Below are positions 1 to 64,000 of a stretch of DNA of 64,000 bases, one piece after another. Position 1 is the stretch's first letter; each line of letters starts with the position of its first letter. The stretch comes from Omphalotus guepiniiformis (taxonomy: Eukaryota > Basidiomycota > Agaricomycetes > Agaricales > Omphalotaceae). The stretch lies in NCBI GenBank assembly GCA_028554645.1, contig JAQOOI010000007.1, forward strand, positions 1 through 64,000, given 5' to 3'. Both the position numbers and the translations under genes were made by a program. The notes beneath the pieces were generated by a model. It ran no database searches and was not told where the DNA came from. It worked only from the letters and a program-made list of their open reading frames with translations.

Positions 1-41
1 ATATCCTCACTAAAATTCAGGTAGAATTACGCCATTTTTCC

Positions 42-1560
42 ATGCCACCCTCTACTGCCGCCACATCCAAGGAACGCCTGAAATTGCAGGCCAAGTCTGC
101 GACGAGGTGCTATGACGGGGGTTGTGTTATGAACGAGAGCGGTGTTTTTATTGAGGCTTGCGCACAGCCTGTTGATATCTTCTTTCCGCCCTTCGCACAG
201 GTGGCGGCAGTCGCTCAAGATTCCTCTCATGTGCCTAGTGCAGAAAGTCTCAGTTTAGCTGGTGCACTGATGTCGCAGGCCTCCATTATTTATCAGAACG
301 AGCTGCATTATGAGGAAAACATTGTCCCCTGCCTTCAGAACATGCTCGGACGTATTGATCGCTTGCGTACGGCGTCCAATTCTCGTCCGGACGGCCTGAT
401 AACTTTCAAATTCCAGAATCTGTTGGTCTCTCTAGTGGTGCTGGAGTACAAGTACTCATCAGGTGAAGGTTACTGTGACTCAATGGTCCAGGCAGAGTAT
501 TCGGCTCTGTGCTGGTGGAATCAGGCTGAGGTGAGTGCACTAGCACTTTTTCTTCAAGTGATTATGCATAGTTCGCTCATTCCATTTCTAGTTTGAGGGC
601 ATTACTGAGTAGAAGTAGATGCTGCGGACCTACCCTTCTTTTGTCCGCTGCTGGAGCGCGCGTTGGTATAAGTTGGTCTTGTTTATTTACAGACCGGCTC
701 ATTGTCCAGCGCTTTGACGCCTATTATGATCAGTATTGCCAACAGACTCGACAGCTATTGGACGCGACGACTTTCCGAAGTGGCCCGGCCTTTCGATGCG
801 ATTAATATTGGTATGTGGGGAGTTGCGAAAAGTATACGAAAACCTCCTATGCAATTACGACAAGATTGAACCAGCAAAACCTGGACAAGAACACCCTCGT
901 TACTTTCCTCGCACAACCATGTTTCAATGCCTGAGAAACTGGACAGTCTGTGGAATTTACGTATATACCAAAGCTTGTAGTGGGAGAGCGCGTCAAATCT
1001 CACTTTATCGTGCTGAAAAGCATTGAGGATCCACCGCGTTCCTTGATCGTCAAATTCTCAGATCGGTAATGGGTACGAACCTCACGAATATCTTGCAGAC
1101 TTGGACTATGCCACAAAAGCTGTACTATTGCGGTCTGCTTGATGGAAAACATGATGTTCGAGAGTAGGAGGAAGAAAGAGGGAAGATCCTGGTGGAGGGG
1201 GGCGGAATTTACCTGGGACCACGGCGTCTTATGGTCGTAATGGAAGATCTCGGGCGACCGAAGCGGCGTTAGACAGGCGTTGAGGGACATGGCCTCAGAC
1301 TGCGCTGCACATGGATATTCGAAGAAGGCGCTCCAGCTCCTGCACACCAAAGGAGGGAGTGTTCGGTGACTCTGCGCCATCCTAACGTTGTTTTCGTAGG
1401 CGAACGTGCAAAGTTGGTTGAACTTTGATTGGAGTGGAAAGAGGGGGGAGGCATTCTCTCCGTATGGATTGTCTAACCAGTGTCAAGTGGCCCAAAAAAA
1501 AACCTGAGGGGAAAATTGAAACACAAGCCGATTCAGCCACCAGCATGATCTGGATAGTGT
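42..1560 (+). pseudogene. Decayed fungal kinase-like protein gene
   Basis: I recognise blocks typical of a large basidiomycete family of kinase-fold proteins, spread over several frames. 42-533 encodes an N-terminal region ending near LVVLEYKYSSGEG and a WWNQAE block. 593-705 gives a CCGPTLLLSAAGA block followed by LFTDRLIVQR. Later come a YFP block near 890, a VKFSDR-like strand near 1050, a GYEPHEYLADLDYATK block near 1070, a YLGPRRLMVVMEDL hinge-like block near 1210-1255 and an NFDWSGKRGEA block near 1420. In intact relatives these are N-lobe, hinge and DFD/DFG-like segments. Between blocks there are frameshifts and stops (for example a shift at about 1110) that short introns do not repair, and I could not find an HRD-type catalytic loop. 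Some breaks may be introns, so exon limits are uncertain. Family membership is from memory of conserved blocks, not a search. Confidence 0.55.
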
Positions 1561-2778
1561 TGGAAAAATGTTTTTTCGCCTTAGGTGTCTTGTTTGATCC
1601 TCCACTTGACATGTATTTCCATTTTAATCATGTACATCATGTTGAATTTATTTGAGGTTCTATCAAGGAAACTACGAGGAGGGAGGCTCCTGCCAAGCCA
1701 GCAGCGGCTTCGTGACAGGTCATGAAAAATCCTTAGGCAGAGCGAGATTCTCCATGAAAAAAAAAACACAACTAAGTCCACTTTGCGCTAGGATTCGCGA
1801 CCCTCAAATGTACCACGTGGTAGTGAAGCACGAATGTTGGCCCCGGTTAGCGACTGCCACTGGAAAAAAAAAAAGGTGGGGACTGCACAGAAAAAAAAAG
1901 CGGATTTCATATTACAAACTTCACTCCATGCAATCGCCACGATCCTGTCAAAGGGCGAGCAATAGGTTTATGCCGGTCTCCATTCTTGAATCGTGGTCGG
2001 TGTTAGTTGTTGCTGATGCAGGAAAAACTTAGGGAAAAGGAAAGTTTGAAGGATGTCGTTGCCATTCAACTAAGTAAATTAAGGATAACAAGGTGAAAGG
2101 ATGATGACAAGAATAAAATAACGTTGACGGGCGAGAAAGAGTTACTCCTGACCGATCAAGGAAAAACCTCGACATGGCCTAGTCAATTGTTGACTCAGCG
2201 TCCCGGACACCTCTATGGGCGAGCAAGACCGTCTAACACCCTACCGTAGTCTCTATGACCTGCACGAATCCACCCCCCATCTCCCTTCAAACATCAGGCC
2301 GCTTCCTCTATGTTCTCGTAACTGCAAGCTCGTTCCCCACCACTTTAAGCATGCAAAGCACAACTTAGCCAACCATTTGCCCCGAATTTGTCCACGGTTT
2401 TCCAATAGCCAGCGTCAGGATGGAAACCAACAGAGCTTGTCGGTTGTAGCTTTGACCACCAACTCCTAAATGTAAGAGAGAAACTGGGACCCGAAGCCTG
2501 CTGTAATTTTAGGCTCGCTATGTGAGCGATTATACCTCGTGTTACAAACCCAAGACGACAGCTCATCGGGTATGCCCTCCGCCAGCAAGCCACGTAGTGT
2601 ATTCTTCCAATGGTGAGACCGCTCAAGAACCACCCATCTTTCCATTAAACAGACGGTACTCTTTGCCAAGGTGAAAGTTCAAATAGACAAAAGACATGGG
2701 AAAACCATTTCCGTGAATCTTCGTTTTCGGCCGCGTCTTAGAGGATATTGAAGGACAATGGCCGTCGCGTCGGTATGT
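1561..2778. other. Stretch without recognisable gene
   Basis: No open frame here has convincing coding character and I see no repeat shared with the rest of the window. Several poly(A) runs occur (around 1496, 1757, 1866 and 1891). I see nothing else in it. Confidence 0.5.
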
Positions 2779-3320
2779 TAGTGATATCCTGAATCTCTGG
2801 CGCGACGGCGTAAGAGTCAATATCTGCGCTGAGGAGGCTAGTGGAGTGCGAGGACGAGTGTCATTAGCATCAGGCAGAAGATTAGGAAGGAAACTGTCAG
2901 CAATAGCTGGTCCCTGTGGTTGAGATGCACCAATTGTAGGCGGACCCGTTGTCCCGGTGGTAGTGATATCCTGAATTCCTGGCGCGACGGCGTCAGAGTC
3001 AATGTTCGCGCTGGGGAGCTAGTGGGTGAGGCAGAGTGTCATTAGCTTCAGGCGGAAGATTAGGAAGGACACTGTCAGGAATAGATGTGGTCCCTGTGGT
3101 TGAGAAGCAACAAGTGCTCTGCAAATGTTGAGGCGCGAGGCCTCCCGGAGATTCTGACTGTCCTAGAATGGATTGGAAGCTATGACGGTGCTATTTACGA
3201 CTGATCGTGGCTTGTGTTTCAGAGGGAGAGGGAGACAGTGGAGGGCGGGAATCAGGGAAGAGACCGTCAGGAATTGAACCACTAGTTGCATCCTGTGATT
3301 GAGGTGCACCAAGTGTTTGC
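2779..3320. repeat. Degenerate tandem repeat, about 182-190 bp period
   Basis: A unit beginning TAGTGATATCCTGAAT starts near 2779 and again at 2961. It includes shared blocks for GGCGCGACGGCGT, AGATTAGGAAGGA and GTCCCTGTGGTTGAGA. A third, partial and more diverged unit covers about 3253-3320 and overlaps the last exon of the minus-strand gene at 3191-4060. Read on the minus strand the units encode Ser/Pro/Gln-rich sequence containing SQPQGP, so the array may be a decayed expansion of that gene's C-terminal repeat. Confidence 0.6.
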
Positions 3321-4060
3321 GGTTTTCGAGACGTGAGATCTTCTGAGGGTTCTGCTCGCCCGAGGATGAAGTTGGAGCTCTTGGCACAGCTCGAGCTTGG
3401 TGTGGCCGAAGAATCAAAAGGAGTTGGTACGTTAAGTTCTTGAGCCGGCTCTTCCGATTGATTTATTTCCTGATGGCAACGTCAACATTCAGCAGTAGTA
3501 TAGAGAAATGGGGCCATACCTTAGTGTCCATCGTACCTGGACCAGTAGGGCTGGTAGCCACTTTCTCCATCTGAAAAGTTGCTCCTGGCCCGGAGTTGTG
3601 TACCTGTCAAATTTTCTGTGAGCCACCGTACCACGACAGTCCGCCCATTCCCAACCTTTTCGCTTGTTGATTCGAAGCGATCGCGGAGCAAAGCTAATTC
3701 CAGCCTAGTTTCCACCAATTCTCGATACAATTCCTTCCGTGCTCCATGAAGGGCCACAAGTGCTACCGAATCTGTGTTCTGATCAGAGTGTCAGATACGA
3801 GAGTGGAGTTCTCATGACAAACACACCATCAGGTCGTCCAACTCCTCGTCCATTAGTTGTATTCTTTTCTTGAGAAGTTGGTTTTCCATAGTTAATGCTT
3901 CATTCTGCTGGTACAGTTCGGCGGTGGGGTGCGTTATGACCCTGACTTTCTATTCAACCATGTACATTAGTGAGATTGCTGAGTTTATAGGAACACCTAC
4001 TGAATTTCGAGACAAACGAGGCGAGTTCGAAGAGGGGTGGGCCTTTCTCTTCCGGTTCAT
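3191..4060 (-). CDS. Small coiled-coil protein, five exons, unknown function
   Basis: I assembled this model by hand. Exons are 4001-4060, 3827-3949, 3632-3778, 3520-3570 and 3191-3469, joined by GT-AG introns of 51, 48, 61 and 50 nt, all in phase 0, giving about 219 aa. The first intron has a CTAAT branch-like site. The start is the ATG at 4060, which opens with a basic MNRKRKAH. Exons 2 and 3 encode a heptad-rich coiled coil (ENQLLKKRIQLMDEEL, then RKELYRELVETRLELALLRD). Exon 5 is Ser/Pro-rich and ends at TAG 3191-3193. An upstream exon is possible. I do not recognise the family; a leucine-zipper protein or a fragment of a larger regulator would both fit. The consistent phases and splice sites make a real gene likely, but expression is unknown. 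Confidence 0.5.
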
Positions 4061-4421
4061 GGATTGTGGTTGCGTGGATGCATGACCTACAACCCGAGTG
4101 GCGAATATATACAGAAGGTGAACCAGGGGCGAACAAAGCATTATTGGTGCTTATCTAAGCTCCAAGTCAAAGCGGGAAGCACAAACTGTCCCCCAATCGG
4201 CGCCACGCTGTCCAGGTTCGAATCGAAACCCGAGCGGCGAAGAAAAGCGAAGAAAGTCATGCCAAATACGCGATATTCCATGACCGATTTTTCATTACAC
4301 ACATCTACGATCTGATGTTACAGAAATAATTCTAGACCATCGAACATTGAAGGATGAGCCAGTATATTATCAGCGATCTCGCAACATTTTGCTATAGACT
4401 TGTGTTCATAGAGTATAAGTA
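4061..4421. other. Intergenic spacer, nothing recognised
   Basis: About 360 bp between the coiled-coil gene (transcribed leftward) and the possible terminal exon at 4422-4494. It would hold the promoter of the coiled-coil gene, but I see no convincing core element. Confidence 0.4.
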
Positions 4422-4556
4422 CTATTGTTCTTGTAGGACATTCAAGTCACCATCGAAAGCGTTACTTTGAGCTCCGTGGTCCGGGAAGCTAATCCTGTCG
4501 TAGACATGCGTAAGAACGATGTGAGGTTAGGTGCTCTAAGGCAAGAACTTACTCGG
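4422..4556 (-). pseudogene. Possible terminal exon of a host gene cut by element A1
   Basis: On the minus strand, the four bases next to the LTR (4553-4556) run into a consensus donor GTAAGT at 4552. A 58-nt intron ends in CAG at 4495, and an exon at 4422-4494 encodes a 23-residue tail ending DLNVLQEQ and a TAG stop. The rest of the gene would lie to the right of the insertion block. The FunK1 gene at 27681-29661 is on the same strand and is cut at its 3' end by the copia LTR, so this may be its missing tail. That link is inference only, because a splice-like pattern this short can occur by chance. Confidence 0.3.
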
Positions 4557-6401
4557 TGTTGCGTCAAAAAGCCTTTCAGTACTGAAATCTATCGGATTGA
4601 AGTAAATATGGAATGTTCAAGCATTGGAAACTGAACATAAAGGACTAGAGTCACCCCAGACTGCTAGTTAAGACATGAAACAGACTTGTACTCACAATAC
4701 CTAAGTGTAGTGTTTGCTACAGTACTGAATCTGGTACTAAGCAACTGTGACCAATGGGTTATACAAAGAGATACTAGTTATGCCTCTCAAGATGTGTTGG
4801 AATTCCAATGTTCCATACCAGATTGAGTTGGTCAGACCCACCCTCTAATAACTAGAGACTCTACCAAGTGTTGTTGACTGTAATCCAAGGGGTTGATGGA
4901 TTTTCACTTCAATTGAACAACTATCTAAGTCCTTTGGACTGATCAAAAGTTCCAGCTGGTCTTGCTAACTAAGTTGGCACTATAAGATTGAATGCTGAGA
5001 ATATGGGCAATCTTGAAGATTGTATTACCAGAGAAATATCTGTACATTGAGTACTATGTGGATATAATGTCACTGAGATGAAATGCCAATCTGTGTAATA
5101 AGGGAAGTAGATTCAAAAGTTACATCTGCACAAATGAGTTAGATACTCAATACTCATGCTGGAAGGAGTTAGATACTGAAAATGAGTATCTCTCTGGATC
5201 TGAGTATCTCTCTGAAATTCAGTAACCCTCTGAACTTGATGAAAGACAAAGGCGCTCTAATTGGAGGTCTTAGACGAAACTATGGGATAGAATACTGTCC
5301 TAGGAGAAGCTGAGAGCTATCCTAAACAAGAAATATAACCTGAGTACAAATCTGACCAAAAAGAGATGTATAGGGGTAAAACTTGAAATAAACAGTTACT
5401 GTACCTTACTGTGGCTGATAGAAACGATGAAGCATGGTCTAGATAAGCTCTAGAACTTCTACACAACTCCTAATGCTGCCCTAGTAGAGGAGGATGTGCC
5501 AATTTTGGAGAAACTTATAGGGGACCAGATTTGCAATGCACTAAGGAGAATGTCACCTGTCAGGATACTGGTTGCTATTTACAGGATCTGGACCTTTATT
5601 TAGATACCCTGGGTACGCCCTAACACACCTAGAACGCGGACAAAGCGATATATTTCTGTTTTTATACCAATCTATACCCAAAGTTCCTTCATTTTGACTA
5701 TCTAACTGGAAAATTACCTAGAAAACTACCTAAAAAGAATCCAATCTCTGCTCAATTGATACTTACTTACTTTTGACTCATTTACTGTTCAGATTACTCT
5801 TTTAATTTCGAGATATATGTTTGATTTTATGATTTAGTATATATAGTTTACAGAGTATCTATTTAGATTTTCTTAAGCAAGTACTGCCCAAAGCTACAAG
5901 CCAAAGCAGGAAAACCTTCTTAGACGAAATATAGCCTGGCTCTTTAGAGTTCAGTTCGAGAAATATCCAGTTGTGAAAACTTCTGTAAAGTCCCTTGTGG
6001 CAGATAAATTGAAAGAGATACTGAATCTTTGCTGAAACTGCTGTTCTGTCTGTGCTGAATCTGCCTGCTGAAACTGTCTGTGCTGCATCTGAAACTGTTC
6101 CCTGCATTGTCTGACCATTGGATCGAGTTTAAACATCGAGATTGATTGTCCTGAATCCCTCCTGAACCCTGAAAACCACCCTTACCTTCTGTCTGAATCT
6201 TGTGTTTTGAGATACCCTCTGCCATTTTTCACCCAGATTGAGATAAAGACATCTGTAACCCTGCAGATTAAAAGTTCAATTGTTGCGTCTAACTGTGCGG
6301 AATCTCTGACAACGCCAGTCACACCTCACCCTACATCATTTTGATTTGAGTTGGATTGTGCTCATTTGAGTATCTCTCTCGTTCATTTCATAGTCACTAC
6401 A
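4557..6401 (+). repeat. A1 5' LTR (1845 bp)
   Basis: Bounded by TG at 4557 and CA at 6400-6401 and nearly identical to 19246-21089. It contains a TATATATA stretch at 5838-5845 that could be the core promoter, several AGTTAGATACT/AGTATCT motifs (near 5138, 5168 and 5190), and a CTG-rich segment (6030-6110). The same LTR occurs six times in the window (A1 twice, A2 twice, A3, A4). Confidence 0.95.
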
Positions 6402-6403
6402 TC

Positions 6404-6421
6404 TGGAGCCCACCGCGAGGG
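6404..6421 (+). other. A1 primer-binding site
   Basis: The sequence two bases after the 5' LTR starts TGGAGCCCACCGCGAG, the form expected for pairing with a tRNA 3' end (...GGGCUCCA). A U before CCA is the discriminator base of tRNA-Cys in many organisms, so Cys is a guess. The same site follows the A2 LTR at 32540. Confidence 0.7.
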
Positions 6422-6910
6422 GTGGCTTTAGACTTGATAATTGAACTATCTGTGTATTTACACGTGTCTGGAAATAAATCTGGACTTTTTCTGTGTTGAA
6501 CTTTGCCCTGTTCCTCACTTAGCAACAATTTCCTTGAAGTTGTTGAACCATCTATAAGTTTTATAACTTAGAGTTTGCTTGTCAAAATTAGCAGCTCACA
6601 GAGAAACACACGTCCTAGAAAGACTAAGAATTCTGAGAGAGCTGGAACAGAAGAATTGTCACTGAACCAGTCATCCAGAAGGAAAAGTTCCAAAGGAAAA
6701 GAGAAAGAAGTCATACCTGAACCAGATTCAAGTTCCCTTTCGTCTCTTTCGTCCCTAAGTACTATTCCTGAACGGAATACACCTCCAGATTTATCTGAAC
6801 TCTCAGCTAGATACAAGAAAAATAAGAGGAACTTTGTTAACAGTCCTCAATATTTTGCCTTGACACATAAAAGAATCCCTGTTAAAATAATAAGGAACCC
6901 GAGAAACAAT

Positions 6911-8485
6911 ATGTCTACTCATGACAATGCTACTGGGAATGAAGCTCCCCAACAACAAGGACCTACCCAAGGACCTGTTGAGATGGAAGAGATCTTCATT
7001 TTTGGAAATGCAACAGGAATGCAGATTCCTGTTCCTGCAGCTAAAGAGTTGCAAAATGAGAAACTACCTAAAGTCTCTAAGCAGGCCCCCATCTTCGATA
7101 AGAAACATCCATCTGAATTGGTTGCATGGTTGGCAGAGCTGGAAGGCATCTTTGTGTCAACCGGAACTAAAACAGATGCGGCTAAAGTGATGTTGGCACT
7201 CAGATACATGGAGTTCCATACCCGTGAAGAGTTTCAACGGCTTCAAGCTGTTAAAGATTTGGATTGGGATGCTTTCAAAGAGGCATTAATGAAAAATTTC
7301 CCTGAATCTGCAGATAGAGGACTGGGATCTAGACAAAGATTGTATGCTATCATTGATGCATATAAGCTCATAGTGCTTGGTGCTATTCAGAAACTGATGG
7401 CATTTAAAAGAGAGTATGAGATTGAGTATGAGAAACTATCTTCTGGTACTACACCTGTAGTATCAAACTCAGAAGCTGTAGCTGGTTTCTTGAGTGCACT
7501 AGATGAACCCTTCAGAAGAAAACTTCTGGACCGCTTAGAAAACAAAGTGATCAATGGCCACTTACAAGTTCAGAGAGAGGATGACCCTTTTACTCTGAAA
7601 GATGTAATGTCTGAGGCTGAAAAACTCTGTTCTGTAAAAAGAGCAGGGGGATACAACTTTGGTTTATTCTTGAATGGTCCAAATCTGGCAGAAGGATACT
7701 CTAGGATACTCCCAACAACTGAGCAGAGTGCTACAAGGAAGTTATATGATCCTTACCAAGTAGCATCTACTGTGAAGTCAGAACCAGATCAGTGGGCAAT
7801 GAAATTGTCTGCAACAGTGGATAGTCACCAGAACCAGTTTAACCAGATTAGACAAGCCCAGGAAACGAATCTGGCAGCTCTTGCAAAGCTATCTGAGACA
7901 GTTGCTAACTTGGCAAAAATGACCCAAGCAACTTCTAGCTCAGTTAGGATGAACATGAATGCTCCAAATTCCCAATCTGGACCTGGAATGAACTCTAATG
8001 GACACAATAGTGTACAAAGATCGTCCCAGATGTCATCTGTGAATAATAATACTCATGCTGACTCCAATTGCTATATGTGTGATGAGCCTGGACATAGATC
8101 TATGGACTGTCCACATCAACTTAGATTTATCAGGTTGGGGTGGATGATCAAGAATAGTGCTGGTAAATGGGCATTGAAAGATGGAGTATATTGGCCAAGA
8201 GCTGATCCGTCTGATACTCGGTCTAAGAAAGAGAAGATTGAGGAAATTGCCAAAAGACATGGATGGGAACAACCTTCCTCTCATGTTGACCAGAACTTGT
8301 ATGCTTTTGAAGATGAGGATTCTGCTATGGCAGGTCCCTCTCAAAGTAGTTCATTAGATGCTATCAACAGCCTTGTTGCTCAATTCAGTCAGGTTTGCAA
8401 TACTTTGCAGAATCTGGCACCAGCAGCTAAATCTGAAACTAAGCAGATTTTGAAACGAGAAAACAACTCTGAGTCGAAAAACTAG
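6911..8485 (+). CDS. gag: A1 Gag (capsid/nucleocapsid)
   Basis: Structural protein that packages element RNA. The frame is open from 6572 to the TAG at 8483-8485. The first in-frame ATG is 6911 (524 aa); the 112 codons before it have no ATG but are Ser/Lys-rich and open in A2 as well, so a non-AUG start or an upstream splice is possible. The central region resembles a Ty3-type capsid domain (PIFDKKHPSELVAWLAELEG, then a DLDWDAFKEALMKNFPE block). A CX2CX4HX4C zinc knuckle (CYMCDEPGHRSMDC) begins at 8069. The C-terminal part is Ser/Asn/Gln-rich. The next ORF starts 8 nt downstream in the -1 frame, with a slippery-type GAAAAAC directly before the stop. Confidence 0.9.
   Translation: MSTHDNATGNEAPQQQGPTQGPVEMEEIFIFGNATGMQIPVPAAKELQNEKLPKVSKQAPIFDKKHPSELVAWLAELEGIFVSTGTKTDAAKVMLALRYMEFHTREEFQRLQAVKDLDWDAFKEALMKNFPESADRGLGSRQRLYAIIDAYKLIVLGAIQKLMAFKREYEIEYEKLSSGTTPVVSNSEAVAGFLSALDEPFRRKLLDRLENKVINGHLQVQREDDPFTLKDVMSEAEKLCSVKRAGGYNFGLFLNGPNLAEGYSRILPTTEQSATRKLYDPYQVASTVKSEPDQWAMKLSATVDSHQNQFNQIRQAQETNLAALAKLSETVANLAKMTQATSSSVRMNMNAPNSQSGPGMNSNGHNSVQRSSQMSSVNNNTHADSNCYMCDEPGHRSMDCPHQLRFIRLGWMIKNSAGKWALKDGVYWPRADPSDTRSKKEKIEEIAKRHGWEQPSSHVDQNLYAFEDEDSAMAGPSQSSSLDAINSLVAQFSQVCNTLQNLAPAAKSETKQILKRENNSESKN
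8476..8482 (+). promoter_or_regulatory. Candidate -1 frameshift site, gag to pro (A1)
   Basis: G AAA AAC in the gag frame lies immediately before the TAG stop. After a -1 slip reading continues as KLEFPMKEIG into the second ORF, whose frame is open from 8473. The heptamer differs from canonical A AAA AAC in its first base, and P-site re-pairing would rely on a G-U wobble. Reinitiation at ATG 8494, 8 nt past the stop, is the alternative. The site is identical in A2 (34613-34619). Confidence 0.5.
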
Positions 8486-8493
8486 AGTTTCCA

Positions 8494-9891
8494 ATGAAGG
8501 AGATTGGTGAAGAAGCTGTATATACTCAGAATCCTTCTCACAAAACAGGTCAATCTCCTGAGGAAAATAAACTTGTAAAGAAAAAGAGAGTTGAAGTATT
8601 ACTACCTACACTAAGACCATCTGAAAGGGAGAAATACAGACCCCCTGCTATGAGAAAAGAGCCCGTTCGTTTTGAACTACCCGTTGATTCTGACACTGAG
8701 GAGATTGAATCTCCCTCTGAAAATAACAACGATGTTGCACGGAGAGTATCTAACCGTCCGTTTGATCATGTAAAGGCAATAGATAGGCCACCTATACCAA
8801 AGGGAATGCCTGTAGGAAGCCAGAACAAGTCAAATGAGACTGAAGGAGCTCAATCTGGAACTAAAGATGGAATGAGTAATGATATAAGGAATGCTATTGT
8901 ATACACAAAGCCTCCGCGTAAATCTGAGCCCGATTTCAAGCTTAGAAACTCACTATTCAAACCGGGTCTAGCAGAAGAAATTGCAGACAAAATCTTTAGA
9001 TCTGAGATAGATATAAGTAGTGGGGACCTCATTGCTATATCTCCGGCACTTCAGAAGATTATGCAGAGAAAATTGAAGAACAACAGGGTGTATAAGCGTC
9101 CTGTAAAGGCTTTTGTTCATGAAGTAAGGGATGAAGATGATCCTGATGGTATTCTACCAGAAGAAGATGTCAATCTGGTACAGGCAAATTATATGGTCTT
9201 TATTGAAGATATGGCCTATGAAAGGGAAGATGTGTTTATTGTCCTAGATGAAGACACAGATGACCTTAAGAAAGGCTCAGTGGTACACAAGGATGTTGTG
9301 GACCAGTATCAGAAAGATGTACCTCCAGATGAGAGGAACAAGATCATTATAGTAGCCAGCCAGACTGACAGTCTAAAGGCAATCTACCCAAAGATTAATC
9401 ACTCTGATCAACAAGTTGAGACAGTAGTTGATAGTGGTTCTCAAATCGTGTCCATGGATACAAGAGTAGCTATTGGACTTGGTTTAAGATGGGACCCAGA
9501 GACTGTGATCCATATGCAAAGTGCAAATGGTCAATTACAGGCTACTAGGGGACTAGCAAGAAATGTACCATTTACCTTTGGAGAAATAACTATCTATATG
9601 CAGATCCACATAATAGATAAAGTGCCTTATGATGTTCTTTTGGGAAGACCATTTGATGTGTTGACAAGCAGTGTAGTCAGAAACTTTGAAACTGGAGAAC
9701 AAGAGATCACCATTACAGATCCAAACAGTGGAATGAAGTGTACAATGGGAACATATGACAGAGGTAGAGGAATTAAGGTTAAACCTATTCCTGGTGAACC
9801 AAAGCTTGTCCCAGAAACACAGAAATCTGCGAGTGTCCCTGTGAAAAATGAGGGAGACTCTCAAAATTTTCATCGGACCTCAATGAACTGA
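8494..9891 (+). CDS. A1 second ORF: aspartic protease-containing protein
   Basis: 465 aa from ATG 8494 to TGA 9889-9891. Residues 1-250 are charged and apparently disordered, with an acidic patch near 210-265. The C-terminal part carries a retropepsin-like domain: VDSGSQIV with catalytic Asp at residue 313 (codon at 9430), then a VLLGRPF block about 70 residues later, matching the second conserved strand of aspartic proteases. The role is to process Gag and Pol. In most Ty3/gypsy elements protease lies in the pol frame; here it occupies its own frame, offset -1 from gag and from the following RT-integrase ORF. A2 has the same ORF with scattered substitutions. Confidence 0.85.
   Translation: MKEIGEEAVYTQNPSHKTGQSPEENKLVKKKRVEVLLPTLRPSEREKYRPPAMRKEPVRFELPVDSDTEEIESPSENNNDVARRVSNRPFDHVKAIDRPPIPKGMPVGSQNKSNETEGAQSGTKDGMSNDIRNAIVYTKPPRKSEPDFKLRNSLFKPGLAEEIADKIFRSEIDISSGDLIAISPALQKIMQRKLKNNRVYKRPVKAFVHEVRDEDDPDGILPEEDVNLVQANYMVFIEDMAYEREDVFIVLDEDTDDLKKGSVVHKDVVDQYQKDVPPDERNKIIIVASQTDSLKAIYPKINHSDQQVETVVDSGSQIVSMDTRVAIGLGLRWDPETVIHMQSANGQLQATRGLARNVPFTFGEITIYMQIHIIDKVPYDVLLGRPFDVLTSSVVRNFETGEQEITITDPNSGMKCTMGTYDRGRGIKVKPIPGEPKLVPETQKSASVPVKNEGDSQNFHRTSMN
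9864..9870 (+). promoter_or_regulatory. Candidate -1 frameshift site, pro to pol (A1)
   Basis: A AAT TTT fits the XXXYYYZ rule in the protease frame. The pol frame is open from 9852, well upstream of its first ATG at 9927. The predicted extension (LSKFSSDLNELIRDQGE...) is conserved with A2. The two A1/A2 differences in the overlap (9875 and 9887) are silent in the pol frame but change Arg to Gln and Asn to Ser in the protease frame, as expected if the upstream pol frame is translated. Confidence 0.65.
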
Positions 9892-9926
9892 TAAGAGATC
9901 AGGGAGAGGTAGCTGTTTGTATTGAA

Positions 9927-12900
9927 ATGGATGAAGATGGCAATGCCACAATTGCTGGATATAAGCTGCCAGACAATGAATTGTTTTCAGAACCTGAAAA
10001 GGCTGAGGCATTTGTGTTTGCAGCTGAATCCATCATAAGAGAAAACGATATAGCGGCTGCAGATTCGGTTAGATCGTATTTAAATCGGTCTGTAGACTCA
10101 GAAAAGAAACAAGTGTTCTGTACCTGGCGAGAAAATTTAAATTTGAATTCAAAAGAGCACTTAGATACTCAGAATTCAGACTTAGATACTTGCACGGTAC
10201 TTAATCACACTTCGGAACCCGCATCTGGAACTGAAAAGAGGATGAATAAGGGTAAAACGGTCAAAAGAGAACCGAAACCAGTCCAATCTTCAAGACCCAG
10301 ATGGAGTAGAGATAAGAATGGCAACAAAATGGCCAGATTGGTGACTGTTTTGGCTTCTAGAAAGTACAAACCAGTTGCTATTAAGGTCAAACCTGTTAAA
10401 GCTACCTTACCTGCGGAGTTCCGGATTGAAAGAAAAATAATTGGAGATCCGTTAAAAGATATGCCTGAGTTACCTACTCATCCTCCAGATTTCACTCCTG
10501 GTGAGAGGTACTCTCAAGAAAGAAAAGAAATTGTAGACAAGAATCATAATGAAGGTTTCTTATGGCCTGAAGAAATGAAACTTGTACACCATCTTATGAA
10601 AGTCCAAGAAAAAGCATTTGCATGGGAAGCATCTGAAGGAGGAACCTTTAATACAGAGTTCTTTCCTCCAGTAAAGTTTCCAGTGTTACCACACACTCCT
10701 TGGGTAGAAAGGAATATTCCTATACCTCCAGGGATCTATGATCAAGTGTGTAAAATGATTAAGGACAAAATAGATGCTGGTGTATATGAGCCTTCTAGTT
10801 CATCCTATAGATCCAGATGGTTCTGTGTCTTAAAGAAAGATGGGAAAAGCTTAAGATTGGTCCATAGTTTAGAACCACTCAATAAAGTGACTATTCAACA
10901 TTCAGGAATTCCTCCTGCAACTGCAGATATAGCTAGAAGCTTCTCTGGAAGAGCATGTTTGGGTTTACTGGATATCTTTGTTGGGTATGATGAGAGGCTG
11001 GTTGATAAAAGTTCAAGAGATCTTACAACCTTCCAAACACCTTTTGGCCCACATAGATTAGTGAAGTTACCTATGGGTTGGACAAACTCTGTCCCTATCT
11101 ATCATGATGATGTTACATATATCTTCAGAGATGAAATTCCACATGTAACTAAACCTTACATTGATGATGTACCAGTAAAAGGGCCTGTCAGCAGATATGA
11201 AACTGCAGATGGAGGTTATGAAACTATCCCTGAAAATTCTGGCATCAGAAGGTTTGTGTGGGAGCATCTGCAGAATATGAACAGAATTGTGCAAAGAATG
11301 AAACATGCTGGTGGTACCTTTGCAGGGACCAAAGCTTTCATCTGTGTAGCTGAAGGTGATGTTGTTGGACATCATGTCAGTTATGAAGGAGAAAAGCCAG
11401 TGGAAAGGCTAGCTGAAGTTGTCCTGACTTGTGATGCATCAAAATGGTCTGAGAAGAAAGATATCCGGTCATTTTTGGGCACTGCTGGTCAGATGAGAAT
11501 GTTCATAAAGGATTATGCCAAGAAAGCAAAACCTTTGACAATCTTAACTGGAGATGTGCCTTTTCAAATGGGTCCTGCAGAACTGGAAGCTGTAGAAATG
11601 ATTAAAGATGGGATTAGGAATGCTCCAGCACTCCGTCCTATTGACTATGATTTAAGTACTGGAATCACCCTTTCAGTAGATACTTCCTGGATGGCAGTAG
11701 GTTTCCAACTATATCAGAGAGACCCTGCAGATTCAAAGAAAAAGTTCTACAATTGGATGGGTTCTATTACCTTAAATGAGAGAGAAGCAAGGTTTTCTCA
11801 ACCCAAGAGAGAACTATATGGCTTGATGTTGGCCTTACAACAAACATACTACCAGACATATGGATGTAGGGATCTTACTGTGGAAACAGATGCAAGCTAT
11901 ATTAAAGGAATGCTTGACAAACCCAGTAGTGGTCCCAATGCAACTATAAACAGATGGATTGAAGAAATAAGGAAGTTCCACTTCACCTTGGTACACATCA
12001 AGGGCACTGAACATAAGGGACCAGATGGACTATCTAGACCACCTAGAGGAACCATACCAACTGAAAGAGCGGCATCTAGAGATCCGGATTCATTTGTTGA
12101 TGAAGATGATGGTCTGCCGGTGAAATTCAGAATGGGAGATGGTGAATCTGAGGTACCCTTTGATTTGGAAGCCTTTAAAGATGAAATAGATACTCGAGGT
12201 GGTTACTTGCAGGAAGTTGCAAAGTCAATAGACGACTTTGAGGACGATTTGCAAGAAGCTCTTGAAGAAGAACGTCACTTGAATTCCATTAGAGAGCTGT
12301 TAGCAATTCAACATCCAGTATCTAACTCAATGTTGCAGTTTGCACAGACCTTGGTTATACCTGAAGGAGGTACTGAATGGAAACATGAACACCCATATAG
12401 AAAGGATCACAGATCTGCATCTACAAAGGAACTGGATGAACAACTCGACCTAATCAAAAATTGGTACCTGCAGGGCAATCAGCCTCTAGCTCACCTAGGT
12501 GAGACTGCTATGAAAAAGTTCATTTCCAGGGCTGTAAAGTTCTTTGTAGACAGAGATGGGAGACTCTATAGAAGGAATGATGATACAGGAGGCCAGCATA
12601 GACTGGTTGTGCCTAAAGAGAAAAGGATGTACATGATGCATGCTGCTCATGACCATCTGGGACATAAAGGAATGTTTGCAACAAAAGCTCTCATAGAGAA
12701 GCGTTTTTGGTGGCCAGATTTGAATGGAGATGTCAATTGGTTTGTCAAATCCTGCCAAATCTGCCAGAACCGAAAATTAGAATTGTTGAAGATTCCTCCC
12801 ACTCTTACACACACTCCCTCCCTGTTTCAGAAGATTCATGTGGATGTATTTAAAGTATCACCTCCAAGTAATGGTTGCAAGGATGTTGTACATGGCAGAT

Positions 12901-14003
12901 GTGCACTCTCATCCTGGTCTGAAGGAAGAGCCTTAAGATCTGACAATGCTAGATCATTGGGGGAATGGTTCTTTGATGATATTATATGCAGATGGGGATG
13001 TCCGGATGAAGTAGTAACTGATAATGCACCCCAGATGCGAGCTATGCTTAAATGGCTAGAAGATAAATATGGAATTAAAGGAATTACTATATCTCCTTAC
13101 AATTTCCAAGCAAATGGCAAGATTGAGAGAGCCCACTTTGACATTAGAACTGCCTTGGCAAAAGCTACAGGTGGAGATCTAAAGAGATGGTGGTGGTTTC
13201 TCAAACATGTCTTCTGGGCAGATAGAATTACAGCTAGAAAAGGACTTGGATGTTCACCATACTTCCTTGTTACTGGAGCTGAACCTATCCTACCCTTGGA
13301 TATTGTTGAATCTACATGGTTAGTGAAACTTCCAGATAGAATCTTGACATATGAGGAACTTATTGGCTACAGAGCTCAAGCTCTAGCTAAGCATAGAACC
13401 CATGTGCAGGAGATGATATCTAGAATTGATACAACCAAGAAAGAGACTCTTAGACAATATGAAGAAGAATACAGAAATGTTATCAGAGACTTTGATTTCA
13501 AACCTGGTACACTTATACAAGTCAGAAATACACAAGTTGAGAAGAACTTGGACAGAAAAATGTATCCTAGATACCTGGGACCCATGATTGTAATAAGGAG
13601 AACCAAAGGGGGATCCTACATTGTGGCCCAGATGGATGGCACAGTACTCAGAGAAAAGGTTGCTGCCTTCAGAGTACTACCCCATGTAGCTAGATATGAA
13701 CCAATTCAACTGCCTGAGAACATTCATGAACTTATAGACTTGACTAGTGAACAACTAGAAGAGATGGTCAATGATAACAATGAGCTAGACCCTGAACTTG
13801 AGAGAGATTACATCTTTGACAGTATTCCTCAACTGAGAATTCCTGCTGAAGATGAAGATCTTGATGAGTCCAGTGATGAAGAACTACAATCTGCAAACGA
13901 TGCAGATGAAGAAGAACCAGATTGGGACGCTCCAGTCCAGACCAGGTCTCAAGCTTCACAAATAAATGATAAACACACTATATTTGAACAAAGTAAGAGA
14001 TAG
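9927..14003 (+). CDS. pol: A1 Pol: reverse transcriptase, RNase H, integrase
   Basis: 1358 aa from ATG 9927; coding probably begins upstream by frameshift. Reverse transcriptase has an LLDIFVGYDER block and the catalytic YIDDV at residues 411-415. RNase H follows (SVDTSWMAVG, ETDASY, ending HIKGTEHKGPDGLSRPP). Integrase has an HHCC-type zinc region (HDHLGHKGMF ... CQICQ) and catalytic D973, D1032 and E1067, with 34 residues between the last two rather than the usual 35. A GPY/F-like segment (RYLGPMIVIRR) follows, with an acidic tail and no chromodomain. A1 has Phe1060 in the YNxQANG motif where A2 has Ser, and a one-base change near the end gives a longer C-terminus than A2. The ORF converges on the antisense gene ending at 14171. 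Confidence 0.93.
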   Translation: MDEDGNATIAGYKLPDNELFSEPEKAEAFVFAAESIIRENDIAAADSVRSYLNRSVDSEKKQVFCTWRENLNLNSKEHLDTQNSDLDTCTVLNHTSEPASGTEKRMNKGKTVKREPKPVQSSRPRWSRDKNGNKMARLVTVLASRKYKPVAIKVKPVKATLPAEFRIERKIIGDPLKDMPELPTHPPDFTPGERYSQERKEIVDKNHNEGFLWPEEMKLVHHLMKVQEKAFAWEASEGGTFNTEFFPPVKFPVLPHTPWVERNIPIPPGIYDQVCKMIKDKIDAGVYEPSSSSYRSRWFCVLKKDGKSLRLVHSLEPLNKVTIQHSGIPPATADIARSFSGRACLGLLDIFVGYDERLVDKSSRDLTTFQTPFGPHRLVKLPMGWTNSVPIYHDDVTYIFRDEIPHVTKPYIDDVPVKGPVSRYETADGGYETIPENSGIRRFVWEHLQNMNRIVQRMKHAGGTFAGTKAFICVAEGDVVGHHVSYEGEKPVERLAEVVLTCDASKWSEKKDIRSFLGTAGQMRMFIKDYAKKAKPLTILTGDVPFQMGPAELEAVEMIKDGIRNAPALRPIDYDLSTGITLSVDTSWMAVGFQLYQRDPADSKKKFYNWMGSITLNEREARFSQPKRELYGLMLALQQTYYQTYGCRDLTVETDASYIKGMLDKPSSGPNATINRWIEEIRKFHFTLVHIKGTEHKGPDGLSRPPRGTIPTERAASRDPDSFVDEDDGLPVKFRMGDGESEVPFDLEAFKDEIDTRGGYLQEVAKSIDDFEDDLQEALEEERHLNSIRELLAIQHPVSNSMLQFAQTLVIPEGGTEWKHEHPYRKDHRSASTKELDEQLDLIKNWYLQGNQPLAHLGETAMKKFISRAVKFFVDRDGRLYRRNDDTGGQHRLVVPKEKRMYMMHAAHDHLGHKGMFATKALIEKRFWWPDLNGDVNWFVKSCQICQNRKLELLKIPPTLTHTPSLFQKIHVDVFKVSPPSNGCKDVVHGRCALSSWSEGRALRSDNARSLGEWFFDDIICRWGCPDEVVTDNAPQMRAMLKWLEDKYGIKGITISPYNFQANGKIERAHFDIRTALAKATGGDLKRWWWFLKHVFWADRITARKGLGCSPYFLVTGAEPILPLDIVESTWLVKLPDRILTYEELIGYRAQALAKHRTHVQEMISRIDTTKKETLRQYEEEYRNVIRDFDFKPGTLIQVRNTQVEKNLDRKMYPRYLGPMIVIRRTKGGSYIVAQMDGTVLREKVAAFRVLPHVARYEPIQLPENIHELIDLTSEQLEEMVNDNNELDPELERDYIFDSIPQLRIPAEDEDLDESSDEELQSANDADEEEPDWDAPVQTRSQASQINDKHTIFEQSKR

Positions 14004-14170
14004 ACACTGAAAAGTGACTACCTAACTGCAGATGAAAGTAAAAAGTGGGTAACAGTAGTATGCACTACTAAGATAAACATAAAGGGTGTCTGAGGATGTC
14101 CTATACGGTGTACCAATACCGTGTAAACTGCCCATAAATGATACTGAGATGTCCAGATGTAACATTAAAG

Positions 14171-15573
14171 TCAGAGAATGTCTGCAGATGGAAATGCATG
14201 GAAAGGAGCTGGATCATCAGCAGTACCTGGACCAGACTCCAAGGGACTCTGGTTGGCCCTGTAAGCCTTCTCCTTCTGTCTTCGGAGCAATTCCAGACGG
14301 GAAAACTCCTTGTAGGCAAATCTGTACTGAGAATGATGATACTGAATGGGATGTTGATGAACACTGAGTTCTGTCTTCAAGAAGTTGGAAATTGATTGAA
14401 GAACCTCAGGAGAGAAGTGGTCCAAGTCCATGAAAGGGAACAGAGCAGTGATACGAGTCACAATCTCTTCTCCACTCTCCCGGAGTTTGCGCTCATCTGC
14501 AGGATAATTGAGTTAGATACTCGAAAAAAGCCGCAGATTGGGTGACTACTCACGGTCTGTCTCCTCTCTAAGGTTGACGATTGGGTTCTCAATCCGAGGC
14601 TTCTTCATGACAATCACCTTGTGGGGCTCAGGAATAGGTTCATTCTACATGAACATTTATAGTCAGTACATAAAACTGCATGAATATCTCCAGATGGAAC
14701 TAAAAACTTACATCTTTGGGTCCAACTGAGGTAGCCTGAAAAGTTACCAAGGTACATCAGTCAAGAGAAACGAATGAACAGTTCTGAACATAAATCTGCT
14801 TACCCTTGGAGAAGTAGTTACTACTTTTTCCTTGGAAGACTTATGAACTGTGGTAGTAGTGGGAGAACCTTTGGTTTTGTCCTTGCTAGAGTCCTTGTTA
14901 TCCTTATTGGGAGCGTGGATCGACGCAGAAAGCCCAAGGGAAGGTCCATCTGCCATCTGAGAAAAGAAAGACCATGTTGGGATTTGAGTTAGATACTCAG
15001 TAACCAAGGAGTTAGATACTTACAGTAACGTCTCCGTCACCAGTAATGACCTCAATCTCTTCATCGTCATCATCATCATCCTCAATAAGTTCGGGAGTTT
15101 TAGCTGGCTACACACCGATAGGCAGTTAGATACTCGAAATGAGAGGGATGGTCAATAAAAACGTACTTTGCGCTTCTTAGACCCACTAAGAGTCTCTCTG
15201 CGCTTTGCCAAGTCGTCCCGGAAAGCTTTAATGGCGAAGAAAGTGTCAGGTTCACCTACAGATGGGAACTTCTTGACTGCATCTGCGACCAGATTGACAC
15301 CTTTGTCGAACAAAGTGAACGCTTCCTCGGACTTAGCAACTGCATATGCAGGCAGAGACTTCTTCTGTAATAAGAAATCAAGTTAGATACTGGACCTGGA
15401 ATCAAAGATTGAACATTTACAAGATGACTAGCAAGGGCTGTAATAAGCATCCCAAGCAGTTCAGTATCCGCATCTTTGGCCTCCATGGCTCCAGTAGCTC
15501 GAGAAAGATATCGCTGCGTTGTGGCAACCCACTCAGGACGCTCAGGCCAAGTCTTGGGACCTTTAGGGGCCAT
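14171..15573 (-). CDS. Antisense gene II of element A (A1 copy), seven exons, unknown function
   Basis: Hand-built model. Exons are 15421-15573, 15167-15364, 15024-15107, 14804-14956, 14712-14735, 14554-14644 and 14171-14496, joined by GT-AG introns of 56-68 nt, giving about 342 aa. The start is ATG 15571-15573 (MAPKGPKTWPERPEWV) and the stop is TGA at 14171. Four introns contain CTAAC inside GTATCTAACT 15-35 nt before the acceptor, a good fungal branch site. Exon 2 encodes a helical segment ending in a basic GSKKRK, possibly a nuclear localisation signal. Exon 3 is strongly acidic (six consecutive Asp). Exon 4 is Ser/Thr/Lys-rich, and exon 7 is helical (LFPFMDLDHFSPEVLQSISN) with an Arg/Lys-rich stretch. 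It is convergent with pol, 167 nt away. I do not recognise the family. A2 carries the same gene with intact splice sites as far as I can see. A host-derived or element-borne nuclear protein is inference. Confidence 0.7.
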
Positions 15574-16412
15574 AACTGTAAAATATAGAGATAGAGAAAT
15601 GATAAAAGTGGAAGGGTTGTAGAACCAAGTGATAGATGGTGCTGAGTCGTTCTGAATCTGCGCTGCACCTTTTATATCTGGTCTACCCCGTCTAAATCTG
15701 CAAGTTGGTCATTACTCCTATGCTGTTCAAACAGGCACAATGAGGCCTAGCCAGCGTAGCAGATTGATCAACGGGGACGTTGAAGTTAATTTTACTTGGG
15801 GGGAGAGAGCACACAAAGTTTACAAGGCCAAAAATTTTGAATTTTTGAAATTTCAAATATCTCAAATCTGGAGATCTAGACAGCTTTGACCGCAGAGGAC
15901 TTAGCCGAATAGCATTGCCGAGTAATCAAAAAGCTCTCAACCTTGACAGAAAGGACTTATTAAATTCAATGTATCCTCAAAAAGAAATGATACCTATTGA
16001 AAATTGTGGGCTTAAGTCATTTAAAGAATTGTTTCCCTCTAAAATCGAGTGAGATACTCAATTTGAAGGAGACTCTCAAATTGATTTCTTAGGTTTCACA
16101 CCAGATTCATACCAAGAAAAATGGGATATATATATTTGAGCATAAAAGCTCAGGACTATGATAAAGATACTTTGACCTATACTACTATAAAGTAAGTACA
16201 GGGAGTATCTGCGAGTAAACGATACGTTAAGATATATATATTTGGGCAACCTGGTGTGTTGAACACCAAGGCTACCCGCGACGAAATGCGAACGGATCTG
16301 GCAGGTCCCAGCCAAGCGAAGAAAGCGACAGATCTGTGAGATTGGGACTGAGAGATGGAGAAAGTAAAGGGAAAAAGGGGTACGAACTATGCGTGCACCC
16401 GAGCCTTGAAAG
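15574..16412. other. Spacer between the two antisense genes of A1
   Basis: Probably holds the promoter of antisense gene II and the 3' untranslated region of antisense gene I. It includes the internal PPT-like module at 15766-15808 and an AT-rich segment (15830-16200). A TATATATA stretch lies near 16128. No sense ORF of note. Confidence 0.5.
15766..15808 (+). repeat. Internal polypurine-tract-like module (A1)
   Basis: CGGGGACG followed by ATTTTACTTGGGGGGAGA closely matches the 3' PPT module at 19208-19245 (CGGGGACG, then ATTTTACTTTGGGGGAGA). It could be a second (central) plus-strand primer or a relic of an earlier 3' end. Because both copies also sit 220-310 bp upstream of an antisense start codon, it could instead be a shared antisense promoter element. 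Confidence 0.7.
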
Positions 16413-18941
16413 TCACTCTGAGAGGGGATCGTCCCTCCCAGCTAGTGGACTGCTTTCTGGCACCAGTACCTTGCCGGCTGTCTCCTCCTCCAGCTCGTCT
16501 TCCTTGTCTTCGTCCTCTTCGACCGTGACTTGCGAAGCACCGACCGCCTGAGGCGATTCGTCGATGTCAGCTGTAGCAACGGGAGTAGAACGGATATTGG
16601 AAGGACCGGGCTGCGGCTCGACCTCTGGATCCACCACGATGAAATGACCTGCTTCGTTCCTAGCGATGTAGCTGGCCCGAGACACCAGGTTGATGTCCCA
16701 TCCAAGCGCGGTAGCCAGTAGTTTGAGCTGTTCGTCCGAATAGTCGAACGTCGGGTCGCCAGTCTGAACCTGATGTAAAACGAGACGAGGATCGCGACAC
16801 GAAGCTTTGATATGATCTTGACGCTGCAAAATCGTTCGGTGTACCCGTTCCATCGCCCGCATCTGCGCGGAGACGCTGTTCTGCATGTCCTCGTAGGTGT
16901 CGATGAGAATCTGCAACTGCTCAGCTTCCTGAGAGACAACTAAGAAACGAAGAACCTTTAGTAAAAAGATGTCTAAAGAAATGAAAGGAATACTTACCTG
17001 TACTGCCGCTGCGAGCCAATGTGTATGAAAGGCATCGCAACTGATCGCTGCCTTCCAAACCGTACGACCAGCTACAGGTATGGTTGTCCTTTGCGCAGGT
17101 AGCGCAGCGCCATTCGAAAGTCTTGCTGTTGAACTGAGGACGGCATTCTCTACCTTCAGTGTGAGTACCGCCGACGCAGGCAGCACAAATGGAGTCGCCG
17201 AAGAACTAAAAGAGTGACGAAAAGAAAATTTAGCGGGTATTAATCTCGAGTCAGAAAGATACTCACCCTATCGAATGTGCGGTTGACTGAAACGAGTTGC
17301 TGTAAAGTAACAGGACGGCCATAAGGCCATCCAAAGACAACACGGCCTGTAAAAGAACCGTTAAACAAACACTAGAAAAATGAAATAAAAGAGATACTTA
17401 CCGGGTATCGCTTCAAAGTCCTCCTTCGCACGATTTTGAGGTGTTCGTCCATCCGATCGCTAAGGAAAGACATTGTCAGTAAAAGGAAATGAAATAAAAA
17501 GAAATGACAAGACTTACTTGAAGATTTGGGGCCTCGTAACGAGTGCCCGGAGCAAGAGAAACAGAAGAAGTAGAGAAATCAGCGCGAGAAGCCCATAGAG
17601 GTGCCTCAAAGTCGACGTTGAGATTGACTGGGGCCTTAGCACCCTCAGTCTTGACCAATTTCTCCTCTTCCTTCTTCTCCTCTTCCTCGTCGCTGGATGC
17701 AGGAACAGTAATTGAAGTCGCCTTGGAGCGAGTCTTTCGAGACGCTGGGTCATCGGCAGGCTCTTCCACACGCATCTTCCAAATCTTCGGTTTTGGCTTG
17801 ACCACCTGTTTACCCTTGCCCTGTGTAAGAAAACATGAGAAAAGAATAAATAAATCTATAAGGAAACGTACCTTTGAAGCTACAGCTGCAGGCTTCTTAC
17901 CCTCAGAAACGCGAGACTTCTTGACCGGAGGCTCAGAGTTCTCGGACTCGAAGTCAGTATCATCGTCGTCGCCGTCGGTCAGCTCAGTAGATTCGGCCGT
18001 GGCTTCAACGTCGGAGATCTTGCGTTTCATCTAAAAATGATAAAATAAGAAGGACCTCTTCAAACAAAAAGAAAAGACATACCGAACGACCCGGTAAGGG
18101 CGTTACACTAGTCTTGGCCTTTGGCTTTGGCTTTGGCTTTGGTTTTGAAACCGGTGCCGAAACCTTCGAAGATTCAGCGCGAGCAACCTTGGCGGACGAA
18201 GCCAGTGTGGCGAGAGGCGGGAGTAAGATCTCATCGTCGTCGTTGTCTTCCTCGAGCTGCGGAGTTTGCTTAAGCTTAGGAAATGGGGGTAGTGGTTCCC
18301 ACAAATTGCGAAGCTGTAAAGAGTTAGCAAAAGAAATGAAACCAGTCTGAGAGATACTTACTGTATACTTGAGGCAGAAAGCATCAAGTTTAGCGCGGTT
18401 TAGCCCCCAGGGCGGCACAATAAATGAAGTCGGTTTGGCCTGATGAAGCCATAAAGCGAGATTGCATACAGAAAGAAAAGAACCGGTAAAATAGTCGGGA
18501 AGATGTGTATGTGCTCGCTGGGACCGATTAAATGTTAAAGCGATGCGAGTCTGTAAAGATGAGATTAGCTATAACGAAGATGAAAAGAAATGATGCCTAC
18601 CAAGGCGAGATTCAAATCGTCGAAAGCGGATGTAATGGTCCTCAACCTAAGACCCTTTCCAAACTCCTTGAACGATTGGTCCCGTAGACGTCGGTCCAAG
18701 TCGCCTAGCCTTGAAACGATGGCGGAAAGAGCCTTGTAATCTTCTTCGTTCATGTCTGAGAGCTGTGAGAGGGAAAAGAAAAGAAAGAGGCCGTCAATTG
18801 AGAGCGGTTCTCGAATATATATGTGACACACTGTGAAAAGCAGCGCGTGAGAGAAAGGAATTAAAAAGGACTTACCGGTACCTCGGAAGGCTCCCTACTG
18901 AGAGTGATAGAGGAAGCCAATTGCCTGGAAAAGTCATCCAT
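16413..18941 (-). CDS. Antisense gene I of element A (A1 copy), ten exons, cysteine-motif protein
   Basis: Hand-built model. Exons are 18876-18941, 18601-18762, 18362-18550, 18083-18313, 17872-18030, 17518-17820, 17402-17459, 17267-17346, 16998-17205 and 16413-16939. All introns are GT-AG, eight of 48-61 nt and the first 113 nt, and phases agree throughout, giving about 660 aa. The start is ATG 18941 (MDDFSRQLASS). Residues 23-140 are a helical, well-conserved domain (DLDRRLRDQSF, PPWGLNR). 160-370 is charged and Lys/Glu/Asp-rich with a KPKPKPKPK run and likely nuclear signals (MKRK, VKKSR). Residues 423-460 hold CX2CX10CX12CX2CX6C, a possible zinc-binding motif of a kind I associate with basidiomycete multigene families. 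A coiled coil (about 487-520) and an acidic tail follow. Function unknown. The gene recurs in A2 (one nonsense change) and in part in A3. Confidence 0.75.
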
Positions 18942-19245
18942 CGGGGGACGAAGTGAGATGTGAAGAGAAAACGAGAATCACTGTCTGTTTAAGTCGAAAC
19001 TTCGACAGAAGTAGATTGCGGGTTTCGCCGAAGTCTGACATTGCCGTCACATGCCGATGTAAATATATTGACTGGCGATCAATCGAGAAAAGTTTTGCCT
19101 GAAGGCAGTCCGTGAGACGTGATATTGTGATATTGAACAGTACGAAATGTGCTTCTATGACAAATCTGCTAGTAATAATTGTATCTAACTCGATTTTGGC
19201 CAATCTGGTACGATCGGGGACGATCTTATTTTACTTTGGGGGAGA
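18942..19245. other. A1 upstream region of antisense gene I with the 3' polypurine tract
   Basis: The sense strand ends in the PPT module (CGGGGACG at about 19214; ATTTTACTTTGGGGGAGA ending at 19245), which abuts the 3' LTR and primes plus-strand DNA. Read on the minus strand this is the immediate upstream region of antisense gene I. The same 300 bp is conserved at 45119-45422 (A2) and 60647-60950 (A3). Confidence 0.7.
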
Positions 19246-21089
19246 TGTTGCGTCAAAAAGCCTTTCAGTACTGAAATCTATCGGATTGAAGTAAATATGG
19301 AATGTTCAAGCATTGGAAACTGAACATAAAGGACTAGAGTCACCCCAGACTGCTAGTTAAGACATGAAACAGACTTGTACTCACAATACCTAAGTGTAGT
19401 GTTTGCTACAGTACTGAATCTGGTACTAAGCAACTGTGACCAATGGGTTATACAAAGAGATACTAGTTATGCCTCTCAAGATGTGTTGGAATTCCAATGT
19501 TCCATACCAGATTGAGTTGGTCAGACCCACCCTCTAATAACTAGAGACTCTACCAAGTGTTGTTGACTGTAATCCAAGGGGTTGATGGATTTTCACTTCA
19601 ATTGAACAACTATCTAAGTCCTTTGGACTGATCAAAAGTTCCAGCTGGTCTTGCTAACTAAGTTGGCACTATAAGATTGAATGCTGAGAATATGGGCAAT
19701 CTTGAAGATTGTATTACCAGAGAAATATTGTACATTGAGTACTATGTGGATATAATGTCACTGAGATGAAATGCCAATCTGTGTAATAAGGGAAGTAGAT
19801 TCAAAAGTTACATCTGCACAAATGAGTTAGATACTCAATACTCATGCTGGAAGGAGTTAGATACTGAAAATGAGTATCTCTCTGGATCTGAGTATCTCTC
19901 TGAAATTCAGTAACCCTCTGAACTTGATGAAAGACAAAGGCGCTCTAATTGGAGGTCTTAGACGAAACTATGGGATAGAATACTGTCCTAGGAGAAGCTG
20001 AGAGCTATCCTAAACAAGAAATATAACCTGAGTACAAATCTGACCAAAAAGAGATGTATAGGGGTAAAACTTGAAATAAACAGTTACTGTACCTTACTGT
20101 GGCTGATAGAAACGATGAAGCATGGTCTAGATAAGCTCTAGAACTTCTACACAACTCCTAATGCTGCCCTAGTAGAGGAGGATGTGCCAATTTTGGAGAA
20201 ACTTATAGGGGACCAGATTTGCAATGCACTAAGGAGAATGTCACCTGTCAGGATACTGGTTGCTATTTACAGGATCTGGACCTTTATTTAGATACCCTGG
20301 GTACGCCCTAACACACCTAGAACGCGGACAAAGCGATATATTTCTGTTTTTATACCAATCTATACCCAAAGTTCCTTCATTTTGACTATCTAACTGGAAA
20401 ATTACCTAGAAAACTACCTAAAAAGAATCCAATCTCTGCTCAATTGATACTTACTTACTTTTGACTCATTTACTGTTCAGATTACTCTTTTAATTTCGAG
20501 ATATATGTTTGATTTTATGATTTAGTATATATAGTTTACAGAGTATCTATTTAGATTTTCTTAAGCAAGTACTGCCCAAAGCTACAAGCCAAAGCAGGAA
20601 AACCTTCTTAGACGAAATATAGCCTGGCTCTTTAGAGTTCAGTTCGAGAAATATCCAGTTGTGAAAACTTCTGTAAAGTCCCTTGTGGCAGATAAATTGA
20701 AAGAGATACTGAATCTTTGCTGAAACTGCTGTTCTGTCTGTGCTGAATCTGCCTGCTGAAACTGTCTGTGCTGCATCTGAAACTGTTCCCTGCATTGTCT
20801 GACCATTGGATCGAGTTTAAACATCGAGATTGATTGTCCTGAATCCCTCCTGAACCCTGAAAACCACCCTTACCTTCTGTCTGAATCTTGTGTTTTGAGA
20901 TACCCTCTGCCATTTTTCACCCAGATTGAGATAAAGACATCTGTAACCCTGCAGATTAAAAGTTCAATTGTTGCGTCTAACTGTGCGGAATCTCTGACAA
21001 CGCCAGTCACACCTCACCCTACATCATTTTGATTTGAGTTGGATTGTGCTCATTTGAGTATCTCTCTCGTTCATTTCATAGTCACTACA
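19246..21089 (+). repeat. A1 3' LTR (1844 bp)
   Basis: Nearly identical to the 5' LTR (for example one base deleted near 19728). The last 17 codons before 21090 are accidentally open and in frame with the copia ORF that follows. Confidence 0.95.
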
Positions 21090-24000
21090 GCGGCTTTCGA
21101 TACCCCCACGGACATGACTCTGTTTGTTGAATTTGGAGCCATCAAGGACTTCAAAATCCGAGACTCCCACGATATTCTTAAGAGCCTTGATCGATTCACT
21201 ACTATGTGTGATCGACTCAAGAATCACAAGAAAATCGAATTCAATGAAACCTTACAAGTCATGACTTTTCTCACCGCTTTGCCATCCTCCTGGAGCACCT
21301 GGAGGACCACTATGCTTCACTCCCAGGAATTCACTTTCAATAATATTCGCCCACACGTCATATCTGAAATCATGTTACGCAAACATCAACACGGAGAAGT
21401 CTTCTCCGCTTTCCCATCTAAAACATCCGGACTTCATCGCTGGAACAAGCAACCAGCCCATTGGAAAAACCAGAAATCTGGTAAATCCAATAATCAGTCC
21501 GAACCTCTTTCTTCCTCTTCCCAGAACAAAGGGAAGAAGCGCAAGAACAAGCGCTCAGGAAAGAAAGGAGGACCTAAAAAGGGAAAAGGCAAGGAACGTG
21601 CCAACCTTGCCGATGTCATGATGAAAGATGTACTGTTTTACAATGATGCTACCACGGAATTTGCCTATCTGGCAAATGCCGAGTCACCTGACCATACCGA
21701 TACCGAAGAAGAAGAAGAAGAGAGTTCTGAAGCCACTCCCCTCAATACTGAGGAGGAGATTGTGTTTGAACGGATTAATGCCGAAGCATCGGCTCTTTAT
21801 CAGATGCCACAACCGGAAGATCCCGCCTTACCGGTAAGAGCATCTATTGATCATCCAATCCGCGTTCCTTACGAAGAAGGACACCCTTACTGGTTCGAAG
21901 AATACCTCGATGACGAAATCCGAAGCTATTGTAGGAGACTTCGAGACTGCATGCGAGACCACAGGGAAGGAAGACTCGACATCACGAACTTCCACCCAGA
22001 ACATGGTCCAGGACCAAGATACAACTACGTTGATCTCGCAGACGCAGAAATCCACTACGCTTACATCTGGTACTACTGGAACCGAAGATTCAATCCAGAA
22101 GGAAATGACCCAGACCTCTACAATGCCTACGTCATCGCAGAAGGGGAAGAACCCTGTATACCCGAAGAACGTGAACTTCTTGCGCTTGCTCGCGAACCAA
22201 GAAGGGACGACATCGGGTCCCACGGTTACTTCCTTGAATATATCTTCCCACTCGGCTACAGAACCTGGGCCGAATGGGACCAACGAAGACATGAACTCGG
22301 TTTTGATGCCGAGACCAATCAGACCCCTGCCGACTCAAACTCCGACAAGGAGAATGAGGAACCAGGAAGTAATGACAATGCCGATCAATCAGGTGAACGA
22401 ATCATCGGTTCACCAATTGATTCTGAACCGCATAATGATACACAGGGCGGAATCGGGAATGACCGCAACTCTGATCCCTGGGCAGATGCCGAACCATGGG
22501 ACAGCGATGGAGAATCCTCCATCGCATACCCAGTCGCAAGTCGACACTATTACGGCGTCTTCTACCCAGCAGGAACCACCCCATCTACCGACTCAGCAGT
22601 CAGATGGCTCAATCCCAGTCCAGAATACCAGCCCTCCGACCACGGAGAGCGACCTGCCTATGTACCATCAGATATATCCAGGGAGTCCTCAGACGACGAG
22701 GAACGAGCCATTGCTCTCCGAGAACAATACACTCATTGGAGAAGCTCCGAGCTCGAGACCTCCGACTCAGACGAGACGGAGATCGAGATTCCGATCACGG
22801 AGATCAGGCCCTCCGCCACAGTCATCTACATTTCATCAACAGAGGTCACACCAGAACCAGAGGACCGAGCACCCGGTTCCTCATCAAACCCAATCCGGGT
22901 CACATCAGAATCACCAGAACCCAGACCAGAGACATACGACATGGAGGAGATCTTCGATCTCTCCAGCTTCTACACCAACAATTCCGCGTCTTCCAATTCC
23001 GGAAGACCTAGTGCACTGTTTTCCGTGCCAACCACCGTCGGAGAATCGCGACATTCAGTTAATCAATCTCCTAATACACGAACACGAGCAACAGAACAAC
23101 CACCTCAGAGAAGCTCAGACAATAGCGAACTATCAGGCGGAACTAGCTCGTCAGTCCAGAGAAGACATGGAGGCCGAACGACAAGAACGTCAGCGTCTCC
23201 AGGAAACCCTTCTCGAACATCTCCGCAGCATGTATCCCCGCCAACCGAGCCCGCAGGACCGACAGATGTCACTCCTCTCACAGCCGAGGAGGTACTTGAC
23301 AAGTATTTTGGGCCATCACGCTCTGAAAGACCTAACCGCCCTTCTTACATTATCAACTTTCAGCGCTCTGATGACGAACCATATTACAGACATCTTCGAA
23401 GAATTCCTAACTCCGAGGTTGCAGCACATGTTGGCGAGGCTAGTCTTCCCAGTAATTTTAATGACAGCGTTTTTTATATTGCAGTACCTCATGACCAGGG
23501 AGTAACTTTTCCTTATAATGACTACACAAAACTTATGACTTGCTTACAGATGAAAGAACTCGCAGATGAGAAAAAGAAGATGTATTTATATAGTATCGCA
23601 GACACACATCATGTAACTTCTATCGAAACAATGTTGACTGCAAATCATGTATTTCTCACACCTGTCAATCTATCCGGTGATCTGCGAGCATATTCATCTA
23701 AGAAGCAAGCTAAGTCGGTCATGGAAAGTTCTTCTCTCTCCCATGTCAATGGTGCAATTGAATGGATACTGGACTCAGCCGCTTCAGTTCATATAACCGG
23801 CGATAAATCTGATTTCACGGACTTCGAATATTTCGATGTTCCGAAAGTTCTAACGTCTTCTGGAAAGACTGGTGAACAAACACACCTGCTTACGGGCATA
23901 GGCACTGTTCATATTCGCGTACGCGATTTGAACGAAAACACTCGAGTTCTTAAACTCGATGAGGTTCATTATCTTCAAGGGACAGACAGGCTTTTCTCGT

Positions 24001-27000
24001 TGAATAAATATCAACGATATCTTCGTAAAGAAGATCGCTTATCTGTATATGATACCAATGGTAACATGCTGCTCATGGGATTTCCCAGTGAGAACCACAA
24101 CGGGTTATTCACTGTCGAGACCGAAATAGTACATCCCGAGCATGCTCACGTCATTAAACCACAACAAACAAATTCCTTTACCATTTGGCACAACAGATTT
24201 GCCCATGCGTCATCAGATGTATTGCGACATCTACCTAATTCAGTTCAAGGTTTTCCAGGCTCAATAAAGCCGATCAATCTTTCCATGTGTGACGGTTGTA
24301 ATAAAGGGAAGAAACCGGCAAAATCCTATCCCACAACCGAGAAGCCACGAAAATCGGAACCTTTACATCTTGTGCATGCGGACCTCATGGAGTTCCCTGT
24401 ACGTTCCTATCACGGCTACAAATATATCGTCACCTTTCTAGACGATCATTCTTCTTACGCACACCCTATCCTTCTAAAGAACAAGTCTCCTGACACATTG
24501 CTAGCCTTTAAATACTATAAAGCGCTGCATGAGAAGGAAACTGGAAAGAAGATCAAAATATTACGAGTAGATCAAGGGACAGAATTCCTAAATGAACCAT
24601 TCCGTACTTACCTCAAAGAGGAAGGAATCCAACTTCAGTTCTCCGCCGCTTATGTTCATCAGCAGAATGGACGAGCCGAGCGCGTGAATAGAAGTTTGGA
24701 AGACAAATCGGAAGCAATGCGACAGCATGCTTGCCTTCCGGAGTCTTGGTGGCAATTCTCAGTACTTGCGGCTTCACATGTTCGTAACCGCAGTCCCTCT
24801 CGTATCATTAATTGGAAAACACCTGTAGAACTTTTCTATAACAAGAAACCGGATGTTTCTTACTTCCGTACCTTTGGGTCAGCTGCCTACGTTCATATTA
24901 CAAGAGACGAACGTAACCGTCGTAAACTGACAGCTAAGGCGGAATTGATGACTATGATTGGATATTCCGATCATTCTAAAGCATGGATATTCATGACGAA
25001 AGACAACAAAGTGAAGATCTCACCAGACGCTTCCTTTGATGAAACACGGTTCCCACGTTGTAAATGCGAACCTAAAATTGTAACTACTCCCGAGAACATC
25101 CCCGATCTAACGACATCAGATGGTACTCCCGAATTCGATGATGACTTCAATCCTACCGGACCCTCATCAGGTCGTCCTGATCATCCGAGAAGTAGAAGTT
25201 CTTCTCCGATCGAGGATTTAGAGTATGTGGATTCTGCAGATCCAGACTCACACGGTAGTTCTTCTAAACCTAAAAAGGAAGTAAAGACAGAACTTCCGCC
25301 GAGCAGCACGGTACCTCCAACACGAGAACGTCGTACACGTCGAGGAGTGACACCACCTCCTCTACCGACTGTACCTCCTCGTTCTCCTTTGCGGTCTCCT
25401 CGTGAGACACTACCTGCTCCTCCTATAGAACCTCCTGCTCCACAAGCGCGTCTCCGCCCTCGACGTGCTCTGAGGCCTCCTCTACGTGAAGGCAACGTAT
25501 ATGGTGAACGTAGTGACCCTATTCAGTCTGAACAGATGACTGAGCGACAATTTCACCGTCGCACACATGCCATTGACACCTTACGGCGGCAAGGCACTTT
25601 GGGTTCACGTACTGCACCGGATCCTTCCCAATCTGGACCATCGGATGAGACTGCTCGAGAAGCCTCTCTATCCAGATGTGCTCAGGAAGGGGGAGTTGCT
25701 TACGTTGCGCACCTTATGAACCAATCGGAAATCCCTGAAAGTGATGTGATTAAAGAATGGGATTATAAAGACATCTTACGTCTTCCGAGATCAGAACAAA
25801 AACCATGGTTCCAAGGTTGTCACGAAGAGATAGAAGCTTTAAAGAAGCGGAACATTTATGAAGAAGTCGATTTACCGGCAGATCGGAAAGCAATTAAATG
25901 TAGATGGGTTTTCAATAAAAAGAAAGACGGCCGATATCGTGCACGTCTTGTTGCTAAGGGATTCTCTCAAGTGGATGGAATAGATTACAATGAACTGTTT
26001 TCCCCTGTCGTTCGATACAAAACAGTTTGTCTCCTTTTGGCAATAGCAGCTCTCGAAGATTGGGACATCGAGGCGCTAGATGTTAAAACTGCCTTCTTGT
26101 ACGGCAAGCTAGACGAGGAGATATATATGGAACAGCCCGAGGGCTTCCGAAAGGGGAATAAAGTTTGGAGATTAAAACGCGCTTTATATGGACTTAAACA
26201 GGCATCACTAGCCTGGTGGCGCGAATGTGAACAGTCGATGAAGAAGTTAGGCTTTAAACGTAGTCAAGTTGATGCCGGACTATTCATCTATCGACGAGGC
26301 AACCAATTGGTGATTGCTCTAGTCTATGTCGATGATGCAATGTTTATGGGTCCAGATAAGAAGCTGATGAGAGAACTCAAACAGCGCTTTATGGATACCT
26401 GGGAATGCCGAGACCTAGGCGAACCCGAAGAATTCTTGTCAATGCGCATAACCCGTGACCGAAAGAATCGAAGATTATATCTAGATCAAACCGCGTATCT
26501 CGAGAAGATCGTGAGACGCTTCGGTATGTGGGATGCAAAGGTCGCTTCTACTCCTCTTCCCACGAACTTCAAACAAGGGAAGAACACACAGGATGTTGAT
26601 CTAAAACTCCGCACTCAATATCAACGTGTTATCGGATCTTTGCTCTACTTAATGCTTGGCACGAGACCAGACATTGCTTATGCTGTCACGAAGCTATCGC
26701 AGTACTCAATAAATCCTTCACAACAACATTACCAATGGGCAATGTATGTTTTACGGTACCTGCGAGGCACAAGTAAATATAGGATGGTTTACGATGGAAA
26801 AGAAGGATTAGGTCTAATGGCTTTCTCCGATAGTGACTACGCACAATGTCCTGATACGCGACGCTCCCAAACAGGAAATATCATATTCCTCGCCGGCGCG
26901 CCTATCACATGGAAGTCACAATTACAGAAAGTCGTTACCGCTTCCAGCACAGAAGCAGAATACATCTCGCTTAGCGAAGCTGGGAAGCAAATCATTTGGC

Positions 27001-27281
27001 TAAAGTCTATTCTAACCGAGTTAGGCTTTGACGTCAAATATGTTGCCTTATTAGGTGACAATCAAGGGTCACTGTTTATCGCATCAAACCCTGTTGCCGA
27101 CAAACGTACGAAACACATTGATGTTCGATATCACCAAATCCGAGAATGGGTCGAATCAAAACAGATCGAGCTTCTTTACGTACCTACTGATCAGCAGACC
27201 GCAGATCTACTTACGAAGAACTTAGGAGCTACTTTATTTTGGCAACACGTCTCCTACTTAAACATCGAGTTCTTCAAGTAA
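21090..27281 (+). CDS. Copia Gag-Pol polyprotein, N-terminally truncated
   Basis: One frame of about 2060 codons from the LTR junction to TAA. Numbering here counts 17 LTR-derived codons from 21039. Gag remnant first (AFDTPTDMTLF..., then a Lys-rich segment near 160-190 with no CCHC knuckle visible). A hydrophilic acidic linker of about 600 residues follows. Protease has LDSAASVHI with Asp near residue 912, carrying DSA where DSG is usual. Integrase shows HNRFAH and CDGC, then HADLM, VDQGTEF and NGRAERVN for the DDE triad. RT has DVKTAFLYG and YVDDAMF (Tyr 1763). RNase H has AFSDSDYA, SSTEAEY and GDNQGSL, and the ORF ends near ADLLTKNLG. No internal stop is seen. Loss of the gag N-terminus makes autonomous activity doubtful. 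Confidence 0.9.
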   Translation, partial: AAFDTPTDMTLFVEFGAIKDFKIRDSHDILKSLDRFTTMCDRLKNHKKIEFNETLQVMTFLTALPSSWSTWRTTMLHSQEFTFNNIRPHVISEIMLRKHQHGEVFSAFPSKTSGLHRWNKQPAHWKNQKSGKSNNQSEPLSSSSQNKGKKRKNKRSGKKGGPKKGKGKERANLADVMMKDVLFYNDATTEFAYLANAESPDHTDTEEEEEESSEATPLNTEEEIVFERINAEASALYQMPQPEDPALPVRASIDHPIRVPYEEGHPYWFEEYLDDEIRSYCRRLRDCMRDHREGRLDITNFHPEHGPGPRYNYVDLADAEIHYAYIWYYWNRRFNPEGNDPDLYNAYVIAEGEEPCIPEERELLALAREPRRDDIGSHGYFLEYIFPLGYRTWAEWDQRRHELGFDAETNQTPADSNSDKENEEPGSNDNADQSGERIIGSPIDSEPHNDTQGGIGNDRNSDPWADAEPWDSDGESSIAYPVASRHYYGVFYPAGTTPSTDSAVRWLNPSPEYQPSDHGERPAYVPSDISRESSDDEERAIALREQYTHWRSSELETSDSDETEIEIPITEIRPSATVIYISSTEVTPEPEDRAPGSSSNPIRVTSESPEPRPETYDMEEIFDLSSFYTNNSASSNSGRPSALFSVPTTVGESRHSVNQSPNTRTRATEQPPQRSSDNSELSGGTSSSVQRRHGGRTTRTSASPGNPSRTSPQHVSPPTEPAGPTDVTPLTAEEVLDKYFGPSRSERPNRPSYIINFQRSDDEPYYRHLRRIPNSEVAAHVGEASLPSNFNDSVFYIAVPHDQGVTFPYNDYTKLMTCLQMKELADEKKKMYLYSIADTHHVTSIETMLTANHVFLTPVNLSGDLRAYSSKKQAKSVMESSSLSHVNGAIEWILDSAASVHITGDKSDFTDFEYFDVPKVLTSSGKTGEQTHLLTGIGTVHIRVRDLNENTRVLKLDEVHYLQGTDRLFSLNKYQRYLRKEDRLSVYDTNGNMLLMGFPSENHNGLFTVETEIVHPEHAHVIKPQQTNSFTIWHNRFAHASSDVLRHLPNSVQGFPGSIKPINLSMCDGCNKGKKPAKSYPTTEKPRKSEPLHLVHADLMEFPVRSYHGYKYIVTFLDDHSSYAHPILLKNKSPDTLLAFKYYKALHEKETGKKIKILRVDQGTEFLNEPFRTYLKEEGIQLQFSAAYVHQQNGRAERVNRSLEDKSEAMRQHACLPESWWQFSVLAASHVRNRSPSRIINWKTPVELFYNKKPDVSYFRTFGSAAYVHITRDERNRRKLTAKAELMTMIGYSDHSKAWIFMTKDNKVKISPDASFDETRFPRCKCEPKIVTTPENIPDLTTSDGTPEFDDDFNPTGPSSGRPDHPRSRSSSPIEDLEYVDSADPDSHGSSSKPKKEVKTELPPSSTVPPTRERRTRRGVTPPPLPTVPPRSPLRSPRETLPAPPIEPPAPQARLRPRRALRPPLREGNVYGERSDPIQSEQMTERQFHRRTHAIDTLRRQGTLGSRTAPDPSQSGPSDETAREASLSRCAQEGGVAYVAHLMNQSEIPESDVIKEWDYKDILRLPRSEQKPWFQGCHEEIEALKKRNIYEEVDLPADRKAIKCRWVFNKKKDGRYRARLVAKGFSQVDGIDYNELFSPVVRYKTVCLLLAIAALEDWDIEALDVKTAFLYGKLDEEIYMEQPEGFRKGNKVWRLKRALYGLKQASLAWWRECEQSMKKLGFKRSQVDAGLFIYRRGNQLVIALVYVDDAMFMGPDKKLMRELKQRFMDTWECRDLGEPEEFLSMRITRDRKNRRLYLDQTAYLEKIVRRFGMWDAKVASTPLPTNFKQGKNTQDVDLKLRTQYQRVIGSLLYLMLGTRPDIAYAVTKLSQYSINPSQQHYQWAMYVLRYLRGTSKYRMVYDGKEGLGLMAFSDSDYAQCPDTRRSQTGNIIFLAGAPITWKSQLQKVVTASSTEAEYISLSEAGKQIIWLKSILTELGFDVKYVALLGDNQGSLFIASNPVADKRTKHIDVRYHQIREWVESKQIELLYVPTDQQTADLLTKNLGATLFWQHVSYLNIEFFK
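21847..23505 (+). CDS. Overlapping 552-codon ORF inside copia gag-protease linker
   Basis: Open in the +1 frame relative to Gag-Pol, ATG 21847 to TAA 23503-23505. The middle is Thr/Ser/Pro/Gln/Asn-rich with an RRRSRFRSRRS basic patch. Around residues 425-485 it becomes heptad-like with long charged helices (EDMEAERQERQRLQETLLEH). It ends with a hydrophobic stretch of about 20 residues (LVFPVILMTAFFILQYL) just before the stop, like a tail anchor. The Gag-Pol frame over the same bases is low-complexity and acidic. Low T content here lowers stop frequency, so chance is possible; the ordered C-terminal half argues against it. No homologue recognised. Confidence 0.4.
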   Translation: MIIQSAFLTKKDTLTGSKNTSMTKSEAIVGDFETACETTGKEDSTSRTSTQNMVQDQDTTTLISQTQKSTTLTSGTTGTEDSIQKEMTQTSTMPTSSQKGKNPVYPKNVNFLRLLANQEGTTSGPTVTSLNISSHSATEPGPNGTNEDMNSVLMPRPIRPLPTQTPTRRMRNQEVMTMPINQVNESSVHQLILNRIMIHRAESGMTATLIPGQMPNHGTAMENPPSHTQSQVDTITASSTQQEPPHLPTQQSDGSIPVQNTSPPTTESDLPMYHQIYPGSPQTTRNEPLLSENNTLIGEAPSSRPPTQTRRRSRFRSRRSGPPPQSSTFHQQRSHQNQRTEHPVPHQTQSGSHQNHQNPDQRHTTWRRSSISPASTPTIPRLPIPEDLVHCFPCQPPSENRDIQLINLLIHEHEQQNNHLREAQTIANYQAELARQSREDMEAERQERQRLQETLLEHLRSMYPRQPSPQDRQMSLLSQPRRYLTSILGHHALKDLTALLTLSTFSALMTNHITDIFEEFLTPRLQHMLARLVFPVILMTAFFILQYLMTRE

Positions 27282-27327
27282 ATATGCTTTATGATTATGC
27301 TTTCGAAACATTATGTACATGTTCTTA

Positions 27328-27338
27328 GCAAGGGGGAG
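27328..27338 (+). other. Copia polypurine tract
   Basis: GCAAGGGGGAG directly before the 3' LTR, the usual plus-strand primer for copia elements. Confidence 0.8.
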
Positions 27339-27680
27339 TGTTGGAATATCTGCTTAGTGTAGACGTACACGTACAGTAGTCCGACATCACATTACTATGC
27401 AAGTATGATTACGCTAAATTCCCAAGAGGAATTATAGCTATTGGACAGTATTATAGATACTAGTACTTCTTAATCATACGCTACTTTACATACATGAGCA
27501 CGGACCATGTATTTTACATATAAAAGTAGTAGGTCGTCCAGCAAGGACGACAAGTTGAATACTTACTCAAGTTCGACCTCTACTGCTTGTCTATCCAAGA
27601 AACTATCAGCTATCGGTGAGTATGCACTTACCGTCTTGTAGCTGACCTGTCCCCGGTAGTCCACTGTGACCGTTTCAACA
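27339..27680 (+). repeat. Copia 3' LTR (342 bp)
   Basis: Starts TGTTGGAA and ends TTTCAACA, short imperfect inverted termini. A TATAAAA box lies at 27519-27525. The right end cuts the FunK1 gene. Confidence 0.8.
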
Positions 27681-29661
27681 CGCCCCTTGAGGTTGCATGA
27701 GAGTGAGGAAGAACACTAGCACCCAAAATACAGATTCAATATCGTGAAGGTAATTATATCGGAATGGAGGCGTGCGTTTCCCCGAACCCCCTTCCTGATA
27801 ATCAATTTCTTTGGGTATCCCCTGTGGTCTCAAGTTCCCCTGCCAATTGGCATTCCGCACGTGCTTGGTCTTGCGTAACAAAGCATTCATACCAGCAGAT
27901 TCCTGAGTCACAGACTTCTTTGCACGATCCACACCAAACTTGTAGGTGTTTTCTGCAACTTCGATAGCCATGAACAATGGTGTCCCCTGTATTAAGATAA
28001 TCACTAAATGCGAGTATACGACCTCAAAGACAGCATGACTCACTGTTCCTTTTGAACTAGAAGGCTGACAAAGATCTTTTGCATACTCCATGTCACTCAG
28101 CCTGCAGATAATGTCTCTGTTTGGCTTCATATGAACAAGTATGTTTCCGGTGCTAATGTCTCTGTGGACATATCCCGCCAAGTGCATATACTGCAATGCT
28201 AGAAAAAAGTCAGACCTAATGTTCTGGCCAGGAGTTTTCTAACACTGGTTATTCACCTACTATGACTTGCGTGATACATGCAAGTATCGCTCACCAATTA
28301 CGAATCTCCTCAAGGGGTTTGCCAGCATCGTCCATCAACATACGACAATGGGCTTTATTTCCGTAATGCTCCCTGTTCATCTCTTTCAATCCTTCAGGAG
28401 GTACACGATATCCCAAGGGCGTGCCAATTGTCGACGTTGCCACCATAGACTCTCGCTGCGTACGAGATCCTCTGGTGTATTCATTTGAGTCGTGCTCGAG
28501 GGTGAACGGCGTCCTTTCAGGAGGAAGCTTGTGGGACCACAGGAAATTGCTGGAGTTGTCGACAACAAGTCCTCCTTGCGAGTCTGTCATCGAAGGTACT
28601 TTGACAAACTTGCATGCTCTGATGGGCACGAAAAAGTCATTGAAATCTTCCGCATCCAAGTCTTCAATAGGATTGACTTGGTTAATCTTCGCCTTGATGT
28701 CTTGAAGCACCTGGAGCTCTGTTTTCCCTCCCTCTGAAATTCATGCATCCTTTAGGAAAAATGTCTTTCCACCTAATTTCTCCTTTTTGCCTTTTTTGCC
28801 TTTCTTTTGCACACGCTTAACCTTGAAGACACGGTTGGCACGGCCAAGTAGAAATCCCGCCTTGTATATGCTGATAGCTTCGATAGCTTCATACCATTCC
28901 TCGCCAGTTTGCCATTCTTGCCTGCCACTCTTCTGGCTGTGTGGTCAAATCCAAGCTCCACTTTATGGGCTGAACCGAGTGAAAGAATGAAATATACCAA
29001 GGCCTCAGCATCCTGTTAAGCAAAAAAAATAGATCAGAATGTATGGGTATGACGGGACAAAGTATGACACACTTTATGAAGGTCAAGAACCTCCGTTACA
29101 AAAACATGCAATCTCGAAAAGAACCAAAACCTGGTGTCTGTATCTGTACGCTCGACTGTCATGCCAAACATAAACCTGCGTGTGGGATCACTGCCCATGA
29201 GGTGATTCACGTTTCCGACGAGTTTGCAAACATTCTACAATGGCATTAAGTGCCCAATCAATAAGCCGGGAAGAATTTTACAACTCACATTATCCTGGTC
29301 GCCAGGCGTTGCTGTTAACTTATACTCCCCAGTCATGACGAGGTCACATTCGTATTGTTTCCCTTCTACTTCGGGCCCAACCACTGTTGTAGTGGTGAGA
29401 AACACGTTCACATCGGCTCTGTACTTACCATGGTCGCCTTCGGATATAAGGGGGGTTGAAGGTGTACTGGAGAACTCGATATCAACATGTGGGTCAACAG
29501 GCCCTTTTGCAGCGTCATTAGCACCGCTAGTCTCTTCCTTGAGAGATTTGAGAATATGGTTGAAGTAATTGGCCAACGGCGCAAAGAATTCATCTTCGTG
29601 TAGTTTCTTCTCGCTGGGCACCTGTTCTCCCTGTGTTTCCTCCGCAGGTGGTACCTCTTCC
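27681..29661 (-). pseudogene. FunK1-type fungal protein kinase, decayed and cut at both ends
   Basis: Minus-strand exon pieces are 29289-29661, 29073-29234, about 28240-29012, 28044-28198 and 27681-27986. Recognisable FunK1 blocks are HLMGSDPTRRFMFGMTVERT (N-lobe), GRANRVFKVKRV, LQYMHLAGYVHRDISTGNIL (catalytic loop, HRD Asp present) near 28155-28195, GTPLFMAIEV near 27970 and LHDIESVFWVL near 27720. Defects: an in-frame TGA where LKDAW is expected (near 28740), another TGA after EEIRNW (near 28292), and a frame shift near 28906. The 5' end is cut by the B1 LTR and the 3' end by the copia LTR. FunK1 kinases are an expanded Agaricomycete family; substrates are generally unknown. The last exon may be the 4422-4494 piece. 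Confidence 0.75.
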
Positions 29662-30115
29662 TGTCAGCGACTCGAGTTATCAAACTCAAATAACCAAACA
29701 CAAAGATCTTAGTTTCACACGAGTAAGAGAAAGCAGAGAATAGAATTGAGAAAAGAGACGATACAAAGGAATATGCTAAGTACAAGTCTAAACTCGAGGA
29801 GTTATTGACAAGATTGAAGCTAAAGAAATATCTACCTAAACGGACTTGTTATATACATGAATAAAACCCTAAACCTTGGGCTATGACCCTTGACTAATCC
29901 ACTGTGTGTCTACCATGAGTTCGATCACCTCAAGTGTCTCATTAACGATCATGATTGCCTTGAGGTCTACATGCTTGATCTCGATCATCATGCTACCTAC
30001 GTGTGCATTTAATATAACCCTAGATATCTATAATTTAAGATGCTATCTACTGATAATAAAAGTGTCTATATGTACAAACAATGAGATAAGATGAAAAAAG
30101 AAAGTGTTTGTAACA
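29662..30115 (-). repeat. B1 3' LTR (454 bp)
   Basis: On the plus strand it reads TGTCAGCGACTCGAG ... GTAACA, the reverse complement of the B2 LTR with scattered changes. It keeps the TATATAA box and an AGCTTCAATCTT site (one mismatch to the B2 self-priming site). Confidence 0.9.
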
Positions 30116-30126
30116 TGACCCCCTCC

Positions 30127-30693
30127 TTAGGGACGATGTCCCCATCGTCCTAACTTCACTGCTAATGCTTCTGTCAGCATCTTCTTTGTTTCTACTACTT
30201 CTGTACATGCTTCAGAGATAGGTCGTAACAATGATATCGGGAATAAGGGAATTGGAACCTCAATCTTTCTTAACTGAGGTGGTCGTGGTTTAGTGGGGAA
30301 TTTTTTATGGAACTCTTCGATTGCTTCTTTTGCATGTGCAAGGTTTGCTAATGGTTCCCATGTCTGTTCGTGCCGCGAGTATCCCTTCCATTGGACTTTG
30401 TATCCAAATCTCCCTCCCCTATATTTCCCTGAATCTACTATCTCTTCCACTTCAAACTCCGGTTCTTCTCCTTCTATCACTGGTGGCAGATTATCATTCT
30501 TAGGCTGCTCGGGGAATTCAGGCGGATGATAGGGTGACAGTAGAACTCCGTTAAAGACTGGATGTATTCTCTTCCAAGTTTTCAGAATCTTTAGCTGGTA
30601 TGATGTCGTTCCAATTTTCTTTACAACTTCAAAAGGACCAAATCGTTTATCATCCAACTTCTTCATTGGTCGATCAGAAGTCAGATTTGTCGC
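30127..30693 (-). pseudogene. B1 pol 3' fragment with chromodomain
   Basis: Encodes the integrase C-terminus (RFGPFEVVKKIG, a GPY/F-like module) and a chromodomain (FEVEEIVDSGKYRGG ... YKVQWKGYSRHEQTWEPL) up to the stop. The PPT (AAGGAGGGGG on the minus strand) lies between it and the LTR. Upstream coding sequence is displaced to 47267 by A2. Confidence 0.85.
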
Positions 30694-32537
30694 TGTTGCG
30701 TCAAAAAGCCTTTCAGTACTGAAATCTATCAGATTGAAGTAAATATGGAATGTTCAAGCATTGAAAACTGAACATAAAAGACTAGAGTCACCCCAGACTG
30801 CTAGTTAAGACATGAAACATACTTGTACTCACAATATCTAAGTGTAGTGTTTGCTACAGTACTAGATCTGGTGCTAAGCAACTGTGACCAAGGGGTTATA
30901 CAAAGAGATACTAGTTATGCCTCTCCAGATGTGTTGGAATTCCAATGTTCCATACCAGATTGAGTTGGTCAGACCCACCCTTTAATAACTAGAGACTCTA
31001 CCAAGTGTTGTTGACTGTAATCCAAAGGGGTTGATGGATTTTCACTTCAATTGAACAACTATCTAAGTCCTTTGGACTGATCAAAAGTTCCAGCTGGTCT
31101 TGCTAGCTAAGTTGGCACTATAAGATTGAATGCTGAGAATATGGGCAATCTTGAAGATTGTATTACCAGAGAAATATCTGTACATTGAGTACTATGTGAA
31201 CATAATGTCACTAAGAGAAACTGCCAATCTGTGTAATAATGGAAGTAGATTCAAAGTTACATCTGCACAAATGAGTTAGATACTCAATACTCATGATGGA
31301 AGGAGTTAGATACTGAAAATGAGTATCTCTCTGGATCTGAGTATCTCTCTGAAATTCAGTAACCCTCTGAACTTGATGAAAGACAAAGGCACTCTAATTG
31401 GAGGTCTTAGACGAAACTATGGGATAGAATACTGTCCTAGGAGAAGCTGAGAGCTATCCTAAACAAGAAATATAACCTGAGTACAAATCTGACCAAAAAG
31501 AGATGTATAGGGGTAAAACTTGAAATAAACAGTTACTGTACCTTACTGTGGCTGATAGAAACGATGAAGCCTGGTCTAGATAAGCTCTAGAGCTTCTACA
31601 CAACTCCTAATGCTGCCCTAGTAGAGGAGAATGTGCCAATTTTGGAGAAACTTATAGGGGACCAGATTTGCAATGCACTGAGGAGAATGTCACCTGTCAG
31701 GATACTGGTTGCTATTTACATGTTCTGGACCTTTATTTAGATACCCTGGGTACGCCCTAACACACCTAGAACACGGACAAAGCGATATATTTCTGTTTTT
31801 ATACCAATCTATACCCAAAGTGCCTACTTTTGACTATCTAACTGGAAAATTACCTAGAAAACTACCTAAAAAGAATCCAATCTCTGCTCAATTAATACTT
31901 ACTTACTTTTGACTCATTTACTGTTCAGATTACTCTTTTAATTTCGAGATATATGTTTGATTTTATGATTTAGTATATATAGCTTACAGAGTATCTATTT
32001 AGATTTTCTTAAGCAAGTACTGCCCAAAGCTACAAGCCAAAGCAGGAAAACCTTCTTAGACGAAATATAGCCTGGCTCTTTAGAGTTCAGTTCGAGAAAT
32101 ATCCAGTTGTGAAAACTTCTGTAAAGTCCCTTGTGGCAGATAAATTGAAAGAGATACTGAATCTTTGCTGAAACTGCTGTTCTGTCTGTGCTGAATCTGC
32201 CTGCTGAAACTGTCTGTGCTGCATCTGAAACTGTTCCCTGCATTGTCTGACCATTGGATCGAGTTTAAACATCGAGATTGATTGTCCTGAATCCCTCCTG
32301 AATCCTGAAAACCACCCTTACCTTCTGTCTGAATCTTGTGTTTTGAGATACCCTCTGCCATTTTTCACCCAGATTGAGATAAAGACATCTGTAACCCTGC
32401 AGATTCGAAGTTCAATTGTTGTGTCTAACTGTGTGGAATCTCTGACAACGCCAGTCACACCTCACCCTACATCATTTTGATTTGAGTTGGATTGTGCTCA
32501 TTTGAGTATCTCTCTCATTCATTTCATAGACACTACA
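30694..32537 (+). repeat. A2 5' LTR (1844 bp)
   Basis: TGTTGCG ... GACACTACA. A TGGAGCC primer site follows at 32540. Confidence 0.95.
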
Positions 32538-33047
32538 TCTGGAGCCCACCGCGAGGGGTGGCTTTAGACTTGATAATTGAACTATCTGTGTATTTACACG
32601 TGTCTGGAAATTTAATCTGGACTTTTTCTGTGTTGAACTTTGCCCTGTTCCTCACTTAGCAACAATTTCCTTGAAGTTGTTGAACCATCCATAAGTTTTA
32701 TAACTTAGAGTTTGCTTGTCAAAATTAGCAGCTCACAGAGAAACACACATCCTAGAAAGACTAAGAATTCTGAGAGAGCTGGAACAGAAGAATTGTCACT
32801 GAACCAGTCATCCAGAAGGAAAAGTTCCAAAGGAAAAGAGAAAGAAGTCATACCTGAACCAGATTCAAGTTCCCTTTCGTCTCTTTCGTCCCTAAGTACG
32901 ATTCCTGAACGGAATACACCTCCAGATTTATCTGAACTCTCAGCTAGATACAAGAAAAATAAGAGGAACTTTGTCAACAGTCCTCAATATTTTGCCTTGA
33001 CACATAAAAGAATCACTGTTAAAATAATAAGGAACCCGAGAAACAAT

Positions 33048-34622
33048 ATGTCTACTCATGACAATGCTACTGGGAATGAAGCTCCCCAACAACAAGGACC
33101 TACCCAAGGACCTGTTGAGATGGAAGAGATCTTCATTTTTGGAAATGCAACAGGAATGCAGATTCCTGTTCCTGCAGCTAAAGAGTTGCAGAATGAGAAG
33201 CTACCTAAAGTCTCTAAGCAGGCTCCCATCTTCGATAAGAAACATCCATCTGAATTGGTTGCATGGTTGGCAGAGCTGGAAGGCATCTTTGTGTCAACCG
33301 GAACTAAAACAGATGCGGCTAAAGTAATGTTGGCTCTCAGATACATGGAGTTCCATACCCGTGAAGAGTTTCAACGGCTTCAAGCTGTTAAAGATTTGGA
33401 TTGGGATGCTTTTAAAGAGGCATTAATGAAAAATTTCCCTGAATCTGCAGATAGAGGACTGGGATCTAGACAAAGATTGTATGCTATCATAGATGCCTAT
33501 AAACTCATAGTGCTTGGTGCTATTCAGAAACTGATGGCATTTAAAAGAGAGTATGAGATTGAGTATGAGAAACTATCTTCTGGTACTACACCTGTAGTAT
33601 CAAACTCAGAAGCTGTAGCTGGTTTCTTGAGTGCACTAGATGAACCCTTCAGAAGAAAACTTCTGGACCGTTTGGAAAACAAAGTGATCAATGGCCACTT
33701 ACAAGTTCAGAGAGAGGATGACCCTTTTACCCTGAAAGATGTAATGTCTGTGGCTGAAAAACTCTGTTCTGTAAAAAGAGCAGGGGGATACAACTTTGGT
33801 TTATTCTTGAATGGTCCAAATCTGGCCGAAGGATACTCTAGGATACTCCCAACAACTGAGCAGAGTGCTACAAGGAAGTTATATGATCCTTACCAAGTAG
33901 CATCTACTGTAAAGTCAGAACCAGATCAGTGGGCAATGAAATTGTCTGCAACAGTGGATAGTCACCAGAACCAGTTTAACCAGATTAGACAAGCCCAGGA
34001 GACGAATCTGGCAGCTCTTGCAAAGCTATCTGAGACAGTTGCTAACTTGGCAAAAATGACCCAAGCAACTTCTAGCTCAGTTAGGATGAACATGAACGCT
34101 CCAAATTCCCAATCTGGACCTGGAATGAACTCTAATGGACACAATAGTGTACAAAGATCGTCCCAGATGTCATCTGTGAATAACAATACTCATGCTGACT
34201 CCAATTGCTATATGTGTGATGAGCCTGGACATAGATCTATGGACTGTCCACATCAACTTAGATTTATCAGGTTGGGGTGGATGATCAAAAATAGTGCTGG
34301 TAAATGGGCATTGAAAGATGGAGTATATTGGCCAAGAGCTGATCCATCTGATACTCGGTCTAAGAAAGAGAAGATTGAGGAAATTGCCAAAAGACATGGG
34401 TGGGAACAACCTTCCTCTCATGTTGACCAGAACTTGTATGCTTTTGAAGATGAGGATTCTGCTATAGCAGGTCCCTCTCAAAGTAGTTCATTAGATGCTA
34501 TCAACAGCCTTGTTGCTCAATTCAGTCAGGTTTGCAATACTTTGCAGAATCTGGCACCAGCAGCTAAATCTGAAACTAAGCAGATTTTGAAACGAGAAAA
34601 CAACTCTGAGTCGAAAAACTAG
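33048..34622 (+). CDS. gag: A2 Gag
   Basis: Same organisation as A1 Gag: first in-frame ATG at 33048, open frame back to about 32709, capsid-like middle, CCHC knuckle, stop TAG at 34620-34622. Differences from A1 are scattered single substitutions (for example Glu to Val near residue 350 of the long frame). The GAAAAAC heptamer is at 34613-34619. Confidence 0.9.
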   Translation: MSTHDNATGNEAPQQQGPTQGPVEMEEIFIFGNATGMQIPVPAAKELQNEKLPKVSKQAPIFDKKHPSELVAWLAELEGIFVSTGTKTDAAKVMLALRYMEFHTREEFQRLQAVKDLDWDAFKEALMKNFPESADRGLGSRQRLYAIIDAYKLIVLGAIQKLMAFKREYEIEYEKLSSGTTPVVSNSEAVAGFLSALDEPFRRKLLDRLENKVINGHLQVQREDDPFTLKDVMSVAEKLCSVKRAGGYNFGLFLNGPNLAEGYSRILPTTEQSATRKLYDPYQVASTVKSEPDQWAMKLSATVDSHQNQFNQIRQAQETNLAALAKLSETVANLAKMTQATSSSVRMNMNAPNSQSGPGMNSNGHNSVQRSSQMSSVNNNTHADSNCYMCDEPGHRSMDCPHQLRFIRLGWMIKNSAGKWALKDGVYWPRADPSDTRSKKEKIEEIAKRHGWEQPSSHVDQNLYAFEDEDSAIAGPSQSSSLDAINSLVAQFSQVCNTLQNLAPAAKSETKQILKRENNSESKN

Positions 34623-34630
34623 AGTTTCCA

Positions 34631-36028
34631 ATGAAGGAGATTGGTGAAGAAGCTGTATATACTCAGAATCCTTCTCACAAAACAGGTCAATCTCCTGAGG
34701 AAAATAAACTTGTAAAGAAAAAGAGAGTTGAGGTGTTACTACCTACACTGAAACCATCTGAAAGGGAGAAATACAGACCCCCTGCTATGAGAAAAGAGCC
34801 CGTTCGTTTTGAACTACCTGTTGATTCTGACACTGAGGAGAGTGAATCTCCCTCTGAAAATAACAACAATGTTGCACGGAGAGTATCTAACCGCCCGTTT
34901 GATCATGTAAAGGCAATAGATAGGCCACCTATACCAAAGGGAATGCCTGTAGGAAGCCAGAACAAGTCAAATGAGACTGAAGGAGCTCAATCTGGAACTA
35001 AAGATGGAATGAGTAATGATACAAGGAATGCTATTGTATACACAAAGCCTCCGCGTAAATCTGAGCCCGATTTCAAGCTTAGAAACTCACTATTCAAACC
35101 GGGTCTAGCAGAAGAAATTGCAGACAAAATCTTTAGATCTGAGATAGATATAAGTAGTGGGGACCTCATTGCTATATCTCCGGCACTTCAGAAGATTATG
35201 CAGAGAAAATTGAAGAACAACAGGGTGTATAAGCGTCCTGTAAAGGCTTTTGTTCATGAAGTAAGGGATGAAGATGATCCTGATGGTATTCTACCAGAAG
35301 AAGATGTCAATCTGGTACAGGCAAATTATATGGTCTTTTTTGAAGATATGGCCTATGAAAGGGAAGATGTGTTTATTGTCCTAGATGAAGACACAGATGA
35401 CCTTAAGAAAGGCTCAGTGGTACACAAGGATGTTGTGGACCAGTATCAGAAAGATGTACCTCCAGATGAGAGGGATAAGATCATTATAGTAGCCAGCCAG
35501 ACTGACAGTCTAAAGGCAATCTACCCAAAGATTAATCACTCTGATCAACAAGTTGAGACAGTAGTTGATAGTGGTTCTCAAATCGTGTCCATGGATACAA
35601 GAGTAGCTATTGGACTTGGTTTAAGATGGGACCCAGAGACTGTGATCCATATGCAAAGTGCAAATGGTCAATTACAGGCTACTAGGGGACTAGCAAGAAA
35701 TGTACCATTTACCTTTGGAGAAATAACTATCTATATGCAGATTCACATAATAGATAAAGTGCCTTATGATGTTCTTTTGGGAAGACCATTTGATGTGTTG
35801 ACAAGCAGTGTAGTCAGAAACTTTGAAACTGGAGAACAAGAGATCACCATTACAGATCCAAACAGTGGAATGAAGTGTACAATGGGAACATATGACAGAG
35901 GTAGAGGAATTAAGGTTAAACCTATTCCTGGTGAACCAAAGCTTGTCTCTGAAACACAGAAATCTGCGAGTGTCCCTGTGAAAAATGAGGGAGACTCTCA
36001 AAATTTTCATCAGACCTCAATGAGCTGA
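34631..36028 (+). CDS. A2 second ORF: aspartic protease-containing protein
   Basis: 465 aa with the VDSGSQIV motif at the same place as in A1. It ends at TGA 36026-36028. The AAATTTT heptamer (36001-36007) lies near the end, in frame for a -1 slip into pol. Confidence 0.85.
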   Translation: MKEIGEEAVYTQNPSHKTGQSPEENKLVKKKRVEVLLPTLKPSEREKYRPPAMRKEPVRFELPVDSDTEESESPSENNNNVARRVSNRPFDHVKAIDRPPIPKGMPVGSQNKSNETEGAQSGTKDGMSNDTRNAIVYTKPPRKSEPDFKLRNSLFKPGLAEEIADKIFRSEIDISSGDLIAISPALQKIMQRKLKNNRVYKRPVKAFVHEVRDEDDPDGILPEEDVNLVQANYMVFFEDMAYEREDVFIVLDEDTDDLKKGSVVHKDVVDQYQKDVPPDERDKIIIVASQTDSLKAIYPKINHSDQQVETVVDSGSQIVSMDTRVAIGLGLRWDPETVIHMQSANGQLQATRGLARNVPFTFGEITIYMQIHIIDKVPYDVLLGRPFDVLTSSVVRNFETGEQEITITDPNSGMKCTMGTYDRGRGIKVKPIPGEPKLVSETQKSASVPVKNEGDSQNFHQTSMS

Positions 36029-36063
36029 TAAGAGATCAGGGAGAGGTAGCTGTTTGTATTGAA

Positions 36064-39000
36064 ATGGATGAAGATGGCAATGCCACAATTGCTGGATATA
36101 AGCTGCCAGACAATGAATTGTTTTCAGAACCTGAAAAGGCTGAGGCATTTGTGTTTGCAGCTGAGTCCAGCATAAGAGAAAAAGATATAGAGGCTGCAGA
36201 CGCGGTTAGATCATATTTAAATCGGTCTGTAGACTCAGAAAAGAAACAAGTGTTCTGTACCTGGCGAGAAAATTTAAATTTGAATTCAAAAGAGCACTTA
36301 GATACTCAGAATTCAGACTTAGATACTTGCACGGTACTTAATCACACTTCGGAACCTGCATCTGGAACTGAAAAGAGGATGAATAAGGGTAAAACGGTCA
36401 AAAGAGAACCGAAACCAGTCCAATCTTCAAGACCCAGATGGAGTAGAGATAAGAATGGCAACAAAATGGCCAGATTGGTGACTGTTTTGGCTTCTAGAAA
36501 GTACAAACCAGTTGCTATTAAGGTCAAACCTGTTAAAGCTACCTTACCTGCGGAGTTCCGGATTGAAAGAAAAATAATTGGAGATCCGTTAAAAGATATG
36601 CCTGAGTTACCTACTCATCCTCCAGATTTCACTCCTGGTGAGAGGTACTCTCAAGAAAGAAAAGAAATTGTAGACAAGAATCATAATGAAGGATTCTTAT
36701 GGCCTGAAGAGCTGAAGCTTGTACACCATCTTATGAAAGTCCAAGAGAAAGCATTTGCATGGGAAGCATCTGAAGGAGGAACCTTTAATACAGAGTTCTT
36801 TCCTCCAGTAAAGTTTCCAGTGTTACCACACACCCCTTGGGTAGAAAGGAATATTCCTATACCTCCAGGGATCTATGATCAAGTGTGTAAAATGATTAAG
36901 GACAAAATAGATGCTGGTGTATATGAGCCTTCTAGTTCATCCTATAGATCCAGATGGTTCTGTGTCTTAAAGAAAGATGGGAAAAGCTTAAGATTGGTCC
37001 ATAGTTTAGAACCACTCAATAAAGTGACTATTCAACATTCAGGAATTCCTCCTGCAACTGCAGATATAGCTAGAAGCTTCTCTGGAAGAGCATGTTTGGG
37101 TTTACTGGATATCTTTGTTGGTTATGATGAGAGGCTGGTTGATGAAAGTTCAAGAGATCTTACAACCTTCCAAACACCTTTTGGCCCACATAGATTAGTA
37201 AAGTTACCTATGGGTTGGACAAATTCTGTACCAATCTACCATGATGATGTTACATACATCTTCAGAGATGAAATTCCACATGTAACTAAACCTTACATTG
37301 ATGATGTACCAGTAAAAGGGCCTGTCAGCAGATATGAAACTGCAGATGGAGGTTATGAAACTATCCCTGAAAATTCTGGCATCAGAAGATTTGTGTGGGA
37401 GCATCTGCAGAATATGAACAGAATTGTGCAAAGAATGAAACATGCTGGTGGTACCTTTGCAGGGACCAAAGCTTTCATCTGTGTAGCTGAAGGTGATGTT
37501 GTTGGACATCATGTCAGTTATGAAGGAGAAAAGCCAGTTGAAAGGCTAGCTGAAGTTGTCCTGACTTGTGATGCATCAAAATGGTCTGAGAAGAAAGATA
37601 TCCGGTCATTTTTGGGCACTGCTGGTCAGATGAGAATGTTCATAAAGGACTATGCCAAGAAAGCAAAACCTTTGACAATCTTAACTGGAGATGTGCCTTT
37701 TCAAATGGGTCCTGCAGAACTGGAAGCTGTAGAAATGATTAAAGATGGGATCAGAAATGCTCCGGCACTTCGTCCTATTGACTATGATTTAAGTACTGGA
37801 ATCACCCTTTCAGTAGATACTTCCTGGATGGCAGTAGGTTTCCAACTATATCAGAGAGACCCTGCAGATTCAAAGAAAAAGTTCTACAACTGGATGGGTT
37901 CCATTACTTTAAATGAAAGAGAAGCAAGGTTTTCTCAACCCAAGAGAGAACTATATGGCTTGATGTTGGCCTTACAACAAACATATTACCAGACATATGG
38001 ATGTAGGGATCTTACTGTGGAAACAGATGCAAGCTATATTAATGGAATGCTTGACAAACCCAGTAGTGGTCCCAATGCAACTATAAACAGATGGATTGAA
38101 GAAATAAGGAAGTTCCACTTCACCTTGGTACACATCAAGGGCACTGAACATAAGGGACCAGATGGACTATCTAGACCACCTAGAGGGACCATACCAACTG
38201 AAAGAGCGGCATCTAGAGATCCGGATTCATTTGTTGATGAAGATGATGGTCTGCCGGTGAAATTCAGAATGGGAGATGGTGAATCTGAGGTACCCTTTGA
38301 TTTTGAAGCCTTTAAAGATGAAATAGATACTCGAGGTGGTTACTTGCAGGAAGTTGCAAAGTCAATAGACGACTTTGAGGACGATTTGCAAGAAGCTCTT
38401 GAAGAAGAACGTCACTTGAATTCCATTAGAGAGCTGTTAGCAATTCAACATCCAGTATCTAACTCGATGTTGCAGTTTGCACAGACCTTGGTTATACCTG
38501 AAGGAGGTACTGAATGGAGACATGAACACCCGTATAGAGAGGATCACAGATCTGCATCTACAAAGGAACTGGATGAACAACTAGACCTAATCAAAGATTG
38601 GTACCTGCAGGGCAATCAGCCTCTAGCTCACCTAGGTGAGACTGCTATGAAAAAGTTCATTTCCAGGGCTGTAAAGTTCTTTGTAGACAGAGATGGTAGA
38701 CTCTATAGAAGGAATGATGATACAGGAGGCCAGCATAGACTGGTTGTGCCTAAAGAGAAAAGGATGTACATGATGCATGCTGCTCATGACCACCTGGGAC
38801 ATAAAGGAATGTTTGCAACAAAAGCTCTCATAGAGAAGCGTTTTTGGTGGCCAGATTTGAATGGAGATGTCAATTGGTTTGTCAAATCCTGCCAAATCTG
38901 CCAGAACCGAAAGTTAGAACTGTTGAAGATTCCTCCCACTCTTACACACACTCCCTCCCTGTTTCAGAAGATTCATGTGGATGTATTCAAAGTATCACCT

Positions 39001-40107
39001 CCAAGTAATGGTTGCAAGGATGTTGTACATGGCAGATGTGCACTCTCATCCTGGTCTGAAGGAAGAGCCTTAAGATCTGACAATGCTAGATCATTAGGAG
39101 AATGGTTCTTTGATGATATTATATGCAGATGGGGATGTCCTGATGAAGTAGTAACTGATAATGCACCCCAGATGCGAGCTATGCTTAAATGGCTAGAAGA
39201 TAAATATGGAATTAAAGGAATTACTATATCTCCTTACAATTCCCAAGCAAATGGCAAGATTGAGAGAGCCCACTTTGACATTAGAACTGCCTTGGCAAAA
39301 GCTACAGGTGGAGATCTAAAGAGATGGTGGTGGTTTCTCAAACATGTCTTCTGGGCAGATAGAATTACAGCTAGAAAAGGACTTGGATGTTCACCATACT
39401 TCCTTGTTACTGGAGCTGAACCTATCCTACCCTTGGATATTGTTGAATCTACATGGTTAGTAAAACTTCCAGATAGAATCTTGACATATGAGGAACTTAT
39501 TGGCTATAGGGCACAAGCTCTAGCTAAGCATAGAACCCATGTGCAGGAAATGATATCTAGAATTGATACAACCAAGAAAGAGACTCTTAGACAATATGAA
39601 GAAGAATACAGAAATGTTATCAGAGACTTTGATTTCAAACCTGGTACACTTATACAAGTCAGAAATACACAAGTTGAGAAGAACTTGGACAGAAAGATGT
39701 ATCCTAGATACCTGGGACCCATGATTGTAATAAGGAGAACCAAAGGGGGATCCTACATTGTGGCCCAGATGGATGGTACAGTACTCAGAGAAAAGGTTGC
39801 GGCCTTCAGAGTACTACCCCATGTAGCTAGATATGAACCAATTGAACTGCCTGAGAACATTCATGAACTTATAGACTTGACTAGTGAACAGCTAGAAGAG
39901 ATGGTCAATGATAACAATGAGTTAGACCCTGAACTTGAGAGAGATTACATCTTTGACAGTATTCCTCAACTGAGAATTCCTGCTGAAGATGAAGATCTTG
40001 ATGAGTCCAGTGATGAAGAACTACAATCTGCAAACGATGCAGATGAAGAAGAACCAGATTGGGACGCTCCAGTCCAGACCAGGTCTCAATCTTCACAAAA
40101 TAAATGA
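36064..40107 (+). CDS. pol: A2 Pol: reverse transcriptase, RNase H, integrase
   Basis: 1347 aa, YIDDV at residues 411-415, integrase D973, D1032 and E1067, with YNSQANG (Ser1060) in place of the A1 Phe. It ends TRSQSSQNK. No defects seen. Coding probably starts upstream of the ATG through the -1 frameshift. Confidence 0.93.
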   Translation: MDEDGNATIAGYKLPDNELFSEPEKAEAFVFAAESSIREKDIEAADAVRSYLNRSVDSEKKQVFCTWRENLNLNSKEHLDTQNSDLDTCTVLNHTSEPASGTEKRMNKGKTVKREPKPVQSSRPRWSRDKNGNKMARLVTVLASRKYKPVAIKVKPVKATLPAEFRIERKIIGDPLKDMPELPTHPPDFTPGERYSQERKEIVDKNHNEGFLWPEELKLVHHLMKVQEKAFAWEASEGGTFNTEFFPPVKFPVLPHTPWVERNIPIPPGIYDQVCKMIKDKIDAGVYEPSSSSYRSRWFCVLKKDGKSLRLVHSLEPLNKVTIQHSGIPPATADIARSFSGRACLGLLDIFVGYDERLVDESSRDLTTFQTPFGPHRLVKLPMGWTNSVPIYHDDVTYIFRDEIPHVTKPYIDDVPVKGPVSRYETADGGYETIPENSGIRRFVWEHLQNMNRIVQRMKHAGGTFAGTKAFICVAEGDVVGHHVSYEGEKPVERLAEVVLTCDASKWSEKKDIRSFLGTAGQMRMFIKDYAKKAKPLTILTGDVPFQMGPAELEAVEMIKDGIRNAPALRPIDYDLSTGITLSVDTSWMAVGFQLYQRDPADSKKKFYNWMGSITLNEREARFSQPKRELYGLMLALQQTYYQTYGCRDLTVETDASYINGMLDKPSSGPNATINRWIEEIRKFHFTLVHIKGTEHKGPDGLSRPPRGTIPTERAASRDPDSFVDEDDGLPVKFRMGDGESEVPFDFEAFKDEIDTRGGYLQEVAKSIDDFEDDLQEALEEERHLNSIRELLAIQHPVSNSMLQFAQTLVIPEGGTEWRHEHPYREDHRSASTKELDEQLDLIKDWYLQGNQPLAHLGETAMKKFISRAVKFFVDRDGRLYRRNDDTGGQHRLVVPKEKRMYMMHAAHDHLGHKGMFATKALIEKRFWWPDLNGDVNWFVKSCQICQNRKLELLKIPPTLTHTPSLFQKIHVDVFKVSPPSNGCKDVVHGRCALSSWSEGRALRSDNARSLGEWFFDDIICRWGCPDEVVTDNAPQMRAMLKWLEDKYGIKGITISPYNSQANGKIERAHFDIRTALAKATGGDLKRWWWFLKHVFWADRITARKGLGCSPYFLVTGAEPILPLDIVESTWLVKLPDRILTYEELIGYRAQALAKHRTHVQEMISRIDTTKKETLRQYEEEYRNVIRDFDFKPGTLIQVRNTQVEKNLDRKMYPRYLGPMIVIRRTKGGSYIVAQMDGTVLREKVAAFRVLPHVARYEPIELPENIHELIDLTSEQLEEMVNDNNELDPELERDYIFDSIPQLRIPAEDEDLDESSDEELQSANDADEEEPDWDAPVQTRSQSSQNK

Positions 40108-40308
40108 TAAACACACTATATTTGAACAAAGTAAGAGATAGACACTGAAAAGTGACTACCTAACTGCAGATGAAAGTAAAAAGTGGGTAACAGTAGTATG
40201 CACTACTAAGATAAACATAAAGGGTGTCTGAGGATGTCCTATACGATGTACCAATACCGTGTAAACTGCCCATAAATGATACTGAGATGTCCAGATGTAA
40301 CATTAAAG

Positions 40309-41710
40309 TCAGAGAATGTCTGCAGATGGAAATGCATGGAAAGGAGCTGGATCATCAGCAGTACCTGGACCAGACTCCAAGGGACTCTGGTTGGCCCTGT
40401 AAGCCTTCTCCTTCTGTCTTCGGAGCAATTCCAGACGGGAAAACTCCTTGTAGGCGAATCTGTACTGAGAATGATGATACTGAATGGCATGTTGATGAAC
40501 ACTGAGTTCTGTCTTCAAGAAGTTGGAAATTGATTGAAGAACCTCAGGAGAGAAGTGGTCCAAGTCCATGAAAGGGAACAGAGCAGTGATACGGGTCACA
40601 ATCTCTTCTCCACTCTCCCGGAGTTTGCGCTCATCTGCAGGATAATTGAGTTAGATACTCGAAAAAGCCGCAGATTGGGTGACTACTCACGGTCTGTCTC
40701 CTCTCTAAGGTTGACGATTGGGTTCTCAATACGAGGCTTCTTCATGACAATCACCTTGTGGGGCTCAGGAATAGGTTCATTCTACACGAACATTTATAGT
40801 CAGTACATGAAACTGCATGAATATCTCCAGATGGAACTAAAAACTTACATCTTTGGGTCCAACTGAGGTAGCCTGCAAAGTTACCATGGTACATCAGTCT
40901 AGAGAAACGAATGAACAGTTCTGAACATAAATCTGCTTACCCTTGGAGAAGTGATTACTACTTTTTCCTTGGAAGACTTATGAACTGTGGTAGTAGTGGG
41001 AGAACCTTTGGTTTTGTCCTTGCTAGAGTCCTTGTTATCCTTATTGGGAGCGTGGATCGACGCAGAGAGCCCAAGAGAAGGTCCATCTGCCATCTGAGAA
41101 AAGAAAGACCATGTTGGGATTTGAGTTAGATACTCAGTAACCAAGGAGTTAGATACTTACAGTAACGTCTCCGTCACCAGTAATGACCTCAATCTCTTCA
41201 TCATCATCATCGTCATCCTCAATAAGTTCGGGAGTTTTAGCTGGCTGTACAAAGACAGGCAGTTAGATACTCGAAATGAGAGGGATGGTCAATAAAAACG
41301 TACTTTGCGCTTCTTAGACCCACTAAGAGTCTCTCTGCGCTTTGCCAAGTCGTCCCGGAAAGCTTTAATGGCGGAGAAAGTGTCAGGTTCACCTACAGAT
41401 GGGAACTTCTTGACTGCATCTGCGACCAGATTGACACCTTTGTCGAACAAAGTGAACGCTTCCTCGGACTTAGCAACCGCATATGCAGGCAGAGACTTCT
41501 TCTGTAATAAGAAATTAAGTTAGATACTGGACCTGGAATCAAAGATTGAACATTTACAAGATGGCTTGCAAGGGCTGTAATAAGCATCCCAAGCAGTTCA
41601 GTATCCGCATCTTTGGCCTCCATGGCTCCAGTAGCTCGAGAAAGATATTGTTGTGTTGTGGCAACCCACTCAGGACGCTCAGGCCAAGTCTTGGGACCTT
41701 TAGGGGCCAT
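40309..41710 (-). CDS. Antisense gene II of element A (A2 copy)
   Basis: Start ATG at 41708-41710, stop at 40309. The seven-exon structure of the A1 copy is preserved, including GTAAAT, GTACGT and GTAAGT donors and CTAAC branch sites. A few amino-acid changes (for example Arg to Gln at residue 21 of exon 1, Pro to Ala in the HQHPIQ region). No stop or frameshift noticed, so the reading frame has been maintained since the copies separated. Confidence 0.7.
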
Positions 41711-42550
41711 AACTGTAAAATATAGAGATAGAGAAATGATAAAAGTGGAAGGGTTGTAGAACCAAGTGATAGATGGTGCTGAGTCGTTCTGAATCTGCGC
41801 TGCACCTTTTATATCTGGTCTACCCCGTCTAAATCTGCAAGTTGGTCATTACTCCTATGCTGTTCAAACAGGCACAATGAGGCCTAGCCAGCGTAGCAGA
41901 TTGATCAACGGGGACGTTGAAGTTAATTTTACTTGGGGGGAGAGAGCACACAAAGTTTACAAGGCCAAAAATTTTGAATTTTTGAAATTTCAAATATCTC
42001 AAATCTGGAGATCTAGACAGCTTTGACCGCAGAGGACTTAGCCGAATAGCATTGCCGAGTAATCAAAAAGCTCTCAACCTTGACAGAAAGGACTTATTAA
42101 ATTCAATGTATCCTCAAAAAGAAATGATACTTATTGAAAATTGTGGGCTTAAGTCATTTAAAGAATTGTTTCCCTCTAAAATCGAGTTAGATACTCAATT
42201 TGAAGGAGACTCTCAAATTTATTTCTGATGTTTCACACCAGATTCATACCAAGAAAAACGAAACGTATATTTGAGCATGAAAGCTCAGTACTACTATGAA
42301 GATACTTCGACCTATACTACTATAAAGTAAGCACAGGGAGTATCTACAGAAAAAGCGATGTATAAAAATTTTTATATATTTGGGCAACCTGGTGTGTTGA
42401 ACACCAAGGTCACCCGCAACGAAATGTAAACGGATACGGCAGGTCCCAGCCAAGCGAAGAGAACGGCAGACCTGTGAGATTGGGACTGAGAGATGGAGAA
42501 AGTAAAGGGAAAAAGGGGTACGAACTATGTGCGCACCCGAGCCTTGAAAG
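41711..42550. other. A2 spacer between antisense genes, with internal PPT-like module
   Basis: Counterpart of 15574-16412. The CGGGGACG and ATTTTACTTGGGGGGAGA module recurs at about 41903-41946 and is unchanged by eye, while nearby AT-rich sequence has diverged by small indels. Confidence 0.55.
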
Positions 42551-44462
42551 TCACTCTGAGAGGGGATCGTCCCTCCCAGCTAGTGGACTGCTTTCTGGCA
42601 CTAAGACCCTGCCCGTCGTCTCCTCCTCCAGCTCATCCTCCTTGTCCTCATCCTCTTCGACCGTGACTTGCGAGGCACCGACCGCCTGAGGCGATTCGTC
42701 GATGACTGTAGCAACGGGAGTGGAAGGAACATGGGATGGACCAGCTTGCTGCTCGACCTCTGGATCCACCACGACGAAACGACCAGATTCGTTCCTAGCG
42801 ATATAGCTTGCCCGAGACACCAGGTTGATGTCCCATCCAAGCGCGGTAGCCAGTAGTTTGAGCTGTTCGTCCGAATAGTCGAATGTCGGGTCGCCAGTCT
42901 GAACCTGATGTAAAACGAGACGAGGATCGCGACACGAAGCCTTGATATAATCTTGACGCTGCAAGATCGTTCGGTGTACCCGTTCCATCGCTCACATCTG
43001 CGCGGAGACGCTGTTTTGCATGTCCTCGTAGGTGTCGATGAGAATCTGTAATTGTTCGGCTTCCTGAGCAACAACTAAGAAACGAAGAACCTTTAATAAA
43101 AGATGTCTAAAGAAATGAAAGGAATACTTACCTGCACTGCCGCTGCGAGCCAACGTGTACGAAAGGCATCGCAACTGATCACTGCCTTCCAAGCCATAGG
43201 ACCAGCTGCAAGTATGGTTGTCCTTTGCGCAGGTAGCACAGCGCCACTCGAAGGTCTTGCTATTAAGTTGAGGGCGACATTCCCTACCTTCAGTGTGTGT
43301 CCCACCTACGCACGAAGCACAGATGGAATCGCCAAAGAACTAGATAAGGACAGAGAGAAATGTTAGTGAATATCTCTCTCGAGTCAGAGAGATACTCACC
43401 CTGTCGAATGTGCGGTTGACCGAAACAAGCTGTTGTAAAGTAACAGGACGGCCGTAAGGCCATCCAAAAACTACACGACCTGAAAAGTAACCGTTAAACC
43501 AACACTAGAAAAATGAAAGTTGAAAAGGTACTTACCAGGTACCTGCTCAAAGTCCTCCTTGGCACGATTCTGCGGTGTTCGGCCATCTGAGCGCTGAGGA
43601 AAGACATTGTCAGTAACTAAGATGCTGCAATAGAGAAAAGAAGCCTTACCTGAAGATTTGGCGCCTCGTAACGAGTGCCCGGAGCGAGAGACACAGAAGA
43701 TGTCGAGAAGTCAGCACGAGAAGCCCATAGCGGAGCCTCGAAGTCGACGTTGAGATTGACGGGGGCCTTAGCACCCTCAGCCTTGACCGCTTTCTCCTCT
43801 TCCTTCTTCTCCTCTTCCTCGTCGCTGGATGCTGGGACTGTGACTGGAGTTGCCTTAGATCGCGTCTTTCGAGACGCTGGTTCATCGATCGGTTCCTCCA
43901 CTCGCGTCTTCCGGATCTTTGGTCGTGGCTTGACCACCTGTTTACCCTTGCCCTGTGTAAGAAAATATGAGAAAAGAATAAATAAATCTACAAAGAAAAA
44001 AACGTACCTTTGAAGCTGTCGCTGCAGGCTTCTTACCCTCAGAAATGCGAGACTTCTTAGCCGGAGGCTCAGGGCTCTCGGACTCAAAGCCAGCGTCATC
44101 GTCGTCGTCGTCGGTCAGCTCAGTAGATTCGGCCGTTGCTTCAACGTCGGAAATCTTGCGTTTCATCTAAAAATAATAAGAATGAGAAATGACAACTTCA
44201 AACAAAAGAAAAGACTTACCGAACGACCCGGTAAGGGCGTTACACTAGTCTTGGCCTTTGGCTTTGGCTGAGGCTTTGGTTTGGAAATGGGTGCCGAAAC
44301 CTTCGAAGATTCAGCGCGAGCAACCTTGGCGGACGAAGCAAGTGTGGCGAGGGGCGGAAGCAGGATTTCGTCGTCATCGTTATCTTCCTCAAGCTGCGGC
44401 GTTTGGTTAAGCGTGGGAAACGGAGGCAGTGGTTCCCATAGATTGCGAAGCTGTAAAAAGTT

Positions 44463-44511
<49 letters not shown>

Positions 44512-45118
44512 AATGACACGGGTCTGAAAGATACTTACTGTATATTTGAGACAAAAAGAATCGAGCCTAGCGCGATTTAGCCCCCAGGGTGGCACAATAA
44601 ATGATGTTGGCTTTGCCTGATGTAGCCATAGCGCGAGATTGCATGCAGAAAGAAAGGAGCCAGTGAAATAGTCGGGGAGATGTGTATGTGCTCTCTGGCA
44701 CCGATTAAATGTTAAAGCGACGCGAGTCTGTAAAGATGAGGTTAGCTATAACAAAGATGAAAAGAAATGATGCCTACCAAGGCGAGATTCAAATCGTCGA
44801 AAGCGGATGTAATGGTCCTCAACCTAAGACCCTTTCCAAACTCCTTAAACGATTGATCTCGTAAACGGCGGTCCAAGTCGCCTAGTCTTGAAACAATGGA
44901 GGAGAGCGCCTTGTAATCTTCTTCGTTCATGTCTGAGAGCTGTGAGGGAGAAAAGGAAAGAAAGAGGCCGTCAATTGAGAACGGTTCTCGAATATATATG
45001 TGACACACTGTGAAAAGCAGCGCGTGAGAGAAAGGAATTAAAAAGGACTTACCGGTACCTCGGAAGGCTCCCTACTGAGAGTAATAGAGGAAGCCAATTG
45101 CCTTGAAAAGTCATCCAT
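42551..45118 (-). CDS. Antisense gene I of element A (A2 copy), one nonsense codon
   Basis: Start ATG 45118, terminal stop at 42551. Ten exons as in A1, with the cysteine motif retained in exon 9. In exon 10 a CGG codon of A1 is TGA here (42992-42994, in the segment around QMRAMERVHR), which would remove about 150 C-terminal residues after the cysteine motif. The intron before exon 4 has expanded by a 44-base poly(A) on the plus strand (poly(T) in the transcript). Confidence 0.65.
44466..44509. repeat. 44-base poly(A) run in an antisense-gene intron (A2)
   Basis: A1 has four A at the same place. In the antisense transcript this is a long T run near the acceptor of intron 3. Confidence 0.95.
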
Positions 45119-45422
45119 CGGGGGACGAAGTGAGATGTGAAGAGAAAACGAGAATCACTGTCTGTTTAAGTCGAAACTTCGACAGAAGTAGATTGCGGGT
45201 TTCGCCGAAGTCTGACATTGCCGTCACATGCCGATGTAAATGTATTGACTGGTGATCAATCGAGAAAGGTTTTGCCTAAAGGCAGTCCGTGAGACGTGAT
45301 ATTGTGATATTGAACAGTACGAAATGCGCTTCTATGACAAATCTGCTAGTAATAATTGTATCTAACTCGATTTTGGCCAATCTGGTACAATCGGGGACGA
45401 TCTTATTTTACTTTGGGGGAGA
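45119..45422. other. A2 upstream region of antisense gene I and 3' PPT
   Basis: Matches 18942-19245 with a few substitutions. The PPT ends directly at the LTR at 45423. Confidence 0.65.
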
Positions 45423-47266
45423 TGTTGCGTCAAAAAGCCTTTCAGTACTGAAATCTATCAGATTGAAGTAAATATGGAATGTTCAAGCATTGAAAACTGA
45501 ACATAAAGGACTAGAGTCACCCCAGACTGCTAGTTAAGACATGAAACATACTTGTACTCACAATACCTAAGTGTAGTGTTTGCTACAGTACTAGATCTGG
45601 TGCTAAGCAACTGTGACCAAGGGGTTATACAAAGAGATACTAGTTATGCCTCTCCAGATGTGTTGGAATTCCAATGTTCCATACCAGATTGAGTTGGTCA
45701 GACCCACCCTTTAATAACTAGAGACTCTACCAAGTGTTGTTGACTGTAATCCAAAGGGGTTGATGGATTTTCACTTCAATTGAACAACTATCTAAGTCCT
45801 TTGGACTGATCAAAAGTTCCAGCTGGTCTTGCTAGCTAAGTTGGCACTATAAGATTGAATGCTGAGAATATGGGCAATCTTGAAGATTGTATTACCAGAG
45901 AAATATCTGTACATTGAGTACTATGTGAACATAATGTCACTAAGAGAAACTGCCAATCTGTGTAATAATGGAAGTAGATTCAAAGTTACATCTGCACAAA
46001 TGAGTTAGATACTCAATACTCATGATGGAAGGAGTTAGATACTGAAAATGAGTATCTCTCTGGATCTGAGTATCTCTCTGAAATTCAGTAACCCTCTGAA
46101 CTTGATGAAAGACAAAGGCACTCTAATTGGAGGTCTTAGACGAAACTATGGGATAGAATACTGTCCTAGGAGAAGCTGAGAGCTATCCTAAACAAGAAAT
46201 ATAACCTGAGTACAAATCTGACCAAAAAGAGATGTATAGGGGTAAAACTTGAAATAAACAGTTACTGTACCTTACTGTGGCTGATAGAAACGATGAAGCC
46301 TGGTCTAGATAAGCTCTAGAGCTTCTACACAACTCCTAATGCTGCCCTAGTAGAGGAGAATGTGCCAATTTTGGAGAAACTTATAGGGGACCAGATTTGC
46401 AATGCACTGAGGAGAATGTCACCTGTCAGGATACTGGTTGCTATTTACATGTTCTGGACCTTTATTTAGATACCCTGGGTACGCCCTAACACACCTAGAA
46501 CACGGACAAAGCGATATATTTCTGTTTTTATACCAATCTATACCCAAAGTGCCTACTTTTGACTATCTAACTGGAAAATTACCTAGAAAACAACCTAAAA
46601 AGAATCCAATCTCTGCTCAATTAATACTTACTTACTTTTGACTCATTTACTGTTCAGATTACTCTTTTAATTTCGAGATATATGTTTGATTTTATGATTT
46701 AGTATATATAGCTTACAGAGTATCTATTTAGATTTTCTTAAGCAAGTACTGCCCAAAGCTACAAGCCAAAGCAGGAAAACCTTCTTAGACGAAATATAGC
46801 CTGGCTCTTTAGAGTTCAGTTCGAGAAATATCCAGTTGTGAAAACTTCTGTAAAGTCCCTTGTGGCAGATAAATTGAAAGAGATACTGAATCTTTGCTGA
46901 AACTGCTGTTCTGTCTGTGCTGAATCTGCCTGCTGAAACTGTCTGTGCTGCATCTGAAACTGTTCCCTGCATTGTCTGACCATTGGATCGAGTTTAAACA
47001 TCGAGATTGATTGTCCTGAATCCCTCCTGAACCCTGAAAACCACCCTTACCTTCTGTCTGAATCTTGTGTTTTGAGATACCCTCTGCCATTTTTCACCCA
47101 GATTGAGATAAAGACATCTGTAACCCTGCAGATTAAAAGTTCAATTGTTGCGTCTAACTGTGCGGAATCTCTGACAACGCCAGTCACACCTCACCCTACA
47201 TCATTTTGATTTGAGTTGGATTGTGCTCATTTGAGTATCTCTCTCATTCATTTCATAGTCACTACA
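45423..47266 (+). repeat. A2 3' LTR (1844 bp)
   Basis: TGTTGCG ... GTCACTACA, followed by the TCGC duplication and the continuation of B1 pol. Confidence 0.95.
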
Positions 47267-47462
47267 TCGCTTCAAGCCATACTTTGTCATTAGGCTTGTA
47301 TTCGACTGATGGTTTCCTTTTCTTGTCGTAATACCGAGTCATGTCTTCCTTTGCCTTTTTGAGCGCTGCTCCTACTTCGTCCCTGATCTTGACCATTTTA
47401 TCGGCAAATTCCTGTGCTGTGGGGTTTGCCAACAGAGTTTTTGGAGCTATTCCCTTATACGG
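47267..47462 (-). pseudogene. B1 pol middle fragment
   Basis: Encodes the segment after the integrase core (PYKGIAPKT ... AQEFADKM ... KPNDKVWLEA on the minus strand), matching B2 pol. It is cut by A2 on the left and by solo LTR C on the right. Confidence 0.85.
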
Positions 47463-48956
47463 TGTTGCGCTGAAAACGCATACACACCTGAAACACCTGA
47501 AATTAAACGATTTCTACTGTGAATATGATGGGAATAAAGGGCTAGACTATGTCCCATAGTGCTAGCTAAAACATAGAACATGAATAGTTAAAGGCTCGAA
47601 GTGAAAGGACTACGATGTACGGGTATGCATCAAGACCTTATGGCTGATATGCCTCTAGACCTTCGGCGAAGTAACTACCTGCTGCGAGACTGTACAGTAT
47701 GGTCAGACCCACCCTGCCTGGCAAAGAGCCCTCCATCTGGAAGTCGCTATTCGAGTATCTGTGTAATCCACGGGACTTAGGAAGGAAGAAACTACACACA
47801 CACAGGTGTAATAGCCTCATGAGCCTACATAACGTCGAAAGGACAAAGCTAGAGGTATCGCCGAGCCATCAAAATGGTTTGTTCGAACTTAGCCGACCTC
47901 CTAGAACCTGCAGATTGATGATATACTGGAGATAACGCTTTATGATCGGAAATATATGATCGATGATTCCGTTCCGAGATACTAGATGGTCAAAGCTATG
48001 AAAACGATCGGTCTCGATGACTGTATAATAACTTATTAGTAAAGTAATGACAGAATTGGCCTTCGAGCGCTGGATATTGGTATATCTACGAGGTGCTATG
48101 GGGTCTAGATGTCGAAATAGGAGAAAATACGGAAGCCTGACGGGATAAATAACTAGAAACTGCCCTCGGCGCCCCTATAAGTACACTGTAAAACAGTTAC
48201 GAAGATGAATAATAACGAAATGCATAGGAGTAGTTCGTTTAGAATGGCTCGAGCGCATGATAAGAAGGGTCTAGATGTACCAAAAACATCACTAAAACGA
48301 AATACTTACACATATATGCCCAAGAACTGCACATAATTACCCTCTAGATGTGCCTACTTACCCAACTCAGTCATATTGTTTCTGTTTATATCCATTTTAT
48401 ACTCGATGTTATCCCTCTGTTCCTTTTAATTACTCCACTCAGTTTTCTATCTATTTATGAAATACTTACAAGCAGTAGAGTACATATACTGTCATGTATA
48501 GGGTCGAGCGCCCCAGGTTACGACTGCCCGCCAAATTGGAGAACTTTACGTATCTTCTAGAGCGTTAAACCGCAGAAGGCCTCTTGATTGTGAATGTCAG
48601 GCCCTGGTTCTTCGAGCTGGTAGAGGCAGACTATTAGGAATTGCAGTGCTTTGATAGAGTGCTAAATATCTGAACATCTGTTGTGTTTGAACTGTCTGTC
48701 TGTCTGTCTGTCTGTCTGTGTCTGTCTGTCTGTGTCTGTCTGTCTGTGTCTGTCTGTTTTGCTGTTTCTGGTACTCGTCGAAGGGTCTAGACGGTGATCT
48801 TTCAGTTCAGTTAGTCTTTCCAACAGTCTAGCTCGGCTTTAGTCAGTTTTCTACATGCGGAATCTTTGCCAATGCCAGACTACACTCGCTTTTACAAGGC
48901 AACCTTTGAGTTTAGACGAGTTCCTACGTCTTAGAGTGCTCATTTCGCTGCTATTA
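47463..48956 (+). repeat. Solo LTR C (1494 bp), diverged relative of the A LTR
   Basis: Starts TGTTGCGCTG and ends GCTATTA, with a 4-bp duplication ACGG at 47459-47462 and 48957-48960 in B1 pol. Related to the A LTR in its first bases and near its end (TGCGGAATCTTTGCCAATGC compared with a similar A segment). It has no internal region, so it is a solo LTR left by recombination. The terminal TA instead of CA may be a mutation. Confidence 0.75.
48692..48757. repeat. TCTG microsatellite in solo LTR C
   Basis: Tandem CTGT/TCTG units interrupted by GTG. The A LTR has a looser CTG-rich tract in the corresponding part. Confidence 0.9.
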
Positions 48957-51359
48957 ACGGATGTCGTCCCATATCCGCATAGAACAGAGTGACACCTGTG
49001 GCTGAGTGTATCCTATCATTCAACACGAACTCTGCTGTTGGTAACCATTCATGCCAGTCGTTCTGATGTTGATTGATGAATAACCGGAGATAATGTTCAA
49101 TCTTTTGGTTCATCTGTTCTGTCTGTCCATTCGTCTGTGGGTGATATGCCGTTGTGAAGCTTCCTTGAATGCCTAATAATTGGTATAGTTCCTTCATGAA
49201 TCGGGAATGATATTGGGGTCCCCGATCATGAATAATCTTTCTCAATAATTCGTGTATAGGAAAGATTTTGTCCCTATAGATTCTGGCCATTCCCTCAGAT
49301 GTTAACGACATGTGTGTGGGTACCAGACGTGTTCGTTTTGGAACCTTGTGGAACATTATTTGTGACTAGTGTTCCCGTTGGTTTGGTTCGATGAATTTTA
49401 GTGGCCTGGCACTTTCCACACCCCTTAACGTATTTCCGTACATCCTGAGTGATCCCTGGCCACCAATAGTTTCTCATCACCAATTCCATGGTTTTGAACT
49501 GCCCTGGATGTCCCGTCAGAACGGTATCATGATGTAATCCAATGATCTTCCCTCGTAACCTATTATCAATAGGTACATAAATCCTATTCTGCCACGTCAC
49601 AATTCCTTCTTCTGACTCAACCCAATCCTTCTCTTTTCCTTCTAAAGCCTTATTCACTAGATTATCCCGTACTTTTGACTTCTTCTTTATAAGATCTAAG
49701 ATCTCGTCTTCTGGCATCTCTAGTCTGTTGATTGAAAAAAGCTCCGGCTTTAAAAGTACCACATCCTTGTTATCTTTCTCCCCTGTCTCATGATTGGCCA
49801 TCCTGGACAATGCATCTGGCTTTCCCATCGACTTTCTGGGTTTATGAATCAATGTAAAGTCATATTCTGATAATTCAGTGATCCATTGGGCTTGTCGGCA
49901 ATTCAGTTTCTGAGGTTTTTTGAAGTACTGAAGATTTTGATGATCTGTATAGATCTTAAATGACTCTTCCGCACCCATCAGATATTGTCTCCAATCTGCT
50001 AAGGGATCCATAATGGCCATCATTTTCTTATCATAGATCTCATAATTACGTTCTGTTTCATTTAGAGATCTAGATCTGAACGCAATAGGCCACCATTTTC
50101 CATCTATCTTTTGCGATAAGACAGCTCCATTCGCATAATCTGATGAATCTGCCTCGACTCTGAATTGTCCATGATCACGGGGTATGGTTAGAACTACTTC
50201 TTCGGCAATTCTACTTTTGAGTTCTTCGAATGCCTGTCGTTGTTGCTCTGTCCATTCCCACTTTGAATTCCCAGTCAGTGATGACAATGGTTTCGCCACT
50301 TGACTAAATTCTCGGATAAATCGTCGGTAGAAGTTACAGAAACCCAAGAATGACTGTACTTCCTTCTTGTTTCCTGGTATTTTCCATTCTTTTACCGCTT
50401 TGACTTTCTTTGGATCCATCCACACTTGTCCATTTCCTACAAACACTCCAAGGTACTCGACATTACTGGTCTCAAATTCACACTTTTCAGGTCTAAGATA
50501 CAACTTGTGTTGTCGTAATATATCTAACACCTGTTTTACAATTGACTCGTGCTCTTTGATTATATTTGTGAAAACCAATATGTCGTCTAAGTATACCATG
50601 ACATGACCTTCGTTGATCAAATCCCTTAAGATATGATTCATGAACACCTGGAAGGTCGCCGGAGAATTTGTAAGACCAAAGAACATAACCGTTGGTTCAA
50701 AGAGCCCCCGATTAGTCCTAAATGCCGCCTTCCACTCATCACCCTCTTTGATCCAGATATTATTGTATCCCCATCGAACATCCATTTTCGAAAATACTTT
50801 CGAATCCTTCAGCTTATCAATGAGTTCTTGAATGAGCGGCAACGGATACTTGTTCTTTATCGTTGCTTCATTCAACTTCTGATAATCCTGAACAGGTCGA
50901 AGTTTCCCATCTTTCTTTGCGACAAAGAAGAATGGTGAGGCCATTGGTGATTTTGATGGTCTAATTCATCCAGATTTCACATTTTCCTTGATGAACTCAT
51001 CTAAAACTTTCTGATCTGAAGGATTTAATGGATAGACCTTGCAATCTACTGGTGTAAAGTCTGGTTTTAGTTCAATTTCATGGTCCCAGGGTCTTTGTTC
51101 AGGTAAATTTTGGAAATTGGCTTCATCAAAAACATCCTTGTACTCATTGACGTACTTGTCTGCTTTTGACTCAGTCTTTTTGCCTTTTCCAAAGTCCATA
51201 CTCCAAAGATATCCATCCCAATTCAGGTAAAACAACCGATCTCCTTCTTCCAGTTCCCGGACTTTAGCGTCAGATTCAGGTTTTAGGTAATACGGTATGT
51301 AACCACACTTCTTAGGACATCGGTCAAACTTTAAAGTCGAGTCATTCCAATCTATATTG
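48957..51359 (-). pseudogene. B1 pol 5' part: RT, RNase H, integrase, decayed
   Basis: Minus-strand homology to B2 pol from the protease C-terminal flank to the integrase core. YLDDILVFT of RT is intact. Defects: a stop where B2 has Arg codon CGA (TGA near 50968) and a deletion of about 100 bp near 49345 that removes the first integrase Asp segment (IGTDLIGE in B2). Many single substitutions. The 5' side is cut by the B' LTR. Confidence 0.85.
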
Positions 51360-51823
51360 TGTTAGCGACCCGAGTTATTACTCAAGTGACTTCACACAGA
51401 ATCTAACTTCTTACAAAGAAGATAAGAAGACAAAGCAAGAGAGATAGGATTGAGAAGAAAGTAGCTAAGTACAGGTTTAACTCGAGGAGATTAAACTAGA
51501 TCGAAGCTAAAGAAGTATTCTACAAAAGAAGTGTTCTTATATACGTAAATAATACCCTAAACCCTGGGTTGTAACCCTTGACTAATTAACGTGTGTATAC
51601 CATGATTTATCCATGAGTTACGATCGCCTCAAGATATACATGTTGTGATCTCGATTGCCTGGTGTTCTGTGTGTGTCTAAGATCATTGTGCTGTCTACAT
51701 GCGTAATTAATATAACCCTAGATCTGAGTAATACGATACTATCTACTGATAATAAAAGTGTCTACATGTACAAACAGTTGATAAGATAAGATGAAAAAGA
51801 AAAAGAATACATTGTTCGTAACA
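51360..51823 (-). repeat. B' 3' LTR (464 bp)
   Basis: Reads TGTTAGCGACCCGAG ... GTAACA on the plus strand and is diverged from the B1 and B2 LTRs. The TATATAA box and AGCTTCGATCT site are kept. It inserted into B1 protease/RT-region coding sequence after TATTG. Confidence 0.85.
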
Positions 51824-51966
51824 TTACCCCCTCCTTAGGCACGATGTCCCCATCGTCCTAACTTCACTGCTAAGGCCTCAGTTGGCATTTTCTTTTGATC
51901 TACTACTTCGGTATAGGTATCGTGTTTAGGCATTGGTCGAAATAATGATGTCGGGAATGAGGAAAT
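51824..51966 (-). pseudogene. B' pol 3' terminus
   Basis: PPT plus the last codons of pol (KLGRWGH near the stop), cut by B2 and continued at 58236. Confidence 0.8.
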
Positions 51967-52418
51967 TGTTACGAACATTTTCTTTTTTCATCTTATCTCA
52001 TTGTTTGTACATATAGACACTTTTATTATCAGTAGATAGCATCTTAAGTTATAGATCTAGGGTTATATTAAATACACACGTAGGTAGCATGATGATCGAG
52101 ATCAAGCATGTAGACCTCAAGGCGATCACGATCATTAATGAAACACTTGAGGCGATCGAACTCATGGTAGACACACGGTGGATTAGTCAAGGGTTATAGC
52201 CCAGGGTTTAGGGTTTTATTTACGTATATAACAAGTCCGCTTAGGTAGATATTTCTTTAGCTTCGATCTTGTCAATAACTCCTCGAGTTTAGACTTGTAC
52301 TTAGCATACTTCCTTGTATCGTCTCTTTTCTCAATTCCAATTTCTGCTTTTCTCTTACTCGTGTGAAACTAAGATCATTGTGTTTGGTTATTTGAGTTTA
52401 TAACTCGAGTCGCTGACA
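51967..52418 (+). repeat. B2 5' LTR (452 bp)
   Basis: TGTTACGAAC ... CGCTGACA. A TATATAA box is at 52225-52231, with a likely transcription start near 52258. A telomere-like GGGTTTAGGG at 52204-52213 is part of all B LTRs and is not a telomere. Confidence 0.95.
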
Positions 52419-52419
52419 T

Positions 52420-52432
52420 AAGATCGAAGCTA
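52420..52432 (+). promoter_or_regulatory. B2 self-priming primer-binding site
   Basis: AAGATCGAAGCTA, one base after the LTR, is the exact reverse complement of LTR positions 52258-52270. It does not start with TGG as tRNA-type sites do. The LTR partner lies 33 bp after the start of the TATA box, where the mRNA 5' end should be, as required for Tf1-type self-priming. Confidence 0.7.
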
Positions 52433-52955
52433 CACAACTCACCCAACCAACACAATTCAAATTCGCCTTCTTGTTGCTATCTCAGTAGCAAGTAAGTTTC
52501 TCCTGACCCTTCACACGCTTACTTCATTTTTCTCCCTTTGATATTCGGGTTTCCGTCCGAATTAGGAATCTGTGCTCTAATAGAGTAATTGCGCCTATAG
52601 TACAAAAGAGTAACGTTGAGTCCGACTCTGTACTGGCAGCAGAAAGCATCGTCTGATAACTGACCTTCGGGGAAGGGACTTTGCGCTTGGGGAACGAGGT
52701 GCACTCCTAGAAAGGCACGCCCAGGTTTACTCAGCAAGTGAGCACGGATTTAGGAACTCGTTTATTAGAGGCAGAAAAGGTCCCGAAATCTCTTCGTGAG
52801 GTTACTGACGGACCGAAGTAAACTCTACCATTACGGAATCTTGGGGGAACTTTAGCAGTCTCTTCGAAGAAACCACCATCCCATCACCCATCACACCTTC
52901 CTACAAATCTCTTGCATCATCTCCCTATTCTACCCGACCTCATACTCCTATCAGA
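52433..52955 (+). other. B2 leader between primer site and gag
   Basis: About 520 nt without a convincing ORF. It probably contains the packaging signal and 5' untranslated region. I see no other element. Confidence 0.5.
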
Positions 52956-53849
52956 ATGTCTGAAATCGAAACTTCGCGAGGAAAATCACTCCTCAACAAA
53001 CCCGATAACTTCACCGGCGTCAAATCAGAATTCAAGAATTGGCGTCGAAGACTCTTCACATATATCCGTGATAAGAAAAACGGTATCACGACCGACGATG
53101 AAAGGATTGATGTTGCGATCTCTTTCATGAATGGGAAGCTTGTAGACGGATGGGTCAATAATTACTATAATACCCATTTTGACCAAGACAACGAGAAGTG
53201 GCAGAAGGACTGGGCGCATTTCAAGCAAGCCTTGAACAAGGCGTTCCTAGATTCCGGTCTGCAGAGAACAGCGCAGGAGAAGGTGGAGTTGTTGAAGCAG
53301 GGAGCAGGGACGGCGGAGGAGTATTTCCAGGAGTTGGAGATACTGTTGACGGAGGCGGACTACAAGAAGGATGACCCGTACGTGGTGCGACTCATCGAGA
53401 AGGGCATTAATGAGAAAACAATTGATGCCATTTACACGAGGGACGAGTTGCCCAAAGTGTACGACGAATGGAAGGACGTAGTGATCAAGATTGATCAACT
53501 ATGGAGAAGGCGTCAGGAATGGCGCAAGAATCAGAATCAGAACCGACCGGTGTTTACGCCAAGAAGAGAAAGTCCGCAAAATGCGGCAGGAAGTGGTGAT
53601 CGGAGAGACGCCACAGGAACGACCTTTGGGGGTACAGGTAAACCCATGGACATTGACGCAGCCCGAAGGAATGGGCAGTGTTTCAATTGTGGACAGAAGG
53701 GGCATATCTCACGAGATTGTCCAGCAAAGCGGGTTCAGAGAGTTAGACAGCTGAACGTGCAGGAGGAAGAGAAGAAAGAAGAACAGCCACCGAGCTGGTT
53801 CTTGAACTGGTTGAAATCGGATACGGGTTTTGTCAGAGCTCAGAAGTGA
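52956..53849 (+). CDS. gag: B2 Gag
   Basis: 297 aa from ATG 52956 to TGA 53847-53849. A Ty3-type capsid region (GVKSEFKNWRRRLFTYI; WVNNYYNTHF; QELEILLTEADY) is followed by a CX2CX4HX4C knuckle (CFNCGQKGHISRDC) near residues 247-260 and a Glu/Lys-rich tail. Coiled, charged spacer sequence sits in between. The pol frame overlaps the last 103 nt in -1. Confidence 0.93.
   Translation: MSEIETSRGKSLLNKPDNFTGVKSEFKNWRRRLFTYIRDKKNGITTDDERIDVAISFMNGKLVDGWVNNYYNTHFDQDNEKWQKDWAHFKQALNKAFLDSGLQRTAQEKVELLKQGAGTAEEYFQELEILLTEADYKKDDPYVVRLIEKGINEKTIDAIYTRDELPKVYDEWKDVVIKIDQLWRRRQEWRKNQNQNRPVFTPRRESPQNAAGSGDRRDATGTTFGGTGKPMDIDAARRNGQCFNCGQKGHISRDCPAKRVQRVRQLNVQEEEKKEEQPPSWFLNWLKSDTGFVRAQK
53825..53831 (+). 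promoter_or_regulatory. Candidate -1 frameshift site in B2
   Basis: G GGT TTT in the gag frame, 15 nt before the gag stop, fits the XXXYYYZ rule. It sits in the window (53747-53849) where both frames are open. Pol has no nearby ATG at its start, which favours frameshifting over reinitiation. Confidence 0.6.
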
Positions 53850-56800
53850 ATACAGGTCCTTCTGAGTTAGAATCGGAACAGTCTAGTGTAGATCACAAGG
53901 ACAGCAATTTTCACTTTGTATTTAATCATCCTGAGAATAAATTTGCGTCAGTATCTACAAAGTCCGATTCAAAGCCTGTGAGAGAACGTTATCCGCCGAA
54001 TTCACCAGAATGGATAGCACAGAGAGTAAGGGAGGATGAGTCAGAACGAGCGGTGGGAATTTTGAGAGCATGGATGCCAACCTGTCGGGCCAGGGAAGCA
54101 TCGGAAGAAACGGTTGCCCAGATCCGGTCATTGGACATTAGCGAAGCCGTCACAGCCGTAAAGTCACTCAAGAAAAACTTGCGGTTCGTAAAAGGTACTA
54201 AAGGCAGAGATCTCAAGCTGTCTGTTACAATCGATGACATCGAAAGTGGCAAGCAGATAGAAACATCGGCATTACTTGACAGTGGAGCAACGGGTTCTTG
54301 CGTCAATAAAGAATTCGTAGAGCGACATGGCTTAACTGTTAAGAGATTACCAGTAAAGATGCCGGTATACAATGCTGATGGTACCTTAAACGAGGACGGT
54401 TCAATTGAAGGATTCATAGAAGTCAGATTAGTAATGGGAGATCATGCGGAACGCATTGAACTTGCTGTTACAAATTTAGGCAAAACGGACATATTCCTGG
54501 GGCTCGATTGGTTAAGACGTCATAACCCCAATATAGATTGGAATGACTCAACCTTAAAGTTTGATCGATGTCCTAAGAAGTGTGGTTACATACCGTATTA
54601 CCTAAAACCTGAATCCGATGCTGAAGTTCGGGAACTAGAGGAAGGGGATCGGTTGTTTTACCTGAATTGGGATGGATATCTTCGGAGTATGGACTTTGGA
54701 AAAGGCAAAAAGACTGAGTCAAAAGCAGACAAGTACGTCAATGAGTACAAGGATGTTTTTGATGAAGCCGATTTCCAAAATTTACCTGAACGAAGACCCT
54801 GGGACCATGCAATTGAACTAAAACCAGACTTTACGCCAGTAGATTGCAAGGTCTATCCATTAAATCCTTCGGAACAGAAAGTTTTAGATGAGTTCATCAA
54901 GGAAAATCTGAAATCTGGACGAATTAGACCATCAAAGTCACCGATGGCCTCACCATTCTTCTTTGTGGCAAAGAAAGATGGGAAACTTCGACCTGTTCAG
55001 GATTATCGGAAGTTGAATGAAGCAACGATAAAGAACAAATACCCGTTGCCGCTCATTCAAGAACTCATTGATAAGCTGAAGGATTCGAAAGTATTTTCGA
55101 AAATGGATGTTCGATGGGGATACAATAATATCCGGATCAAAGAGGGTGATGAGTGGAAGGCGGCATTTAGGACTAATCGGGGGCTCTTTGAACCAACGGT
55201 TATGTTCTTTGGTCTTACAAATTCTCCGGCGACCTTCCAAGCATTCATGAATCATATCTTAAGGGATTTGATCAACGAAGGTCACGTCATGGTGTACTTA
55301 GACGATATCTTGGTTTTCACAAATACAATCGAAGAGCACGAGTCAATTGTAAAACAGGTGTTAGATATATTACGACAACACAAGTTGTATCTTAGACCTG
55401 AAAAGTGCGAATTCGAGACCAGTAATGTTGAGTACCTTGGAGTGTTTGTAGGAAATGGACAAGTGCGGATGGACCCAAAGAAAGTCAAAGCGGTAAAAGA
55501 ATGGAAAATACCAGGAAACAAGAAGGAAGTACAGTCCTTCTTGGGTTTCTGCAACTTCTACCGACGATTTATCCGAGGATTTAGTCAAGTGGCAAAACCA
55601 TTGTCATCACTGACCGGGAATTCAAAGTGGGAATGGACAGAACAACAACAGCAGGCATTCGAAGAACTCAAAAGTAGAATTGCCGAAGAAGTTGTTCTAA
55701 CCATACCCCGTGATCATGGACAATTCAGAGTCGAGGCAGATTCATCAGATTATGCGAACGGAGCTGTCTTATCGCAAAAGATAGACGGAAAATGGTGGCC
55801 TATTGCGTTCAGATCTAGATCTCTAAATGAAACGGAACGTAATTATGAGATCTATGATAAGGAAATGATGGCCATTATGGATTCCTTAGCAGATTGGAGA
55901 CAATATCTGATGGGTGCGGAAGAGTCATTTGAGATCTATACAGATCATCAAAATCTTCAGTATTTCAAAAAGCCTCAGAAATTGAATCGTCGACAAGCCC
56001 GATGGATCACTGAATTATCCGAATACGACTTTACATTGATTCATAAACCCGGAAAGTCAATGGGAAAGCCAGATGCATTGTCCAGGATGGCCAATCATGA
56101 GACGGGGGAGAAAGACAATGAGGATGTGGTACTTTTAAAGCCGGAACTTTTTTCGATCAACAGACTAGAGATGCCCGAGGACGAGATCTTAGATCTTATC
56201 AAGAAAAAGTCAAAAGTGCGGGATAATCTAGTGAATAAGGCTTTAGAAGGAAAAGAGAAGGATTGGGTTGAGTCAGAGGAAGGAATTGTGACGTGGCAGG
56301 ATAGGATCTATGTGCCTATTGATAATAGGTTACGGGGAAAGATCATTGGACTACATCATGATACTGTTCTGACGGGACATCCAGGGCAGTTCAAAACCAT
56401 GGAATTGGTGACGAGAAACTATTGGTGGCCAGGGATCACTCAGGATGTACGGAAATACGTTAAGGGGTGTGAAAAGTGCCAGGCCACTAAAATTCATCGA
56501 ACCAAACCAACGGGAACACTAGTCACAAATAATGTTCCACAAGGTCCCTGGGAAGTCATAGGAACAGATCTGATTGGAGAACTACCGGAAGCTGGAGGTT
56601 TTAATGCCATAAGTGTGACTGTGGATCATTTCACAAAACGAACACGTCTGGTACCCACACACATGTCGTTAACATCTGAGGGAATGGCCAGAATCTATAG
56701 GGACAAAATCTTTCCTATACACGGATTACCGAGAAAGATTATTCATGATCGGGGACCTCAATATCATTCCCGATTCATGAAGGAACTATACCGGTTATTA

Positions 56801-57772
56801 GGCATTCAAGGAAGCTTCACAACGGCATATCACCCACAGACGAATGGACAGACGGAACGGATGAACCAAGAGATTGAACATTATCTCCGGTTATTCATCA
56901 ATCAACATCAGAACGACTGGCATGAATGGTTACCAACAGCAGAGTTCGTGTTGAATGATAGGATACACTCAGCCACGGGTGTCACTCCGTTCTATGCGGA
57001 TATGGGACGACATCCGTATAAGGGAACAGCTCCAAGAACTCCGTCGGCAAATCCCACAGCACAGGAATTTGCCGATAAGATGATCAAGATCAGGGACGAA
57101 GTAGGGGCAGCGCTTAAAAAGGCAAAGGAAGACATGACTCGGTATTACGACAAGAAGAGGAAACCATCAGTCGAATATAAGCCTAATGACAAAGTATGGC
57201 TTGAAGCGACAAACCTGACTTCTGATCGACCAATGAAGAAGTTGGATGATAAACGATTTGGTCCTTTTGAAGTTGTTAAGAAAGTTGGAGCGACGTCGTA
57301 TCAACTAAAGATACCGAAGACTTGGAAGAGGATACATCCAGTCTTTAACGAAGTTCTACTGTCACCCTATCATCCACCTGAATTCCCCGAGCAGCCTAAG
57401 AATGATAATCCGCCACCAGTGATAGAAGGAGAAGAACCGGAGTTCGAAGTGGAAGAGATAGTAGATTCAGGGAAATATAGGGGAGGGAGATTTGGATACA
57501 AAGTCCAATGGAAGGGATACTCGCGGCACGAACAAACATGGGAACCATTAGCAAACCTTGCAAACGCAAAAGAAGCAATCGAAGAGTTCCATAAAAAATT
57601 CCCCACTAAACCACGACCATCTCAGTTAAGAAAGATTGAGGTCCCAATTTCCTTATTCCCGACATCATTGTTACGACCTATCCCTGAAGCATGTACAGAA
57701 GTAGTAGAAACGAAGAAGATGCCGACAGAAGCATTAGCAGTGAAGTTAGGACGATGGGGACATCGTCCCTAA
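53846..57772 (+). CDS. pol: B2 Pol: protease, RT, RNase H, integrase, chromodomain
   Basis: About 1308 codons counted from 53846; the frame opens at 53747. Protease has ALLDSGATGS with Asp145. RT has KMDVRWGYNNIRI and YLDD at 484-487. RNase H is recognised by VEADSSDYANGAVL and YTDHQNLQYF. Integrase has an HHCC region (HHDTVLTGHPGQF ... CEKCQ) and a DDE core (GTDLIGE; IHDRGPQYHS; TNGQTERMN, 35 residues between the last two). A GPF module (RFGPFEVVKKVG) and a chromodomain (FEVEEIVDSGKY ... WKGYSRHEQTWEPL) follow near the C-terminus. The chromodomain is expected to steer integration to methylated H3K9 heterochromatin, which fits B elements inserting into one another. No stops or frameshifts. 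Confidence 0.95.
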   Translation: MNTGPSELESEQSSVDHKDSNFHFVFNHPENKFASVSTKSDSKPVRERYPPNSPEWIAQRVREDESERAVGILRAWMPTCRAREASEETVAQIRSLDISEAVTAVKSLKKNLRFVKGTKGRDLKLSVTIDDIESGKQIETSALLDSGATGSCVNKEFVERHGLTVKRLPVKMPVYNADGTLNEDGSIEGFIEVRLVMGDHAERIELAVTNLGKTDIFLGLDWLRRHNPNIDWNDSTLKFDRCPKKCGYIPYYLKPESDAEVRELEEGDRLFYLNWDGYLRSMDFGKGKKTESKADKYVNEYKDVFDEADFQNLPERRPWDHAIELKPDFTPVDCKVYPLNPSEQKVLDEFIKENLKSGRIRPSKSPMASPFFFVAKKDGKLRPVQDYRKLNEATIKNKYPLPLIQELIDKLKDSKVFSKMDVRWGYNNIRIKEGDEWKAAFRTNRGLFEPTVMFFGLTNSPATFQAFMNHILRDLINEGHVMVYLDDILVFTNTIEEHESIVKQVLDILRQHKLYLRPEKCEFETSNVEYLGVFVGNGQVRMDPKKVKAVKEWKIPGNKKEVQSFLGFCNFYRRFIRGFSQVAKPLSSLTGNSKWEWTEQQQQAFEELKSRIAEEVVLTIPRDHGQFRVEADSSDYANGAVLSQKIDGKWWPIAFRSRSLNETERNYEIYDKEMMAIMDSLADWRQYLMGAEESFEIYTDHQNLQYFKKPQKLNRRQARWITELSEYDFTLIHKPGKSMGKPDALSRMANHETGEKDNEDVVLLKPELFSINRLEMPEDEILDLIKKKSKVRDNLVNKALEGKEKDWVESEEGIVTWQDRIYVPIDNRLRGKIIGLHHDTVLTGHPGQFKTMELVTRNYWWPGITQDVRKYVKGCEKCQATKIHRTKPTGTLVTNNVPQGPWEVIGTDLIGELPEAGGFNAISVTVDHFTKRTRLVPTHMSLTSEGMARIYRDKIFPIHGLPRKIIHDRGPQYHSRFMKELYRLLGIQGSFTTAYHPQTNGQTERMNQEIEHYLRLFINQHQNDWHEWLPTAEFVLNDRIHSATGVTPFYADMGRHPYKGTAPRTPSANPTAQEFADKMIKIRDEVGAALKKAKEDMTRYYDKKRKPSVEYKPNDKVWLEATNLTSDRPMKKLDDKRFGPFEVVKKVGATSYQLKIPKTWKRIHPVFNEVLLSPYHPPEFPEQPKNDNPPPVIEGEEPEFEVEEIVDSGKYRGGRFGYKVQWKGYSRHEQTWEPLANLANAKEAIEEFHKKFPTKPRPSQLRKIEVPISLFPTSLLRPIPEACTEVVETKKMPTEALAVKLGRWGHRP

Positions 57773-57783
57773 GGAGGGGGTCA
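57771..57783 (+). other. B2 polypurine tract
   Basis: AAGGAGGGGG followed by TCA, overlapping the pol stop and abutting the 3' LTR. Confidence 0.85.
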
Positions 57784-58235
57784 TGTTACGAACATTTTCT
57801 TTTTTCATCTTATCTCATTGTTTGTACATATAGACACTTTTATTATCAGTAGATAGCATCTTAAGTTATAGATCTAGGGTTATATTAAATACACACGTAG
57901 GTAGCATGATGATCGAGATCAAGCATGTAGACCTCAAGGCGATCACGATCATTAATGAAACACTTGAGGCGATCGAACTCATGGTAGACACACGGTGGAT
58001 TAGTCAAGGGTTATAGCCCAGGGTTTAGGGTTTTATTTACGTATATAACAAGTCCGCTTAGGTAGATATTTCTTTAGCTTCGATCTTGTCAATAACTCCT
58101 CGAGTTTAGACTTGTACTTAGCATACTTCCTTGTATCGTCTCTTTTCTCAATTCCAATTTCTGCTTTTCTCTTACTCGTGTGAAACTAAGATCATTGTGT
58201 TTGGTTATTTGAGTTTATAACTCGAGTCGCTGACA
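57784..58235 (+). repeat. B2 3' LTR (452 bp)
   Basis: Identical by eye to 51967-52418, implying very recent insertion. The GAAAT duplication follows. Confidence 0.95.
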
Positions 58236-58807
58236 GAAATAGGTATTTCGAGTTTACGAAGTCGAGGTTTATTGGGAAATTTTTTGTGGAAATCCTCGAT
58301 CGCTTCCTTCGCATTTGTTAGATTCGCTAACGGCTCCCATGTCTGCTCGTGTCGCGAATATCCTTTCCAGTGTACTTTGTATCCAAATTTCCCTCCCCTG
58401 TATTTCTCTGAATCTACAATCTCTTCTACTTCAAACTCCGGCTCTTTTCCTTCTATCACAGGCGGGGGTCGATCGTTCTTGGGTTGTTCTGGAAATTGCG
58501 GCTCGTGATATGGAGTAAGCAGTACTTCGTTAAACACAGGATGGATCCGTTTCCAGGTCTTTGGTATCTTAAGACGATAGGATGTGGCACCTACTTTTTC
58601 TACGACTTCGAATGGACCAAATCTTTTATCATCCAGTTTTTTCATTGGACGATCAGATGTTAGATTTGTTGCTTCAAGCCAGACTTTGTCTTTCGGCTTG
58701 TATTCTATTGACGCTGTCCGCTTCTTGTCGTAATGTCGTGCCATGTCCGCTTTTGCCTTCGTCAATGCCGATCCTACTTCTTCTCTGATCTTCTTCATTG
58801 ATTCCGC
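58236..58807 (-). pseudogene. B' pol C-terminal part (continued), chromodomain
   Basis: Minus strand, continuing from 51966 after the B2 insertion. It encodes KIREEVGSALTKAKADMARHYDK, the GPF module and a chromodomain (FEVEEIVDSEKYRGG). About 80% similar to B2 by eye, so B' belongs to a different subfamily. A3 cuts it on the right. The open frame runs a few codons into the A LTR by chance. Confidence 0.85.
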
Positions 58808-60646
58808 TGTAGTGTCTATGAAATGAACGAGAGAGATACTCAAATGAGCACAATCCAACTCAAATCAAAATGATGTAGGGTGAGGTGTGACTGGCGTTGT
58901 CAGAGATTCCGCACAGTTAGAACAATTGAACTTCGAATCTGCAGGGTTACAGATGTCTTTATCTCAATCTGGGTGAAAATGGCAGAGGGTATCTCAAAAC
59001 ACAAGATTCAGACAGAAGGTAAGGGTGGTTTTCAGGGTTCAGGAGGGATTCAGGACAATCAATCTCGATGTTAAACTTGATCCAATGGTCAGACAATGCA
59101 GGGAACAGTTTCAGATGCAGCACAGACAGTTTCAGCAGGCAGATTCAGCACAGACAGAACAGCAGTTTCAGCAAAGATTCAGTATCTCTTTCAATTTATC
59201 TGCCACAAGGGACTTTACAGAAGTTTTCACAACTGGATATTTCTCGAACTGAACTCTAAAGAGCCAGGCTATATTTCGTCTAAGAAGGTTTTCCTGCTTT
59301 GGCTTGTAGCTTTGGGCAGTACTTGCTTAAGAAAATCTAAATAGATACTCTGTAAGCTATATATACTAAATCATAAAATCAAACATATATCTCAAAATTA
59401 AAAGAGTAATCTGAACAGTAAATGAGTCAAAAGTAAGTAAGTATCAATTGAGCAGAGATTGGATTCTTTTTAGGTAGTTTTCTAGGTAATTTTCCAGTTA
59501 GATAGTCAAAATGAAGGAACTTTGGGTATAGATTGGTATAAAAACAGAAATATATCGCTTTGTCCGCGTTCTAGGTGTGTTAGGGCGTACCCAGGGTATC
59601 TAAATAAAGGTCCAGATCCTGTAAATAGCAACCAGTATCCTGACAGGTGACATTCTCCTTAGTGCATTGCAAATCTGGTCCCCTATAAGTTTCTCCAAAA
59701 TTGGCACATTCTCCTCTACTTAGGGCAGCATTAGGAGTTGTGTAGAAGCTCTAGAGCTTATCTAGACCATGCTTCATCGTTTCTATCAGCCACAGTAAGG
59801 TACAGTAGCTGTGCATTTCAAGTTTTACCCCTATACATCTCTTTTTGGTCAGATTTGTACTCAGGTTATATTTCTTGTTTAGGATAGCCCTCAGCTTCTC
59901 CTAGGACAGTATTCTATCCCATAGTCTCGTCTAAGACCTTCAATTAGAGTGCCTTTGTCTTTCATCAAGTTCAGAGGGTTACTGAATTTCAGAGAGATAC
60001 TCAGATCCAGAGAGATACTCATTTTCAGTATCTAACTCCTTCCAGCATGAGTATTGAGTATCTAACTCATTTGTGCAGATGTAACTTTTGAATCTACTTC
60101 CATTATTACACAGATTGGCATTTCATCTTAGTGACATTATGTTCACATAGTACTCAATGTACAATATTTCTCTGGTAATACAATCTTCAAGATTGCCCAT
60201 ATTCTCAGCATTCAATCTTATAGTGCCAACTTAGTTAGCAAGACCAGCTGGAACTTTTGATCAGTCCAAAGGACTTAGATAGTTGTTCAATTGAAGTAAA
60301 AATCCATCAACCCCTTGGATTACAGTCAACAACACTTGGTAGAGTCTCTAGTTATTAGAGGGTGGGTCTGACCAACTCAATCTGGTATGGAACATTGGAA
60401 TTCCAACACAGCTGGAGAGGCATAACTAGTATCTCTTTGTATAACCCATTGGTCACAGTTGCTTAGTACCAGATTTAGTACTGTAGCAAACACTACACTT
60501 AGGCATTGTGAGTACAAGTATGTTTCATGTCTTAACTAGCAGTCTGGGGTGACTCTAGTCCTTTATGTTCAGTTTCTAATGCTTGAACATCCCATATTTA
60601 CTTCAATCTGATAGATTTCAGCACTGAAAGGCTTTTTGACGCAACA
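58808..60646 (-). repeat. A3 3' LTR (1839 bp)
   Basis: Reverse complement of the A LTR with more small indels than the other copies (for example in the segment near 59070 and 58922), so this is the most diverged A LTR here. Confidence 0.93.
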
Positions 60647-60950
60647 TCTCCCCCAAAGTAAAATAAGATCGTCCCCGATCGTACCAGATTGGCCAAAATC
60701 GAGTTAGATACAATTATTACTAGCAGATTTGTCATAGAAGCGCATTTCGTACTGTTCAATATCACAATATCACGTCTCACGGACTGCCTTTAGGCAAAAC
60801 TTTTCTCGATTGATCGCCAGTCAATACATTTACATCGGCATGTGACGGCAATGTCAGACTTCGGCGAAACCCGCAATCTACTTCTGTCGAAGTTTCGACT
60901 TAAACAGACAGTGATTCTCGTTTTCTCTTCACATCTCACTTCGTTCCCCG

Positions 60951-63900
60951 ATGGATAACTTTTCAAGGCAATTGGCTTCCTCTATTACTCTCAGTAGGGA
61001 GCCTTCCGAGGTACCGGTAAGTCCTTTTTAATTCCTTTCTCTCACGCGCTGTATTTCACAGTGTGTCACATATATATTTGAGAACCGTTCTCAATTGACG
61101 GCCTCTTTCTTTCCTTTTCTCCCTCACAGCTCTCAGACATGAACGAAGAAGACTATAAATCGCTCTCCGCCATCGTTTCAAGGCTAGGCGACCTGGACCG
61201 TCGACTACGAGACCAATCGTTCAAGAATTTCGGCAAGGGTCTCAGGTTGAAAACCATTACCTCCGCCTTTGATGACTTGAATCTTGCCTTGGTAGGCACC
61301 AATTTCTTTTCATCTTTGTTATAGCTAACCTCATCTTTACAGACTCGCGTTGCTTTGACTTTCAATCGCTGCCAGCGAGCACATACACATCTCCCCGACT
61401 ATTTTACCGGCTCTTTTCTTTCTGTATGCAATCTCGCGCTATGGCTACATCAGGCAAAACCGACTTCTTTTATCGTGCCGCCCTGGGGGCTAAATCGCTC
61501 CAAGCTCGATTCTTTCTGCCTTAAGTATACAGTAAGTATCTTTCAGCTTCGTCTCATTTCCTATGCTAACGCTTTACAGCTTCGCAACTTGTGGGAACCA
61601 CTACCTCCATTTCCCAAGCTTAAGCAAACTCCACAGCTCGAGGAAGACAACGACGACGACGAGATATTACTTCCGCCCCTCGCTACTCTTTCTGTGTCTG
61701 CGAAGGTCGCTCGCGCTGGCTCGTCAAAGACGCCGGTGTAGTGACTATGAAATGAACGAGAGAGATACTCAAATGAGCACAATCCAACTCAAATCAAAAT
61801 GATGTAGGGTGAGGTGTGACTGGCGTTGTCAGAGATTCCGCACAGTTAGACGCAACAATTGAACTTTGAATCTGCAGGGTTACAGATGTCTTTATCTCAA
61901 TCTGGGTGAAAAATGGCAGAGGGTATCTCAAAACACAAGATTCAGACAGAAGGTAAGGGCGGTTTTCAGGGTTCAGGAGGGATTCAGGACAATCAATCTC
62001 GATGTTTAAACTCGATCCAATGGTCAGACAATGCAGGGAACAGTTTCAGATGCAGCACAGACAGTTTCAGCAGGCAGATTCAGCACAGACAGAACAGCAG
62101 TTTCAGCAAAGATTCAGTATCTCTTTCAATTTATCTGCCACAAGGGACTTTACAGAAGTTTTCACAACTGGATATTTCTCGAACTGAACTCTAAAGAGCC
62201 AGGCTATATTTCGTCTAAGAAGGTTTTCCTGCTTTGGCTTGTAGCTTTGGGCAGTACTTGCTTAAGAAAATCTAAATAGATACTCTGTAAGCTATATATA
62301 CTAAATCATAAAATCAAACATATATCTCGAAATTAAAAGAGTAATCTGAACAGTAAATGAGTCAAAAGTAAGTAAGTATCAATTGAGCAGAGATTGGATT
62401 CTTTTTAGGTAGTTTTCTAGGTAATTTTCCAGTTAGATAGTCAAAATGTAGGAACTTTGGGTATAGATTGGTATAAAAACAGAAATATATCGCTTTGTCC
62501 GCGTTCTAGGTGTGTTAGGACGTACCCAGGGTACCTAAATAAAGGTCCAGAACCTGTAAATAGCAACCAGTATCCTGACAGGTGACATTCTCCTCAGTGC
62601 ATTGCAAATCTGGTCCCCTATAAGTTTCTCCAAAATTGGCACATTCTCCTCTACTTAGGGCAGCATTAGGAGTTGTGTAGAAGCTCTAGAGCTTATCTAG
62701 ACCAGGCTTCATCGTTTCTATCAGCCACAGTAAGGTACAGTAACTGTTTATTTCAAGTTTTACCCCTATACATCTCTTTTTGGTCAGATTTGTACTCAGG
62801 TTATATTTCTTGTTTAGGATAGCTCTCAGCTTCTCCTAGGACAGTATTCTATCCCATAGTTTCGTCTAAGACCTCCAATTAGAGTGCCTTTGTCTTTCAT
62901 CAAGTTCAGAGGGTTACTGAATTTCAGAGAGATACTCAGATCCAGAGAGATACTCATTTTCAGTATCTAACTCCTTCCAGCATGAGTATTGAGTATCTAA
63001 CTCATTTGTGCAGATGTAACTTTGAATCTACTTCTCCATTATTACACAGATTGGCAGTTTCTCTTAGTGACATTATGTTCACATAGTACTCAATGTACAA
63101 ATATTTCTCTGGTAATACAATCTTCAAGATTGCCCATATTCTCAGCATTCAATCTTATAGTGCCAACTTAGTTAGCAAGACCAGCTGGAACTTTTGATCA
63201 GTCCAAAGGACTTAGATAGTTGTTCAATTGAAGTGAAAATCCATCAACCCCTTGGATTACAGTCAACAACACTTGGTAGAGTCTCTAGTTATTAGAGGGT
63301 GGGTCTGACCAACTCAATCTGGTATGGAACATTGGAATTCCAACACATCTGGAGAGGCATAACTAGTATCTCTTTGCATAACCCATTGGTCACAGTTGCT
63401 TAGTACCAGATTCAGTACTGTAGCAAACACTACACTTAGGTATTGTGAGTACAAGTATGTTTCATGTCTTAACTAGCAGTCTGGGGTGACTCTAGTCCTT
63501 TATGTTCAGTTTCCAATGCTTGAACATTCCATATTTACTTCAATCTGATAGATTTCAGTACTGAAAGGCTTTTTGACGCAACACCGGCTCCTATTTCAAA
63601 ACCAAAGCCAAAGCCCAAGGCCAAGACTAGTTTGACACCCTTACCGGGTCGTTCGGTATGTCTTTTCTTTTTGTTTGAAGAGGTCATTCTTATTTTATCA
63701 TTTTTAGATGAAACGCAAGATCTCCGACGTTGAAGCCACGGCCGAATCTACTGAGCTGACCGACGACGACGACGATGATGACGCTGGCTTCGAGTCCGAG
63801 AACTCTGAGCCTCCGGTCAAGAAGTCTCGCATTTCTGAGGGTAAGAAGCCTGCAGCTGCAGCTTCCAAGGTTCGTTTTTCTTTGTAGATTTTATTTATTC

Positions 63901-64000
63901 TTGTCTCATGTTCTCTTACACAGGGCAAGGGTAAACAGGTGGTCAAGCCAAGACCGAAGATTCGGAAGATGCGTGTGGAGGAACCTGTCGACGACGCAGC
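60951..64000 (+). pseudogene. Antisense gene I of element A (A3 copy), partial, split by A4
   Basis: Because A3 is reversed, this gene reads on the plus strand. Exons are 60951-61016, 61130-61291, 61343-61531, 61580-61736 joined to 63588-63655, 63708-63869 and 63924 to the window edge. All donors and acceptors of the A1 model are conserved (GTAAGT, GTAGGC, GTAAGT, GTATGT, GTTCGT; CAG/TAG acceptors) although the bases differ at many third positions. Exon 4 is split by the A4 solo LTR, which should disable it. It gives an independent third alignment supporting the exon model. Confidence 0.75.
61737..63583 (-). repeat. Solo LTR A4 (1847 bp) inside an A3 exon
   Basis: A complete A LTR in reverse orientation with no internal region, flanked by the 4-bp duplication CCGG (61733-61736 and 63584-63587). 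Confidence 0.95.

Follow-up and report, generated by a model that had tools for sequence, protein, structure and literature searches.

A Ty3/gypsy element with two genes on the opposite strand

The window analysed here is a stretch of 64,000 nucleotides from Omphalotus guepiniiformis. It carries a young Ty3/gypsy element, A1, whose near-identical LTRs enclose gag, protease, RT-RNase H and integrase, in the order of an autonomous element of this class (Table 1). Gag and protease overlap at 8473-8485, protease and pol overlap at 9852-9891, and the three occupy three different frames, suggesting that two -1 frameshifts may serve their expression. At the sites where a target-site duplication would lie, the flanks of A1 are TCGG and GCGG, which match at three of four bases, and those of a second copy in the window, A2, are TCGC and TCGC. 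Among the 120 relatives of pol listed of 1333, the named ones come from Lentinula, Moniliophthora, Armillaria, Agaricus and Coprinellus. One listed relative is labelled as an archaeal metagenome assembly, which we take for a mislabel. A search of viral contigs with pol returned no relative.

Table 1. Features of element A1 and of the other copies in the window (positions within the 64,000 nucleotides).
Feature	Position	Strand	Remarks
5' LTR of A1	4557..6401	+	99.95% identical to 19246-21089 over 1845 columns
gag frame, stop to stop, with CCHC knuckle	6572..8485	+	zf-CCHC E=0.0038, below Pfam's cut-off
protease frame	8473..9891	+	aspartyl protease match; 13-nt overlap with gag, other frame
pol frame: RT-RNase H, integrase	9852..14003	+	PF17917, PF17919, PF17921
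ORF-A	14171..15573	-	seven exons, six introns, 342 aa; between pol and ORF-B
ORF-A exons	15573-15421, 15364-15167, 15107-15024, 14956-14804, 14735-14712, 14644-14554, 14496-14171	-	
stem-loop before internal polypurine tract	15767..15784	+	
internal polypurine tract TTTTACTTGGGGGGAGA	15790..15806	+	between ORF-A and ORF-B; near copy of 3' tract
ORF-B	16413..18941	-	ten exons, 660 aa, between pol and 3' LTR
ORF-B exons 1-5	18941-18876, 18762-18601, 18550-18362, 18313-18083, 18030-17872	-	
ORF-B exons 6-10	17820-17518, 17459-17402, 17346-17267, 17205-16998, 16939-16413	-	
ORF-B exon 9	16998..17205	-	six-cysteine motif (residues 423-460)
ORF-B exon 10	16413..16939	-	long helix, small helical domain, acidic tail
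presumed antisense promoter region	18942..19245	-	ORF-B start to 3' LTR
stem-loop before 3' polypurine tract	19210..19227	+	
3' polypurine tract TTTTACTTTGGGGGAGA	19229..19245	+	abuts 3' LTR
3' LTR of A1	19246..21089	+	
ORF-A of A2	40309..41710	-	open
ORF-B of A2 (locus L030)	42551..45118	-	one premature stop
5' part of A3 ORF-B	60951..61729	+	interrupted by solo LTR

The ORF-B gene. The initial annotation described ten exons opposite gag-pol that join through nine GT-AG introns into about 660 aa and carry a CX2CX10CX12CX2CX6C motif. Our model agrees in each of these respects, with a coding length of 1983 nt and introns of 48-113 nt. An exon-chaining score of 72.5 was obtained on the antisense strand versus 11.3 on the sense strand, and 60 first-order Markov samples of the region had a mean of 16.2 and a maximum of 33.2; the scored chain has seven exons, and the ten-exon model was set by hand afterwards. 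A gene finder weighted by the codon usage of gag-pol missed the gene, and one that disregards codon usage found it. The presumed promoter region has a mean pairwise divergence among copies of 0.022 versus 0.069 in ORF-B.

The same exon-intron structure had been attributed to A2 and, for the first six exons, to a third copy, A3. A2 does share the structure, with its reading frame interrupted at residue 513. In A3 the six exons can be followed only across a solo LTR (61737-63583) that sits in exon 4 and is flanked by a 4-bp CCGG target duplication. The A3 gene picks up again at 63597 and extends beyond the end of the window.

The ORF-A gene. A second spliced antisense gene, absent from the initial annotation, is also present in A2. 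Exons 1-3 form an open frame in 30 of 33 copies, and the last exon occurs at no fewer than 61 places in the genome, with an internal stop in one of the 61 listed. When A1 is compared with locus L041 of a sister family (see below), two exons give dN/dS of 0.07-0.08 at dS of 1.1-1.7 and a third is saturated. The possibility that ORF-A and ORF-B are paralogues was rejected, the best match between them covering 16 residues (E=0.032).

Coding status of ORF-B

A search of the genome (42.5 Mb, 80 contigs) yielded at least 42 DNA matches to the ORF-B region. Full-length regions, which were spliced by alignment, are found at 34 of 44 loci; the remaining loci hold partial or interrupted copies or belong to other families. 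The gene is open from start to stop in 28 of the 34 full copies, including one with a 99-base in-frame deletion (L039) and one with an AT donor (L018), and is broken in six (L013, L024, L027, L028, L034 and A2). Introns begin and end with GT-AG in 304 of 306 cases. Exon indels in the open copies come only in multiples of three (-6, -3, +3 and one of -99), and intron lengths also vary by 1, 2 or 4 nt.

Pairwise dN/dS, taken as a ratio of sums, comes to 0.083 where dS exceeds 0.3 (125 pairs) and to 0.12-0.19 in the bins below, values drawn from 26 intact copies and biased downward by that restriction. Among twelve windows along the gene, pN/pS is lowest around the cysteines (0.03, codon columns 421-480) and next lowest at codon columns 61-180 (0.05). 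As a frame control, ten representative copies were read in each frame. The true frame has a pN/pS of 0.10 with pS of 0.30 and zero stops, and other frames give 1.91, 2.72, 1.47 and 3.32. The mirror frame reaches 0.21, yet contains 20 stops per copy. Introns differ at p of ~0.13 versus a silent-site dS of ~0.45, but four-fold sites stand at 0.19-0.23, so the gap shrinks; what remains we put down, provisionally, to intron constraint and multiple-hit correction. One copy, L012, has an outlying dN (0.05-0.09), and a local frame change is suspected there. It was counted in the 26-copy dN/dS and in the tract tally given below, and was excluded from the block trees and the divergence plot.

The initial annotation had named dN/dS near 1 and confinement to a single locus as outcomes that would speak against a maintained gene. 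The ratio is far below 1, and the region recurs in the 34 full copies and in two further families. Judged by these comparisons, ORF-B is almost certainly a real spliced protein-coding accessory gene.

Homologues in families S and T

All loci compared, from family A (that of A1), the sister family S and family T, come from one genome. The pol of family S is 92% identical to that of A1 over 809 aa, and its LTR begins TGTCGC. Both ORF-A and ORF-B occupy the same places as in A1. Five S loci were fetched, and ORF-B was detected in four of them. The fifth, L044, is an S element with ORF-A and pol in which the place expected for ORF-B holds no detectable copy.

The ORF-B of L041 is 56.5% identical to that of A1 and has ten exons with identical phases. 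Its exon lengths are 66, 147, 189, 219, 150, 318, 58, 80, 208 and 524, compared with 66, 162, 189, 231, 159, 303, 58, 80, 208 and 527 in A1; exon 1 and the start of exon 2 of L041 were read by eye from the sequence. This is the only S locus for which a full open ten-exon chain was worked out, and the predictor's chains are altered in L040, L042 and L043.

Family T is more distant. Exon-level matches to its ORF-B protein number 164 in the genome. At L050, the only T locus fetched with pol, that pol shares 66.7% identity with A1 pol over 1371 aa, and the ORF-B homologue is on the other strand. The T protein matches residues 397-590 of A1 ORF-B with E=4.7e-19 and 27% identity over the matched part. 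Between pol and the ORF-B homologue of L050, a predicted spliced antisense gene matches ORF-A (E=5.9e-14) at 58.2 bits, versus 21.9 bits for the best of 200 shuffles. Another T homologue of ORF-B, at L045:67-1910 (minus strand), adjoins a sister-family copy.

The last intron of ORF-B falls in the identical alignment column, in phase 1, in A1 and T, and two other introns lie within a few residues of their counterparts. Coding status, constraint, recurrence in three families and kept intron positions can be read from the aligned sequences. The introns survived the retrotransposition that separates the families, which indicates that they were not removed from the genomic RNA; by the rules of splicing, antisense orientation would explain this. 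The proposal in the initial annotation that antisense placement lets introns pass through the sense RNA fits these data: sense gag, protease and pol are uninterrupted, the introns identified sit in the antisense genes, and one ORF-B intron keeps its exact place between families whose proteins are only 27% identical there. Its view of the gene as a stable accessory of the element is likewise in keeping with 34 full copies in one family, purifying selection and an antisense position behind pol in two more.

Stem-loops and polypurine tracts

The internal polypurine tract is present in 30 of 31 aligned copies (with one change in three of the 30) and the 3' tract in 31 of 31. The copy that lacks the internal tract is presumably L033, whose left flank is the LTR of another family. 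Families S and T also have both tracts. One representative was taken for each tract of each family (six in all), with L041 representing the internal tract of S by a perfect stem and three other S entries carrying a mismatch. In each representative, 5-7 perfect pairs form a stem that closes a loop of four bases, located 1-6 bases before a T-box, and shuffling gave P values of 0.0001 to 0.021 for the individual stems. Among matches to the tract pattern, a stem is present in 80 of 90 entries and lacking in 10, counts that include overlapping windows and loci and some places twice. When the six pieces of 18 bases were framed by hand, 92.9% of cells pair and 9 cells are changed in both partners; pairing drops to 9.5-45.8% when the partner is shifted by 1-3 columns. 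The six pieces are related and were chosen by structure, so this covariation is suggestive. A search of Rfam over 14000-19400 gave 0 matches.

In lentiviruses and Ty1, a central polypurine tract is a second copy of the 3' tract inside the element, accompanied by a T-rich box. The internal tract of A1 is likewise a conserved copy of the 3' tract with a T-box, and might putatively prime a second plus strand. This reading competes with one in which the internal tract is a promoter element of ORF-A with no priming function, and resembles the 3' tract because both belong to antisense promoters of a shared kind. The spacing is in favour of a promoter, as the tracts sit 217-288 bp upstream of the antisense start codons (217 and 288 in A, 220 and 284 in S). 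However, the shared T-box, purine tract and covarying stems speak for a structure in RNA or DNA more than for a binding site, and the 3' tract adjoins the LTR, as is required of a primer. We give the promoter reading serious weight, somewhat short of an even chance.

Divergence and recombination

In 300-base windows, A1 and A2 are 96-100% identical in the LTR, gag, pol and ORF-A, but only 83-95% identical from 15957 to ~18950. Across 28 copies, divergence rises near 16050 and falls back near 18780. Trees built from four blocks (part of ORF-A, 15901-16412, ORF-B and part of the LTR) reject one another in AU tests with 5000 replicates, a number that the program warned is few. These trees used 28 of the 34 copies, leaving out L013, L032, L033, L034 and L039 in addition to L012. 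The noncoding block at ~15900-16412 varies independently of ORF-B, as illustrated by L002 (5.5% versus 0.7%). The conflicting trees and the island of divergence indicate that elements recombine, with ORF-B moving as a module. On the simplest reading, the ORF-B alleles would be older than the backbone that carries them. A higher rate in the ORF-B region may instead cause the divergence, a reading that remains because ORF-B distance tracks LTR distance (r=0.78, with L012, L032 and L033 included).

CpG hypermutation as the sole cause of the divergence was rejected. Of the 204 exon differences that separate A1 from A2, 68 involve CpG, and four-fold sites in ten copies differ by 0.192 off CpG-prone contexts versus 0.233 in them.

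A bolder reading is that these elements are built of duplicable units, each an antisense intron-bearing gene with its own stem-loop and polypurine tract. The internal tract would prime a separate plus strand, making ~15.8-19.2 kb exchangeable, and elements would trade among themselves ORF-B alleles of much greater age than the backbone. We consider this doubtful and offer it tentatively. If true, antisense orientation would allow both the keeping of introns and the modular acquisition and swapping of accessory genes.

The ORF-B protein and its possible role

Whole ORF-B found no protein at E<=0.001 among 7995 scored candidates, and residues 380-560 found none at E<=0.01 among 390. No Pfam family reached its cut-off with ORF-A or ORF-B (E up to 1) or with exons 9 and 10 of ORF-B (E up to 10). 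A profile of the cysteine exon gave 6 matches to PDB sequences at E<=10, the best at 1.2. The predicted model of exon 10 has a 45-residue helix and a small domain, with block pLDDT of 85-98 over residues 1-100; a Foldseek search with it gave 101 matches at E<=10 and none at E<=0.001. The AlphaFold model of the cysteine exon has a mean pLDDT of 56.8 and is too weak for use. Since these searches gave no match pointing to a function and this model is of low confidence, zinc binding is proposed from the motif itself. By eye, ORF-B has acidic and lysine-rich stretches, and constraint is seen at the N-terminus and the cysteine cluster.

Gal4-type Zn2Cys6 clusters have the spacing CX2CX6CX5-12CX2CX6-9C. 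ORF-B resembles them in its six cysteines, in the CX2CX6C of its second half and in a coiled coil downstream. However, the cluster does not fit this class: the first spacing is 10 in family A and 8 in family T instead of 6, and Pfam lists no Zn_clus match. The first spacing also has no basic run, and the cluster is internal.

The explanation we favour, and consider likely, is that ORF-B is a genuine spliced accessory gene of a fungal (probably Agaricales) Ty3/gypsy lineage and shares the interval between pol and the 3' LTR with a second antisense gene, ORF-A. The genomic sense RNA would carry the introns of ORF-B backwards, where they offer no splice substrates, so that reverse transcription would copy them intact; the nine introns would persist because of this reversal. 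An antisense mRNA, presumably initiated between the start of ORF-B and the 3' LTR, would be spliced, and selection on the element would maintain its protein product. This product may be a nuclear, zinc-binding nucleic-acid or chromatin protein, dimeric through its coiled coil, that regulates expression of the element or counters its silencing. A role as a dimeric nuclear nucleic-acid-binding protein that acts as regulator or silencing counteractor is the likeliest reading, with roughly an even chance.

The protein might instead be a structural or assembly factor, associated with an envelope or capsid, or an integration guide. The helical parts and coiled coil are compatible with such a role, and the interval between pol and the 3' LTR is given as a site of env-like genes in the portion of PMC7264820 available to us. 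However, the acidic and lysine-rich stretches noted by eye and the cysteine cluster are more like those of a nuclear nucleic-acid-binding protein, and in the Pfam search described above no family reached its cut-off. We regard a structural role as unlikely.

Another explanation is that ORF-B is an intron-bearing host gene, recently captured in antisense and carried as passive cargo of no use to the element. Its composition stands apart: GC3 is 0.545 versus 0.324 in pol, and CpG observed/expected is 1.06 in the ORF-B exons, compared with 0.21 for gag-pol, 0.26 for the LTR and 0.49 for ORF-A. This contrast would count against an old resident gene, which need not show it, and the short introns of fungal type suggest a cellular origin at some time. 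However, purifying selection across copies and homologues at the same place in three families, with pol identity down to 67%, argue that the cargo is neither recent nor passive. Recent capture is thus largely refuted, and we hold it very improbable. Less probable still is an antisense transcript that acts chiefly as RNA, whether by forming double-stranded RNA or by interfering with sense transcription, its coding capacity being secondary: possible regulatory effects of antisense transcripts of LTR elements are discussed in part of PMC7264820, but the in-frame pN/pS, the variation at silent sites and the three-base indels all place the constraint on protein.

Comparison with known systems

Antisense ORFs have precedents in Grande, RIRE2, Retand, PvRetro13 and Boty, according to the parts of PMC11963269, PMC7264820 and PMC8365987 that were at hand, and the term aORF-3R denotes an antisense additional ORF located between pol and the 3' LTR. 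The initial annotation named such ORFs in plant Ty3/gypsy elements, which the excerpted PMC7264820 confirms for Grande and RIRE2. Maize Grande gene23 and the related ORF of rice RIRE2 are, like ORF-B, antisense accessory genes in the interval between pol and the 3' LTR, and gene23 is driven by a promoter of its own and gives a product located in the nucleus (PMC7264820, in excerpt). The comparison with ORF-B is by description only, and this review never uses the word intron. The place of ORF-B may be comparable, by analogy, to that of gene23 or of retroviral regulatory proteins.

Retand, a plant Ty3/gypsy element with an antisense TRP28 ORF, shares with A1 a long region between pol and the 3' LTR that holds antisense coding ORFs. 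These occur in nearly all recent Retand elements, and a DNA-binding role has been proposed for them (PMC11963269, in the sections available). However, A1 is fungal and has two antisense genes and two polypurine tracts. Neither ORF-A nor ORF-B matched the TRP28 family (PF04195) at E up to 1, nor did exons 9 and 10 of ORF-B at E up to 10, and the word intron is absent from the main text of PMC11963269.

Boty (BcGypsy1) of Botrytis is, like A1, a fungal gypsy element with an antisense gene, brtn (PMC7264820 and PMC8365987, citing Zhao et al. 2011, both in part), and the same partial text of PMC7264820 counts it among the antisense ORFs that follow pol and precede the 3' LTR. The host of Boty is an ascomycete, unlike that of A1, and the likeness to brtn is by description only. 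Antisense homing endonuclease genes with spliceosomal introns provide a further parallel, as intron-bearing antisense genes of a mobile element, but they reside in group I introns of fungal and protist rDNA, not in LTR elements (PMC9548176, in part). Among the matches listed in open-licence literature, as judged from titles and the starts of abstracts, there were no multi-intron antisense genes in LTR elements, no basidiomycete case and no two-gene form. Antisense accessory ORFs are thus already known, and the multi-intron, two-gene form is new among the literature matches listed.

The internal tract of A1 differs from the central tract of lentiviruses and Ty1 in that it is placed 3' of pol with an antisense gene on either side, a stem-loop precedes each copy, and its function as a primer is putative. 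Copying through RNA normally strips retroelements of their introns. In the present case two antisense genes, with nine and six introns, have been retained across families whose pol proteins are only two thirds identical. This suggests that antisense accessory genes described as ORFs can be multi-exon and that ORF-based annotation would miss them; a reading of the opposite strand that allows for splicing could be applied to other fungal elements. Laboratory retroviral vectors carry intron-containing genes backwards, and the antisense intron-bearing genes described here are a natural counterpart of this backward-insert design.
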